DNA from: Bacteroidota bacterium
GTDB lineage: Bacteria; Bacteroidota; Bacteroidia; Flavobacteriales_D; Sanyastnellaceae
Assembly (NCBI GenBank): GCA_027593035.1
Contig: JAQCJQ010000005.1
Span: 1 to 46,195, forward strand
DNA: 46,195 nt
Direction: 5' to 3'
The notes beneath the pieces are model-generated. The model worked only from the letters and a program-made list of their open reading frames with translations. It searched no databases and was not told where the DNA came from. Within the stretch, counting starts at the first letter, position 1. Each line of letters begins with the position of its first letter. Positions 1-46,195 of the stretch are shown here, piece by piece. A program made the translations under genes and the position numbers.

Positions 1-1677
1 CCATGCCCCTCCCAAACCCAACTGGTAATGCACTTCTCCCAAATTGGCATTCGTGTTTTTGTCCAATCCAAAATTCAACATGGCGTCATTCGCTTGAACC
101 AATCCTACGTGCACAATGCCATCGACCGGAATCGGTTGATCATAGGCGTAGAAAGCAAATAGATCGTAGCCATCCGTGAAGTATTGAGGCGTATGAAATT
201 GGTAGTTATCCCCCAGTTCTTCGGCCGGAATCCCAGCGCTATCGCTCCAGGCTCGAAGCAAGAAAGTCTCCAAATCGGAATTGGTATAGTACGGCGTGAA
301 GTGAATGGCCAATCCCAGCAAGGTGTCGGGCTCAGCGATCGGAAACCGGACCGCCAACTTCCCTCCGGTGGCCGTCAACGCATATGCTTTTTCAGCCGTG
401 CCGTCATCGTAGGCATAATCGTTGGCAAAGACTTGTTGGAAGACGATGCTATCATTGTCCATGACCCCCACCTTCTCGGTATGGAGCAGACCGATGCTGC
501 TTTGCCAGAGACTGACATCAAATACCGCACAGGAGTCGTTGACCTCTTCATTCAATACAAAATCCTCTCCTTGCGGATTGCTTCCGATGTACATCCCTGT
601 TGTAAAGACGCTCTCAGGCAACACATTGGTGTTTTGAAAGAAGTTGGGGAAATCCAAGACCTCGTCTTCATAGCGCACTGAAAAACCGGTAAACACATTG
701 TCCGCCTGTGTCGTGCTCAAGTTGCGCTGCAGCAGCGTCAAACTATCGCGCATGAAGAATACCGGGTTTTCCTGAAAATGAGTCCATGGCACTCGGGTAA
801 AGTCCCGCAACAAGGTGTTTTCGGGCCGAGTAATCGCGACCTCACTTGCGACCTCAAAGGTTTCCGGGTCCAATTGATCATTCAAGAGCACATAATCAAT
901 GTGCCACAAGTCGACATTTCCTGCCAAGGCACCGTAATTGCGAAAGCGGAATTGAAAGCCATTGGACAAGTGCATGGGTTGATCCACGGGGACAAAAAAC
1001 CGCTCAAACGAGTCGGTGGAAACACTGTCGGTAGACCAAACTTCCGTCCAAAAAACCTCACCGGTCACATCATCGACCGATTTGAACTCCAGGATCAATT
1101 GGTCCTCGAAAGGATCTGGTGCATTGCCCAATCCTCCTCCCTGCACATAAAACATCAAATGCACATTGGACTCTGCCGAATATCCATTCAATGCCAAAGG
1201 CATGGAAGTCAAGGTATCGCACCAACCGGAGGTGTTGACATCCACAAAACTGTAGGGATATCCCGTGGCATCCAATCCGTCCAATGTCGCCACGCCGATC
1301 GTGGGCGCATTCAAGGCGAACGTCTGTGTTCGACGCGCGGACACATCCATCCAGCGATGGTACATTTCAAACCCTGACCCCTCGGCATTGGGCAACGAAG
1401 GCGTGGAGAAATCATCAAAGAAAGGCAGGGCCAAACTCCCTCCTCTGGACATGGCCAAACCACTCTCCCAAGCAGGGACCGTTCGAGAATTGACCGGCAT
1501 GGGCATGAATTGCAAATCCCGTTCCAATTCCACTGATTCTGTGGACACGGTGGAATGCGTTTCCAACCCCGCGTCTGGCCACTGCGCTGTAACGGGATTC
1601 CATGTTGTCACAGCCCAAATCATCCCCATCACCAAACAGCTGCGGAAATCAATCGATGAAATGTTAAGCATCTGCAT
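1..1677 (-). CDS. Large secreted protein, 3' end outside window
   Basis: An open frame of about 559 residues runs from an ATG at 1677 to the left edge with no stop, so the C terminus is missing. Residues 1-32 look like a Sec signal peptide ending in TAQ. The body is rich in aromatic and acidic residues and lacks a catalytic motif I can name. It contains a YDDGTAE stretch, which I associate with large secreted proteins of Bacteroidota, many of which are T9SS cargo with a C-terminal sorting domain. That domain would lie outside the window, so export by T9SS is inference. The ATG at 1671 is an alternative start. The gene begins 12 bases after the PASTA gene stop and is probably co-transcribed with it and purL. 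Confidence 0.75.
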   Translation of the reverse strand, partial: MQMLNISSIDFRSCLVMGMIWAVTTWNPVTAQWPDAGLETHSTVSTESVELERDLQFMPMPVNSRTVPAWESGLAMSRGGSLALPFFDDFSTPSLPNAEGSGFEMYHRWMDVSARRTQTFALNAPTIGVATLDGLDATGYPYSFVDVNTSGWCDTLTSMPLALNGYSAESNVHLMFYVQGGGLGNAPDPFEDQLILEFKSVDDVTGEVFWTEVWSTDSVSTDSFERFFVPVDQPMHLSNGFQFRFRNYGALAGNVDLWHIDYVLLNDQLDPETFEVASEVAITRPENTLLRDFTRVPWTHFQENPVFFMRDSLTLLQRNLSTTQADNVFTGFSVRYEDEVLDFPNFFQNTNVLPESVFTTGMYIGSNPQGEDFVLNEEVNDSCAVFDVSLWQSSIGLLHTEKVGVMDNDSIVFQQVFANDYAYDDGTAEKAYALTATGGKLAVRFPIAEPDTLLGLAIHFTPYYTNSDLETFLLRAWSDSAGIPAEELGDNYQFHTPQYFTDGYDLFAFYAYDQPIPVDGIVHVGLVQANDAMLNFGLDKNTNANLGEVHYQLGLGGAW

Positions 1678-1689
1678 GCGGGATGAAAT

Positions 1690-2496
1690 TCAATTTTGAC
1701 GGGGCAATCTATTGGAATTGTCTCCGGGAAGACCAAGGTACAAATCTAACTCCGTGCCAGCCGGCACAATGCGGGAATTCGTGGCCTTCAAATGCTGGTG
1801 TAACACCGTGGAATTCAACGAGTCTTTTGCGTCCTCACAGGCCATGGAATATTCTACCAGCCCCACACTCAACTGGGAGCGGGTCAATTGAGCCCTCGCT
1901 GAGTCCAGGGATTGGCCGATTAAACTGGGAATGGCAACCAATTCGTTCGTCGTAGTCCCTGAAATCAACCGGACTCGACTGCCGCGAGGGATGCGGCTAT
2001 CCGCAGACAACAAGAACCCTTTCCGATTCTCCACACGGATGACCCGGCCTACCAAGGCAATGTTAGGCTCTTGCCGCTCCTCAACGCGAAACCCTTTGTT
2101 TTCTAAGATGATTCGGGCGATGGCCAAATCTTGACCTTCCGTCACTCCGACCCGCTCATTGGGAGGGGTGCTGCGGTATGTACTGACATAAATCTTTCTT
2201 CCGGACTTGATGCCAGAACCAGGAGGTGGCATTTGTTCAATGACCTCAAAAGGTCGGCCATCTCGGCTGTAGACGCTGTCCAAATGAATGACTTCCAACC
2301 CCAGCGCCATCAGACTTTGCTCAGCATCCTGAAGCAACAGGCCCCGAATTTCTGGCACTTCCATGGAATCTCCATGCCGACTGTAGAAATGAAGGAAAAT
2401 CCACATTCCCCCGAGCACGACAAGCCAAACCCAACCGATTCGATAGCTTGTTCGCAGAAATGCTCGACTGAATAAAAATTTGAGCCAGTTTTTCAT
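1690..2496 (-). CDS. PASTA domain membrane protein
   Basis: 268 residues from the ATG at 2496; a TTG two codons earlier is less likely. A short basic cytoplasmic tail is followed by one membrane helix at about residues 19-38. The rest is predicted periplasmic and looks like three PASTA repeats, roughly 43-110, 111-185 and 186-260. Typical PASTA features are visible, such as GLLLQDAEQSLMALGLEV and the PPPGSGIKSG turn in the first repeat. PASTA domains bind peptidoglycan fragments or beta-lactams in Ser/Thr kinases and penicillin-binding proteins. Here there is no kinase or transpeptidase part, as is common for stand-alone PASTA proteins of Bacteroidota. It sits 51 bases after purL. The exact role is unknown. 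Confidence 0.85.
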   Translation of the reverse strand: MKNWLKFLFSRAFLRTSYRIGWVWLVVLGGMWIFLHFYSRHGDSMEVPEIRGLLLQDAEQSLMALGLEVIHLDSVYSRDGRPFEVIEQMPPPGSGIKSGRKIYVSTYRSTPPNERVGVTEGQDLAIARIILENKGFRVEERQEPNIALVGRVIRVENRKGFLLSADSRIPRGSRVRLISGTTTNELVAIPSLIGQSLDSARAQLTRSQLSVGLVEYSMACEDAKDSLNSTVLHQHLKATNSRIVPAGTELDLYLGLPGDNSNRLPRQN

Positions 2497-2547
2497 CAGC
2501 AATGAGAACGGAATTTCATGGGGGTTCGTATCGGCATGCCTAGGAGA

Positions 2548-4791
2548 TCATCCCATCAATTCCTCTTCCAAGGCATTGTCAAACGTATTGCGCCATTCGG
2601 CACAAAAACCAAAGGCTTCGTTGTCAACCTCAATTTTCCCTTTGGTCACATGCCCTAACAGCACCACAGGAACATCAAATTCTTCAATCGCATCCAATAA
2701 GGTGTCTTGCTGCATTTCTGTGCAAGTCACCACGATTCGCCCTTGTCCTTCCCCAAACAAGAAGGCGTCCAAACGGATGTCGTCATCCGTGACGACATCG
2801 AATCCCAACCCGTTGGGCATCCCCATCTCCAAAAGGGAAACAAACAGCCCACCGTCCGCCACGTCATGCGCAGCTTGGATACAGCCTCTTTGAATTGCAG
2901 TGCGCACACACGCTTGTACTTTTCCTTCCGCGTCAATATTGAAGTGCGGAGCGGGTGATTTCTTCACTCCGACAATGGAACTGAGGTATTCGGATGCATT
3001 GATGCATGAAGTGGATTCTCCAATCAAGAAAATCAACTCCCCCTTCTCCTTGAAATCGAGGGACATGTGGTGCTTCCGATTCTCCAAGATGCCCACCATG
3101 CCAATGGTCGGTGTCGGGAATACAGCCACTGCTGTGCCGTCCTCTTGTACCGATTGGTTGTAGAAACTCACATTTCCACCCGTGACCGGCGTGTTGAAAT
3201 GAAGACAAGCACGTCCCATGCCCTGAATGGCATGAACAAACTGCCAGTAAACTTCCGGATTGTATGGATTGCCAAAATTCAAGCAATTCGTAATGGCAAT
3301 TGGGACTGCACCCGTACAGCTGATGTTTCTAGCGGCTTCCGCTACAGCGATCGCCGTGCCAATTTCCGGGTCCATATCCACATAGCGCGCATTGCAATCC
3401 ACCGTCAACGCCAACGCTTTCTCTGTGCCACGAACGCGGACGACCGCCGCATCCGATGGCCGGTTGGTGGTCCGATTCAGTGTTCCGACCATGCTGTCGT
3501 ACTGTTCCCACACCCAGCGCTTGGAAGCGATATTCGGATTTTCAATGAGCTGCTCTGCAATGGCCTTGGCCTCTTTGATGGTCGGAACCGGAACGGAATC
3601 GGCATTCCAGGCTTGCGCCTCAGCGTACCATGCTGGCTCTGAATACTCCCGGTCATAAACTGGTGCTCCTCCCCCCAACACCAAGGTATCCCCCGGAACC
3701 TCTGCGACGAGTTGACCTTCTTTGAAATAGCGCAACTGATTGCCCTCTGTGACCACACCGATCTCAACGGCGTGCAAATCCCATTTTTCAAAGATGCCTT
3801 CAACCAGGGCCTCTTGACCCTTGTCCACGACCACCAGCATGCGTTCTTGGGATTCACTCAGCAAGATTTCAAATGGCTCCATGTCCTGCTGGCGCAGAGG
3901 AACCTTGTCCAAATAAATGTCCATGCCCACTTTACCTGCAGCAGACATCTCGGAAGTCGAGCAAGTGATTCCAGCCGCGCCCATATCCTGCATGCCCCGC
4001 ACCGCATCCGTAGCGGCCAACTCAAGCGTTGCTTCGAGCAATAACTTTTCTTGGAAGGGGTCACCAACTTGCACCGCCGGTAGATCTGAAGCGCTTTCTG
4101 CCGTGATGTCTTTGGAAGCAAATGACGCTCCTTGAATGCCATCTTTACCGGTTGCGGATCCAACGATGTAGACTGGATTTCCAACTCCCGTGGCCGTAGC
4201 GCTCACGATTTTATCGACCTCTAAGATGCCCACAGACATGGCGTTGACCAGAGGGTTGACTTGGTAACAAGGGTCGAAGAACACTTCTCCACCCACAATG
4301 GGAACACCAAAACTGTTGCCGTAATCGCCGATTCCTTTGACAACACCTTCCAATAACCATTTGGTTCTGGGGTGGTCTAGACTACCGAAACGCAAACTAT
4401 TCAGTTGCGCGATTGGGCGCGCGCCCATCGTAAAAATGTCTCGGTTGATGCCGCCAACACCGGTCGCTGCGCCTTGATAAGGCTCCAAGGCAGAAGGGTG
4501 GTTGTGCGATTCGATTTTGAATGCGCAACCCAGTCCACCTCCGATGTCCACGATGCCCGCATTTTCCTCTCCCGCCTTTACCAGCATGTGTTCCCCATCC
4601 TTCGGAAGGGTCTTCAGCCACTTGATGGAGTTCTTGTAAGAACAATGCTCACTCCACATCACGGAATAAATACACATTTCAGTGAAATTCGGAGTCCGGC
4701 CCATGATGGACTTGATTTGATCAAATTCTTCCGGAGTAAGGCCCATTTCTTGAGCCTGATCAAGGGTAGCAATGGCTGTGGAGGCTTGCAT
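2548..4791 (-). CDS. purL: Phosphoribosylformylglycinamidine synthase subunit PurL
   Basis: 747 residues, the length of the short PurL type. It converts FGAR, ATP and glutamine-derived ammonia to FGAM in de novo purine synthesis, in the cytoplasm. Recognisable blocks are [11 protein letters not shown] near residue 45, the glycine-rich [20 protein letters not shown] segment, [18 protein letters not shown], and the late [10 protein letters not shown] motif of the second AIRS-like half. A short PurL has no glutaminase domain and needs separate PurQ and PurS subunits, which are not in this window. The ATG at 4791 gives the expected N terminus. A TAnnTTTG match lies 20 bases upstream on the minus strand. 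The PASTA gene and the edge protein follow on the same strand. Confidence 0.97.
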
Positions 4792-4810
4792 TTTCGCGTG
4801 TTTTAGCGCT

Positions 4811-4818
4811 CAAAAATA
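4811..4818 (-). promoter_or_regulatory. Candidate -7 element for purL
   Basis: Read on the minus strand this is TATTTTTG, an exact fit to the Bacteroidota -7 consensus TAnnTTTG, 20 bases before the purL start. No clear -33 TTG lies at the usual distance, and a short match like this can arise by chance, so this is a candidate only. Confidence 0.35.
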
Positions 4819-4952
4819 CGCCCGCTCTTCACGGATTCCGTATTGAATTGAAGGCATTTGTTCACCATTTACAAAGAGGATGTGCATGAACTCCATTTGC
4901 TGGACCATCTTCCATCCAATTGGACTGTGACTCGTGTTGTATTTTCGGCAAC

Positions 4953-5405
4953 ATGAGAGCAGTGATTCAACGGGTACAGTCTGGCAAAGTCACCATAGAA
5001 GGCAAGGATGTTGGAGCGATTCAACAAGGCTTGGTCATCTTACTGGGAATCGAAGACGCCGATGGGCTAGCGGATGTTGAATGGCTCGCCGCTAAAGTCG
5101 TGGCGCTCCGGATCTTCTCCGATGCCGACGGAAAAATGAATTATTCCGTAACAGAGATCGATGGCGAGGTGCTTGTTGTGAGCCAATTCACACTCCATGC
5201 TTCGACGAAAAAAGGCACCCGCCCAAGCTTCATCCGAGCGGCAAGACCGGATCACGCCATCCCGCTTTACGAAGCGTTTCTTGAAAAATTGGAATTCTTG
5301 GTCAGCAAACCTGTGCAGCGCGGCCAATTCGGCGCCGACATGCAAGTCGCCCTGATCAACGACGGCCCTGTCACAATTTGGATCGACACACAAAATAAAT
5401 CATGA
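4953..5405 (+). CDS. dtd: D-aminoacyl-tRNA deacylase
   Basis: 150 residues from the ATG at 4953, which gives the canonical MRAVIQRV start; an in-frame TTG at 4920 is upstream. The enzyme hydrolyses D-aminoacyl-tRNA, and also glycyl-tRNA(Ala), for proofreading in the cytoplasm. The two family signatures are present: SQFTL at residues 77-81, which carries the active-site region, and the GPVT motif at 138-141 in NDGPVT, which forms the cross-subunit Gly-cisPro lid. Length is normal. It is divergent from purL, and its stop overlaps the start of the MazG-like gene, so the two are probably translated together. A weak promoter-like pair lies just upstream: a TTG, 17 bases, then TATTTTCG. Confidence 0.97.
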   Translation: MRAVIQRVQSGKVTIEGKDVGAIQQGLVILLGIEDADGLADVEWLAAKVVALRIFSDADGKMNYSVTEIDGEVLVVSQFTLHASTKKGTRPSFIRAARPDHAIPLYEAFLEKLEFLVSKPVQRGQFGADMQVALINDGPVTIWIDTQNKS

Positions 5406-5746
5406 GCACCCCTTCCCCCACTTTACGCGAAGCGCAAGGTCAAGTTGACGAATGGATTCAAACCATCGGAGTTCGCTATTTCAGTGAATTGACCAACTTG
5501 GCCATCCTCACTGAAGAGGTCGGCGAATTGGCTCGCATCATGGCCCGACGCTTTGGCGACCAGAGCGAAAAACCCTCCGATCGTGGCGCAGACCTCGGTG
5601 ATGAGATGGCCGATGTGCTTTGGGTTTTGATGGCGCTGGCCAATCAAACAGGCGTAGACCTGTCCGACGCATTGGCCCGCAACATTGAAAAGAAAACCGC
5701 GCGGGATGCGCAGCGCCACCTCAACAACCCCAAACTTCAACCCTGA
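5402..5746 (+). CDS. MazG-type nucleotide pyrophosphohydrolase
   Basis: 114 residues with one MazG-like all-alpha NTP pyrophosphohydrolase domain. The metal-binding pattern is complete: E38, E39 and E42 in EEVGE, then E68 and D71 in DEMAD. Members hydrolyse (d)NTPs to monophosphates and PPi and act as house-cleaning enzymes or, in some cases, dCTPases; the substrate cannot be told from sequence. The single domain distinguishes it from the two-domain E. coli MazG. Its ATG overlaps the dtd stop by 4 bases, and the next gene starts 3 bases after its stop. Confidence 0.9.
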   Translation: MSTPSPTLREAQGQVDEWIQTIGVRYFSELTNLAILTEEVGELARIMARRFGDQSEKPSDRGADLGDEMADVLWVLMALANQTGVDLSDALARNIEKKTARDAQRHLNNPKLQP

Positions 5747-5749
5747 TCG

Positions 5750-8671
5750 ATGCCCCGCTTCACCCCCTTCCTCTTCGTCCTTTCGATGGCCTTGCTCACG
5801 TTCCAACAAGCACACGGCCAACGTTCCAAAATCGCATTGACCCCAACCCCATCATCCGAGCGGTTGACCGTCGCCGAAGCCCGAACTGCCGCGGCCAGCA
5901 ACAGCTGGACTGCCGGACTTGCTTTGCGCTGTGTTGGCCCCACCATCATGAGTGGACGGGTCTCCGACATCGCCGTTGCTCCTGGAGATGGAAGTGAGTT
6001 TTATGTGGCCTACGCCTCAGGAGGCTTGTGGCACACCGCCAACAATGGCACCAGCTTCGATCCCCTTTTTGATGACGCCCTTACCATCACTCTTGGAGCG
6101 GTGGCATTGCATCAAGAAACCCGACGCTTGTGGGTCGGAACCGGAGAAGTGAACTCCTCACGAAGTTCTTATGCGGGTTCCGGTATGTACGTGAGCGATG
6201 ACCAAGGGGAATCTTGGGAACACCGTGGACTAGAGGACACACACCACATCGGCCGCATTGTCCTAGATCCCAACAATGAGGATGTGGCCTGGGTCGCCGC
6301 ATTGGGACCGCTTTATTCCAAGAATACCAGTGGCGGTGTCTACCGAACAGTGAATGGCGGTTTGGATTGGTCCTGTGTCTTGGCCATCGACGGCCTGGAT
6401 GATCGCGCAGGCGCCGTTGACCTCATCTTAGACCCTGCGGATTCCAACCACTTGTTCGCCTCCACATGGGATCGCACACGGCGCGCTTGGAATTTCATTG
6501 GAAACGGCCCCGGCTCTGGGATTTGGGAGAGCACCGATGGAGGAGACCACTGGGTGGAATTGAGCGCGTTGGCAGGATTTCCAAATTCTGAAATGACCGG
6601 CCGCATCGGCCTCGCTTGGCATCCCGACGCACAGCAACTCTATGCGTTTGTCGACAACCAAGCCATTCAGTCCGATTCAACCACCACCGATGAAAAAGAG
6701 GACCTCCAATACGAGGCGGCTCAATTTAAGACGATGACTGCGGCGGCGTTTGCCGCTTTGGACACCGTCAAGTTGGAACGCTTTCTAGAGGAGAACGACT
6801 TTCCAGAATCGGATGATGCCGTGTCCATCTTCGCCCGCGTTGCAGACAACACCTTGCAACCCCGCGCCCTTCATGACTACCTCACTGACGGCAACAAAGC
6901 CCTTTTCGAGACAGAAATCATTGGTTCGGAAGTGTATCGCCTTGACTTTCTCGATGGGCAAGCGACCGTTTGGAACAGAACCCACACCAAACCGTTGGAA
7001 GATGTTGGTTACACTTACGGGTATTATTTCGGTCTGATTGAAGTTGACCCTAGCAATTCAGATCGGGTTTGGATTGCAGGCGTTCCCTTGATTGAATCGA
7101 CGGATGGCGGAGCGACCTGGAAGTCCTTGGGAGCTCCAAACGCCCATGTCGATCACCACCATTTGTGGGCGAATCCAAATCGCGAGGGACACCTGATCAA
7201 TGGCAACGATGGCGGCATCAACATCTCTTGGGATGGCGGAGCGCATTGGATCAAATGCAACAGCCCCGCCGTTGGCCAATTTTACGCCATTGAAGTGGAC
7301 CAAGACGAGCCTTACAACATCTACGGTGGCCTCCAGGACAATGGGACATGGGTCGGGCCTTCCGACTATCGATTCTCAATGGGCTGGCACCAAAACGGCC
7401 GCTATCCATGGCAATCCCTCAGCGGAGGAGACGGCATGCAAATCGAAGTCGACCCCCGCAATTCCGACGTGGTCTTCACCGGCTCACAGTTTGGATGGTA
7501 CAACCGCATCGACCGGCAGCAGGACGATTACACCAGCTTGCATCCCCAACATGAGTTGGGCGAAACCCCATTGCGCTGGAATTGGCAAACTCCCATTTGG
7601 CTGAGCCGACACCAGCCTGACATCTTGTACATGGCCTCCAATCGACTGCACCGCTCCTTTGACCAAGGCGAGCATTGGGAAACGCTCAGCGATGACCTGA
7701 CGCGAGGTGGCCGCGAAGGAGACGTTCCTTTTGGCACCATCACCTCCTTGCATGAAAGCCCGCTGCGCTTTGGACAAATGGCCGTGGGAACCGACGACGG
7801 ACTCATTCAAATATCCCGCGACGGAGGACATGCCTGGAACACCCTGAGCTCCCCGGTTCCTCAAAACACGAAACTGGACCAATTGCTGTGGATCAGTGAG
7901 GTCTTATGGAGTCACCACCACGAGCAACGCCTGTACGTGGCGCTCAACGGTTACCGTCTGGACCATTTCGATTCGTGGATTTTCATGACGGAAAACGATG
8001 GTCGGACATGGACTCGACTCGGAGGCAACGACCTGCCCTGCGAACCGGTCAACGCCTTGGCTGAAAGTGCTTCACGCGAAGGCGTTTTGTTTGCTGGCAC
8101 CGATGGAGGTGCATACACCTCTTTTGATGATGGCAAAACCTGGGGGACTTTACACCCTGAACTGCCCGCCGTTCCCGTGCACGATTTGGTCATCCAAGAA
8201 CGCGACAACGACTTGGTCATTGGCACACACGGGCGGAGCATTTGGGTGCTCGAATTGGACGTGTTGTGGGACCACTGGGAGGATGCCCAAGCGTGGGAAT
8301 CCGCTAAACCCACGGAGTTGACCTTATCTGACTTCGAAGATGTTGAATACAATGAAAATTGGGGCAAAAAAGGCTGGGCTTGGTCTGAGGCTCGAGCAGT
8401 CCAAACTGATGTCGACCTGTTCAGTCCGCAGCCGATTGAAGTGCATTGGGTCATTACCAGCGACAGCACCCAAACGACCTGGACGGCCGACACCCTTCAA
8501 CTGCATCGGGGCTGGCAATCACAATCCATCTCCTTGAAAACGCCCGATTCGTCAGAGCCCTCATTCATGCAACCCGGGACTTACCGCATCGCGCTGCACG
8601 ATGAGACAGGAAAAGAGCTCGTGTCATCCCCATTGCGAATCGCAACGAAAGAAGAAGAGGATGCTGACTGA
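5750..8671 (+). CDS. Secreted Asp-box (BNR/sortilin-like) propeller protein
   Basis: 973 residues with a Sec signal peptide of about 24 residues ending AHG. The body is a series of beta-propeller blades marked by Asp-box motifs (S-x-D-x-G-x-x-W). I can count about nine, for example SDDQGESW, STDGGDHW, STDGGATW, SWDGGAHW, SFDQGEHW, SRDGGHAW, TENDGRTW and SFDDGKTW. This fits the VPS10/sortilin-like proteins of Bacteroidota that are often annotated as glycosyl hydrolases. I see no sialidase RIP motif or catalytic triad, so hydrolase activity is not supported. The C terminus is short and acidic and does not look like a T9SS sorting domain. It may be secreted to the periplasm or outside. It is the last gene of the dtd unit and converges on nadE. 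Confidence 0.85.
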   Translation: MPRFTPFLFVLSMALLTFQQAHGQRSKIALTPTPSSERLTVAEARTAAASNSWTAGLALRCVGPTIMSGRVSDIAVAPGDGSEFYVAYASGGLWHTANNGTSFDPLFDDALTITLGAVALHQETRRLWVGTGEVNSSRSSYAGSGMYVSDDQGESWEHRGLEDTHHIGRIVLDPNNEDVAWVAALGPLYSKNTSGGVYRTVNGGLDWSCVLAIDGLDDRAGAVDLILDPADSNHLFASTWDRTRRAWNFIGNGPGSGIWESTDGGDHWVELSALAGFPNSEMTGRIGLAWHPDAQQLYAFVDNQAIQSDSTTTDEKEDLQYEAAQFKTMTAAAFAALDTVKLERFLEENDFPESDDAVSIFARVADNTLQPRALHDYLTDGNKALFETEIIGSEVYRLDFLDGQATVWNRTHTKPLEDVGYTYGYYFGLIEVDPSNSDRVWIAGVPLIESTDGGATWKSLGAPNAHVDHHHLWANPNREGHLINGNDGGINISWDGGAHWIKCNSPAVGQFYAIEVDQDEPYNIYGGLQDNGTWVGPSDYRFSMGWHQNGRYPWQSLSGGDGMQIEVDPRNSDVVFTGSQFGWYNRIDRQQDDYTSLHPQHELGETPLRWNWQTPIWLSRHQPDILYMASNRLHRSFDQGEHWETLSDDLTRGGREGDVPFGTITSLHESPLRFGQMAVGTDDGLIQISRDGGHAWNTLSSPVPQNTKLDQLLWISEVLWSHHHEQRLYVALNGYRLDHFDSWIFMTENDGRTWTRLGGNDLPCEPVNALAESASREGVLFAGTDGGAYTSFDDGKTWGTLHPELPAVPVHDLVIQERDNDLVIGTHGRSIWVLELDVLWDHWEDAQAWESAKPTELTLSDFEDVEYNENWGKKGWAWSEARAVQTDVDLFSPQPIEVHWVITSDSTQTTWTADTLQLHRGWQSQSISLKTPDSSEPSFMQPGTYRIALHDETGKELVSSPLRIATKEEEDAD

Positions 8672-8685
8672 GTGAAGGTATCCCG

Positions 8686-9495
8686 TCAAGTCGCTGCGAA
8701 GCGAGTAGAATCGGGGACAATACAAACAGGAATCGGCCGCATTTTGTGCTGGTTGGCTCGGTGCATGCGCTGATAAATGGCCATCACCTGCACTTCCCGC
8801 GGGCTCCATTGTCCAGAATCACCTTCAACGTGTCCCATGGCCCATTCCAATTCAGGATACGAAGCTCCAATTTGCATTTCATCCGTGCGGTCATCGCCCC
8901 ACAACCCATCGGTCGGCGCCGCCTGCTGTATGGCCATCGGAACCCCCAAATAGGCCCCTAAAGCAAACACTTCGGTTTTCATCAAATCTGCAATGGGGCT
9001 CAAGTCCACTCCTCCATCCCCGTATTTTGTGTAAAACCCGACGCCAAAATCCTCCACTTTATTTCCTGTCCCCACGACGAGTGCCCGGTGCTGGGCAGCC
9101 AAAGCATACAATGCCGTCATCCGCAACCGAGCGCGCGCGTTGGCCAAAGCAAGCCCCGCGGATGCATCTTCCTGCTGTTGCGGCAGAGCCAATCGGAACG
9201 CCTCATAAGCCGCGGTTAGATCAACAGACTCCATTCGAACGTGAGAGAAGTCAGCTACTAGCCCGTCCATGTGCAAACGAGCACGACTGACTTGATCCGG
9301 GTGCTGGTGGATTGGCAATTCAACCACGCGAGTCGGCAATCCTGTCCGTGCACACAGCGCAGAGGTTACGGCAGAATCAATTCCGCCACTGACCCCGATC
9401 ACCCATCCGTTTTGCCCCGATTGCGCCGCGTATAGTTTGAGCCATTCAATGATGTGCTCGGCTACGCGGTCTGCTTGAAATTGTGTCGATATCAT
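8686..9495 (-). CDS. nadE: NAD synthetase, ammonia type
   Basis: 269 residues. It adenylates nicotinic acid adenine dinucleotide and amidates it to NAD+ in the cytoplasm. The N-type ATP pyrophosphatase loop SGGIDS is at residues 36-41. The block VVGTGNKVEDFGVGFYTKYG, followed by GGVDLSPIADLMKTEV, contains the nucleotide and substrate contacts of the family. There is no N-terminal nitrilase-like glutaminase domain, so it should use free ammonia. It lies 4 bases after the PorT-like gene and is probably in one transcript with it. A nadE next to gldB/gldC recurs, as far as I recall, in Flavobacterium. Confidence 0.95.
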   Translation of the reverse strand: MISTQFQADRVAEHIIEWLKLYAAQSGQNGWVIGVSGGIDSAVTSALCARTGLPTRVVELPIHQHPDQVSRARLHMDGLVADFSHVRMESVDLTAAYEAFRLALPQQQEDASAGLALANARARLRMTALYALAAQHRALVVGTGNKVEDFGVGFYTKYGDGGVDLSPIADLMKTEVFALGAYLGVPMAIQQAAPTDGLWGDDRTDEMQIGASYPELEWAMGHVEGDSGQWSPREVQVMAIYQRMHRANQHKMRPIPVCIVPDSTRFAAT

Positions 9496-9499
9496 GGTG

Positions 9500-10315
9500 C
9501 TAGAACATCAAGCCAACAAGCAATTCCAATTGCCCGGATTTTCCAGACATTTCCAAGGGTTGAGGTGCCGCATTCATGGTGACCTCATCGACTTGGTATA
9601 GAACACCGTCTTCAAAGGTGCCTCGGACCACACCAAAATCTTCATACTGAGTTCGAATGCCCACATTGTAACGGATGCCCAATGCCAATGCTGTCGTGCC
9701 CGTAAACCGCCGTTCCAATCCAAGCCCTACAATCAAAGCAGGACGGAACAAACGCGTTTGATCTGCTAAATCTACATCCACAGGCGGCCCTGGCAATTCA
9801 GAAGCCGTCAACACGGACTCCCAACCTTGGGTCGAGTCTTTCAGCGCCACTGCCGTCCGCATCGCCGTGCCTTCTGCCCGTACATTCAACCCCAATCCCA
9901 CGCCAAATTGCCCCCAATACGTTGTATAACCGATTTCCTTGGTCCGCATCTTGAAGGTCAAAGGCAACTCGACATATTGGAGTCTCTGAGTCAATTCAAC
10001 CCGATTGATTGTAGCATTGTCCTGGGAGAAATAGGAGATCACGCCACCCGTATGGAAGACGCTGATCCCCGTGCCAATGGCATACGTTTGCGTGAATTTG
10101 GCGTCGAAAATAAATCCGTAACCAAAGTGTGCGGAGGACTTGAAGGATTCGTGAGACAATTGCCGTGGGACCGAAAATCCCACATTGGGCGACAGGGTCA
10201 AGCCCAAATGAAAGCCCTGACCCCACGAAGCCGTGGCCGCGAGTACCATGATTCCAAAACAAACTCCTTTATAAGTCGTTGAGAGAAAAGTCAAAAAGCG
10301 ATGGGACTGTTTCAT
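9500..10315 (-). CDS. porT: PorT-like outer membrane beta-barrel protein
   Basis: 271 residues. Residues 1-33 form a signal peptide ending in SWGQ. The mature part alternates polar and hydrophobic residues as in a small outer membrane barrel and contains YVELPLTFKMRT, a phrase typical of the PorT/OMP_b-brl_2 family. PorT is an outer membrane protein needed for T9SS secretion of gingipains and adhesins. The neighbourhood, divergent from gldB and gldC with a 53-base gap, supports a T9SS role, but generic PorT-family barrels are common and the symbol is tentative. The start at 10315 keeps a full signal peptide. Confidence 0.7.
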   Translation of the reverse strand: MKQSHRFLTFLSTTYKGVCFGIMVLAATASWGQGFHLGLTLSPNVGFSVPRQLSHESFKSSAHFGYGFIFDAKFTQTYAIGTGISVFHTGGVISYFSQDNATINRVELTQRLQYVELPLTFKMRTKEIGYTTYWGQFGVGLGLNVRAEGTAMRTAVALKDSTQGWESVLTASELPGPPVDVDLADQTRLFRPALIVGLGLERRFTGTTALALGIRYNVGIRTQYEDFGVVRGTFEDGVLYQVDEVTMNAAPQPLEMSGKSGQLELLVGLMF

Positions 10316-10328
10316 CTTTGCGTTTGTC

Positions 10329-10336
10329 CAAAACTA
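10329..10336 (-). promoter_or_regulatory. Candidate -7 element for porT-like gene
   Basis: The minus strand reads TAGTTTTG, matching TAnnTTTG, 13 bases before the start codon. It implies a very short leader. No convincing -33 element is visible. Confidence 0.3.
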
Positions 10337-10368
10337 ACGCGGAAGATCCTGCGATATTCGAATTCAAC

Positions 10369-11433
10369 ATGCCAATTCTCACCAACGCTTGTTCAAGAAA
10401 GTGGCTCCAAGCCCTGTTTGCCTTCGGCATCGTTGCAAGCTTGCCAGCGTGTTCGAGCAATCCCTGGGAAGTCGACCCGGCCGATGTCACCTTGAACACC
10501 CCTTGGGAGCCCTTGGATTTCTTGACGCTACTACCCAATCTCCCTCAAGACAGCACAGATGCGCTCGCCTTTTACCAGGAGCGCGCCCGCGATTTTGGCC
10601 CCTATTATGTCGAGGACATCTTGCGCATTGGTCCTGCTGACAGCCTCCGAACAATTCAAGAATTGCGCGGGTTTGTCAGCCACCCTGAAGTTCATCCCAT
10701 TGCCGAAGCCATCGATTCTACAAGTGGAACCGCTGCACAGAAAGCCGTTCAATCCCAAACACTGGAAGCCGCCTTTAAGCGCTTCCACACGCATTTCCCT
10801 GAGGTCCCCACTCCCCAGCTAGTATGGATGAACAGCGGATTCAACCATGCCGTATATCCCACTCCGGAATATCTCGCGATTGGCCTCGAGTGGTTTTTAG
10901 GCGCGAACCATTCGGTCGTTCAATCCTTGCCGCCCCATATGTTTCCAGCTTACCAACGAGAACGAATGGAACCGGACCGCGTTGCGGCAACCGCCATGCG
11001 CGGCTGGCTGCTAGTTCACTTTAGCGATCCGTGGTACGCGCCCAAAACATGCGCTGATGAATTGCTTTTTTGGGGGAAAACACTCTTTATTTTGGAGCAA
11101 ATCATGCCCAACACCCCGGCACATCTGTTGATGGATTGGAGCGATACAGATTGGAGCTGGGCGCTTGAAAACGAACGTCAGGTATGGGTTGAACTGCAGC
11201 CACAGGGGGAATTGTTTGCGACCAATCGACTTGAGTTTGGACGCTGGTTCAACGAGGGTCCCTTTACCCGGACAGCCTCCATCCCGCAAGAAAGTCCCGA
11301 CCGCTTGGGAGCTTGGATTGGTTGGAATGCCGTACGTGATTACATGGATCAGCACCCCGAGACTTCACTCAACGAACTGATGCACATCACCGATCCACTT
11401 CCCGTGCTCAAAGCCTACCGACCGGACCGTTGA
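10369..11433 (+). CDS. gldB: Gliding motility lipoprotein GldB
   Basis: 354 residues from the ATG at 10369, chosen because it gives a proper lipoprotein signal: a basic head, a hydrophobic core and lipobox LPAC with the lipidated cysteine at residue 28. An upstream in-frame start would add 30 residues with no such signal. GldB is required for gliding in Flavobacterium and linked to T9SS function; its biochemical role is not established. Family traits here are the 350-residue length and the SGFNHAVYPTPEYLAIGLEWFLG block, followed by the MFPAYQRERM segment. It is followed after 30 bases by gldC, the usual pair. Confidence 0.88.
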   Translation: MPILTNACSRKWLQALFAFGIVASLPACSSNPWEVDPADVTLNTPWEPLDFLTLLPNLPQDSTDALAFYQERARDFGPYYVEDILRIGPADSLRTIQELRGFVSHPEVHPIAEAIDSTSGTAAQKAVQSQTLEAAFKRFHTHFPEVPTPQLVWMNSGFNHAVYPTPEYLAIGLEWFLGANHSVVQSLPPHMFPAYQRERMEPDRVAATAMRGWLLVHFSDPWYAPKTCADELLFWGKTLFILEQIMPNTPAHLLMDWSDTDWSWALENERQVWVELQPQGELFATNRLEFGRWFNEGPFTRTASIPQESPDRLGAWIGWNAVRDYMDQHPETSLNELMHITDPLPVLKAYRPDR

Positions 11434-11463
11434 TGTCCGAACTTTGCACCTATACTATTTACC

Positions 11464-11796
11464 ATGGTTGAATCCAACATCCGCATTACCGTCTCGACAG
11501 ACGAAAACAAAGTGCCTACCAAAATCATGTGGACTGCTGAAGATGGCAACGTCAACAACCGAGAAGCCAAGGCCATGGCGCTTTCCATGTGGGACGACAT
11601 CGATGGAACTGCTATGCGCATGGATCTGTGGACCAAGGAAATGAGCGTTGAGGAAATGCAGCACTTTGTTTGTCAAACCATGATGACGCTTGCGGACACC
11701 TTTGAGCGGGCGACAAGCGACACAGAACACGCTGGTGCCATTCGCGGATTTACCGAAGAATTGGCAAAGCGCCTTGGCGTATTGAAGAACGACTGA
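11464..11796 (+). CDS. gldC: Gliding motility protein GldC
   Basis: 110 residues, soluble, with no signal peptide. The pattern ITVSTDENKVPTKIMWTAED near the N terminus, followed by an acidic middle with a DLWTKEMSVEEM segment, fits GldC. In Flavobacterium, loss of GldC gives only a partial spreading defect, and it is thought to support GldB. It lies 30 bases after gldB and converges on engB with a 15-base gap. I see no terminator between them. Confidence 0.88.
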   Translation: MVESNIRITVSTDENKVPTKIMWTAEDGNVNNREAKAMALSMWDDIDGTAMRMDLWTKEMSVEEMQHFVCQTMMTLADTFERATSDTEHAGAIRGFTEELAKRLGVLKND

Positions 11797-11811
11797 ACAC
11801 CGGAAGGCGCT

Positions 11812-12432
11812 TTATAGGTTTTCGAACAAGGCGTTGGTTTGCTCAATGAATCGCAGCAGCTCATCCCTTCCATCACCCTTCTCAGCGCTGGTAATGTAAA
11901 CCGGCGGCATGCGCTGCCATTGCTTCAACATTTCCTTTTCATAATGCGGCAAGAAGGCTGCGCGCTCGGTTTGATTCAACTTATCCACTTTGGTGAAAAC
12001 CATCACAAAGGGCAGGTTGTTTTCTGCCATCCACGCCATGAACTCCATGTCCACTTTTTGCGGAGGATGACGACTATCCAAGAGCATCATCACACACATC
12101 AAGTTCGCTCGGCTCGTCAAAAACTGCTCACTTGTTCGTTGCCATTTGGTCCGGCTCGTCTTGCTCACCTTGGCATAGCCAAAACCAGGCAAATCAACCA
12201 GGTACCAGCACGTCTCTTTGTCCAAGTCGATCGCAAAGTGATTGATCAATTGGGTCTTGCCAGGAGTTCCAGAAATTTTTGCTAGGCTATTGCGGTGCGC
12301 CAGCATGTTGATCAAAGACGACTTCCCTACGTTGGATCGCCCAATGAAAGCATATTCCGGAAAATCTGGCGCCGGGCACTCTTTCGGGTGCGCACTCGAC
12401 TTCATGAATTCAGCAGTGTGTACGTCCATCAT
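11812..12432 (-). CDS. engB: Ribosome biogenesis GTPase EngB (YihA/YsxC)
   Basis: 206 residues. A TRAFAC-class GTPase for large ribosomal subunit assembly. The P loop GRSNVGKS is at residues 31-38, G3 is in VDLPGFGYAKV, and G4 is TKVD in VFTKVDKLN. The C-terminal TSAEKGDGRDEL segment is G5. The best start is the ATG at 12432, whose first base is the last base of the hydrolase stop (TGATG); the in-frame TTG one codon earlier lies inside that stop. This overlap implies coupled translation. Confidence 0.96.
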   Translation of the reverse strand: MMDVHTAEFMKSSAHPKECPAPDFPEYAFIGRSNVGKSSLINMLAHRNSLAKISGTPGKTQLINHFAIDLDKETCWYLVDLPGFGYAKVSKTSRTKWQRTSEQFLTSRANLMCVMMLLDSRHPPQKVDMEFMAWMAENNLPFVMVFTKVDKLNQTERAAFLPHYEKEMLKQWQRMPPVYITSAEKGDGRDELLRFIEQTNALFENL

Positions 12433-13208
12433 CAAACGTCTTTAGCAATTCCACGACTCACAAACCAAGCGTCCAATATCGCATTGAACTGCTTCGGGTG
12501 CTCCATCATCGGCGCGTGGCCGCATTCATCAATCCAAAACAATTCGCTGTCCGGGAATCCCGACTGGAACTCCTCCGCCACTGCCGGTGGGGTAATGATG
12601 TCATTGCGGCCCCAAATCAAACACACGGGAAGGGTCATGGCCGGCAAATCCTTGGACATGTTGTGTCGGATCGCGCTTTTGGCAATGGCCAGAATCCGCA
12701 AGATTTTCTCTCGGCTATTGACGGCGTCAAAACACTCATCAACCAACTCATCGGTCGCATGCTTGGGGTCAAAAAAAGTCACCGCGACTTTGTCCCGGAT
12801 GAACGTTTTGTCCTCACGACGCGGAAAACTGTTCCCGAAGGCATTCTCGTACAAGCCGCTGCTAGCCGTGAGCGTTAAGCTTGCGACGCGCTCCAAGTTG
12901 TCTCGTGTGAAGATCAAACCCACATGACCTCCTAAGCTATTACCGAGAAGGTGCACCTTACCGAGCTCGAGCTCATCGACAAACCCCTCAATGTGCTTGG
13001 CGATGTTTTTGGCACTCGTACTGAGCATCGGCAATTCATAAATCGGAAGCATCGGGATGATGACTCGAAAACGGCTCGAGAAATGATCAAACACGTCGGC
13101 GAAATTGCTCAACGCCCCAAAGAGACCATGCAACACAATGAGTGGCTCGCCACTCCCTGATTCCACGTATTTATACTCCCCGCGTTCAATGATGGTCGGT
13201 GTTTCCAT
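12432..13208 (-). CDS. Alpha/beta hydrolase
   Basis: 258 residues from the ATG at 13208; a longer open frame upstream runs through the dcw control region and is rejected. It has the alpha/beta hydrolase fold: the oxyanion HG motif in IVLHGLFGALSNF, the nucleophile elbow GNSLGG with Ser91, a late Asp in GRNDIITPP, and the catalytic His in DECGHAPMMEHP. There is no signal peptide. The substrate is unknown; relatives are often labelled by similarity to esterases or to MenH-like enzymes. It is transcribed away from mraZ and shares its stop with the engB start. A hydrolase next to engB and gldBC is, as far as I recall, also found in Flavobacterium. Confidence 0.88.
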   Translation of the reverse strand: METPTIIERGEYKYVESGSGEPLIVLHGLFGALSNFADVFDHFSSRFRVIIPMLPIYELPMLSTSAKNIAKHIEGFVDELELGKVHLLGNSLGGHVGLIFTRDNLERVASLTLTASSGLYENAFGNSFPRREDKTFIRDKVAVTFFDPKHATDELVDECFDAVNSREKILRILAIAKSAIRHNMSKDLPAMTLPVCLIWGRNDIITPPAVAEEFQSGFPDSELFWIDECGHAPMMEHPKQFNAILDAWFVSRGIAKDV

Positions 13209-13327
13209 GAATGATGTTTTGCGTCTAATTGACCTTGAAAAAAACACTTGTGCAAAGGAACACCATGATTTCTCTGGAATTCGAAGAAAAAATTGATGCT
13301 GTTCCACGTTCAAGTGTTCACAATTTC

Positions 13328-13336
13328 TGTGGATAA
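13328..13336 (-). promoter_or_regulatory. DnaA box
   Basis: TGTGGATAA on the plus strand is the exact reverse of the 9-base DnaA box TTATCCACA. It is in the control region between the hydrolase and mraZ. A one-mismatch copy, TTTTCCACA, is at 13424-13432, four bases before the first MraZ box. Two sites suggest possible DnaA-linked transcription rather than an origin. Confidence 0.5.
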
Positions 13337-13391
13337 CGTGTGAATAGCGAAAAAACCTGTCTGACAAGGCCAATCCGCAAGAGCCTGTCAA

Positions 13392-13417
13392 TGCTCAAAA
13401 ACACCTCTTTTTGAGCA
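13392..13417. repeat. Perfect inverted repeat in dcw control region
   Basis: Two perfect 10-base arms, TGCTCAAAAA and TTTTTGAGCA, flank the 6-base spacer CACCTC. It lies between divergent genes, upstream of both, so a terminator role is unlikely. The stem is AT-rich. It could be an operator for a dimeric regulator or a transcript hairpin. Confidence 0.6.
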
Positions 13418-13435
13418 AAAGACTTTTCCACAAAG

Positions 13436-13470
13436 TGGGAGAATGTGGTGATTAATGGGAGAATGTGGGA
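13436..13470 (+). promoter_or_regulatory. Four MraZ boxes (autoregulatory operator)
   Basis: Four boxes, TGGGA (13436), TGGTG (13446), TGGGA (13456) and TGGGA (13466), are each separated by exactly 5 bases, giving a 10-base period. This is the arrangement known for MraZ operators in Escherichia coli (TGGGN repeats with 5-base spacers). The last box ends 9 bases before a -7 element and 32 bases before the mraZ start, so bound MraZ would cover the -33 region. Autorepression of the dcw cluster is inferred from this position. Confidence 0.8.
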
Positions 13471-13479
13471 AATTCTAGA

Positions 13480-13487
13480 TATTTTTG
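13480..13487 (+). promoter_or_regulatory. Candidate -7 element of the dcw promoter
   Basis: TATTTTTG matches TAnnTTTG exactly and lies 15 bases before the mraZ ATG. The place of a -33 element is occupied by the third MraZ box, with no TTG there, so the promoter may be weak or differently arranged. Confidence 0.45.
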
Positions 13488-13502
13488 AAAAGCGAATCAG
13501 CC

Positions 13503-13988
13503 ATGCTCAATCTACTCGGAGAATACAAGTGTAAAATCGACGTCAAAGGACGCCTGATGTTTCCTGCACCACTCCGCCGGCAGCTCGAATTGATTCTGCA
13601 CCACGGATTGGTGGTAAACCGAGATATTTTTGAGGATTGCTTGGTCATTTACCCGCAACCGGAGTGGGACAAGGTCAACAAGGAGATGTCCCGATTGAGT
13701 CGATACAATCGGAAGCACCAACTCTTCCAACGGAAGTTCATGAAAGGGGCCACTCATGTGGAACTCGACGGCTCTGGTCGCGTCAACCTCCCTTCACTCC
13801 TGCTCGAGCACGCCGGGATCAATGCCAAAGAGGACAACGAGGTCATTGTGTCCGGGCTTGGTGAAAAAATCGAAATCTGGAGCAAGGCACGGTACAGCCA
13901 ATCTGTTCTTGACGACGCTGAAGATTTTGATTTCGGTGATTTGGCCGAAGAAGTCCGTCGAGACCTCGAACCCGGTAGCGAAAACTGA
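13503..13988 (+). CDS. mraZ: Transcriptional regulator MraZ
   Basis: 161 residues. MraZ has two AbrB-like SpoVT domains and forms a ring that binds direct repeats upstream of its own operon. Both halves are visible: LLGEYKCKIDVKGRLMFPAP at residues 3-22 and ATHVELDGSGRVNLPSLLLE in the second half. The ATG at 13503 gives the usual MLNLLGEY start; a TTG 18 bases upstream overlaps the -7 element and is rejected. It is the first gene of the dcw cluster, followed after 2 bases by rsmH. The array of four MraZ boxes directly upstream fits autoregulation. Confidence 0.96.
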   Translation: MLNLLGEYKCKIDVKGRLMFPAPLRRQLELILHHGLVVNRDIFEDCLVIYPQPEWDKVNKEMSRLSRYNRKHQLFQRKFMKGATHVELDGSGRVNLPSLLLEHAGINAKEDNEVIVSGLGEKIEIWSKARYSQSVLDDAEDFDFGDLAEEVRRDLEPGSEN

Positions 13989-13990
13989 GC

Positions 13991-14941
13991 ATGAGCAGCT
14001 CCGCCTACCACATCCCAGTTCTGCCCGAGGCCAGCCTCACAGGACTCGGAATCGGCACCCGACAACACGGTCTCTTTGTGGATGCCACATTTGGCGGAGG
14101 CGGTCACACGCGACTGATGCTCGATCGCCTGGACGACCGATCCAGCATCTATGGTTTTGACCAAGATCCCGACGCTCTCGCCAATGTCCCCGAAGACGCC
14201 CGCTTCCAATTGATTCCGGAAAATTTCCGTTTTATGCGCAACTTCCTTCGACTCGCTGGAGTGCGCAAGGTGGATGGGATTCTAGCCGATTTGGGCGTGT
14301 CCTCTCATCAATTCGACCAAGCAGAACGTGGCTTTTCCATTCGAGGAGAAGCGCCTTTGGACATGCGCATGAATCCCAAAGAAGGGAAGAGCGCTGCCGA
14401 CCTGATTGCGGACTGCTCGCCGGTGGAGTTGACTCGGATCTTCCGACAATACGGTGAAATCAAGCGGCCGGACAAAGCCGCATACGCCGTAGAAAGTGCC
14501 CGGCAGGCTCAACGCATTCACACCACGCGCCAACTCATGGATGCCCTCGTCGGCCAAGCCCCAAGAGGGCGCGAAAATAAGTTTTTCGCTCAGGTCTTTC
14601 AAGCGCTGCGCATCGAGGTCAATGACGAGATGGGCGCATTGCGTACACTGCTAGAATCTTCCTTGGACTTGTTGCCAGAAGGCGGCCGCCTCGTGGTCAT
14701 TTCTTACCACAGCCTCGAAGACCGATTGGTGAAGCATTTCATGCGATCGGGCAATTTTGAAGACGCCCTGCAACGCGACTTCAAAGGACAACTGCTCGCT
14801 CCATTTGACGTTTTATCACGCAAGGCCATCGTCGCGGAAGACGAAGAAATTGAAGCCAATCCGCGCGCTCGGAGCGCCCGTCTTCGCGTAGCTCAACGCA
14901 CCGGATATTCTCCGGACCCCTCCAATACGCACGCGGCATGA
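13991..14941 (+). CDS. rsmH: 16S rRNA m4C1402 methyltransferase RsmH
   Basis: 316 residues (MraW). It methylates N4 of C1402 of 16S rRNA using S-adenosylmethionine. Visible blocks are HIPVLPEASL at the N terminus, the SAM-binding VDATFGGGGHT, DGILADLGVSSHQFD, RGFSIRGEAPLDMRMN, and late in the protein VVISYHSLEDRLVKHFM. The C-terminal NPRARSARLRVAQRT is typical. It is placed between mraZ and ftsL as in most bacteria. Its TGA overlaps the ftsL ATG by 4 bases. Confidence 0.98.
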   Translation: MSSSAYHIPVLPEASLTGLGIGTRQHGLFVDATFGGGGHTRLMLDRLDDRSSIYGFDQDPDALANVPEDARFQLIPENFRFMRNFLRLAGVRKVDGILADLGVSSHQFDQAERGFSIRGEAPLDMRMNPKEGKSAADLIADCSPVELTRIFRQYGEIKRPDKAAYAVESARQAQRIHTTRQLMDALVGQAPRGRENKFFAQVFQALRIEVNDEMGALRTLLESSLDLLPEGGRLVVISYHSLEDRLVKHFMRSGNFEDALQRDFKGQLLAPFDVLSRKAIVAEDEEIEANPRARSARLRVAQRTGYSPDPSNTHAA

Positions 14942-15570
14942 AATCAATTTTCAACCGCCTGCTCCAACGCAAGGAGCCCAAAGCCATTTTGGCCCCAAAG
15001 GGGAATCGTGTGCTTTCCGAAAAAGAAGTGGCCGTCCAGCAAGAAAAACTGCAAACGCAGAGAACGCAGGAGTCCGCCAGACAGCGGGCCATCCTCTCCG
15101 CTCAGTCCAAAGGCCCGCGCAATCTTCCCAAAAACCAAATACCCGCTGAAGATCGCGTGGCAAAGCCATCGCTTTGGAAGCGCATCGCATCCAAACGACC
15201 CAAGCCCGATCCTCAAGCCCGCGCAGCGAAGCAAAAGAAAAACGCCATTGGACCGGTAATCCGAGATCTCCTCAGCGGTGAATTCTTGACGAAAGAAGGG
15301 GTAACACGCCACATTCCCTACCTGCTCTTCATGAGCGGATTGTTCGTGGCATACATCGCAATGGGTTATCAGTTCGAACGCATCGAACGCGAAAAGAGGA
15401 AAACAAAGGAGCAAATCGAAGAATTGAGCGCTGAATTCAAAACGCTTCAAGCGGACTTCGAAAGCCGCCTGCAACAAAGCAGCGTTGAGAAGAATATAGC
15501 CGCACTTGGCCTTATCCAGCCCGTCGAAGCGCCCTTCTTGCTCGAACAAATTCAGCCGGAGAAGCCATGA
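14938..15570 (+). CDS. ftsL: FtsL-like division protein with long N-terminal extension
   Basis: 210 residues. One membrane helix at about 126-144 is followed by a charged coiled coil at about 147-185, the FtsL layout: a bitopic divisome protein that joins FtsQ and activates FtsW/FtsI. The part from about residue 107, LLSGEFLTKEG then the helix, fits FtsL proteins of Bacteroidota. The first 100 residues are unusual: very basic, rich in Lys, Arg, Gln and Pro, and probably cytoplasmic and disordered. Identity rests mainly on topology and position between rsmH and ftsI. Both ends overlap neighbours by ATGA. Confidence 0.85.
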   Translation: MKSIFNRLLQRKEPKAILAPKGNRVLSEKEVAVQQEKLQTQRTQESARQRAILSAQSKGPRNLPKNQIPAEDRVAKPSLWKRIASKRPKPDPQARAAKQKKNAIGPVIRDLLSGEFLTKEGVTRHIPYLLFMSGLFVAYIAMGYQFERIEREKRKTKEQIEELSAEFKTLQADFESRLQQSSVEKNIAALGLIQPVEAPFLLEQIQPEKP

Positions 15571-17693
15571 AAAACCAGCACGAAATAGCATTCCGTGGCT
15601 GGCTGATTTTTTCGGCCTTTGTACTCCTTGGGTTCGGGGTCTTCGGACGCATTCTCTGGATCCAAAGTGCCGAGCACGAGCAATGGAAAGCCATTGGTGA
15701 ACGCTTTGAAAGCAGTGTAAGATCCATCGAGCCATCCCGCGGCCAGATCTACGCATCCAATGGAAGCGTACTGGCGACATCCGTTCCTGTTTACGAAGTG
15801 CGATGGGACACCAAAAGCGAAGCCATTCAATGGGATCAATTCGACCGTGATCTCGATAGTCTCTGCCTGGGGCTCAGCCAAATTCTTCGTGATCGCACCG
15901 CGAGCGAATACCGAGAAGCATTGCGTTCAGGACGCAATGCCGGACGCCGCAATGTTTTGATTGCCCGTCGCGCTAGTTATTTGCAGCAGAAGGAGCTCGC
16001 CAAGCTTCCATTTGTTCGGCGTGGCCGATTTAAAAGCGGCTTTACATTCACACGCAATGAGGTGCGGCGCAGGCCATTTGGAGACTTGGCCGGACGGACG
16101 GTCGGAATCGATCGAGAGGAGAACCGCGTCGGGCTGGAAGGCAGTTGGAATGAATCCCTAGCAGGCATCACAGGTAAACAATTGCAGCGCCGCATTTCAG
16201 GAGGCGACTGGATGCCTGTTTCCGATGAGTACATCATTGAACCTCAAGCCGGATTGGATGTGATTTCAACCATTGACATGCATTTGCAAGATGTCGCATC
16301 GCGGGCACTTGAGCGGCAGCTTTTGGATCACAACGCCGCGTGGGGATCGGTCATTCTCATGGAAGTGGCGACAGGGAAAATTCGAGCCATGTCCAATCTG
16401 ACTCGAGATGGCAATGGCGATAGCGAGCAACCTCCATCCTATTACGAGTCCTACAACCACGCCATTGGCACTGCGGTTGAGCCGGGCTCCACCTTCAAAC
16501 TCGCATCCCTCATGGCCGCCATGGAGGCAGGCGGCATTCAACCCCAAGATGCCATCGACACCGGAAATGGCGTGGTCACCTTCCATGGTCGAAAAATGTC
16601 AGATTCCAATGCAGACGAGGGTGGAAATGGCCTCATCAACTTGGAAGAAGTCTTTGCGCTGAGCTCCAATGTCGGCACGGCATTGACGATTAAAAAAGCG
16701 TTTGATGAACGCCCCCAAGTCTTCCTAGATGCACTGGACCGGATGGGAGTGAGCCAGCCCACGGGGGTTTTGTTAGACGGCGAATCTGAGCCTCAGGTAT
16801 ACAAAACAGCAGGAGAAGATCGATGGTCCAAAATCTCCTTGACGCAAATGGCCATCGGTTATGAATTGACTCAGACCCCGTTGCAAACATTGGCCCTGTA
16901 TAACGCTGTTGCCAATAACGGCGTCATGGTGCGTCCCTTGCTCGTCGAGAGCACCGAACACAATGGTCAAACGGTGGCGCAATTTGACACCGAGGTCATT
17001 CGCAAAAACATCTGCTCTTCCTCCACATTGGAAACCTGCCAGCGCATGCTGCGAAGCGTAGCCGACCCGGAAGGCAAGGGGACAGCACAATACATTTTTA
17101 CCAAAAGCCCTTACCGCGTGGCCGGCAAAACAGGTACCGCTCGCATCGCTGGACCCAACGGATACGATGGTCGGTATCGCGCATCGTTTGCTGGGTATTT
17201 CCCTGCTGAAAATCCTCGCTATTCCTGCATCGTCGTCATCGCCGACACGCGAAGTGGAGCGTACTATGGATCCACGATCGCGTGCCCTGTTTTCAGAGAT
17301 GTTGCCAACAAGGTTTACGCGACCGATCCGACGTTCCACCACACGACGACTGGGCCTTTGGCTAAAACACCTCATTTACCGGGATCCAAGGACGGCGCCA
17401 AGCACGATCTCGTCGCCTTGTACGATGCCTTTGGGCTACCCTTTTCCACTGAAGGTGAATCCGATTGGGTGAGTGTAGAAACCTCTTCGGATCACGCTGC
17501 GCTGACGGAACGCTTGATTGAGACACACGGCGTGCCCGATGTCCGCGGCATGGGATTGCGCGATGCCCTTTACCTCTTAGAAAATGCAGGCCTAACCGTT
17601 AGAGCCGAAGGCGCTGGCACCGTTCGCCGACAATCCATCCGTCCGGGAACTGATCTCCGCGCTCGCCAAACCATCACCCTCGAACTCTCCTGA
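15567..17693 (+). CDS. ftsI: Septal peptidoglycan transpeptidase FtsI (PBP3) with C-terminal PASTA
   Basis: 708 residues. A membrane helix at about 11-32 is followed by a PBP dimerisation domain starting near EPSRGQIYASNGSVLA. The transpeptidase domain has the three class B motifs: STFK with the acyl-accepting Ser308, SSN at 366-368 and KTGT at 521-524. Residues from about 650 form one PASTA domain (VPDVRGMGLRDALYLLENAG). It cross-links septal peptidoglycan together with FtsW. The PASTA tail gives a Spo-VD-like architecture, common in Bacteroidota. It starts inside the ftsL stop and ends 6 bases before murE. Confidence 0.97.
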   Translation: MKNQHEIAFRGWLIFSAFVLLGFGVFGRILWIQSAEHEQWKAIGERFESSVRSIEPSRGQIYASNGSVLATSVPVYEVRWDTKSEAIQWDQFDRDLDSLCLGLSQILRDRTASEYREALRSGRNAGRRNVLIARRASYLQQKELAKLPFVRRGRFKSGFTFTRNEVRRRPFGDLAGRTVGIDREENRVGLEGSWNESLAGITGKQLQRRISGGDWMPVSDEYIIEPQAGLDVISTIDMHLQDVASRALERQLLDHNAAWGSVILMEVATGKIRAMSNLTRDGNGDSEQPPSYYESYNHAIGTAVEPGSTFKLASLMAAMEAGGIQPQDAIDTGNGVVTFHGRKMSDSNADEGGNGLINLEEVFALSSNVGTALTIKKAFDERPQVFLDALDRMGVSQPTGVLLDGESEPQVYKTAGEDRWSKISLTQMAIGYELTQTPLQTLALYNAVANNGVMVRPLLVESTEHNGQTVAQFDTEVIRKNICSSSTLETCQRMLRSVADPEGKGTAQYIFTKSPYRVAGKTGTARIAGPNGYDGRYRASFAGYFPAENPRYSCIVVIADTRSGAYYGSTIACPVFRDVANKVYATDPTFHHTTTGPLAKTPHLPGSKDGAKHDLVALYDAFGLPFSTEGESDWVSVETSSDHAALTERLIETHGVPDVRGMGLRDALYLLENAGLTVRAEGAGTVRRQSIRPGTDLRARQTITLELS

Positions 17694-17699
17694 CTCCTC

Positions 17700-19157
17700 A
17701 TGAAGCTATTGAAAGACATCCTCTACGGAACACGCATTCAAGAAACCACGGGAAGCACCCACGTGGCCATAGAAGACGTGGCTTTTGATAGCCGAAAAGT
17801 CAAGGCTTTCAGCCTTTTCATTGCGGTCCCTGGTACCCAAGTTGATGGGCATGACTACATAGAGGAAGCCCTCGCAAAAGGGGCCATCGCGATTGTGGCT
17901 GAAAGGATCCCCGAAGCAAAAAAAGAGGGAATCACCTATATCCGCGTGCACGACACCGGAGCGTCACTCGGCCCCATTGCTGCCGCATATTTCGACCACC
18001 CCAGTGCGGGCATGAAGGTCATTGCAGTGACCGGGACCAACGGGAAAACCACGACGGTCAGCCTATTGTATCAGCTTTTCCGTTCAATGGGACGAAAAAC
18101 GGGCATGCTCAGCACCGTGGAAAACCGCATCCTCGACCAGACCATTCCGGCCACCCACACCACGCCCGACGCCTTGCAAATGCAACGGTTATTCCGGGAC
18201 ATGGCCGACGCCGGTTGCCGATACGTCTTCATGGAAGCCAGCTCGCACAGCATTCACCAGCATCGCTTGGCCGGTACTCATTTGACTGGAGCCGTTTTCA
18301 CAAACATTACCCACGAACACCTGGATTACCACGGCGATTTCAATGGATACATCCAAGCGAAAAAAGGCTTGTTCGACACCTTGAATAGCGACGCTTTCGC
18401 CCTGTACAATCAAGATGATCCGCATGGCATGGACATGATCCATGACACCAAAGCACGCATCGTTGACTACGCCCTCACCTCGATGGCGGATTACCGAGGT
18501 CGCATTGTAGAAAACCAGCTCAATGGGCTGCACTTGCACGTCTCGGGGCATGATGTCTACTCGCGGTTGATCGGCGGCTTCAATGCCTACAACTTAATCG
18601 CAGTCTACGCCGTCACCCAGGAGCTCGGCATGGAGACCGTGGAGGTTTTGACCCATCTCTCTATGCTCAAACCACCAGCCGGCCGATTTGAACAAGTCGC
18701 TGCGTCTGAAGGCGTCACGGCCGTGGTGGATTACGCCCACACTCCAGACGCCTTGGACAATGTGCTCAAAACCATTGACACGTTCCGTACAAAAGACACT
18801 CAAGTGATCACCGTCGTTGGTTGCGGAGGCAATCGAGATCGAACGAAGCGGCCCGTGATGGCCCGAGTAGCCGCTAAATGGAGCGATCGTGTCTTTTTGA
18901 CTTCCGACAATCCCCGCAACGAACATCCGGACGAAATCATCGAGGAGATGCGTCGCGGTTTGGACCCCATTGACGCGCGCAAGTGCATTGCGATTGCCGA
19001 TCGCCGAGAAGCCATTCGCATGGCCGCCCAATTGGCCCAGAGCGGTGACATCGTATTGGTCGCCGGAAAAGGCCATGAAACCTACCAAGAGATCAAAGGA
19101 GTGCGGCATGAATTCGATGACCGCGTGGAACTCATCAAAGCTTTCAATCCCGCATAA
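17700..19157 (+). CDS. murE: UDP-MurNAc-tripeptide synthetase MurE
   Basis: 485 residues. It adds the third stem residue to UDP-MurNAc-Ala-Glu using ATP. The P loop is GTNGKTT at 112-118. The binding motif DNPR at 403-406, followed by NEHP, marks enzymes that use meso-diaminopimelate rather than lysine. [15 protein letters not shown] and [14 protein letters not shown] are also typical of the family. The final A of its TAA is the first base of the mraY ATG. Confidence 0.97.
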
Positions 19158-20425
19158 TGCTGTACCATCTGTTCACAACACTCGATCAGCTTTGGGACCT
19201 TCCCGGTGCCGGTTTGTTCCAATTCATCTCCTTTCGAGCAGCGATGAGTTTGATGACTTCATTGGTCATCGGCATCCTGTTTGGCAAGCGAATTATTCAG
19301 TGGCTTCAACTGCAGCAGGTCGGCGAAATCGTCAGGGATCTGGGTTTAGAAGGGCAAATGAACAAGCAAGGCACACCGACCATGGGCGGTTTGATCATTC
19401 TTGCCTCCATCATCATCCCCACGGTGTTGTTCGCGGATTTGTGCAACATCTATACGCAGATGATGCTGTTGGTAACCGTGTGGCTGGGTGCCATTGGATT
19501 CCTCGATGATTACATCAAGGTGTTCAAGAAAAACAAAGACGGACTCGCAGGGCGCTTCAAAATCATCGGCCAGGTCGGCGTTGGTCTGATTGTTGGCGCC
19601 ATCATGTGGTGGCATCCCGATGTCGTAGTCAAGGATCAAGCGGATCGACAGTTCGTGGGTGAAACGATTCAGATGACGGCAACGGATGGACAGACATTTG
19701 AAGTGTTCGACCCTCAAGGTGGGCGCCCCATCTGGGAAGCCAAGAAATCGTCACAAACCACGGTCCCCTTCCTCAAAGACAACAACTTCGATTATGCCTG
19801 GCTCGTCGAGTGGATGGGTCCGCATGCCGCAGGTTGGGGTTGGATCCTCTTCATCCCCATGGTGATCCTGATTGTCACGGCGGTTTCCAACGGAGCCAAT
19901 TTAACCGATGGAATCGATGGGCTTGCGACAGGAACCAGCGCCATCATTGGCCTAGGACTCGCAGTGCTCGCCTATGTCAGCTCCAATGTGGTCATTGCCG
20001 ATTACCTGAACATTGTCTACATCCCATTGTCCGAAGAACTCGTGGTCTTCATCGCCGCCTTTGTGGGTGGATGCATCGCCTTTCTCTGGTACAACGCCTA
20101 TCCTGCCCAAGTTTTCATGGGCGACACCGGCAGCTTGGCACTGGGAGGGATCATCGCCGCGTTCGCTATCGCCATTCGCAAGGAGCTATTGCTCCCGATC
20201 CTCTGTGGCATTTTCCTCATCGAAAATCTCTCGGTTGTGATGCAAGTCGCCTGGTTTCGACACACCCGGAAGAAGCACGGCGAAGGCCGCCGGATTTTCC
20301 TCATGGCCCCACTCCACCACCACTACCAGAAGTTGAACATTCCGGAATCCAAGATCACCGCGCGCTTCTGGATTGTGGGCATTCTGTTGGCCGTCATCAC
20401 CATCGTTACCCTCAAAGTCCGCTAA
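19157..20425 (+). CDS. mraY: Phospho-MurNAc-pentapeptide transferase MraY
   Basis: 422 residues, a polytopic membrane enzyme that makes lipid I from UDP-MurNAc-pentapeptide and undecaprenyl phosphate. Signatures are [10 protein letters not shown] near residue 73, the LDDYIKV acidic pair, [12 protein letters not shown] from residue 248 with catalytic-site aspartates, [11 protein letters not shown], and APLHHHYQK near the C terminus. A soluble-looking stretch of about 60 residues between helices (roughly 155-220) makes it longer than the 360 residues of E. coli MraY; I believe this insert is usual in Bacteroidota. Confidence 0.97.
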
Positions 20426-20431
20426 ATCGTC

Positions 20432-21868
20432 ATGGCAACCACTCGACTACCCATTCTCGGAGCAGGTGAAAGCGGCGTTGGCGCTGCTCGCTTGGCGCTG
20501 CTGCACGGCTTCGTTCCGTGTGTCAGCGATGCGGGAAAAGGCGTGGATGCGAAGCGCGAAGAATTGGAGGCTTTGGGCATTGCATGCGAATTCAACGGGC
20601 ACACCAACGAAGCCATTCTCCAAGATGGCAAGGCCCTGGGATGGCTCGTGAAAAGTCCGGGGATTCCTGAAAATGCTCCCCTGATCGAAGCGGCCCGTTC
20701 AGCGGGCATTGCGATCATTAGCGAAGTTGAATTCGCTAGCCGTTATGCCCAGAAAAAGGACGAATACGTGGTGGCCATCACCGGGGCCAATGGCAAAACA
20801 ACGACCACTTCCTTGGTGGCCGCTATGCTCAAAGACGCCGGAAAGGAAGTCGCTTGCGTTGGCAACATCGGGAAAAGCTGGGCGCGCGATTTGGCTGAAC
20901 GTGAAAATCCCGCAGCCTATCAAGTGGTGGAAGTCAGCAGTTTCCAGCTGGATGGCATCACCTCGTTCCGCCCCCACATCGCCATTCTATTGAACATCAC
21001 CCCTGATCACCTGGATCGCTATGGGGATGACATTGCACAATACGCTGATGCCAAATGGCGCATCACATCTTGCCAGACCCCAGACGACATCCTCGTGCTC
21101 AATGCCGAAGACGACCTGTCCATCGAACGCTGGAAGTCGTCAGAAAAACACCACGGCACCCAGGCACGCGTGGTAGCCGTCTCCACACGTAAAACGCTCA
21201 ACGCCTTGCGCAAAAACCTCCAAAAACAAGGATTGCATCCTTGGGGAGTTGCCGGAGTAGACCAGAGCAAACAACCACAACGATTCACGATTCACATACC
21301 TCATCAAAAACCTTTTACCATGACCATCCAAGAATTGGCATTGCAGGGCAAACACAACCTGTACAACAGCATGGCCGCCAGCGTAGCGGCCCGTGTTCTC
21401 GATTTACGCAGCGAAGGCATTCGCGAGAGCCTCACGCAATTTGACGCCATCGAACACCGCATGGAGTTCGTGAAGGAAGTCAACCAGATCAAATTCATCA
21501 ATGATTCCAAAGCCACCAACGTGAACAGCGCTTGGTTTGCTTTAGAGAGCATGCGCGGTCCCGTGATTTGGATCGCCGGTGGAGTGGACAAAGGCAACGA
21601 TTACAGTTCGCTGATGCACTTGGTCACCAACAAAGTGGACCACTTGATTTGCTTGGGCAAGAAAAACGAAAAACTCATCGCCACATTCGGTGACCGTGTG
21701 AAGAGCACCCATGAAGTCGAAGATGCGAACGCCGCTGTTCAACTCGCTTATGACCTCGGCATGCCCGGGCACAGTGTTTTGCTTTCACCCGCTTGCGCGA
21801 GTTTTGATTTATTCAGCTCCTACGAGGAACGTGGTCACGCGTTTAAAACCGCTGTTCGGGGTCTTTAA
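20432..21868 (+). CDS. murD: UDP-MurNAc-L-alanine:D-glutamate ligase MurD
   Basis: 478 residues. It adds D-glutamate to UDP-MurNAc-L-Ala in the cytoplasm. The N-terminal nucleotide-binding loop is GAGESGVGAA, the ATP loop GANGKTTTT starts at residue 118, and the Mur ligase body shows VEVSSFQLDG, NITPDHLDRYG and NDSKATNVNSAWFAL. The C terminus LLSPACASFDLFSSYEERG is diagnostic of MurD. It lies 6 bases after mraY and 2 bases before ftsW. Confidence 0.97.
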   Translation: MATTRLPILGAGESGVGAARLALLHGFVPCVSDAGKGVDAKREELEALGIACEFNGHTNEAILQDGKALGWLVKSPGIPENAPLIEAARSAGIAIISEVEFASRYAQKKDEYVVAITGANGKTTTTSLVAAMLKDAGKEVACVGNIGKSWARDLAERENPAAYQVVEVSSFQLDGITSFRPHIAILLNITPDHLDRYGDDIAQYADAKWRITSCQTPDDILVLNAEDDLSIERWKSSEKHHGTQARVVAVSTRKTLNALRKNLQKQGLHPWGVAGVDQSKQPQRFTIHIPHQKPFTMTIQELALQGKHNLYNSMAASVAARVLDLRSEGIRESLTQFDAIEHRMEFVKEVNQIKFINDSKATNVNSAWFALESMRGPVIWIAGGVDKGNDYSSLMHLVTNKVDHLICLGKKNEKLIATFGDRVKSTHEVEDANAAVQLAYDLGMPGHSVLLSPACASFDLFSSYEERGHAFKTAVRGL

Positions 21869-21870
21869 AA

Positions 21871-23166
21871 ATGAGTCTGTTTTCGCAAGAACAAGCCGCC
21901 GAAAGCGGCCACTCTACACTGCACAATCGCATCGGCGCTTGGCTCGAAGGAGACAAGGTCATTTGGATGGTCACCTTGATCCTCAGCTTGTGCTCGCTGC
22001 TCGCAGTGTATAGTGCGATTTCGTCATTGGCGTATAAAACCGATGGCGGTTCCTTGCGTTTCTTATTCAAGCAGGCCGCGATGATCAGCATGGGCTGGGG
22101 TGTGATGCTGCTCGTTCACAAAGTCAATTTTCGGTATTTCTCAAGAATCTCCCAAGTCCTGATTTGGGTCGCGGGCATATTGCTGATTCTCACCCTCATA
22201 TTTGGCGCCGACATCAACGATGCCAAACGTTGGCTGCGCATCCCGTTCGTGGGATTGACCTTGCAAACTTCCGATTTCGCGAAGGTCGTTTTGGTCACGT
22301 TCGTCGCTCGGGAGTTAACACAACGGCGCATGCAATTGCATGATTTCCGCAACGGGGTCTTGCCGATTCTCGTTCCCATTGTCGTCATCTGTGGTTTGAT
22401 CTTGCCGGCAGACTTTTCGACTGCAGCGATGCTTGCGCTCGTATGCGTGGGCATGCTCTTTATCGGAGGAATTCCATGGAAGCACCTCTTTCGGATTGCC
22501 GGATTCGGCGTCATTGGACTGGTCGGATTGTACGGTGTGGGGAAAACGGCTCCTGAATTGCTGCCCCGATTTGGAACCTGGGCTGGACGCATTGAACGCT
22601 TTGCAGGAATTGATGAAGCCGCAGAAGGCGATGCGTTGGACTATCAAATTGAATTGGCGCAAGTCGCCATCAACCGGGGTGGTTTGCTGCCACATGGACC
22701 CGGGACCGGAACATCTCGAAATTTCCTTCCCCACCCCTATTCCGACATGATCTACGCCTTCATCATTGAAGAATGGGGGGCCATCATGGGAGGCCTTGGA
22801 TTGGTCTTGTTGTATTTGATTCTGCTCTTTCGCACGATCAGAATTTCCACACGATGCCCTCGTCATTTTGGAGGGATCTTGGCGATGGGTCTTGGTATTT
22901 TATTGGTGTTCCAAGCCATGATCAACATGGCCGTAGCTGTCCGGCTCTTTCCGACCACTGGCCAACCGCTTCCTCTGGTGTCCTATGGTGGGACTTCCAT
23001 GATTTTCACCTGCATGGCCATTGGTATGATCCTCGCAGTGAGCCGTTCAGTGACCGACCCCAAGGGTTGGGAAAGAACCAGTGACGCACTCGATGCGCGC
23101 GACCGTGAGCGCGGGCAAGGCAATCGCTTCATCGAACCCGACAACCCTGCCACCAGTGAACACTAA
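21871..23166 (+). CDS. ftsW: Septal peptidoglycan glycosyltransferase FtsW
   Basis: 431 residues, a SEDS-family membrane protein with about ten helices that polymerises lipid II with FtsI as partner. The large loop contains GGLLPHGPGTGTSRNFLPHP, typical of FtsW, then DMIYAFIIEEWG. The late LPLVSYGGTSM motif is the family signature. The hydrophilic C-terminal tail after about residue 390 is Arg- and Asp-rich, and its 3' end overlaps the murG start. Confidence 0.96.
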   Translation: MSLFSQEQAAESGHSTLHNRIGAWLEGDKVIWMVTLILSLCSLLAVYSAISSLAYKTDGGSLRFLFKQAAMISMGWGVMLLVHKVNFRYFSRISQVLIWVAGILLILTLIFGADINDAKRWLRIPFVGLTLQTSDFAKVVLVTFVARELTQRRMQLHDFRNGVLPILVPIVVICGLILPADFSTAAMLALVCVGMLFIGGIPWKHLFRIAGFGVIGLVGLYGVGKTAPELLPRFGTWAGRIERFAGIDEAAEGDALDYQIELAQVAINRGGLLPHGPGTGTSRNFLPHPYSDMIYAFIIEEWGAIMGGLGLVLLYLILLFRTIRISTRCPRHFGGILAMGLGILLVFQAMINMAVAVRLFPTTGQPLPLVSYGGTSMIFTCMAIGMILAVSRSVTDPKGWERTSDALDARDRERGQGNRFIEPDNPATSEH

Positions 23167-24301
23167 CAAACCACTGGAACGGGTCGTGATTTCAGGAGGA
23201 GGGACTGGAGGACACATCCATCCCGCTCTCGCCATCGCGGATGAAATCAAGCGCAGGCATCCCCAGTGCGACATTCAGTTTGTCGGGGCCAAAGGGCGCA
23301 TGGAAATGGAGAAAGTCCCCCAAGCGGGCTATCCCATCACAGGATTGTGGATTACCGGAATTGACCGGAATTGGAGGAGCCTGCGGAATTGGCTCTTCCC
23401 CTTGAAGTTGATTCACAGCCTCATCCAGGCCAGACGCTTGGTCCGGAAATGGAACCCGGAAATTGCCATCGGTGTGGGAGGATTCGCTAGTGGCCCTTTG
23501 CTTCAGGTGGCTTCGCGACGGCGCATTCCCACTGTGATTCAAGAACAAAACTCATTTCCTGGAATTACCAATCGAATTTTGGCCAAAAAAGTGGACCGCA
23601 TTTGCGCGGGATTCCCTGGACTCGACCGCTGGTTTCCTGCCGACCGCATCATCGAAACGGGCAATCCACTCAGAAGCCATGTCGCCGCCCTCGCCAGCGA
23701 CATTCCACCCGAAGTCGTGCACGATGCTCGACATCATTTTGGATTCGAAGGAACGCGCCCGCTTGTGTTTGTCATGGGCGGCAGTTTGGGAGCCTTGTCC
23801 ATGAATGAAGCTGTGCAGCACCTGTGCGACCAGCATCCCGACGGCCTGCCCTTTGATGTCCTTTGGCAATGCGGTGGACGGTATGAAAGCCGTTGTCAAG
23901 CGTGGCTCAAGGATCAGACTTCGAAGGCCTCGCTTCAAGTGCGATGCTTCGGATTCATTGACCGAGTGGATTGGGCGTACGCAGCGGCGGATGTCATCGC
24001 CAGTCGTGCAGGCGCCATGTCCATCGCTGAATTGTCTTTGGTCGGAAAACCGACCATCTTGGTGCCTTCTCCACATGTCGCTGAGGATCACCAGACGCGC
24101 AATGCCCTTTCGCTCAGCGAGCGTGGTGGCGCCATTTTATTGAAAGACCAACAGGTCGTACTCGGATTGGGAGACGCCTTGAAATCGCTCCTTGGCGATC
24201 CGGAAACCTGCGCACAGATGGCCTACGCCATCCAACAGGCCGCGCGTCCCGATGCCGCCTCTCATGTGGTCGATGTGGTCGAATCGCTCATCCAATTGTA
24301 A
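23156..24301 (+). CDS. murG: Lipid II synthase MurG
   Basis: About 381 residues from a GTG at 23156. MurG adds GlcNAc to lipid I on the inner face of the membrane. The N-terminal GGGTGGHIHPALAIADEI and the C-terminal UDP-binding region SRAGAMSIAELSLVGKPTIL, followed by PSPHVAEDHQ, are clear. The start is uncertain. The GTG at 23156 sits 10 bases from the end of ftsW and gives the usual short head before the glycine motif. An ATG at 23093 and a GTG at 23081 are in frame and would overlap ftsW by 74-86 bases. No Shine-Dalgarno decides it. Confidence 0.93.
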   Translation: MNTNKPLERVVISGGGTGGHIHPALAIADEIKRRHPQCDIQFVGAKGRMEMEKVPQAGYPITGLWITGIDRNWRSLRNWLFPLKLIHSLIQARRLVRKWNPEIAIGVGGFASGPLLQVASRRRIPTVIQEQNSFPGITNRILAKKVDRICAGFPGLDRWFPADRIIETGNPLRSHVAALASDIPPEVVHDARHHFGFEGTRPLVFVMGGSLGALSMNEAVQHLCDQHPDGLPFDVLWQCGGRYESRCQAWLKDQTSKASLQVRCFGFIDRVDWAYAAADVIASRAGAMSIAELSLVGKPTILVPSPHVAEDHQTRNALSLSERGGAILLKDQQVVLGLGDALKSLLGDPETCAQMAYAIQQAARPDAASHVVDVVESLIQL

Positions 24302-24307
24302 GTACGG

Positions 24308-25726
24308 ATGGTGCATTTGAAATCCATTTCCACCGTCTATTTCATTGGCATCGGCGGCATCGGAATGAGTGCTCTGGCTCGTTATCTCAAGCGACAACTC
24401 GGCCTCCATGTTGTCGGGTACGATCGGATTGCGTCCCCCGTTACCGATGCGCTGATCGCAGAAGGCATTGCGGTCAATCACGACCACGAGCACTTGCCCG
24501 TTTTCATTGCTTCGCACGCACCGGAATCCCTCCTAGTCGTCCGTACACCGGCGGTTCCATTGGACCACCCCCATCACATCGCATTGGCAAAAAAGGGCGT
24601 GCCAATCCTCAAACGAAGTGAACTGCTCGGAGCCATTGTGCGCGAAACGCCCACACTTGCCGTCGCTGGAACGCATGGAAAAACCACCACGACAGCCATC
24701 TTGGCGCATCTTCTCGATGGATGCCCCGGAAAGTGCAATGCGTTTTTGGGAGGCATCGCGGCGGGCGTAGAATCCAATTTGTACCTCCATCCCAACGCCG
24801 CTTGGACCGTAGTAGAAGCCGACGAATTTGATCGGAGTTTTCTGCATCTACACCCGCAACATGCTGTCATTACGAGCATGGATCCAGACCACCTGGACAT
24901 CTATGGGGATGAACAAACATTCCGAGATGCCTTTCAATTGTTCGCGCACCAAGTAGAAAATGGATGTCTGGTTCACGCTGATGTGAATTGGCCCGACAAG
25001 GAAACCGAACGTTATGGCCTCGCATCCACCCGCAAAGAAGCTGAGGCATGGACCTATGCGGCCATCAACCCCCAAGTCATCGAAGGGGTTTGGATCGCGG
25101 ACGTCCAATTGGGAGACGTCTGGCTGGATGCGGTCGCATTCCCCATGCCCGGTTTGCACAACGTTTCCAATGCACTCGCAGCACTCGCACTCGCACATCG
25201 TGCCGGCGCACCCATGGAAGTGTGCCGACAACGTTTGATGACTTTCCAAGGCGTCCAACGACGATTCACCTATCAAATCCGAGAGGAAGCCGGGGTGTTC
25301 ATTGATGATTACGCCCACCACCCATCCGAACTCAAAGCGGCCATTCAAACGGCACGTTCACAGCATCCAGGCAAGGCCATTACCGGGATATTTCAGCCCC
25401 ATTTGTACAGCCGAACACGGGATCATATGATGGGATTCGCGGCCGAATTGAGCCTCTTGGATCACGTCATACTCCTCCCGATTTATGCCGCGAGAGAAGA
25501 AGCCATTGAAGGAATCGATTCACAAAGGCTGTTTGAAAACATCCCGAACACCGCCAAACATCTCATCGATTCAGAGCGGATATTCGATTGCTTGAAAGCG
25601 CATCCTCCTGAAGTGCTGATGACAATGGGCGCCGGCGACATCGATCGGTACGTGGCTCCATTGAAACAGTGGCTTCTAGAGGACTTGAACCGATTTAAGA
25701 AAACAAAGACAACCACATCCCCATGA
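24308..25726 (+). CDS. murC: UDP-MurNAc-L-alanine ligase MurC
   Basis: 472 residues. It adds L-alanine to UDP-MurNAc. The N-terminal IGIGGIGMSALARYL binds the UDP substrate, the ATP loop GTHGKTTTT starts at residue 121, and VVEADEFDRSFLHL and DDYAHHPSELKA are standard MurC motifs. It lies 6 bases after murG, and its stop overlaps the ftsQ ATG by 4 bases. It acts before MurD, MurE and the missing MurF in the same pathway. Confidence 0.97.
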   Translation: MVHLKSISTVYFIGIGGIGMSALARYLKRQLGLHVVGYDRIASPVTDALIAEGIAVNHDHEHLPVFIASHAPESLLVVRTPAVPLDHPHHIALAKKGVPILKRSELLGAIVRETPTLAVAGTHGKTTTTAILAHLLDGCPGKCNAFLGGIAAGVESNLYLHPNAAWTVVEADEFDRSFLHLHPQHAVITSMDPDHLDIYGDEQTFRDAFQLFAHQVENGCLVHADVNWPDKETERYGLASTRKEAEAWTYAAINPQVIEGVWIADVQLGDVWLDAVAFPMPGLHNVSNALAALALAHRAGAPMEVCRQRLMTFQGVQRRFTYQIREEAGVFIDDYAHHPSELKAAIQTARSQHPGKAITGIFQPHLYSRTRDHMMGFAAELSLLDHVILLPIYAAREEAIEGIDSQRLFENIPNTAKHLIDSERIFDCLKAHPPEVLMTMGAGDIDRYVAPLKQWLLEDLNRFKKTKTTTSP

Positions 25727-26454
25727 TTCAACGCCTCCTGCCCATCGCTCTTTCCGTCCTGCTTTTAGGGACAGCGGGAGCATTGGTTGGATTTGCACTG
25801 AACGAAGAGGCGGATGCGACCTACACGGGATTGGAGGTCGATGTGGAAGAAATCAAGGGCATGTTCTTCGTCGATGCTGCGGGAGTCCGTGACGCCATTC
25901 TCCAGCATGACAGCATCCAAGGGTCATGGGTTCAATCCGTTTCCCTTCAAGAAGTCACCGCTTGGGTTCGTTCGATTCCAGCGGTCAATGACGTCGAAGT
26001 CTATCCTGGACTCGACCGGGTGCTGCACGTTCGCGTTTCCCAAAAAGAACCCGTCGCCCGATGGCATTCGGGGCCCAATGAAGCCGATGTCTACATCGAT
26101 ACGAACGGAGAAGCCTTGCCCTTATCCCCCTATTTCACGGCACGAGTGCCGGTCATACATGCCAAAACAATGGACCAAGCCCAAGAGGCCTTTGCCCTGA
26201 TCCAGGCCACCTGTCAACATCCGATTTGGTCGGCCTTCATTGACCAGGTCGAAGTCGATGCCAACGGCGAGCTCGAAATCATTCCTCGGGTAGGAGGAGC
26301 GCGAGTAGCCCTTGGAGACACCTCCAACCTGGATGCCAAATTGGACAATCTTTTGACCTTCTATCGAGCCCAGATTCGAAGAGGGAATTTGAACGACTAC
26401 CAACGCATCAACTTGGCTTTCGCCGGTCAAGTTGTCGCCCAACGATATTATTAA
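25723..26454 (+). CDS. ftsQ: Division protein FtsQ/DivIB
   Basis: 243 residues. One N-terminal membrane helix at about 5-25 is followed by a periplasmic part. Residues about 38-115 look like the POTRA domain, with the VQSVSLQEVTAWVRSIP and VNDVEVYPGLDRVLHVRV segments. The position between murC and ftsA is canonical. FtsQ links FtsL and the early divisome. Sequence conservation is low in this family, so context carries much of the call. Confidence 0.92.
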   Translation: MIQRLLPIALSVLLLGTAGALVGFALNEEADATYTGLEVDVEEIKGMFFVDAAGVRDAILQHDSIQGSWVQSVSLQEVTAWVRSIPAVNDVEVYPGLDRVLHVRVSQKEPVARWHSGPNEADVYIDTNGEALPLSPYFTARVPVIHAKTMDQAQEAFALIQATCQHPIWSAFIDQVEVDANGELEIIPRVGGARVALGDTSNLDAKLDNLLTFYRAQIRRGNLNDYQRINLAFAGQVVAQRYY

Positions 26455-26475
26455 GACACCGCAATTCACTTTAGA

Positions 26476-27765
26476 ATGGAAATGGATCAACAAGCCCACA
26501 ACGACGAATTGGTCGTCGGTCTCGACATCGGAACAACCAAAATCGCTTGCTTCGTCGGCCGAAGAAACGAACACGGAAAAATTGAAATTCTGGGTTACGG
26601 CAAAAGTGAATCCGTCGGAGTTTCACGCGGAGTCGTGGCCAACATCGAGCGCACTGTGGAGTCCATCCGCAAGGCCATCGATGAAGCTGAACGCACTTCC
26701 GGCGTGGCCATCGAGGTGGTCAATGTTGGCATTGCCGGCCAACACATCAAAAGCCAGCAGACCCGTGGGCAGCGCACACGGGATGACTTGGAATCAGAAA
26801 TTAGCAACGAGGACATCCAAGCGCTGATCCAAGACATGTACAAGCAAGTGATGCAACCGGGAGAAGAAATTCTTCACGTATTGCCACAAGAGTATACCGT
26901 CGACAACGAACAAGGGATCAAGGAACCTGTCGGTATGAGCGGCATCCGCTTGGAAGCCAATTTTCACCTCATCATCGGCCAGATTGCCGCCATTCGCAAC
27001 ATCTACCGCTGCATTCAAAAAGCCAACCTCACGGTCGATCAGTTGATTCTAGAGCCTCTTGCCTCCGCTGCAGCTGTACTGAGTGAAGAAGAAAAAGAGG
27101 CAGGTGTTGCCTTGGTCGACATCGGTGGCGGCACGACGGACATTGCCATTTTCCAAGACGGCATCATTCGGCACACAGCGGTCATTCCATTTGGCGGCAA
27201 CGTGTTGACAGAGGACATCCGACAAGGTTGTCTCATCATGAAGAAGCAAGCTGAGCAACTCAAGCAACGCTTTGGATCAGCCATTTCCACAGAAATGAAA
27301 GACAACGAAATCGTATGCATACCTGGACTTCAAGGTCGCAATGCCCGCGAAATCAGTTTGAAAAATCTCGCCGCGATCATCGAAGCACGGATGACCGAAA
27401 TCATCGAGCACGTCCACTTTGAAATTCGAAATTCTGGTTTTGCCGATCAATTGATCGGTGGGGTGGTATTGACCGGCGGAGGATCCCAATTGCGCCATGT
27501 CACCCAACTCTTCCAGTACGTGACGGGATTGGATTGTCGCGTGGGCTATCCGAGTGAGCACTTGGCCGAGGCACCCGATGCCCATGCCACAGCACCCAGT
27601 TTTGCCACCGGCGTTGGCCTTGTCATCAAAGGCTATGACCGTTTGGCTCCTAAAAGCGATTCCATCAAGGCGGATGACATTCGGAAAGATGCCGAAAAAT
27701 CGCAGCACATACGGCTCATTGACAAGCTCAAGAATTATTTCGTCGAAGAAGAAGAGGAAGATTGA
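26476..27765 (+). CDS. ftsA: Division protein FtsA
   Basis: 429 residues, an actin-like ATPase that anchors FtsZ to the membrane. Phosphate 1 motif VVGLDIGTTKIACFVG, phosphate 2 in VALVDIGGGTTDIAIF and the adenosine loop in GGVVLTGGGSQL are present, and the SHS2 insert lies at about 85-165. The C terminus is a short basic-amphipathic segment (RLIDKLKNYFVEEEEED), suitable as the membrane-targeting helix. An ATG at 26482 is an alternative start. It lies 46 bases before ftsZ. Confidence 0.97.
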   Translation: MEMDQQAHNDELVVGLDIGTTKIACFVGRRNEHGKIEILGYGKSESVGVSRGVVANIERTVESIRKAIDEAERTSGVAIEVVNVGIAGQHIKSQQTRGQRTRDDLESEISNEDIQALIQDMYKQVMQPGEEILHVLPQEYTVDNEQGIKEPVGMSGIRLEANFHLIIGQIAAIRNIYRCIQKANLTVDQLILEPLASAAAVLSEEEKEAGVALVDIGGGTTDIAIFQDGIIRHTAVIPFGGNVLTEDIRQGCLIMKKQAEQLKQRFGSAISTEMKDNEIVCIPGLQGRNAREISLKNLAAIIEARMTEIIEHVHFEIRNSGFADQLIGGVVLTGGGSQLRHVTQLFQYVTGLDCRVGYPSEHLAEAPDAHATAPSFATGVGLVIKGYDRLAPKSDSIKADDIRKDAEKSQHIRLIDKLKNYFVEEEEED

Positions 27766-27811
27766 ATCCTTCCCATTCTAAACACCATTTCATTCCCTGA
27801 ATTCTCCCTTC

Positions 27812-29551
27812 ATGAACGATTACAACAATCCATCAGATTCAAAGCCTGCATTGCACGCACCCATTAAAGTCATTGGCGTCGGAGGTGGCGGATCCAATGC
27901 TGTGAACACGATGTTCAGACGCGGCATTACCGGGGTCGACTTCATCGTTTGCAACACCGATGCACAGGCATTGGAAGCGAGCCCCGTTCCGGTCAAGATC
28001 CAATTGGGAGCGACCCTCACCAGAGGTCAAGGTGCAGGCTCGCTGCCCGAAGTTGGGCGCAATGCTGCCATCGAATCATTGGATGACGTCAAGGAATTGA
28101 TCGGAGCAGACACCAGCATGGTTTTCATCACAGCGGGCATGGGCGGTGGCACTGGAACAGGCGCCGCTCCCGTTATCGCACAAGCTGCTCGCGACATGAA
28201 CATCCTGACCGTTGGAATCGTCACGGTTCCCTTCCTCTTTGAAGGTCGCAGAAGAACGGAACAAGCCAGCACAGGTCTCGCCGAAATGCGCGACGCCGTG
28301 GACACATTGCTCATCATCCGCAATGATAAATTGCGAGAACTGTATGGCAACCTCACCATCCGCAAGGCTTTTGCCAATGCCGACGAAATCTTATGTACCG
28401 CTGCCAAAGGCATCGCTGAAGTGATCACATTGACTGGAGAAATCAATGTGGACATGAATGACGTGAATACCGTTATGCGCAACTCAGGCCGTGCCATCAT
28501 GGGATCCGGAACGGCCTCTGGCCAAGGACGAGCGAGCAAAGCCGTCAGTGAAGCTTTGGAATCGCCTCTGCTCAATGACTGTGACATTACGGGAGCCAAT
28601 TTTGTCTTGCTCAACATCACCTTTGGAACAGAGGAGATTCTGATGGATGAGATCATGGAAATCACCGATATCATCCAAGAATCGGCAGGCCAATCAGCCG
28701 AAGTCATCTGGGGCTATGGTGTGGACGAATCCCTTGAAGATGATTTGTGTGTAACGGTCATTGCAACCGGATTCAAAGGACAAGACTTGGATGGCTCAAC
28801 GACCAAGACGGTACCACGAAAAATCATGCTGCTCGATGAGGAGCGTGAAGTCAAAACGCCTGTGCAGCCCGTGAAACAGCAACCATTAGAAGCTGCGTCG
28901 CAAGAACCCTATCTGCTCAACGAAAAAGAAGCCACCGAATCGGCCGCGATCAGCGGATTCACGCATGAAGCAGCAATTGAAACTCTGGACAATTCAGACG
29001 ATACCGGATTGCATTTCAAATTGCTAAAAACCGAGGATGTTGCGGATGAATCGGCTCCTGCCATCGCTCCTGATTTAGGAAATGACGCCCCTGAAATTAC
29101 GGTCTACACTTTGGACAGCGATCCTTTACCGCTCACCTCAGACAAGCCCAACTTGGAAGGCATTCACTTCCAGGAAAAATCAGAGGCACCCAAAGCACCC
29201 AAAGTTCCAAGCACTCCGCCTTTATCGTTTACCGGAATTTCACGCGAATCGGAAGAAACCAGGCAGCCTGCGGCATCATCCCATTCTGCTCCTGCTGATG
29301 AGACGAAGACTTATGTCAATCGAACAGCGCGCATTCAGCAATACACTCGGAAATTGAAGACGCCCGGAGGACTTGCTGATTTGGAAGCTGAACCTGCTTT
29401 CAAGCGCCGTCAAGTTGTGCTAGACGATGTCGACCATTCTTCAACATCGCAAGTCAGCCGGTTCAACCTCAGTCAAGAAATTGATGAAGAAGGGGAAAGC
29501 CATGTTGAGCTGCGCAATGACAACCCATTCCTACACGATAACGTCGATTGA
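27812..29551 (+). CDS. ftsZ: Cell division GTPase FtsZ
   Basis: 579 residues. The tubulin-like core covers about residues 15-330. The GTP-binding signature GGGTGTG is at 111-117, IGVGGGGSNAVNTMF is near the N terminus, and the T7-loop region NVDMNDVNTVM is present. After the core comes a long, acidic, Pro/Ser/Glu-rich linker of about 200 residues, then a conserved-looking tail ending NPFLHDNVD, the probable FtsA-binding peptide. The core is typical. The long linker is common in Bacteroidota. Its TGA lies just before the ATG of the YqeY-like gene. Confidence 0.98.
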   Translation: MNDYNNPSDSKPALHAPIKVIGVGGGGSNAVNTMFRRGITGVDFIVCNTDAQALEASPVPVKIQLGATLTRGQGAGSLPEVGRNAAIESLDDVKELIGADTSMVFITAGMGGGTGTGAAPVIAQAARDMNILTVGIVTVPFLFEGRRRTEQASTGLAEMRDAVDTLLIIRNDKLRELYGNLTIRKAFANADEILCTAAKGIAEVITLTGEINVDMNDVNTVMRNSGRAIMGSGTASGQGRASKAVSEALESPLLNDCDITGANFVLLNITFGTEEILMDEIMEITDIIQESAGQSAEVIWGYGVDESLEDDLCVTVIATGFKGQDLDGSTTKTVPRKIMLLDEEREVKTPVQPVKQQPLEAASQEPYLLNEKEATESAAISGFTHEAAIETLDNSDDTGLHFKLLKTEDVADESAPAIAPDLGNDAPEITVYTLDSDPLPLTSDKPNLEGIHFQEKSEAPKAPKVPSTPPLSFTGISRESEETRQPAASSHSAPADETKTYVNRTARIQQYTRKLKTPGGLADLEAEPAFKRRQVVLDDVDHSSTSQVSRFNLSQEIDEEGESHVELRNDNPFLHDNVD

Positions 29552-29553
29552 CT

Positions 29554-30012
29554 ATGTCCCTATACAGTACCATTTCTGAAGGCATCAAAGATGCCATGCG
29601 CGCGAAGGACAAAGACCGTCTCTCTGCCTTGCGTGACATCAAGAGCAAGTTGATGCTCGAAGCGTCCAAAACGGGAGCTGACGGAGATTCCATTGACGAC
29701 GCCACCGCTATGGCCATTCTCAACAAGCTATACAAGCAACGGACTGAAACAGCGACGCTCTACGCCGAGCAAGGAAGACCCGACCTCGAAGCCGAGGAAC
29801 GGGCACAAGCAGTCGCCATTGAATCGTTTCTTCCGCAACAACTGAGCGAAGCCGAGATTGAACAGCGTGTAAACACCATCCTTGCTGAGATCGGTGCTAC
29901 CTCCATGGCGGATATGGGGCGCGCCATGGGTGCGGCCAGCGCCTCTATGGCAGGACAAGCGGACGGGAAACTGATTGCCACGTTCGTCAAAGCGGCGCTT
30001 CAAAACAACTGA
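29554..30012 (+). CDS. GatB/YqeY domain protein
   Basis: 152 residues from the ATG at 29554, 2 bases after the ftsZ stop; a TTG two codons earlier overlaps that stop. The whole protein is one YqeY domain: MSLYSTISEGIKDAMRAKDK at the start, LSALRDIKSKL, a middle with KQRTETATLYAEQGRPDLEA, and a late MADMGRAMGAASASMAGQADG. The domain is shared with the tail of GatB, the tRNA amidotransferase subunit, and may bind tRNA; the role of the stand-alone protein is unknown. It ends the dcw transcript in many Bacteroidota. Confidence 0.93.
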   Translation: MSLYSTISEGIKDAMRAKDKDRLSALRDIKSKLMLEASKTGADGDSIDDATAMAILNKLYKQRTETATLYAEQGRPDLEAEERAQAVAIESFLPQQLSEAEIEQRVNTILAEIGATSMADMGRAMGAASASMAGQADGKLIATFVKAALQNN

Positions 30013-30065
30013 GTCCTGCGTTTGTTAGAGTATGCTAACCGATACGAAGCATTGCGCATTGCGTT

Positions 30066-30073
30066 TACCTTTG
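30066..30073 (+). promoter_or_regulatory. Candidate -7 element for the YceI gene
   Basis: TACCTTTG fits TAnnTTTG, 57 bases before the YceI start, and would allow a leader of about 50 bases. The same 8 bases occur before the gene at 30924. Confidence 0.4.
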
Positions 30074-30130
30074 TGCTTCACCGAATGTTCTTCTTACGGC
30101 CTTGCAGCCATCGCCTTAAAACACCGAATC

Positions 30131-30817
30131 ATGAAAATCTCTCTCTTTCCGACACTCACGGCCATCGTTATGGCTGGAGCTTTGCTTTCGTGCAATGAAA
30201 CCTCAACCTCCGATGCGACTGCTGAAGCGACTGCTGAAGCGAAGCCTGAAGAAACAGGCGACATCAAAGTGGTCGCAACCCTTTCTTTTGCAGATGGGGA
30301 ATACAACGTGGATGGAGCGGCTAGCACTTGCACTTGGGTGGGCAAAGAAGCCTCTGGATCAAGCCACACGGGTGACATCCAGTTTCACAAAGGCAGTCTG
30401 AGCATTCTTGACAACACCTTCAGCACTGCGTTCATTGGCATCGACATGAACAGCATCAATTGCACCAATTTAGAAGGTGAAGCCAAAGGCAACTTGGAAG
30501 GGCACCTCAAGTCAGACGATTTCTTTGGGACGGATAAGCATCAGTATGCCATGTTGGCTGTAGAGGCCATCAAAACAAAAGAAGGCAGCTCCATGGCTGT
30601 TGGCAAACTCACCATCAAAGACATTACCCAACCCGTTGGATTTCCCATCACGATGACCAAGGACGGTGACGACATCGTTGTGGACGGCACTTTGACGTTT
30701 GACCGTTCGGATTTCGATGTGCGATTTCGTTCTGATAAGTGGTACTCCGATCTCGGAGATAAACTCATTTACAACGACATTACATTGAGTGTTCATGTGG
30801 TAGCACGGCCTGAATGA
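30131..30817 (+). CDS. YceI family lipoprotein
   Basis: 228 residues from the ATG at 30131, which gives a lipoprotein signal with lipobox LLSC and Cys21; the longer open frame upstream has no signal and is rejected. After a low-complexity linker rich in Ala, Thr and Glu, residues about 45-228 form a YceI domain: a lipocalin-like barrel that binds isoprenoids or other amphiphiles in known members. DVRFRSDKWYSDLGDKLIYNDITL at the C terminus is typical, as is TFSTAFIGIDMNSINCTNLEG. It probably sits in the periplasm on a membrane. It has its own -7 match and a strong terminator, so it looks monocistronic. Confidence 0.92.
   Translation: MKISLFPTLTAIVMAGALLSCNETSTSDATAEATAEAKPEETGDIKVVATLSFADGEYNVDGAASTCTWVGKEASGSSHTGDIQFHKGSLSILDNTFSTAFIGIDMNSINCTNLEGEAKGNLEGHLKSDDFFGTDKHQYAMLAVEAIKTKEGSSMAVGKLTIKDITQPVGFPITMTKDGDDIVVDGTLTFDRSDFDVRFRSDKWYSDLGDKLIYNDITLSVHVVARPE
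30215..30238 (+). repeat. Tandem 12-base repeat in YceI linker
   Basis: GCGACTGCTGAA occurs twice in a row inside the YceI gene and encodes the repeated ATAE of the linker after the lipobox. It lengthens the flexible tether and could vary in copy number. Confidence 0.7.
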
Positions 30818-30846
30818 TTCAAGTCATTCACCGCTCAAATTGATTG

Positions 30847-30882
30847 AAAGGACCCAAGCGCTGCATTGCACTTGGGTCCTTT
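30847..30882 (+). terminator. Rho-independent terminator after YceI gene
   Basis: The arms AAAGGACCCAAG and CTTGGGTCCTTT pair perfectly over 12 bases around a 12-base loop, followed by a weak T-rich tract. It begins 30 bases after the YceI stop. The A tract on the other side could also work in reverse. Confidence 0.8.
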
Positions 30883-30896
30883 ATCTTTTGGACCAT

Positions 30897-30904
30897 TACC
30901 TTTG
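30897..30904 (+). promoter_or_regulatory. Candidate -7 element for the gene at 30924
   Basis: TACCTTTG matches TAnnTTTG, 20 bases before the start codon and just after the terminator. A TTG 22 bases upstream lies inside the terminator stem and could serve as -33. Confidence 0.4.
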
Positions 30905-30923
30905 AAAGGCTAGAAGCAAACCC

Positions 30924-31976
30924 ATGCGTTGGACCAACTATTTCACTCATCCTGGAGACAACCGCTACCATGTCTTTGCCTTCAGTGAAGATGAACACGC
31001 GGACGCGTTTCAAAAACGCTTGAATGAAGCTGGTATCGAACACGAGAGGCACCTGGAGTTACTGGATAATCAACCCGGTCGCAGCGATCGCAGCGAATGG
31101 CTGTTTGGCGTACACCGGCAATATTTCAAGCAAGCGTTGGAGGCCAATCATTTGGTTCATGCGCAATACCGAGACAAGTTCATTCCATCGGCCGGAATGC
31201 GCTGGGGCCTGCTCATTGGTACGTTGGCCGTGATTCTATTGGCCCTTGCTGGGGCGTGGACTCAACGAGCGCAAGCACAGGACATGCCCAATGGAAACGA
31301 TTGGCAAATTGCCATCTCCTCGAGTTGGATCGCGCCTTTGCCGCTGCTCGCTGGTGAGTCCATCGCTGTAGAGGAAGATGGATTGGGCCTGGCTTGGACG
31401 CCCACCGGAGGTGGTAGTTTTGGCATGCGTTTGCTCCGCCACTTCCCGTCTGCGTGGAGCCTTGAAACGGGACTCGAAACCATGCGCTCAACCTCCGATT
31501 GGGCCCTGACGTTTCAGCCCGGATTTGACAACGGACAAGCTCCTCCAATCGCTGCTTTATCGGACACCCTTTCGTTGCGCACTTCCCGATACCGGATGCC
31601 CATTTTGGCTCGCACACAGGTCCAACTCACCAACCAAACCCGCCTCACCGCCGCCGCCGGAATCAGCGTGGATTTCTTATTGAGTGACGCCTACACCACG
31701 GGATTTCAATCGGTGGATGCCATTTACAGCGATTACCTCATTGAAGAAAATCGACAGCACCGCGTCACGATGCCGTTGCGGGTTGAATTGGGGTGGGAGT
31801 TTCTTCCGACCCAGAAAGACCGTCCTGGAGTCTACTTCGGAGCGCTTTGGTGGCGCGAATGGAATGCCAATCGTTGGGGCGAAGCCACTTGGACACGTCA
31901 ATTGGAAACAGCCGATGTCCGCTTGTACATGGGACAAGCCGCATTTGCTCTCGAGTGCCGCCTCATCCTGCCTTAA
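30924..31976 (+). CDS. Fusion of a small membrane protein and a predicted outer membrane barrel
   Basis: 350 residues. Residues 1-91 are soluble and begin MRWTNYFTHPGDNRYHVFAF; from memory this resembles small Flavobacteriales proteins of about 110 residues that end in one membrane helix. Residues 92-119 form such a helix but end AQAQ, like a signal peptide. From about 120 on, the sequence has alternating aromatic strands, for example YRMPILARTQVQL and MPLRVELGWEFLP, and ends like an outer membrane barrel of the PorT type. No catalytic motif is seen. If the frame is right, one gene joins a cytoplasmic domain to an exported barrel. An internal start at Met92 (31197) could instead make the barrel alone. 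Its TAA overlaps the stop of the converging nitroreductase. Confidence 0.75.
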   Translation: MRWTNYFTHPGDNRYHVFAFSEDEHADAFQKRLNEAGIEHERHLELLDNQPGRSDRSEWLFGVHRQYFKQALEANHLVHAQYRDKFIPSAGMRWGLLIGTLAVILLALAGAWTQRAQAQDMPNGNDWQIAISSSWIAPLPLLAGESIAVEEDGLGLAWTPTGGGSFGMRLLRHFPSAWSLETGLETMRSTSDWALTFQPGFDNGQAPPIAALSDTLSLRTSRYRMPILARTQVQLTNQTRLTAAAGISVDFLLSDAYTTGFQSVDAIYSDYLIEENRQHRVTMPLRVELGWEFLPTQKDRPGVYFGALWWREWNANRWGEATWTRQLETADVRLYMGQAAFALECRLILP

Positions 31977-32566
31977 ACCGGAGCTTGATCGACCCACTGG
32001 GTCACGTATTCTAAGGGTTTTCGATGGCTCTTGGGCCATCCCTCTTCCGGGTAGCCCATGTAGAAAAACCCCAGCACACGTCCATCTTCAGGCAGACCAG
32101 CAAATGCACGCACTTCATCCAAATGGATCATGGATGGTGTGGACCAAAAACCTCCGATCCCGTGCGCTGTGCAGGTCAAATACATGTTTTGAACGGCACA
32201 CGCCACAGCCAGCATCTCATCCTGCTCGCTGATTCTTCCCGCAGGGTCAGGGACCATGCCAATCACCACCAACGCCGACACACGTTGTCCGCGTCGCTCG
32301 AGCTTCTCGAATTTCGTTGGAGAGAACGCCTCCCCTGCTGCGGTTTTATACCACGACGCTAACTTTGGACCAATGGCCTGCATGCCCTCGTTCACATACG
32401 CCGTGAACCTCCAAGGCTGCGTCATGCCATGCGTGGGAGCCCACGTCGCATTCGTTAACGCCAACTCAACGATTTCGCGATGGACTTTTCTTTCGGAAAA
32501 TTTTTCTGGCGAGAGACTTCGGCGGTCTCGAATCAAATCGGTCACCTCGGATAAATTGTGTCGCAT
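31973..32566 (-). CDS. Nitroreductase family protein
   Basis: 197 residues from the ATG at 32566, giving MRHNLSEVTDLIRDRRSL, the usual start of the family; the longer frame upstream is rejected. FMN-dependent enzymes of this fold reduce nitro compounds, quinones or related substrates with NAD(P)H as homodimers in the cytoplasm. Visible traits are the Arg-Arg-Ser FMN phosphate contact near residue 15, NATWAPTHGMTQPWRF, and the late GIGGFWSTPSMIHLDEVRAF segment, then GYPEEGWPKS. The substrate is not predictable. It converges on the fusion gene and is divergent from the M28 peptidase. Confidence 0.92.
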   Translation of the reverse strand: MRHNLSEVTDLIRDRRSLSPEKFSERKVHREIVELALTNATWAPTHGMTQPWRFTAYVNEGMQAIGPKLASWYKTAAGEAFSPTKFEKLERRGQRVSALVVIGMVPDPAGRISEQDEMLAVACAVQNMYLTCTAHGIGGFWSTPSMIHLDEVRAFAGLPEDGRVLGFFYMGYPEEGWPKSHRKPLEYVTQWVDQAPV

Positions 32567-32683
32567 GGGAGAATTAGTGAGAATGAAGAGCAAACCAAAG
32601 GACCAAGTTAAGGACAGCGCGCAAGGCAAAGTAGCTCAACTCACAGGCATGCATGGCCTTGCAATTTGTGCTACTTTTCGACC

Positions 32684-34099
32684 ATGAGATGGATGAACCT
32701 TTTTTGCGCGTTGGTCTTTTTTAGCCCCAACATTTTTGGACAATCAGCCTCTGACTCCAAGGACAGTCTCTTGATCCGAAGTCTTTATGATGATGTCCTG
32801 CTCAACGGGCAAGCCTATGAGAACCTCCGAACCCTCACAAAAGACATCGGCCACCGCTTGAGCGGTTCTGAGAGCGCGGGAAAAGCCATGCAGTGGGGAG
32901 CTGAGGTTATGCGATCCTACGGTGCGGATAATGTGAGCATCATGCCCGTGATGGTGCCCCATTGGACCCGCGGGAGTGTGGCCAATGCCACAGCACGTTG
33001 GGGCGATGGACAGGAGAAGGCGCTTCACATTACGGCGCTCGGTGGTTCGGTCGGCACCGATCCGAGTTCTACGTTGCAGGCTGGCGTTACCGTCGTGAAG
33101 CAATTGGCGGAGTTGAAGGACCTCCCGTCTGACCAAACGCAAGGACGCATCGTGTTATTCAATCGCCCCATGGACCCTGTGCAAATCAACACGGGCTCAG
33201 CCTACGGTGGAGCCTACGATCAACGTGGCAATGGAGCGAGTGCAGCGGCGGCCGTCGGCGCTCGCGGTGCCTTGGTCCGTTCATTGACACACGCTTTGGA
33301 TACGTTGCCCCACACCGGCGCAATGCGCTACCAAGAAGAGATTGATCGAATCCCCGCCGCAGCCATCTCAACGGTCGATGCCGCCTGGTTGGCGAAGGCC
33401 ATTGAGCAATTTCCCGATTTAACAGTGCAGCTGGAATTGGATTGCCAAGCATTTGACGACGTCGAGCAAGGCAACGTCATTGGCACGTGGTACGGCACGG
33501 AATTGCCAAATGAAATCATCACTTTGGGTGGGCATTTGGATTCGTGGGACATTGGCGAAGGAGCGCACGATGATGGAGCAGGCGTCGTGCACACCTTGGA
33601 GGTGCTCCGTGTTCTCAAAGCCATTGGCTATCAGCCGCGCCGCACCTTGCGCTTCGTGCTGTTCATCAATGAAGAGAATGGCAACCGCGGTGGCATCACG
33701 TATGCGGAGAAAGCCAAGGAAGAAATGGAGGAATCGGACTGGGTGCATGTCGCTGCTTTGGAATCAGACGCTGGCGGATTCGTTCCCCGGGGATTTCGAA
33801 TCGACGCCTCTGATGAGGTGACAAACCTCATGCGCAGCTGGACCGATCTCTTTGACCCGTACAACATCCACCAATTCAAACGAGGGGGAGCGGGTGTGGA
33901 CATCTCCCCGCTCAAGGAGCTGACACCACGACCAACCTTAGTCGGTCTGAGCCCGGATGGCCAGCGCTATTTTGATTTCCATCACAGCGCGCAAGATGTT
34001 TTTGAAAACGTGCACAAACGGGAATTGGAACTCGGAGCGGCTACATTCGCCGCAGCAGTCATGATGTTGGACCAACACCTGCCCTCTCCAACCAATTGA
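32684..34099 (+). CDS. Secreted M28 family metallopeptidase (carboxypeptidase Q-like)
   Basis: 471 residues from the ATG at 32684, which gives a signal peptide ending IFGQ; a TTG upstream is unlikely. A PA-like insert spans roughly residues 120-250. The peptidase core has the zinc ligands and catalytic residues expected for M28: H284 and D286 in GGHLDSWDIGEG, H295-D297 in AHDDGAG, E330-E331 in NEENGNRGG, the Asp of ALESDAGG, and H433-H434 in DFHHSAQD. Members are di-zinc aminopeptidases or dipeptidases acting outside the cytoplasm. Placement in the periplasm or beyond follows from the signal peptide. It converges on the first VCBS gene with a 9-base gap. Confidence 0.93.
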   Translation: MRWMNLFCALVFFSPNIFGQSASDSKDSLLIRSLYDDVLLNGQAYENLRTLTKDIGHRLSGSESAGKAMQWGAEVMRSYGADNVSIMPVMVPHWTRGSVANATARWGDGQEKALHITALGGSVGTDPSSTLQAGVTVVKQLAELKDLPSDQTQGRIVLFNRPMDPVQINTGSAYGGAYDQRGNGASAAAAVGARGALVRSLTHALDTLPHTGAMRYQEEIDRIPAAAISTVDAAWLAKAIEQFPDLTVQLELDCQAFDDVEQGNVIGTWYGTELPNEIITLGGHLDSWDIGEGAHDDGAGVVHTLEVLRVLKAIGYQPRRTLRFVLFINEENGNRGGITYAEKAKEEMEESDWVHVAALESDAGGFVPRGFRIDASDEVTNLMRSWTDLFDPYNIHQFKRGGAGVDISPLKELTPRPTLVGLSPDGQRYFDFHHSAQDVFENVHKRELELGAATFAAAVMMLDQHLPSPTN

Positions 34100-34108
34100 A
34101 GGCGTTGA

Positions 34109-35905
34109 TCAAGGACAATCCAAGTTGAAGTCGGTCAATAGAATGAGCAAATCGAAGATGTTGATGAAGCCATCGTTATTGATGTCGTGAGGACACGGGT
34201 CATCAGTTGGCACCAGCACACATAGCAATAACTCAGCATCCCATACGGTCCCAAAACCGCACATTCCCGGGTCCGTAAGGCAACTAAAATCACAACTGCC
34301 GTCATCCTCCATGGCCACGTCATTGTAGTTGCAAGCCTCCTCATACGTACAGCCCAAACAAGGCTCAGGACAGTCCGCTGCGAATGGGTAGAAAAAGCCT
34401 CCGTCTTCGATCACAACGATGTGCTCATCCAACGCCACATCGTAGAGCGTATTGACGATCCCAGACGGCCAGGATACCACTACAGAATCGATTGCCGTTG
34501 CACTGCCCAAACCAAAGTGCTCCCAAGCACTGTTCTGCCCAAGGTAGCTTTCACCTGCGAATCGGACATGGTACTGCATATCTCCACCAGCCCAAACATA
34601 TATTTTCGCTCCGATTCCATCAAAGTTGCTCACGGTACCTTCAGTCGTCACTTTGATCCAATGGTTGTCGTTGGGAGTTCCCTGAAGCATTTGAGCATAT
34701 TGACCAACGCGGTTTGATACCAAATCGGGAAACCCATCCATATTGAAGTCACCCACAGCCGTGGCAAAGGACAGGACATTGTTGTCTGAGAAATCCGACC
34801 CCGCACTGGTAAAAGCCCCACCGTCGTTGTAAAAAAGGCGATCGGGGTGGTCTGTATAGACCGACATCACTTCTGGATAATTCGTGAACACACTGTACCC
34901 CGTGGCTACATGCAAATCCTCGTACCCGTTGTTATCGACGTCCAACCAACTGGCCCCCCAACACACATCATTGACTTGGACACTATCGTTTGGCGTGAAA
35001 TCCAACTCCGGATGCTGAATGGAGAAATTGCCTTCATCGTTCACGAGCAGCCAGTTTCCATCTAAAGCAAATGCCGTCAAATAAATATCCTGGTACCCGT
35101 TGTGATCGAAATCCGCAACCGAACCTGACATGCAGTTGATCATGATGTCCAGGCCAAAATCACTTGCATTTTCCTGAAAAGAAAAAATGGCATTAGGAGG
35201 CTGCTGTTCATAGAACTGATTCGCGTATATCAAACGATCTCGAATGATGTGCAAATCGAGTAAATCGTCTTCATTGAAATCCACCCACATGCTTTGGAAG
35301 CTCTGAATTCCAAATTCATCAACACCTTCAACTTCAGCCACATCTGAAAAGATGGTATTGCCTATGCTCGCGCTCCCCAAATTTCGATAGAGTTCGTTGA
35401 ATGGTACGTCGTCCGTCCAAGACGTATAGTTTGAAATATGCAAATCTAGAAAGCCATCGGCATCGTAATCTCCGAAAGCCGCCCCATAACTTTTGGAAGG
35501 ATATTGATCAAGCCCTGATGAACTCGCAATTTCGGTGAAGCCCGCATTTCCGTTGTTGAGATAAAATCGATTCGGAGCCAATCGATACCCCACAAACAAA
35601 TCCCGATCTCCGTCATTGTCGATGTCTCCCCAAAGGACCATCTTGGCCTCATAGGGATGACTTGGTAGGTTGAGGTCGATCGGAATAAACCCTCCTCCGG
35701 TGCCCTGATAAAATTTCAAGTCCCCCTCAAAATTGGCAAAAGTCAGGTCGTCGATGTAATCGCCTGTAAAATCTACAAAGCTCACCCCGGCACCCAAATA
35801 CCCGCCAAAGTGATTCGTTTCCAACACCACCTGGCTACTGACATCAACCAACTGTGAAAATGCAAGACTCGGCAAAAACGCCAAAGCCAGCAGCAATTGT
35901 GTCAT
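34109..35905 (-). CDS. Secreted VCBS/ASPIC-UnbV protein, paralogue 1
   Basis: 598 residues from the ATG at 35905, which gives a signal peptide ending AFSQ; longer starts reach back into paralogue 2 and lack one. FG-GAP/VCBS repeats with calcium-type loops (DFTGDYIDDL, DIDNDGDRDLFVGY, DYDADGFLDLHI, DFNMDGFPDLVS) form a probable seven-bladed integrin-like propeller to about residue 400. An ASPIC/UnbV domain follows (NFDGIGAKIYVWAGG). Then come one GCT module (34288-34358) and a Cys-bounded EF-hand-like tail to the stop. Ligand and function are unknown; surface binding or adhesion is inference. It lies 56 bases after paralogue 2. Confidence 0.88.
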   Translation of the reverse strand: MTQLLLALAFLPSLAFSQLVDVSSQVVLETNHFGGYLGAGVSFVDFTGDYIDDLTFANFEGDLKFYQGTGGGFIPIDLNLPSHPYEAKMVLWGDIDNDGDRDLFVGYRLAPNRFYLNNGNAGFTEIASSSGLDQYPSKSYGAAFGDYDADGFLDLHISNYTSWTDDVPFNELYRNLGSASIGNTIFSDVAEVEGVDEFGIQSFQSMWVDFNEDDLLDLHIIRDRLIYANQFYEQQPPNAIFSFQENASDFGLDIMINCMSGSVADFDHNGYQDIYLTAFALDGNWLLVNDEGNFSIQHPELDFTPNDSVQVNDVCWGASWLDVDNNGYEDLHVATGYSVFTNYPEVMSVYTDHPDRLFYNDGGAFTSAGSDFSDNNVLSFATAVGDFNMDGFPDLVSNRVGQYAQMLQGTPNDNHWIKVTTEGTVSNFDGIGAKIYVWAGGDMQYHVRFAGESYLGQNSAWEHFGLGSATAIDSVVVSWPSGIVNTLYDVALDEHIVVIEDGGFFYPFAADCPEPCLGCTYEEACNYNDVAMEDDGSCDFSCLTDPGMCGFGTVWDAELLLCVLVPTDDPCPHDINNDGFINIFDLLILLTDFNLDCP

Positions 35906-35961
35906 CAGGGTGCTTTCGGCTCGCGAAAGGATCCCTTTTGTTGCCCTATCAAAGGAGGAGT

Positions 35962-37740
35962 TTACTCTGGACATGGGACGTCGAATTGAGCTAAAAACCA
36001 CAACAAATCTGCCGTATTCACGACGCCATCCTCATTGATATCCGATGGGCAATCACTTACCGGTCCCGCTACACATTGGCCGATCAACGCGTCCCACACC
36101 GTTCCTTCACCACAGCTTAGGCTACCGTCAAAACAACCGAAGTCACAGGTCCCATCATCGGCTGCAGCCTCATCGTTGTAGTTGCACGCTTCAACATAGG
36201 TGCAACCAAAGCAGCCCGCATCCAAACTTGGACAAGGGTTCGGTTCAATGGAAGCTCCTTCGATGAGCACCAAGCTCTGGAAGGACAGGACATCATAATA
36301 TTGATCGACGATACCCGAAGGCCAATGAACGGTCAGTGAATCCAATGTATTCTCCGTTCCTAGACCAAAGGTCTCCCATCGGCTATTCTGTCCCATGTAA
36401 TTTTCACCGCAAAAGGTCATGCGATAGGTCACTTCTCCATTGAAGTATGCTCGGATTTTTGCTCCAATGCCATCCCGATTGCTCTCCACTCCGACCAAAG
36501 ACACCTTGAGCCATTTATTCTGATTGGGAATCCCCTCTAAAACTTGAGCGTACTCGCCAAATCTGTGCGAGACCAAATCAGGAAAACCATCCCCATTGTA
36601 ATCGCCAACGGCCGTTGCAAACGACAACTGATTCGTTTGAAAGATCGCTGCCGTATCCTGAGAAAAGACGCCCTCTACATTCCAATAAAAAGCATTGGGA
36701 ACGTCTGGGTACTGAGCGAACACTTGAGGGTACTGTGAGTAAACACTAAACCCCGTCGCCACATGCAAGTCATCCCACCCGTCATTGTCCGCATCAAACC
36801 AATTGGCCGCCCAGGAGGTCAAATGTAAATCCGTACTGTCCCCCTCTTCCACGACATGCGGTGTAAACGAGCCCCCTGTATTGTTCAATAGAAAATTGCC
36901 TTCGAATAGACCTGCCGTCAGGTACAAATCCAAATCATTGTCGCGGTCATAATCCGCTACCGAAGTTGACATGCAATTGATGGCATAATCCAATCCCCTT
37001 TCATTTGCCACTTCCGTAAATACGCCATCAACCTGCTCGTAGAACCTATTCTCAAAACAGAGGCGGTCTTGAATTAAGTGCAGGTCAAGATTGCCATCCT
37101 CATTGAAGTCGACCCAATGTCCCTGAAAACTGTTATCCACGACCTCTCCCATCGGAGTGTCCAACGTGACATCTTCAAACAGCCCCCCTCCCAAATTGTG
37201 GTAGAGTTCATTGTGAGGGTAATCTTGGCCGAGCACATAATTCGCTACGAACAAATCCAGCAATCCATCCTTGTCGTAGTCACCAAAACTAGCGCCATAG
37301 CTCCGTTGATTTGTCTGTGCGATGCCACATACATCACTGATGTCAACGAGCGTCATTTCGCCGTCATTTCGATACAACCGGTTGGGAGCCAGCCTGTACG
37401 TTACAAATAAGTCTTGATCACCGTCGTTGTCTATGTCCGCCCATAAAATGCCTTTCGCCTCATTCAAATAGGCCGGCATGTTCAAGACCAACTCAGTAAA
37501 GCCCGTTCCGTTTCCTTCAAAGAATTTCAAGACCCCGCCATGATGAGCAAAACTCAAATCATCCAGGCCGTCTCCATTGAAATCCGCCATGCTCATTCCA
37601 GCTCCCCAATTCCCTCCTGTGTGGTCCGTGAAAAGATCCATTTGATTGCTGACATCGTTGAATTGACTCCAACCTGATATGGGCAAAATGAGGGATACAC
37701 CAAGCACGAACCTCATCAAAAAAGACGGAACACGTTTCAT
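35962..37740 (-). CDS. Secreted VCBS/ASPIC-UnbV protein, paralogue 2
   Basis: 592 residues from the ATG at 37740, with a basic head and a signal peptide ending GWSQ; a longer frame upstream is rejected and Met9 is an alternative. Same order as its neighbours: FG-GAP/VCBS loops (DFNGDGLDDL, DIDNDGDQDLFVTY, DYDKDGLLDLFV, DYNGDGFPDLVS), the shared RLAPNR phrase, ASPIC/UnbV (NRDGIGAKIRAYFNG, then ENYMGQNSRWETFGLG), one GCT module and the EF-hand-like tail CPSDINEDGVVNTADLL ending in CPE. Close similarity to paralogues 1 and 3 along the whole length points to tandem duplication. Confidence 0.9.
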   Translation of the reverse strand: MKRVPSFLMRFVLGVSLILPISGWSQFNDVSNQMDLFTDHTGGNWGAGMSMADFNGDGLDDLSFAHHGGVLKFFEGNGTGFTELVLNMPAYLNEAKGILWADIDNDGDQDLFVTYRLAPNRLYRNDGEMTLVDISDVCGIAQTNQRSYGASFGDYDKDGLLDLFVANYVLGQDYPHNELYHNLGGGLFEDVTLDTPMGEVVDNSFQGHWVDFNEDGNLDLHLIQDRLCFENRFYEQVDGVFTEVANERGLDYAINCMSTSVADYDRDNDLDLYLTAGLFEGNFLLNNTGGSFTPHVVEEGDSTDLHLTSWAANWFDADNDGWDDLHVATGFSVYSQYPQVFAQYPDVPNAFYWNVEGVFSQDTAAIFQTNQLSFATAVGDYNGDGFPDLVSHRFGEYAQVLEGIPNQNKWLKVSLVGVESNRDGIGAKIRAYFNGEVTYRMTFCGENYMGQNSRWETFGLGTENTLDSLTVHWPSGIVDQYYDVLSFQSLVLIEGASIEPNPCPSLDAGCFGCTYVEACNYNDEAAADDGTCDFGCFDGSLSCGEGTVWDALIGQCVAGPVSDCPSDINEDGVVNTADLLWFLAQFDVPCPE

Positions 37741-37910
37741 CCAATTCAAGATGAAGTTGACTTCAGAAAGAGCAAAGACATGTAACATACACCGCAATTA
37801 AAACGAATGAGGCCACCCCAAGCGAGGTACTTAAAATAACCTATTCCATTGATAATTCCTAACTTATACAAACAAACAGCCCGCTACCAACAAGCAATCA
37901 CGCGTGAAAT

Positions 37911-39713
37911 TCAATTGGGACAAAGTGTCGCAAAAGACAAAAGCAGCAGCAATAAATCTTCAATATTGACGACGCCGTCCCCATCCACGTCTGAAGGACA
38001 ATTCTCAACACATTGCTGAAGCGAAGCATTCCAAACAGCTCCGTTCGCGCACACATTGTCATTGAACCAACACGAAAAATCACAGGAGCCGTCATCTTCA
38101 GAAGCGTCCGCGTCATAGTTGCATGCAACAGCGTAGGTGCATCCCAAGCAACCATTTGTGCATTGAGCCGCGGTTTCCCCTTCTGTGATTATCAGACTCT
38201 GATTCGCCGCGATATCGTAGTAAACGTCCACAATGCCTGAGGACCATTCTACCTGCATCGAATCAATCTCGGTCTCGACACCTAAACCAAAATGCTCCCA
38301 ACGGCTATTTTGACCGAGGTAATTTTCTCCGCAGTACGTCTCCCGGTAAAACGGAACCCCATCGATCCAAAGCTCCAATTTGGTGCCTACACCGTCACGA
38401 TTGCTCAAGGTGCCTACCGGTCGAATTTTGACCCAACCATTGTCATTGGGTGTGCCGCTCCACACTTTAGCCATTTCACCTATGCTATGAGAAACCAAGT
38501 CTGGAAAACCATCTTGATTCACGTCCCCTGTAGCGGTGGAAAAGCCCAGAGACGAAGTCACATCAAACGTGCCGTCTTCTTCGGTCAACCCACCCATTTC
38601 ATTCATAAACAGCGCATCGTACATATTTGGATACTGAAATAGAACGCTGGGGTAGTCCGTGAAGGCCGCAATACCTGTCGTGACATGCAAATCCTCCCAG
38701 CCATTGCAATCAACATCCATCCAACTTGCAGCCCAACACGTTTCATTCATTACAACGTCCGGGTTGTCATTCAGGGAGTATGCACCCTCACCATTGTTTT
38801 CAAAAAAAACATTTCCTTCAATTCCACCGCTTAAAAAAAGGTCCAAATCTCCGTCCCGATCGAAATCACAGGGACTCGTTGACATGCAATTGATCCCGAC
38901 ATCCAAACCGATCTCACCCGCTATTTCCTGAAAAACCCCTTCACCATTGAAAGTGCCGTTTTTATAAAACAAATTCGGGTAAATCTCGCGGTCCCGAATG
39001 ACGTGCAAGTCCAATGTCCCATCACGGTCATAGTCCATCCATTGTCCTTGGAAACACTGGAGCCAAGCGCCCCCCAAACCCATCTCCGCAGTGACATCTT
39101 CAAACAAGCCTCCGCCTAGGTTTCGATAAAGTTCATTTCCAGGCAGGTCTGACGCGTACGAATAATTTGCTATGAACAAATCAAGTAAACCGTCATTATC
39201 GTAATCTCCATAACAAGCACCAAAACTCCGACGGTTGTCTTGGGCTATGCCACACGACGCACTCACATCAAGCATTGTAAGGTCACCTTGGTTTATATAG
39301 ATTCTATTCGGGGCCAACCGGCAGGTCACTAGCAAATCTTGATCGCCATCGTTATCAATATCTGCCCACAAAATCGCCTTGGACTCTACTGCAGGAAAAT
39401 CAAGCTGAAGATCCAGTTCTTCAAAGATTGCGCCAGTGCCTTCATAAAATCGAAGCAAGCCATTGTGATGGCCAAAACTCAGGTCGTCTTTCCCGTCCCC
39501 ATTGAAGTCAGCAAAACTCAATCCTGACCCCAAGTATCCTCCTGTGTGATCCGTTTGAATCATCAAGGCCTCCGTTACTTCTGCAAACTGCGCCTCACCG
39601 AACAACGGTAAAATGACAGCAACGCAAAACAAGCATGGCTTAAAAAGCCAAGGAGTTCCGCCGTTCCCAATCAAAAGGAAATGAAAGCGTTCAGTAAAAA
39701 CGAAATGCAGCAT
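37911..39713 (-). CDS. Secreted VCBS/ASPIC-UnbV protein, paralogue 3
   Basis: 600 residues from the ATG at 39713. The head is longer than in the paralogues, with the hydrophobic core of the signal at about 25-40 ending GEAQ, so the true start may be an alternative codon further in. Propeller loops include DFNGDGKDDL, DIDNDGDQDLLVTC and DVNQDGFPDLVS. ASPIC/UnbV is seen at NRDGVGTKLELWIDG and in ENYLGQNSRWEHFGLG. The C-terminal GCT module and the tail CPSDVDGDGVVNIEDLL match the other paralogues. It is the first of the three in transcription order, after 280 bases without a gene that hold the terminator of the upstream gene. Confidence 0.88.
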   Translation of the reverse strand: MLHFVFTERFHFLLIGNGGTPWLFKPCLFCVAVILPLFGEAQFAEVTEALMIQTDHTGGYLGSGLSFADFNGDGKDDLSFGHHNGLLRFYEGTGAIFEELDLQLDFPAVESKAILWADIDNDGDQDLLVTCRLAPNRIYINQGDLTMLDVSASCGIAQDNRRSFGACYGDYDNDGLLDLFIANYSYASDLPGNELYRNLGGGLFEDVTAEMGLGGAWLQCFQGQWMDYDRDGTLDLHVIRDREIYPNLFYKNGTFNGEGVFQEIAGEIGLDVGINCMSTSPCDFDRDGDLDLFLSGGIEGNVFFENNGEGAYSLNDNPDVVMNETCWAASWMDVDCNGWEDLHVTTGIAAFTDYPSVLFQYPNMYDALFMNEMGGLTEEDGTFDVTSSLGFSTATGDVNQDGFPDLVSHSIGEMAKVWSGTPNDNGWVKIRPVGTLSNRDGVGTKLELWIDGVPFYRETYCGENYLGQNSRWEHFGLGVETEIDSMQVEWSSGIVDVYYDIAANQSLIITEGETAAQCTNGCLGCTYAVACNYDADASEDDGSCDFSCWFNDNVCANGAVWNASLQQCVENCPSDVDGDGVVNIEDLLLLLLSFATLCPN

Positions 39714-39937
39714 GACGCACAGATAGTCCGTGTCAGCTTCAATTCAGAGGTGACTTAAAAATATAGCTTTAAACCGAAACAACCTAACTCTTGATCACAT
39801 CCGCTTCCGTCAAAAATTCATTTCCATCCCTCCACTCTTCCAGCCAACGCAAATCAACTCCGTTAATGCTGAATAAACTCGGTGCGGACTCTACTCCTCA
39901 ACATCTTCGCACAAAAGCTGAAATAATGCCCATAAAA

Positions 39938-39967
39938 AAAGGGGCCTAGCAAACGCTAGGCCCCTTT
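39938..39967 (-). terminator. Strong Rho-independent terminator of the 1559-residue protein gene
   Basis: The 13-base arms AAAGGGGCCTAGC and GCTAGGCCCCTTT pair perfectly around a 4-base loop. On the minus strand the stem is followed by a run of seven T. It begins 26 bases past the stop at 39994. Confidence 0.93.
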
Positions 39968-39993
39968 CCATAAGGATCGTATCGATCAGAAGC

Positions 39994-42900
39994 TTATTCG
40001 CAAATCGTACCGAATGCACCCAAGAATTGGAGCAAGTCAGCCGTGGTTACAGAACCATCTTCGTTCAAGTCAGCTGGACAAGGATTCGAAAGATCGAATT
40101 CACAAGAACCATCGTCGTTTCCTGCAGTCGCGTCATAGTTCGATGCATCAGCATACGTACAACCAGCGCAATCATCGAACACACATTCTGCAATGTCCAA
40201 GATGTTCGCTGTCTCGTCATAGTTGCAAGCACAAGCGATATCACATCCCTCGATGCAGTTCGCGCCTCCTGTAGAGATGTAAGCAGGGCCATAAAGCTCA
40301 CCACCCGTAATCACTCCACCGAAGACACCGGCGATCGACCATGAAGGCTCAGAGTTGAATATATCATCACCTGTAGTCAAGATATAGCATCCATCATCCA
40401 AGCAATACGTCTCTTGAGCATAGCTACCGGAAAGCAATGATGTTTGAATCACTGTGTTGCCCTCCAAGTCCGTGATGTGGATGTCACAACCTGACCATCC
40501 GTCTCCGAATGAATCGTTCATGGTCACCACTACACAAGAACCGTAGCAGCAAGTTCCATCTTCAATGGTTGCCGTCTCATCATAATCACATGCTGTCTGG
40601 TCTGTACAACCGGCACAAGTTAAGTACTCGCAAGTACCATTCTCATCAGTCGCTTCAGCATCGTAGTTACAAGCGAAGTCGTCCATACAACCACAAGACA
40701 CATCACCCAATCCGAATGGATAAGATTCTGTCACCAAGCTTCCACCGGCACCGCCTTCAGCCAACGTGTTTGTTCCATCGGTTACGCTCCAAGACTGCTC
40801 TTCGCTCCAAAGGAAAGCTCCAGTGAAATCATACGTGTAGCAACCCGGATCCAAACACATCACATCCAAGCCATATTCAGCTCCGCCGTAGTTGTCTTCG
40901 TCAATCATGAACATCGCATCGTCAATCGTACCAGCAATCAGGCTGTTACCATCCACGTCGAATACTTCATAGCCTCCTGCAGAACCGCTGTTGCCACCTG
41001 TCCATCCGTCTCCGAATGCATCGTACATGTTGATGATCAAAGCAATCCCTTCTGGGTTAGCGTCACACGCACATGAAGTGTATTCACAATCGTCAGCATC
41101 AATGTTAGCTTCTGGGTTGTAGTTGCAAGCAACATCAACGAAGCAACCATAAATAGCCTCTTCGCATTCCATTTCAATTTGGAACGAACCACCACCATCA
41201 TAAATACCATCCAAGTCGTATCCGACATAGACGTAGTACGTCATGGCTGGATCTGAAACAAACTGAACAGCTGCGTCATCTTGATCGAAGAAACCACATG
41301 TAGCAAAGCTTCCGTCGCTGATCGCAACTGAGCCGTCTACCTGGTTCACACACGAGAAGTCTCCACAGTCAGCTGTAGCTGAGCTATAGACATGCAATCG
41401 CGTGTCAATCACTGAACCACACGTGTTGATGCTGTGCAATTCGCCTGTACCGGCGAACGTGTACCATACACCTTCATATGCTGGGAACGTCAATTCTGAT
41501 GTTCCGTCTTCAGCAGCCGTACCTGTGCTCGTACCACCAGTACCCGCATATGTTACTCCTGCCAATACTTCGTTTCCGTTGAAATAGATCGTTGCAGTTG
41601 CACCGTTCCATCCATCGCCAAACGAGTCAAAGCCTACGAATGTGAAATCACCTTCAGCCATACCACAAGCCCACTGGCCTGTTGTAGCGGCACCTTCGAA
41701 GACAGTGCCATCAGCATCCGTCAAAGACCATGTGATTTCACCATCCCATGTACCACCTCCTACGATGATATAAGCAGCGTCTTCACCAGCAGCACAAGGA
41801 GCGCAAACAACTTCAGGGAAACCCGTGTTGGTCGCACCACCCATTGAACCTGTAACAACTTCTCCACATGGAAGATCTGCAGCATCAGCACACAAATCAT
41901 TCTCAGGCACTACAGAGTACATGCAAGCACCATCGTCTTGGTTAGCCAAGGCGTCGTAGTTGTCAGCAGCAGCATCTGTGCAACCCAAGAATATACCTTG
42001 AGTCGTGAATTCAAATTCACCACACGTTTCAGCGTTTGTTGTACCTACAGCGAAGTAGTAATCCGTATTTGGCTCCAACGTAATGAAGGACTCAATTGAA
42101 CCAGCACAAACGTCCGTGAAATTGCAACCTACATACGAAGTCAAAGCGTCACAGTCACCTCCAGCCAAGTAAACGGTTAAAGTCAAGTTTCCAGAAGTAA
42201 GGTTCGTTGCGTTAAAGTAGAACGTATCGAAATCTTCACCTGAAACCGCATCCGTGCTGTTAAACGTGAACCAAACTGCATAGTTCGTACCACCGAAGCT
42301 AGGAATAGCCGTTGGTGACGCACAGCAGTTCGTTCCAGTAAACGTTACGTTGTCAATTTGAGGAGTCGCTTCAGCACAGAAATCATTGCTTGGAATCTCA
42401 TCACAAACAGCACATTCTACACTCAACAAGAACTCAGATCCAGAACTGAATGCACTGTACTTCGAAACATAGATGTAGTAGTCTTGACCAGTCGTTGCAA
42501 TGAATGCTACGCTTGACATCAAACCACATGCATCGTCGTTTCCAACGATCAATTCCAATTCACCTTCATCGTTGTACTGGAACACGTGCAATTTCGTGTC
42601 ACTAACAGGATCCGCAAACCCAGAAGTTGAAGTTGGCGTATCACATGTGTTTGCGAAAACCTGCTGATCTGAATCCGAGTTGAATTCATACCATACACCC
42701 GGCGTCGATATTGACGTTCCGAGGAACAGACCCGTCACGCCTTCTTCATCCGATGCGTTGGCCAAGCTGCCGTTAGAAAGTGCTCCACAGTAAACTGCTT
42801 CAGCATCCTCGATGGAGTTGTTGGTTGGAGGACAGATACAAGATCCATCATCAACAGTAACCGAAATGTTGTAGTTGAAACAGTTCGCATCTGTGCAACC

Positions 42901-44673
42901 TTCAAAGTCACATCCACCAGTCAAACCGAAGTCGACAAACCAACCACCGCTAGGGAAGCCAACTGGAGGAGGCAATACGCCATAGTAGTTCGATGCAATC
43001 TGGTCACCATATACTGTACCGAATTGGTCAGTAACGATCATAGCGATTTCATTGTCAGCAGTTCCACCACCGGAGCTCAAAATGTAGCATCCTAAAGGAA
43101 TGCAATGGAAGTCCGTAGCGACATTGTCGACGTACAAATCAGCCTCATCATAGTTTCCTGAAACTGATGTCGCCCCGTCGTAGCTATCGATATAGTAAGA
43201 TGCGCCATTCCAGCCGTCGCCTCCTAGATCGTACATGTCAATGTTCATGACATATGTTCCTGGATCGCAGAAAACACACGAACCTGGGTTCTGCTGTGTT
43301 GCTGTTGGGTCGTAGTTGGCAGCTGAAGTGTCCATACAACCGATACAGCTGTAGTCGCAAGAACCATCGTCCAAGGTTGCGGCCGGGTCATAGTTGCAAG
43401 ACAAGTCGTCTGTGCAACCTGGGAATGCTGGCAAGCAGAAGTCCGTGGATTCGCTTGCACCATATTGAGCACCAGACGCTAGGGTTGTTCCGTTTGCGTC
43501 AGTCACTTCATAACTACCGTTACCATATGAGCAGCAAATACCGTCGCCAAATGAGTCATACATCGTGAACGTATAGCACGTTTCATTGATGCAAAAGTCG
43601 CCACCTACGGAACCTCCGTTAGCAATGGCGTTCCCGGCATCATCGACAAGATCCCAAGATATTTCACCTGGATAGTTGTCTGGAGTGATGGAAATCGTAA
43701 TCGCTTCAAACGCACAAGACTCATCATCAATCTGCGCAGCAGGATCAAAGTTACAAGCCGTTGCATCTGTACAACCTACATACTGGCAAGAACCATCGTC
43801 CTCTGTTGCAAACTGGTCAAAGTTTGACGCCGCAGAATCAACACAACCTGGGAAAGCACAAGCAGCTACCCAGTCAATAGGCGTGTAGCCTGATGCCGCG
43901 CAAGAGCCAGAGCCGTCTGAGTCCATGACGATGTTCACAACACCGGTTGGAGACTCGATAAAGGTGCCAGAGATGTCCTGGTTACCCGCTACAGATGAGA
44001 ATCCTGTTGACCACAAGATGTTGGCCGTAGCCAAGTCCAATCCATCATACACATAGATTTGATCCCAGTAGTCCTCAATTTGACCAGAGTTGATCAACAA
44101 GAAGATGGATTGTCCCGCAGGAGCAACCGCGTAACCATAGGATACAAAGTTTTGGCTATTGCCATAGCAAAAGTTGCCAGCCCAATCGCATGAAGGAAAC
44201 TCGCAAGAGCCATCGTCTTCACCAGCATCTGGATTGTAGTTGATCGCGTCCATGTCCGTGCAACCTGGAATCAATACGACACCAATGCAGAAGTCTGTTG
44301 ATTCAGCTCCACCAAAATCACCGCCTGAAGCGAGGACGTTGCCGTCTACATCAGTCAATGAATATGATCCATAACCATAAGCGCAGCACATGCCATCATT
44401 GTACTGGTCATACATGGTCAATGTGTAACAAGCGTCTACTAAGCACACAACTGCTTCCGCAGTCGTCCCAGAGTAATCACCTTGAGCAGCGGATGCAATG
44501 ACGTTTCCTGCGCCATCGGCAATATCCCAACTGGTTTCACTTGCATAGTTATCGAACACAAGTGACAAAGTCACTTCGTTGGCAGCACACTGCCCATAGG
44601 CCGCGGGTGCTGAGTAAAGATAAAGCGCGAACATCGCTACGATGCCACAACACTTTGTAAACGTGTTAAACAT
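39994..44673 (-). CDS. Giant Cys-rich secreted mosaic protein
   Basis: 1559 residues with a signal peptide ending AYGQ (about residue 28). The body is a mosaic. Twelve short GCT modules (pattern GC-x6-N[YF][DN]-x2-A-x3-DD-x-SC) are spread along it. Six segments contain a [DN]-x-x-[GND]DG[WIM] core such as DSFGDGW, twice with a Cys-Cys pair. A CUB-like stretch lies near 165-265 (DQIYVYDG), and two or three PPC-like beta domains contain VWYEF or VWFTF and YYIYVS. The last GCT module is followed by the EF-hand-like tail CPADLNEDGSVTTADLL. High Cys, Asp and Gly content suggests a disulfide-rich, calcium-binding surface or extracellular protein. No enzyme motif was seen. It has its own terminator and a 359-base upstream gap, so it is likely monocistronic. 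Confidence 0.9.
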   Translation of the reverse strand: MFNTFTKCCGIVAMFALYLYSAPAAYGQCAANEVTLSLVFDNYASETSWDIADGAGNVIASAAQGDYSGTTAEAVVCLVDACYTLTMYDQYNDGMCCAYGYGSYSLTDVDGNVLASGGDFGGAESTDFCIGVVLIPGCTDMDAINYNPDAGEDDGSCEFPSCDWAGNFCYGNSQNFVSYGYAVAPAGQSIFLLINSGQIEDYWDQIYVYDGLDLATANILWSTGFSSVAGNQDISGTFIESPTGVVNIVMDSDGSGSCAASGYTPIDWVAACAFPGCVDSAASNFDQFATEDDGSCQYVGCTDATACNFDPAAQIDDESCAFEAITISITPDNYPGEISWDLVDDAGNAIANGGSVGGDFCINETCYTFTMYDSFGDGICCSYGNGSYEVTDANGTTLASGAQYGASESTDFCLPAFPGCTDDLSCNYDPAATLDDGSCDYSCIGCMDTSAANYDPTATQQNPGSCVFCDPGTYVMNIDMYDLGGDGWNGASYYIDSYDGATSVSGNYDEADLYVDNVATDFHCIPLGCYILSSGGGTADNEIAMIVTDQFGTVYGDQIASNYYGVLPPPVGFPSGGWFVDFGLTGGCDFEGCTDANCFNYNISVTVDDGSCICPPTNNSIEDAEAVYCGALSNGSLANASDEEGVTGLFLGTSISTPGVWYEFNSDSDQQVFANTCDTPTSTSGFADPVSDTKLHVFQYNDEGELELIVGNDDACGLMSSVAFIATTGQDYYIYVSKYSAFSSGSEFLLSVECAVCDEIPSNDFCAEATPQIDNVTFTGTNCCASPTAIPSFGGTNYAVWFTFNSTDAVSGEDFDTFYFNATNLTSGNLTLTVYLAGGDCDALTSYVGCNFTDVCAGSIESFITLEPNTDYYFAVGTTNAETCGEFEFTTQGIFLGCTDAAADNYDALANQDDGACMYSVVPENDLCADAADLPCGEVVTGSMGGATNTGFPEVVCAPCAAGEDAAYIIVGGGTWDGEITWSLTDADGTVFEGAATTGQWACGMAEGDFTFVGFDSFGDGWNGATATIYFNGNEVLAGVTYAGTGGTSTGTAAEDGTSELTFPAYEGVWYTFAGTGELHSINTCGSVIDTRLHVYSSATADCGDFSCVNQVDGSVAISDGSFATCGFFDQDDAAVQFVSDPAMTYYVYVGYDLDGIYDGGGSFQIEMECEEAIYGCFVDVACNYNPEANIDADDCEYTSCACDANPEGIALIINMYDAFGDGWTGGNSGSAGGYEVFDVDGNSLIAGTIDDAMFMIDEDNYGGAEYGLDVMCLDPGCYTYDFTGAFLWSEEQSWSVTDGTNTLAEGGAGGSLVTESYPFGLGDVSCGCMDDFACNYDAEATDENGTCEYLTCAGCTDQTACDYDETATIEDGTCCYGSCVVVTMNDSFGDGWSGCDIHITDLEGNTVIQTSLLSGSYAQETYCLDDGCYILTTGDDIFNSEPSWSIAGVFGGVITGGELYGPAYISTGGANCIEGCDIACACNYDETANILDIAECVFDDCAGCTYADASNYDATAGNDDGSCEFDLSNPCPADLNEDGSVTTADLLQFLGAFGTICE
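40096..44267 (-). repeat. Twelve GCT...DDGSC modules in the giant protein
   Basis: Approximate module positions in DNA are 44197-44267, 43784-43852, 43708-43778, 43345-43420, 43274-43344, 42835-42903, 41922-41989, 41088-41157, 40620-40691, 40541-40613, 40185-40255 and 40096-40171. Each spans about 23 residues with two conserved Cys, an Asn-aromatic pair and an acidic DD/DE before the second Cys. Modules 5, 8, 9 and 11 are degenerate at the acidic pair. The intervening domains differ, so the modules look like spacers between folded domains. Confidence 0.8.
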
Positions 44674-45032
44674 TTGATTTGGTTTTGGTTAGAATTTTTA
44701 GACAATTTGGTGGGCCCAACTTTTCAAGCCACTTAGAACAACTAGGTTTTCACACTGACGTAAATCGATTCCAGATGCCTTCTACACCTCAGTCTCGACT
44801 TGTTTTCATTCGTCGCAATGCATCAAAATTATATTCAGAAGCAAAACGATTCGGGCTAAATGTAGCGCAAGCTTTTAATAAATCCAACAAATCACAACGG
44901 AAAAAAAGCACTTCACCCAATAGCTTCATCGTTAATTTCGAGCAACTCAAGGGGACATCACTCCATTTTAGCGAATGTTTAGAGTTCAGAAACTCAAGCA
45001 AAGTGAGCTGATAATGAACCCTTTAGACATCT
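44674..45032. other. Noncoding gap upstream of the giant gene
   Basis: This 359-base stretch is AT-rich. The open frame it holds on the plus strand (110 codons) has no recognisable domain and I do not accept it. It should contain the promoter of the giant gene and the 3' end of the gene at 45033. No RNA gene is seen. Confidence 0.6.
44824..44831 (-). promoter_or_regulatory. Candidate -7 element for the giant gene
   Basis: The minus strand reads TAATTTTG, matching TAnnTTTG, about 150 bases before the start codon. This would give a long leader. No -33 element is clear. Confidence 0.3.
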
Positions 45033-45572
45033 TTACCACATCGCGTTGTGCCAGCTGGCATGAAATGGATGGTAACATGCTGTCTCCCACTCCCCCTTGT
45101 TAGCGCACAGTGCATTCACTACGTCTGTCTGGTCGTTCACCAAGCCCGCTTTTCGGGACATCCAAAAGTTAGACAAATTGGCATGCTCCCATGCGTCCTT
45201 GCCAGCGCTTCGGTACAACACCTGATCGCGACGCAAATAATCCACAAGGGGCTCACCCATTTGACCAAGTCGCTGCATGCAATGCACTGAAGCATCAATG
45301 GAGCAACCCGAAGCACCCGCTTGGGTTTCGTCCAATCCAATCACCACCACCCGCGCTCCTTGCAATTTCCAACTTGCCGTCAGATCTGAACCGTGCGCAG
45401 CCCATTCGCTCGTAAACGCCTCCAACACCTCAGCGGCCTGGTCACATTCCTCTTGGGACAACAACCGATCCGCCACATATACCCAGAGTCGGCTGGAGTC
45501 GGCCAACCGATCCCAACGACTACCCTGAAGACTGTTTTCTGGGAACCATGCGCTTGTATACACTTCCTTCAT
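45033..45572 (-). CDS. Conserved Bacteroidota protein of unknown function
   Basis: 179 residues from the ATG at 45572; an upstream in-frame start adds 8 residues. The core contains SSRLWVYVADRLLSQEE, FTSEWAAHGSDLTASWKL and ASGCSIDASVHCMQRLG. I recall this pattern from a Bacteroidota family of about 160-180 residues often mislabelled as ABC transporter ATPase. There is no Walker A, Walker B or ABC signature here, so that name is not supported. It is soluble, with no signal peptide. Function is unknown; the conserved GCSIDASVH is the most likely functional site. It is divergent from the polysaccharide gene. Confidence 0.8.
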   Translation of the reverse strand: MKEVYTSAWFPENSLQGSRWDRLADSSRLWVYVADRLLSQEECDQAAEVLEAFTSEWAAHGSDLTASWKLQGARVVVIGLDETQAGASGCSIDASVHCMQRLGQMGEPLVDYLRRDQVLYRSAGKDAWEHANLSNFWMSRKAGLVNDQTDVVNALCANKGEWETACYHPFHASWHNAMW

Positions 45573-45805
45573 TTGACGAAGGTAAATAGCAATCAATTGC
45601 CAAACCTGCGTTCAACTGGCAATCCAACCCGGCGCATCGAGCGCGGCACTATGACGAGATTACCTTGTCACGGGAGAATCATCCTGCCAATGCACTGATT
45701 TCCCACGCCCCACCGAATTCTCTGAATGCTCGCCGAATTCTTGCGGCTCTAAAATCCCCGTGGCAATGTTCCAACGTAAAGCTTTCCTTGCGAACTTGCG
45801 ACCGT

Positions 45806-46195
45806 ATGGCGGACACAACGAACCCCGACAACGGACTGATTTCACTCAGTACGCTTCGGCCTTATATCAAGCTACTCATCAAGAATTGGTGGCTCATTGC
45901 ATTGCTTGCAGGAACCGGCTATGCCTCAGGTCGTCTGATCACCCACCGGCAACTCAACATCTACAGCGCGTCCGCTGAAATTCTATTGGACGCGGGCAAG
46001 GAATTGGATTACCAGAAAAAGATGATGGGAACGATGAATCCCTACGGAAATTTTGGGAGCGCTGAGACCAAAGACCAACAACGGATCTTGAGTTCATATG
46101 ACTTGATTGGACGGGCGGTCGACCGCGTGAACATCACCATCGACTACTTTTTTGTTGGGCGATTGCCCACCAGTCAAGTTTCTCGCTTCAGCAAT
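45806..46195 (+). CDS. Wzz/Wzc-type polysaccharide biosynthesis protein, partial
   Basis: 130 codons from the ATG at 45806, open to the right edge. A short cytoplasmic head is followed by LRPYIKLLIKNWWLIALLAG, a membrane helix at about 22-42, and then a periplasmic part with YSASAEILLDAGKELDYQKK and a later QQRILSSYDLIGRAVDRVNI. This is the Wzz chain-length domain, as found at the start of bacterial tyrosine autokinases such as Wzc. Whether a C-terminal kinase follows lies outside the window. It suggests an exopolysaccharide or capsule locus to the right. Confidence 0.82.
   Translation, partial: MADTTNPDNGLISLSTLRPYIKLLIKNWWLIALLAGTGYASGRLITHRQLNIYSASAEILLDAGKELDYQKKMMGTMNPYGNFGSAETKDQQRILSSYDLIGRAVDRVNITIDYFFVGRLPTSQVSRFSN

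Follow-up and report, generated by a model that had tools for sequence, protein, structure and literature searches.

A C-terminal cassette with a dockerin-like loop alternates with the type A T9SS domain on an exported hydrolase body and is expanded in one Flavobacteriales family

Substrates of the type IX secretion system (T9SS) are usually counted through the known families of C-terminal domains (CTDs). Types A, B and C are named as T9SS signals in a review of the system (PMC10202324), the main text of which does not contain the term 'dockerin', and a second article, naming types A and B, describes the type A CTD as an Ig-like beta-sandwich (PMC12618676). The type B and type C CTDs (PF13585/TIGR04131 and the ChiA type) are alternative C-terminal T9SS signals beside type A, and in this respect they are comparable to the tail presented here. 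The other relevant group is the dockerins, specifically dockerin type I (PF00404) and the NCBI family NF041540, whose name, 'GC-type dockerin domain-anchored protein', itself points to an anchoring role for a two-loop relative of our tail; as a term, 'GC-type dockerin' was not found in the open-licence literature.

The window, i.e., the whole stretch of DNA that was analysed, comprises 46,195 nucleotides (positions 1 to 46,195 of contig JAQCJQ010000005.1, assembly GCA_027593035.1) of a Bacteroidota bacterium assigned to the Sanyastnellaceae. The four tail-bearing ORFs named in the initial annotation are present in it, and they and their C-terminal elements are as follows.

34109..36001, minus strand: VCBS/ASPIC protein 1 (P0001, 630 aa), exported body; Pfam FG-GAP_3 3.8e-26, UnbV_ASPIC 3e-17
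34292..34354, minus strand: GCT module of P0001, GCTYEEACNYNDVAMEDDGSC; from the sequence
34112..34195, minus strand: single dockerin-like loop-helix tail of P0001; tail profile E 7.0e-16, Cys gap 26
35962..37797, minus strand: VCBS/ASPIC protein 2 (P0002, 611 aa); from the sequence and Pfam
36145..36207, minus strand: GCT module of P0002; from the sequence
35968..36051, minus strand: single dockerin-like loop-helix tail of P0002; tail profile E 5.9e-19
37911..39713, minus strand: VCBS/ASPIC protein 3 (P0003, 600 aa); from the sequence and Pfam
38082..38144, minus strand: GCT module of P0003; from the sequence
37917..38000, minus strand: single dockerin-like loop-helix tail of P0003; tail profile E 7.8e-16
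39994..44673, minus strand: GCT-rich mosaic (P0004, 1559 aa) with a signal-peptide-like N-terminus; from the sequence
40102..40164, minus strand: last GCT module of P0004, GCTYADASNYDATAGNDDGSC; from the sequence
39997..40080, minus strand: single dockerin-like loop-helix tail of P0004; tail profile E 6.3e-17

The first three were indeed confirmed as VCBS/ASPIC paralogues, with FG-GAP_3 and UnbV_ASPIC matches in each, and P0001 starts with a signal-peptide-like stretch (MTQLLLALAFLPSLAFSQ); P0004 had been described as an unrelated mosaic and has no Pfam match above cut-off. The ends of P0001 to P0004 all consist of a GCT module, a Cys-Pro, one loop of the dockerin type whose position 12 is Asp, a short hydrophobic helix and a last Cys (in the order given: CPHDINNDGFINIFDLLILLTDFNLDCP, CPSDINEDGVVNTADLLWFLAQFDVPCPE, CPSDVDGDGVVNIEDLLLLLLSFATLCPN, CPADLNEDGSVTTADLLQFLGAFGTICE), and eleven columns are invariant among the four aligned tails. 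The shared ending thus stands as first described, except that the final Cys lies one or two residues from the end and not zero to two, and that P0004 contains several GCT modules instead of one, the last one alone being part of the cassette. As had been noted, no usual T9SS CTD accompanies these proteins; PF18962 has no match anywhere on the window's contig (C35). A second small motif, resembling C-G-x-G-T-V-W-D-x(6)-C, lies between the GCT module and the loop (window 35965-36219, 37914-38168 and 34112-34366); it is also found in loci L049, L152, L183 and L280, and is kept in L187 despite a missing GCT module.

A profile was built from the four window tails and used to search the window's own genome at E<=1. 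The E values of the window tails (5.9e-19 to 7.8e-16) come from a profile made of those same tails; taken with the 37 further matches in a total of 41, they indicate a similarity far beyond chance. When the weakest match (C109, E 0.23) is dropped, the remaining 40 fall in 30 ORFs, and in 25 of these the loop lies within 10 residues of the C-terminus, a position count that is less biased than one from best hits as it was made at a lax threshold. The cassette had been presented as a feature of four proteins with one loop each; this is correct for the window, but elsewhere in the genome it recurs, also in a two-loop form, the 25 terminal-loop ORFs comprising 16 with a single loop and nine with two loops in tandem. 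All 25 aligned terminal loops share the first Asp, the twelfth Asp and the last Cys. In the 16 single-loop tails the two Cys are, without exception, exactly 26 residues apart and probably form a disulfide, and a GCT module precedes 15 of these tails, as against three of the nine two-loop tails. By a crude rule, a signal-peptide-like start was assigned to 23 of the 30 loop ORFs and to 43 of 60 CTD ORFs of the same genome.

The expectation that the tail would be nearly always C-terminal therefore holds for 25 of the 30 ORFs and fails for five, in which the loop is either near the N-terminus (L044, L046 and the minus-strand ORF of L041, also listed as L063) or internal (L057 and L062). These five copies speak against the tail being purely a signal for secretion from the C-terminus. 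In L044, L046 and L063 (contigs C45, C94 and C151), the loop comes just after the signal-peptide-like start and ahead of the body, i.e., an N-terminal use of the same loop; the bodies, judged by eye, are presumably trimeric-adhesin-like, lamin-tail-like or FISUMP-like. L057, along with L136 of genome G005, has an internal GCT module plus loop followed by what appears by eye to be a second hydrolase-like stretch, an arrangement conserved in two genera. Two other ORFs, L053 and L055, have two-loop tails without a GCT module; PF11617, the MopE-type putative metal-binding motif, lies ahead of the loops of L053, and a stretch resembling it was seen by eye in L055.

The loop had been likened to that of EF-hands and dockerins, but single. 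The likeness is supported by its 12 residues and by a comparison of the tail profile with solved structures, in which dockerins matched best (2y3n_B, E 2.1e-9; 1ohz_B, E 4.1e-6) and the best EF-hand match was calmodulin (E 0.0031); the singleness is not general, since two-loop forms account for nine of the 25 terminal tails. The window tails share with dockerin type I the 12-residue loop and the Asp residues at positions 1, 5 and 12, but are only half as long, with one loop-helix repeat instead of two, and P0001 reaches 12.2 bits against the PF00404 cut-off of 22.9, while P0002 to P0004 have no listed match. With the GC-type dockerin they share the loop-helix pattern, but they have a single loop, preceded by a GCT module; with NF041540, for which the cut-off is 29 bits, P0002 reaches 15.2 bits, and no match is listed for the other three. 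Seven of the nine two-loop tails, in contrast, align with almost the whole of NF041540 and score 20.0-29.3 bits, one of them passing the cut-off (29.3 versus 29 bits), and altogether 13 of the 25 terminal tails match it at E<=1. Since the two-loop tails match this family and the single-loop tails of the window do not pass, the single-loop cassette resembles one half of a GC-type-dockerin-like domain in which the GCT module would have replaced the first half. We infer from these similarities that the cassette is related to dockerins and that its loop is a putative calcium-binding one. An AlphaFold model of the cassette, made with six sequences, was poor (pLDDT 65.5, one helix), and a Foldseek search with this low-confidence model returned no hit.

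The cassette resembles the type A CTD (PF18962/TIGR04183) in that both are C-terminal, are found on exported bodies, some of which they share, occur in the same genomes and join the body at the same junction; they are unlike in that no sequence match exists between them, the tail being a loop plus helix, together about 28 residues long, behind a Cys-rich module. None of the families listed for the 25 terminal tails is a type B model (PF13585/TIGR04131). The window's genome contains 65 matches to PF18962 (10 of them below cut-off) as well as SprA, and it is thus a T9SS genome. None of 60 CTD ORFs in this genome has a loop match reaching E 0.01 (best, 0.14), although such mutual exclusion in one protein is partly trivial, both elements being C-terminal; exchange of the two on the same body is a stronger test. 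The bodies of the loop ORFs were therefore compared with those of 60 of the 65 CTD ORFs, five CTD matches being left out, and paralogues were accepted at E<=1e-10 over at least 150 residues. A CTD-bearing body paralogue was found for 14 of the 25 C-terminal-loop ORFs as against one of 29 other window ORFs, this control being mostly housekeeping, mostly non-exported and unmatched for export; two of the 14 (L052 and L054) depend on L133, the CTD of which, at 25.1 bits, falls short of the Pfam cut-off, and what P0004 has in common with its CTD-bearing match is confined to repeat-rich stretches. The best pair, L050 with the loop and L093 with the CTD, is 63% identical over 432 aligned positions.

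The body of L093, an exported hydrolase with similarity to BD-FAE, was traced through 101 genomes of the window's family. Among the best 30 loci, 28 are complete (L093 included), and they divide into 13 with the CTD and 15 with the cassette, none having both and none having neither. A wider set of 51 loci, consisting of the best 30, 20 chosen from other genera and for long frames, and L050, gave 27 with CTD, 19 with cassette, one with neither and four open. It is to be noted that the CTD calls on this body and on the VCBS body below used a profile built from fetched CTDs and not that of Pfam, and that this profile misses at least one apparent CTD (L252). In a tree of 51 rows from the 47 non-open loci (four with a duplicated body contribute two rows each), the cassette label required two changes and the CTD label three, and the starred branches force at least two. 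Outside the cassette clade, which spans the genera g1, g3, g9, g10 and g14, 14 rows have the CTD and one has neither; inside it, a single CTD clade of 13 rows belongs entirely to the window's genus. These results document repeated exchange between the cassette and the type A T9SS CTD on one body. As the tree has a midpoint root and one very long row (L337), the direction, from CTD to cassette and back, is tentative.

On the VCBS body of the window the exchange was seen on a smaller scale, since the 80 relatives comprise two with the cassette, nine with the CTD, 67 with neither (L252, a CTD by eye, is counted here) and two open. The 67 are mostly from phyla that are not known to have a T9SS. 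The two closest relatives, both titled as Flavobacteriales MAGs, end in the cassette, and those with the CTD include L190 and L251, titled Zixiibacteriota and Ignavibacteriales. CTD and cassette interchange directly behind the ASPIC domain. Five Bacteroidota relatives (L194, L210, L212, L216 and L222) stop right after this domain with neither tail, so that neither tag is obligatory on the VCBS body. Among the open-licence papers listed, neither an exchange with the CTD nor a half-dockerin plus GCT form was found in titles and the start of abstracts.

Considering that relatives of some of these bodies carry the type IX secretion tag at the same place, the tail is probably an alternative surface tag. 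Stated in full, our reading is that of a portable C-terminal cassette that substitutes for the type A T9SS CTD and serves in both sorting and surface attachment, with putative calcium binding, disulfide, surface location and passage through the T9SS; we give it roughly an even chance. The cassette would consist of the last GCT module followed by a single calcium-type loop and helix between two Cys, and in it the GCT module may take the place of a first loop lost from an ancestor that had two. Export by Sec would come first, and the cassette would then act as the type A CTD does for the relatives, delivering the protein to the cell surface, presumably through the T9SS, and holding it there. Of the possible routes the T9SS is the most probable, as it is present in the genome and as several of the bodies match those of CTD proteins; no other general route across the outer membrane is known to us for such proteins in these genomes. 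A sorting or anchoring tag, as originally proposed, thus survives as the best reading, in view of the C-terminal position in 25 of 30 ORFs, the different bodies and the alternation with the type A CTD, except for the five non-terminal loops, which are unlike a pure C-terminal secretion signal. As a compromise, we prefer a calcium-dependent docking module that also marks proteins for export. Same-body exchange could alternatively mean a changed destination.

A bolder version, possible but less likely than not, holds that the tail is a new class of T9SS sorting signal, i.e., a helical, disulfide-closed half-dockerin whose fold has no relation to the beta-sandwich of the type A CTD, and that it arose from a two-loop GC-type dockerin, has its own shuttle or a calcium-dependent surface receptor, and spread over many exported proteins in several genera of the family. 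If the tail is an equivalent tag, counts based on known CTD families would, in several genera, be too low by dozens of surface proteins for each genome. Moreover, a beta-sandwich export tag and a calcium-loop tail would, if this is true, be exchangeable on one body, offering a way to find out what is recognized by the T9SS and by its partners at the surface.

The initial annotation had also expected the tail to be limited to T9SS genomes. SprA is indeed present in all 11 Bacteroidota genomes with a hit in the phylum search, but this is weak evidence, since SprA is found in 266 of the 345 genomes searched and eight of the 11 hits are weak; co-occurrence was accordingly rejected as proof of a T9SS tag. 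Within the window's family, SprA is present in 99 of 101 genomes, the two misses being genomes of 62% and 77% completeness. PorV and PorP/SprF are present in all 27 genomes examined for them. An expansion of PorP/SprF or PorV as the receptor was considered and set aside, as their copy numbers in these 27 genomes (5-18 and 1-4 per genome, respectively) are unrelated to loop numbers and alike in high- and low-loop genomes. Regarding the T9SS components previously named for the organism, GldC is over the TIGR03515 cut-off and GldB over that of Pfam but under that of NCBIfam TIGR03514, whereas the supposed PorT-like protein is only a generic OMP_b-brl_2 barrel in Pfam, with no NCBIfam match.

The main rival to the preferred compromise is pure docking, in which the outer membrane is crossed by means of another determinant and the loop binds a surface receptor in the manner of a dockerin with its cohesin, its position being irrelevant. 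Such a role would fit the solved dockerins as best structural matches (2y3n_B and 1ohz_B), the NF041540 matches of seven of the nine two-loop tails, and the existence of N-terminal and internal loop copies. It would, however, leave unexplained the strict choice between CTD and cassette on the L093 body; a docking module could well stand upstream of a CTD, yet none of the 60 CTD ORFs has a loop at E 0.01, and the either/or pattern thus counts against it. Two-loop dockerins next to cohesin genes had been named as a finding that would speak against a tag; two-loop forms do exist here, and one scores as a GC-type dockerin, but a profile search with PF00963, which would miss a divergent cohesin, had no match in the window's genome or in 13 genomes of the same genus, and a cohesin partner for the tails was therefore discarded. 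Across the family, nine of 101 genomes have a PF00963 match, five of them over cut-off, and the many-loop genome G009 is among the nine. Overall, we consider pure docking rather doubtful.

Alternatively, the cassette could be a structural cap, or a calcium-dependent folding or stability element, with no role in sorting, in which case loss of the CTD would yield a periplasmic protein. The fixed Cys pair and calcium-type loop would suit a small stable knot, GCT modules are found also mid-protein, away from the C-terminus, and both tails are missing from some relatives of the VCBS body. This is nonetheless unlikely, given that the cassette is mostly confined to the last residues, on 25 proteins of one genome, and that one tree requires at least two exchanges with an export tag, while a mere cap would not need to exclude the CTD. 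Lastly, that the tails are partial or decayed two-loop dockerins of a cellulosome-like system is very improbable and was already disfavored, for although two-loop forms occur in the same genome (nine of 25) and one of them exceeds the GC-type dockerin cut-off, the single-loop form is the commoner one, is stereotyped (Cys gap of 26 in 16 of 16) and is kept across genera, which points to selection rather than decay, and the genome has no PF00963 cohesin.

Several genera within one Flavobacteriales family show an expansion of the cassette. In a search of 345 Bacteroidota genomes, with up to 24 candidates scored in each, 11 had matches at E<=0.001, which were strong only in the window's genome, G005 and G141 (one match), and weak (E 4e-5 or worse) in the other eight. 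At the level of the order, with up to 41 candidates scored per genome, 76 of 199 genomes had matches, and 65 of these belong to the window's family, where G048 is the only genome listed without one; the 11 outside the family have one to three matches each. The number per family genome ranges from one or two (genera g4 and g20) to at least 41. Among the matches listed in a deeper profile search of up to 150 candidates per genome, in which a two-loop tail counts twice, G043 has 90, G012 has 89, G005 has 68, G579 has 58 and G580 has 52, G579 and G577 being treated as one genome on account of their identical match places. The same search found no loop match in Meridianimaribacter flavus (G581) and Flavobacterium caeni (G588), one weak match in each of two Planctomycetes, and six or seven weak matches in two Poribacteria. 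Long loop-bearing frames, of 1562-1568 aa, have shorter ones of about 610-620 aa, also with the loop, no more than about 4 kb away in G024, G574 and G579.

With the same profile, 75 further loci, mostly from related genomes, were collected and found to contain 74 distinct ORFs, namely 54 with a single C-terminal loop, five with two C-terminal loops, 13 with an internal loop and two cut by the end of the locus. These position counts are biased, the loci having been picked as the best hits of a terminal-loop profile. The 13 ORFs with internal loops are all outside the family and look like ordinary dockerins. The family loci account for 53 single-loop and two two-loop C-terminal ORFs and one internal cut ORF (L136 of G005). 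All 53 single-loop ORFs, two of which (L153 and L155) are own-genome ORFs already counted above, have both Cys, and 49 have the GCT module.

A few genomic surroundings are also worth recording. In G043 (C2:734414-827872), fourteen listed loop matches, all on the minus strand and in frames of 826 to 3076 residues, lie within about 94 kb of a single chromosome. In the window itself, the exported cluster is located shortly behind division and cell-wall genes (15567-29551), which encode a PASTA-bearing transpeptidase, a Mur ligase, FtsA and FtsZ. A Sortilin/glycosylhydrolase-like protein at 5750-8671 of the window has a signal-peptide-like start and neither CTD nor loop, and its paralogue L109 carries the CTD.
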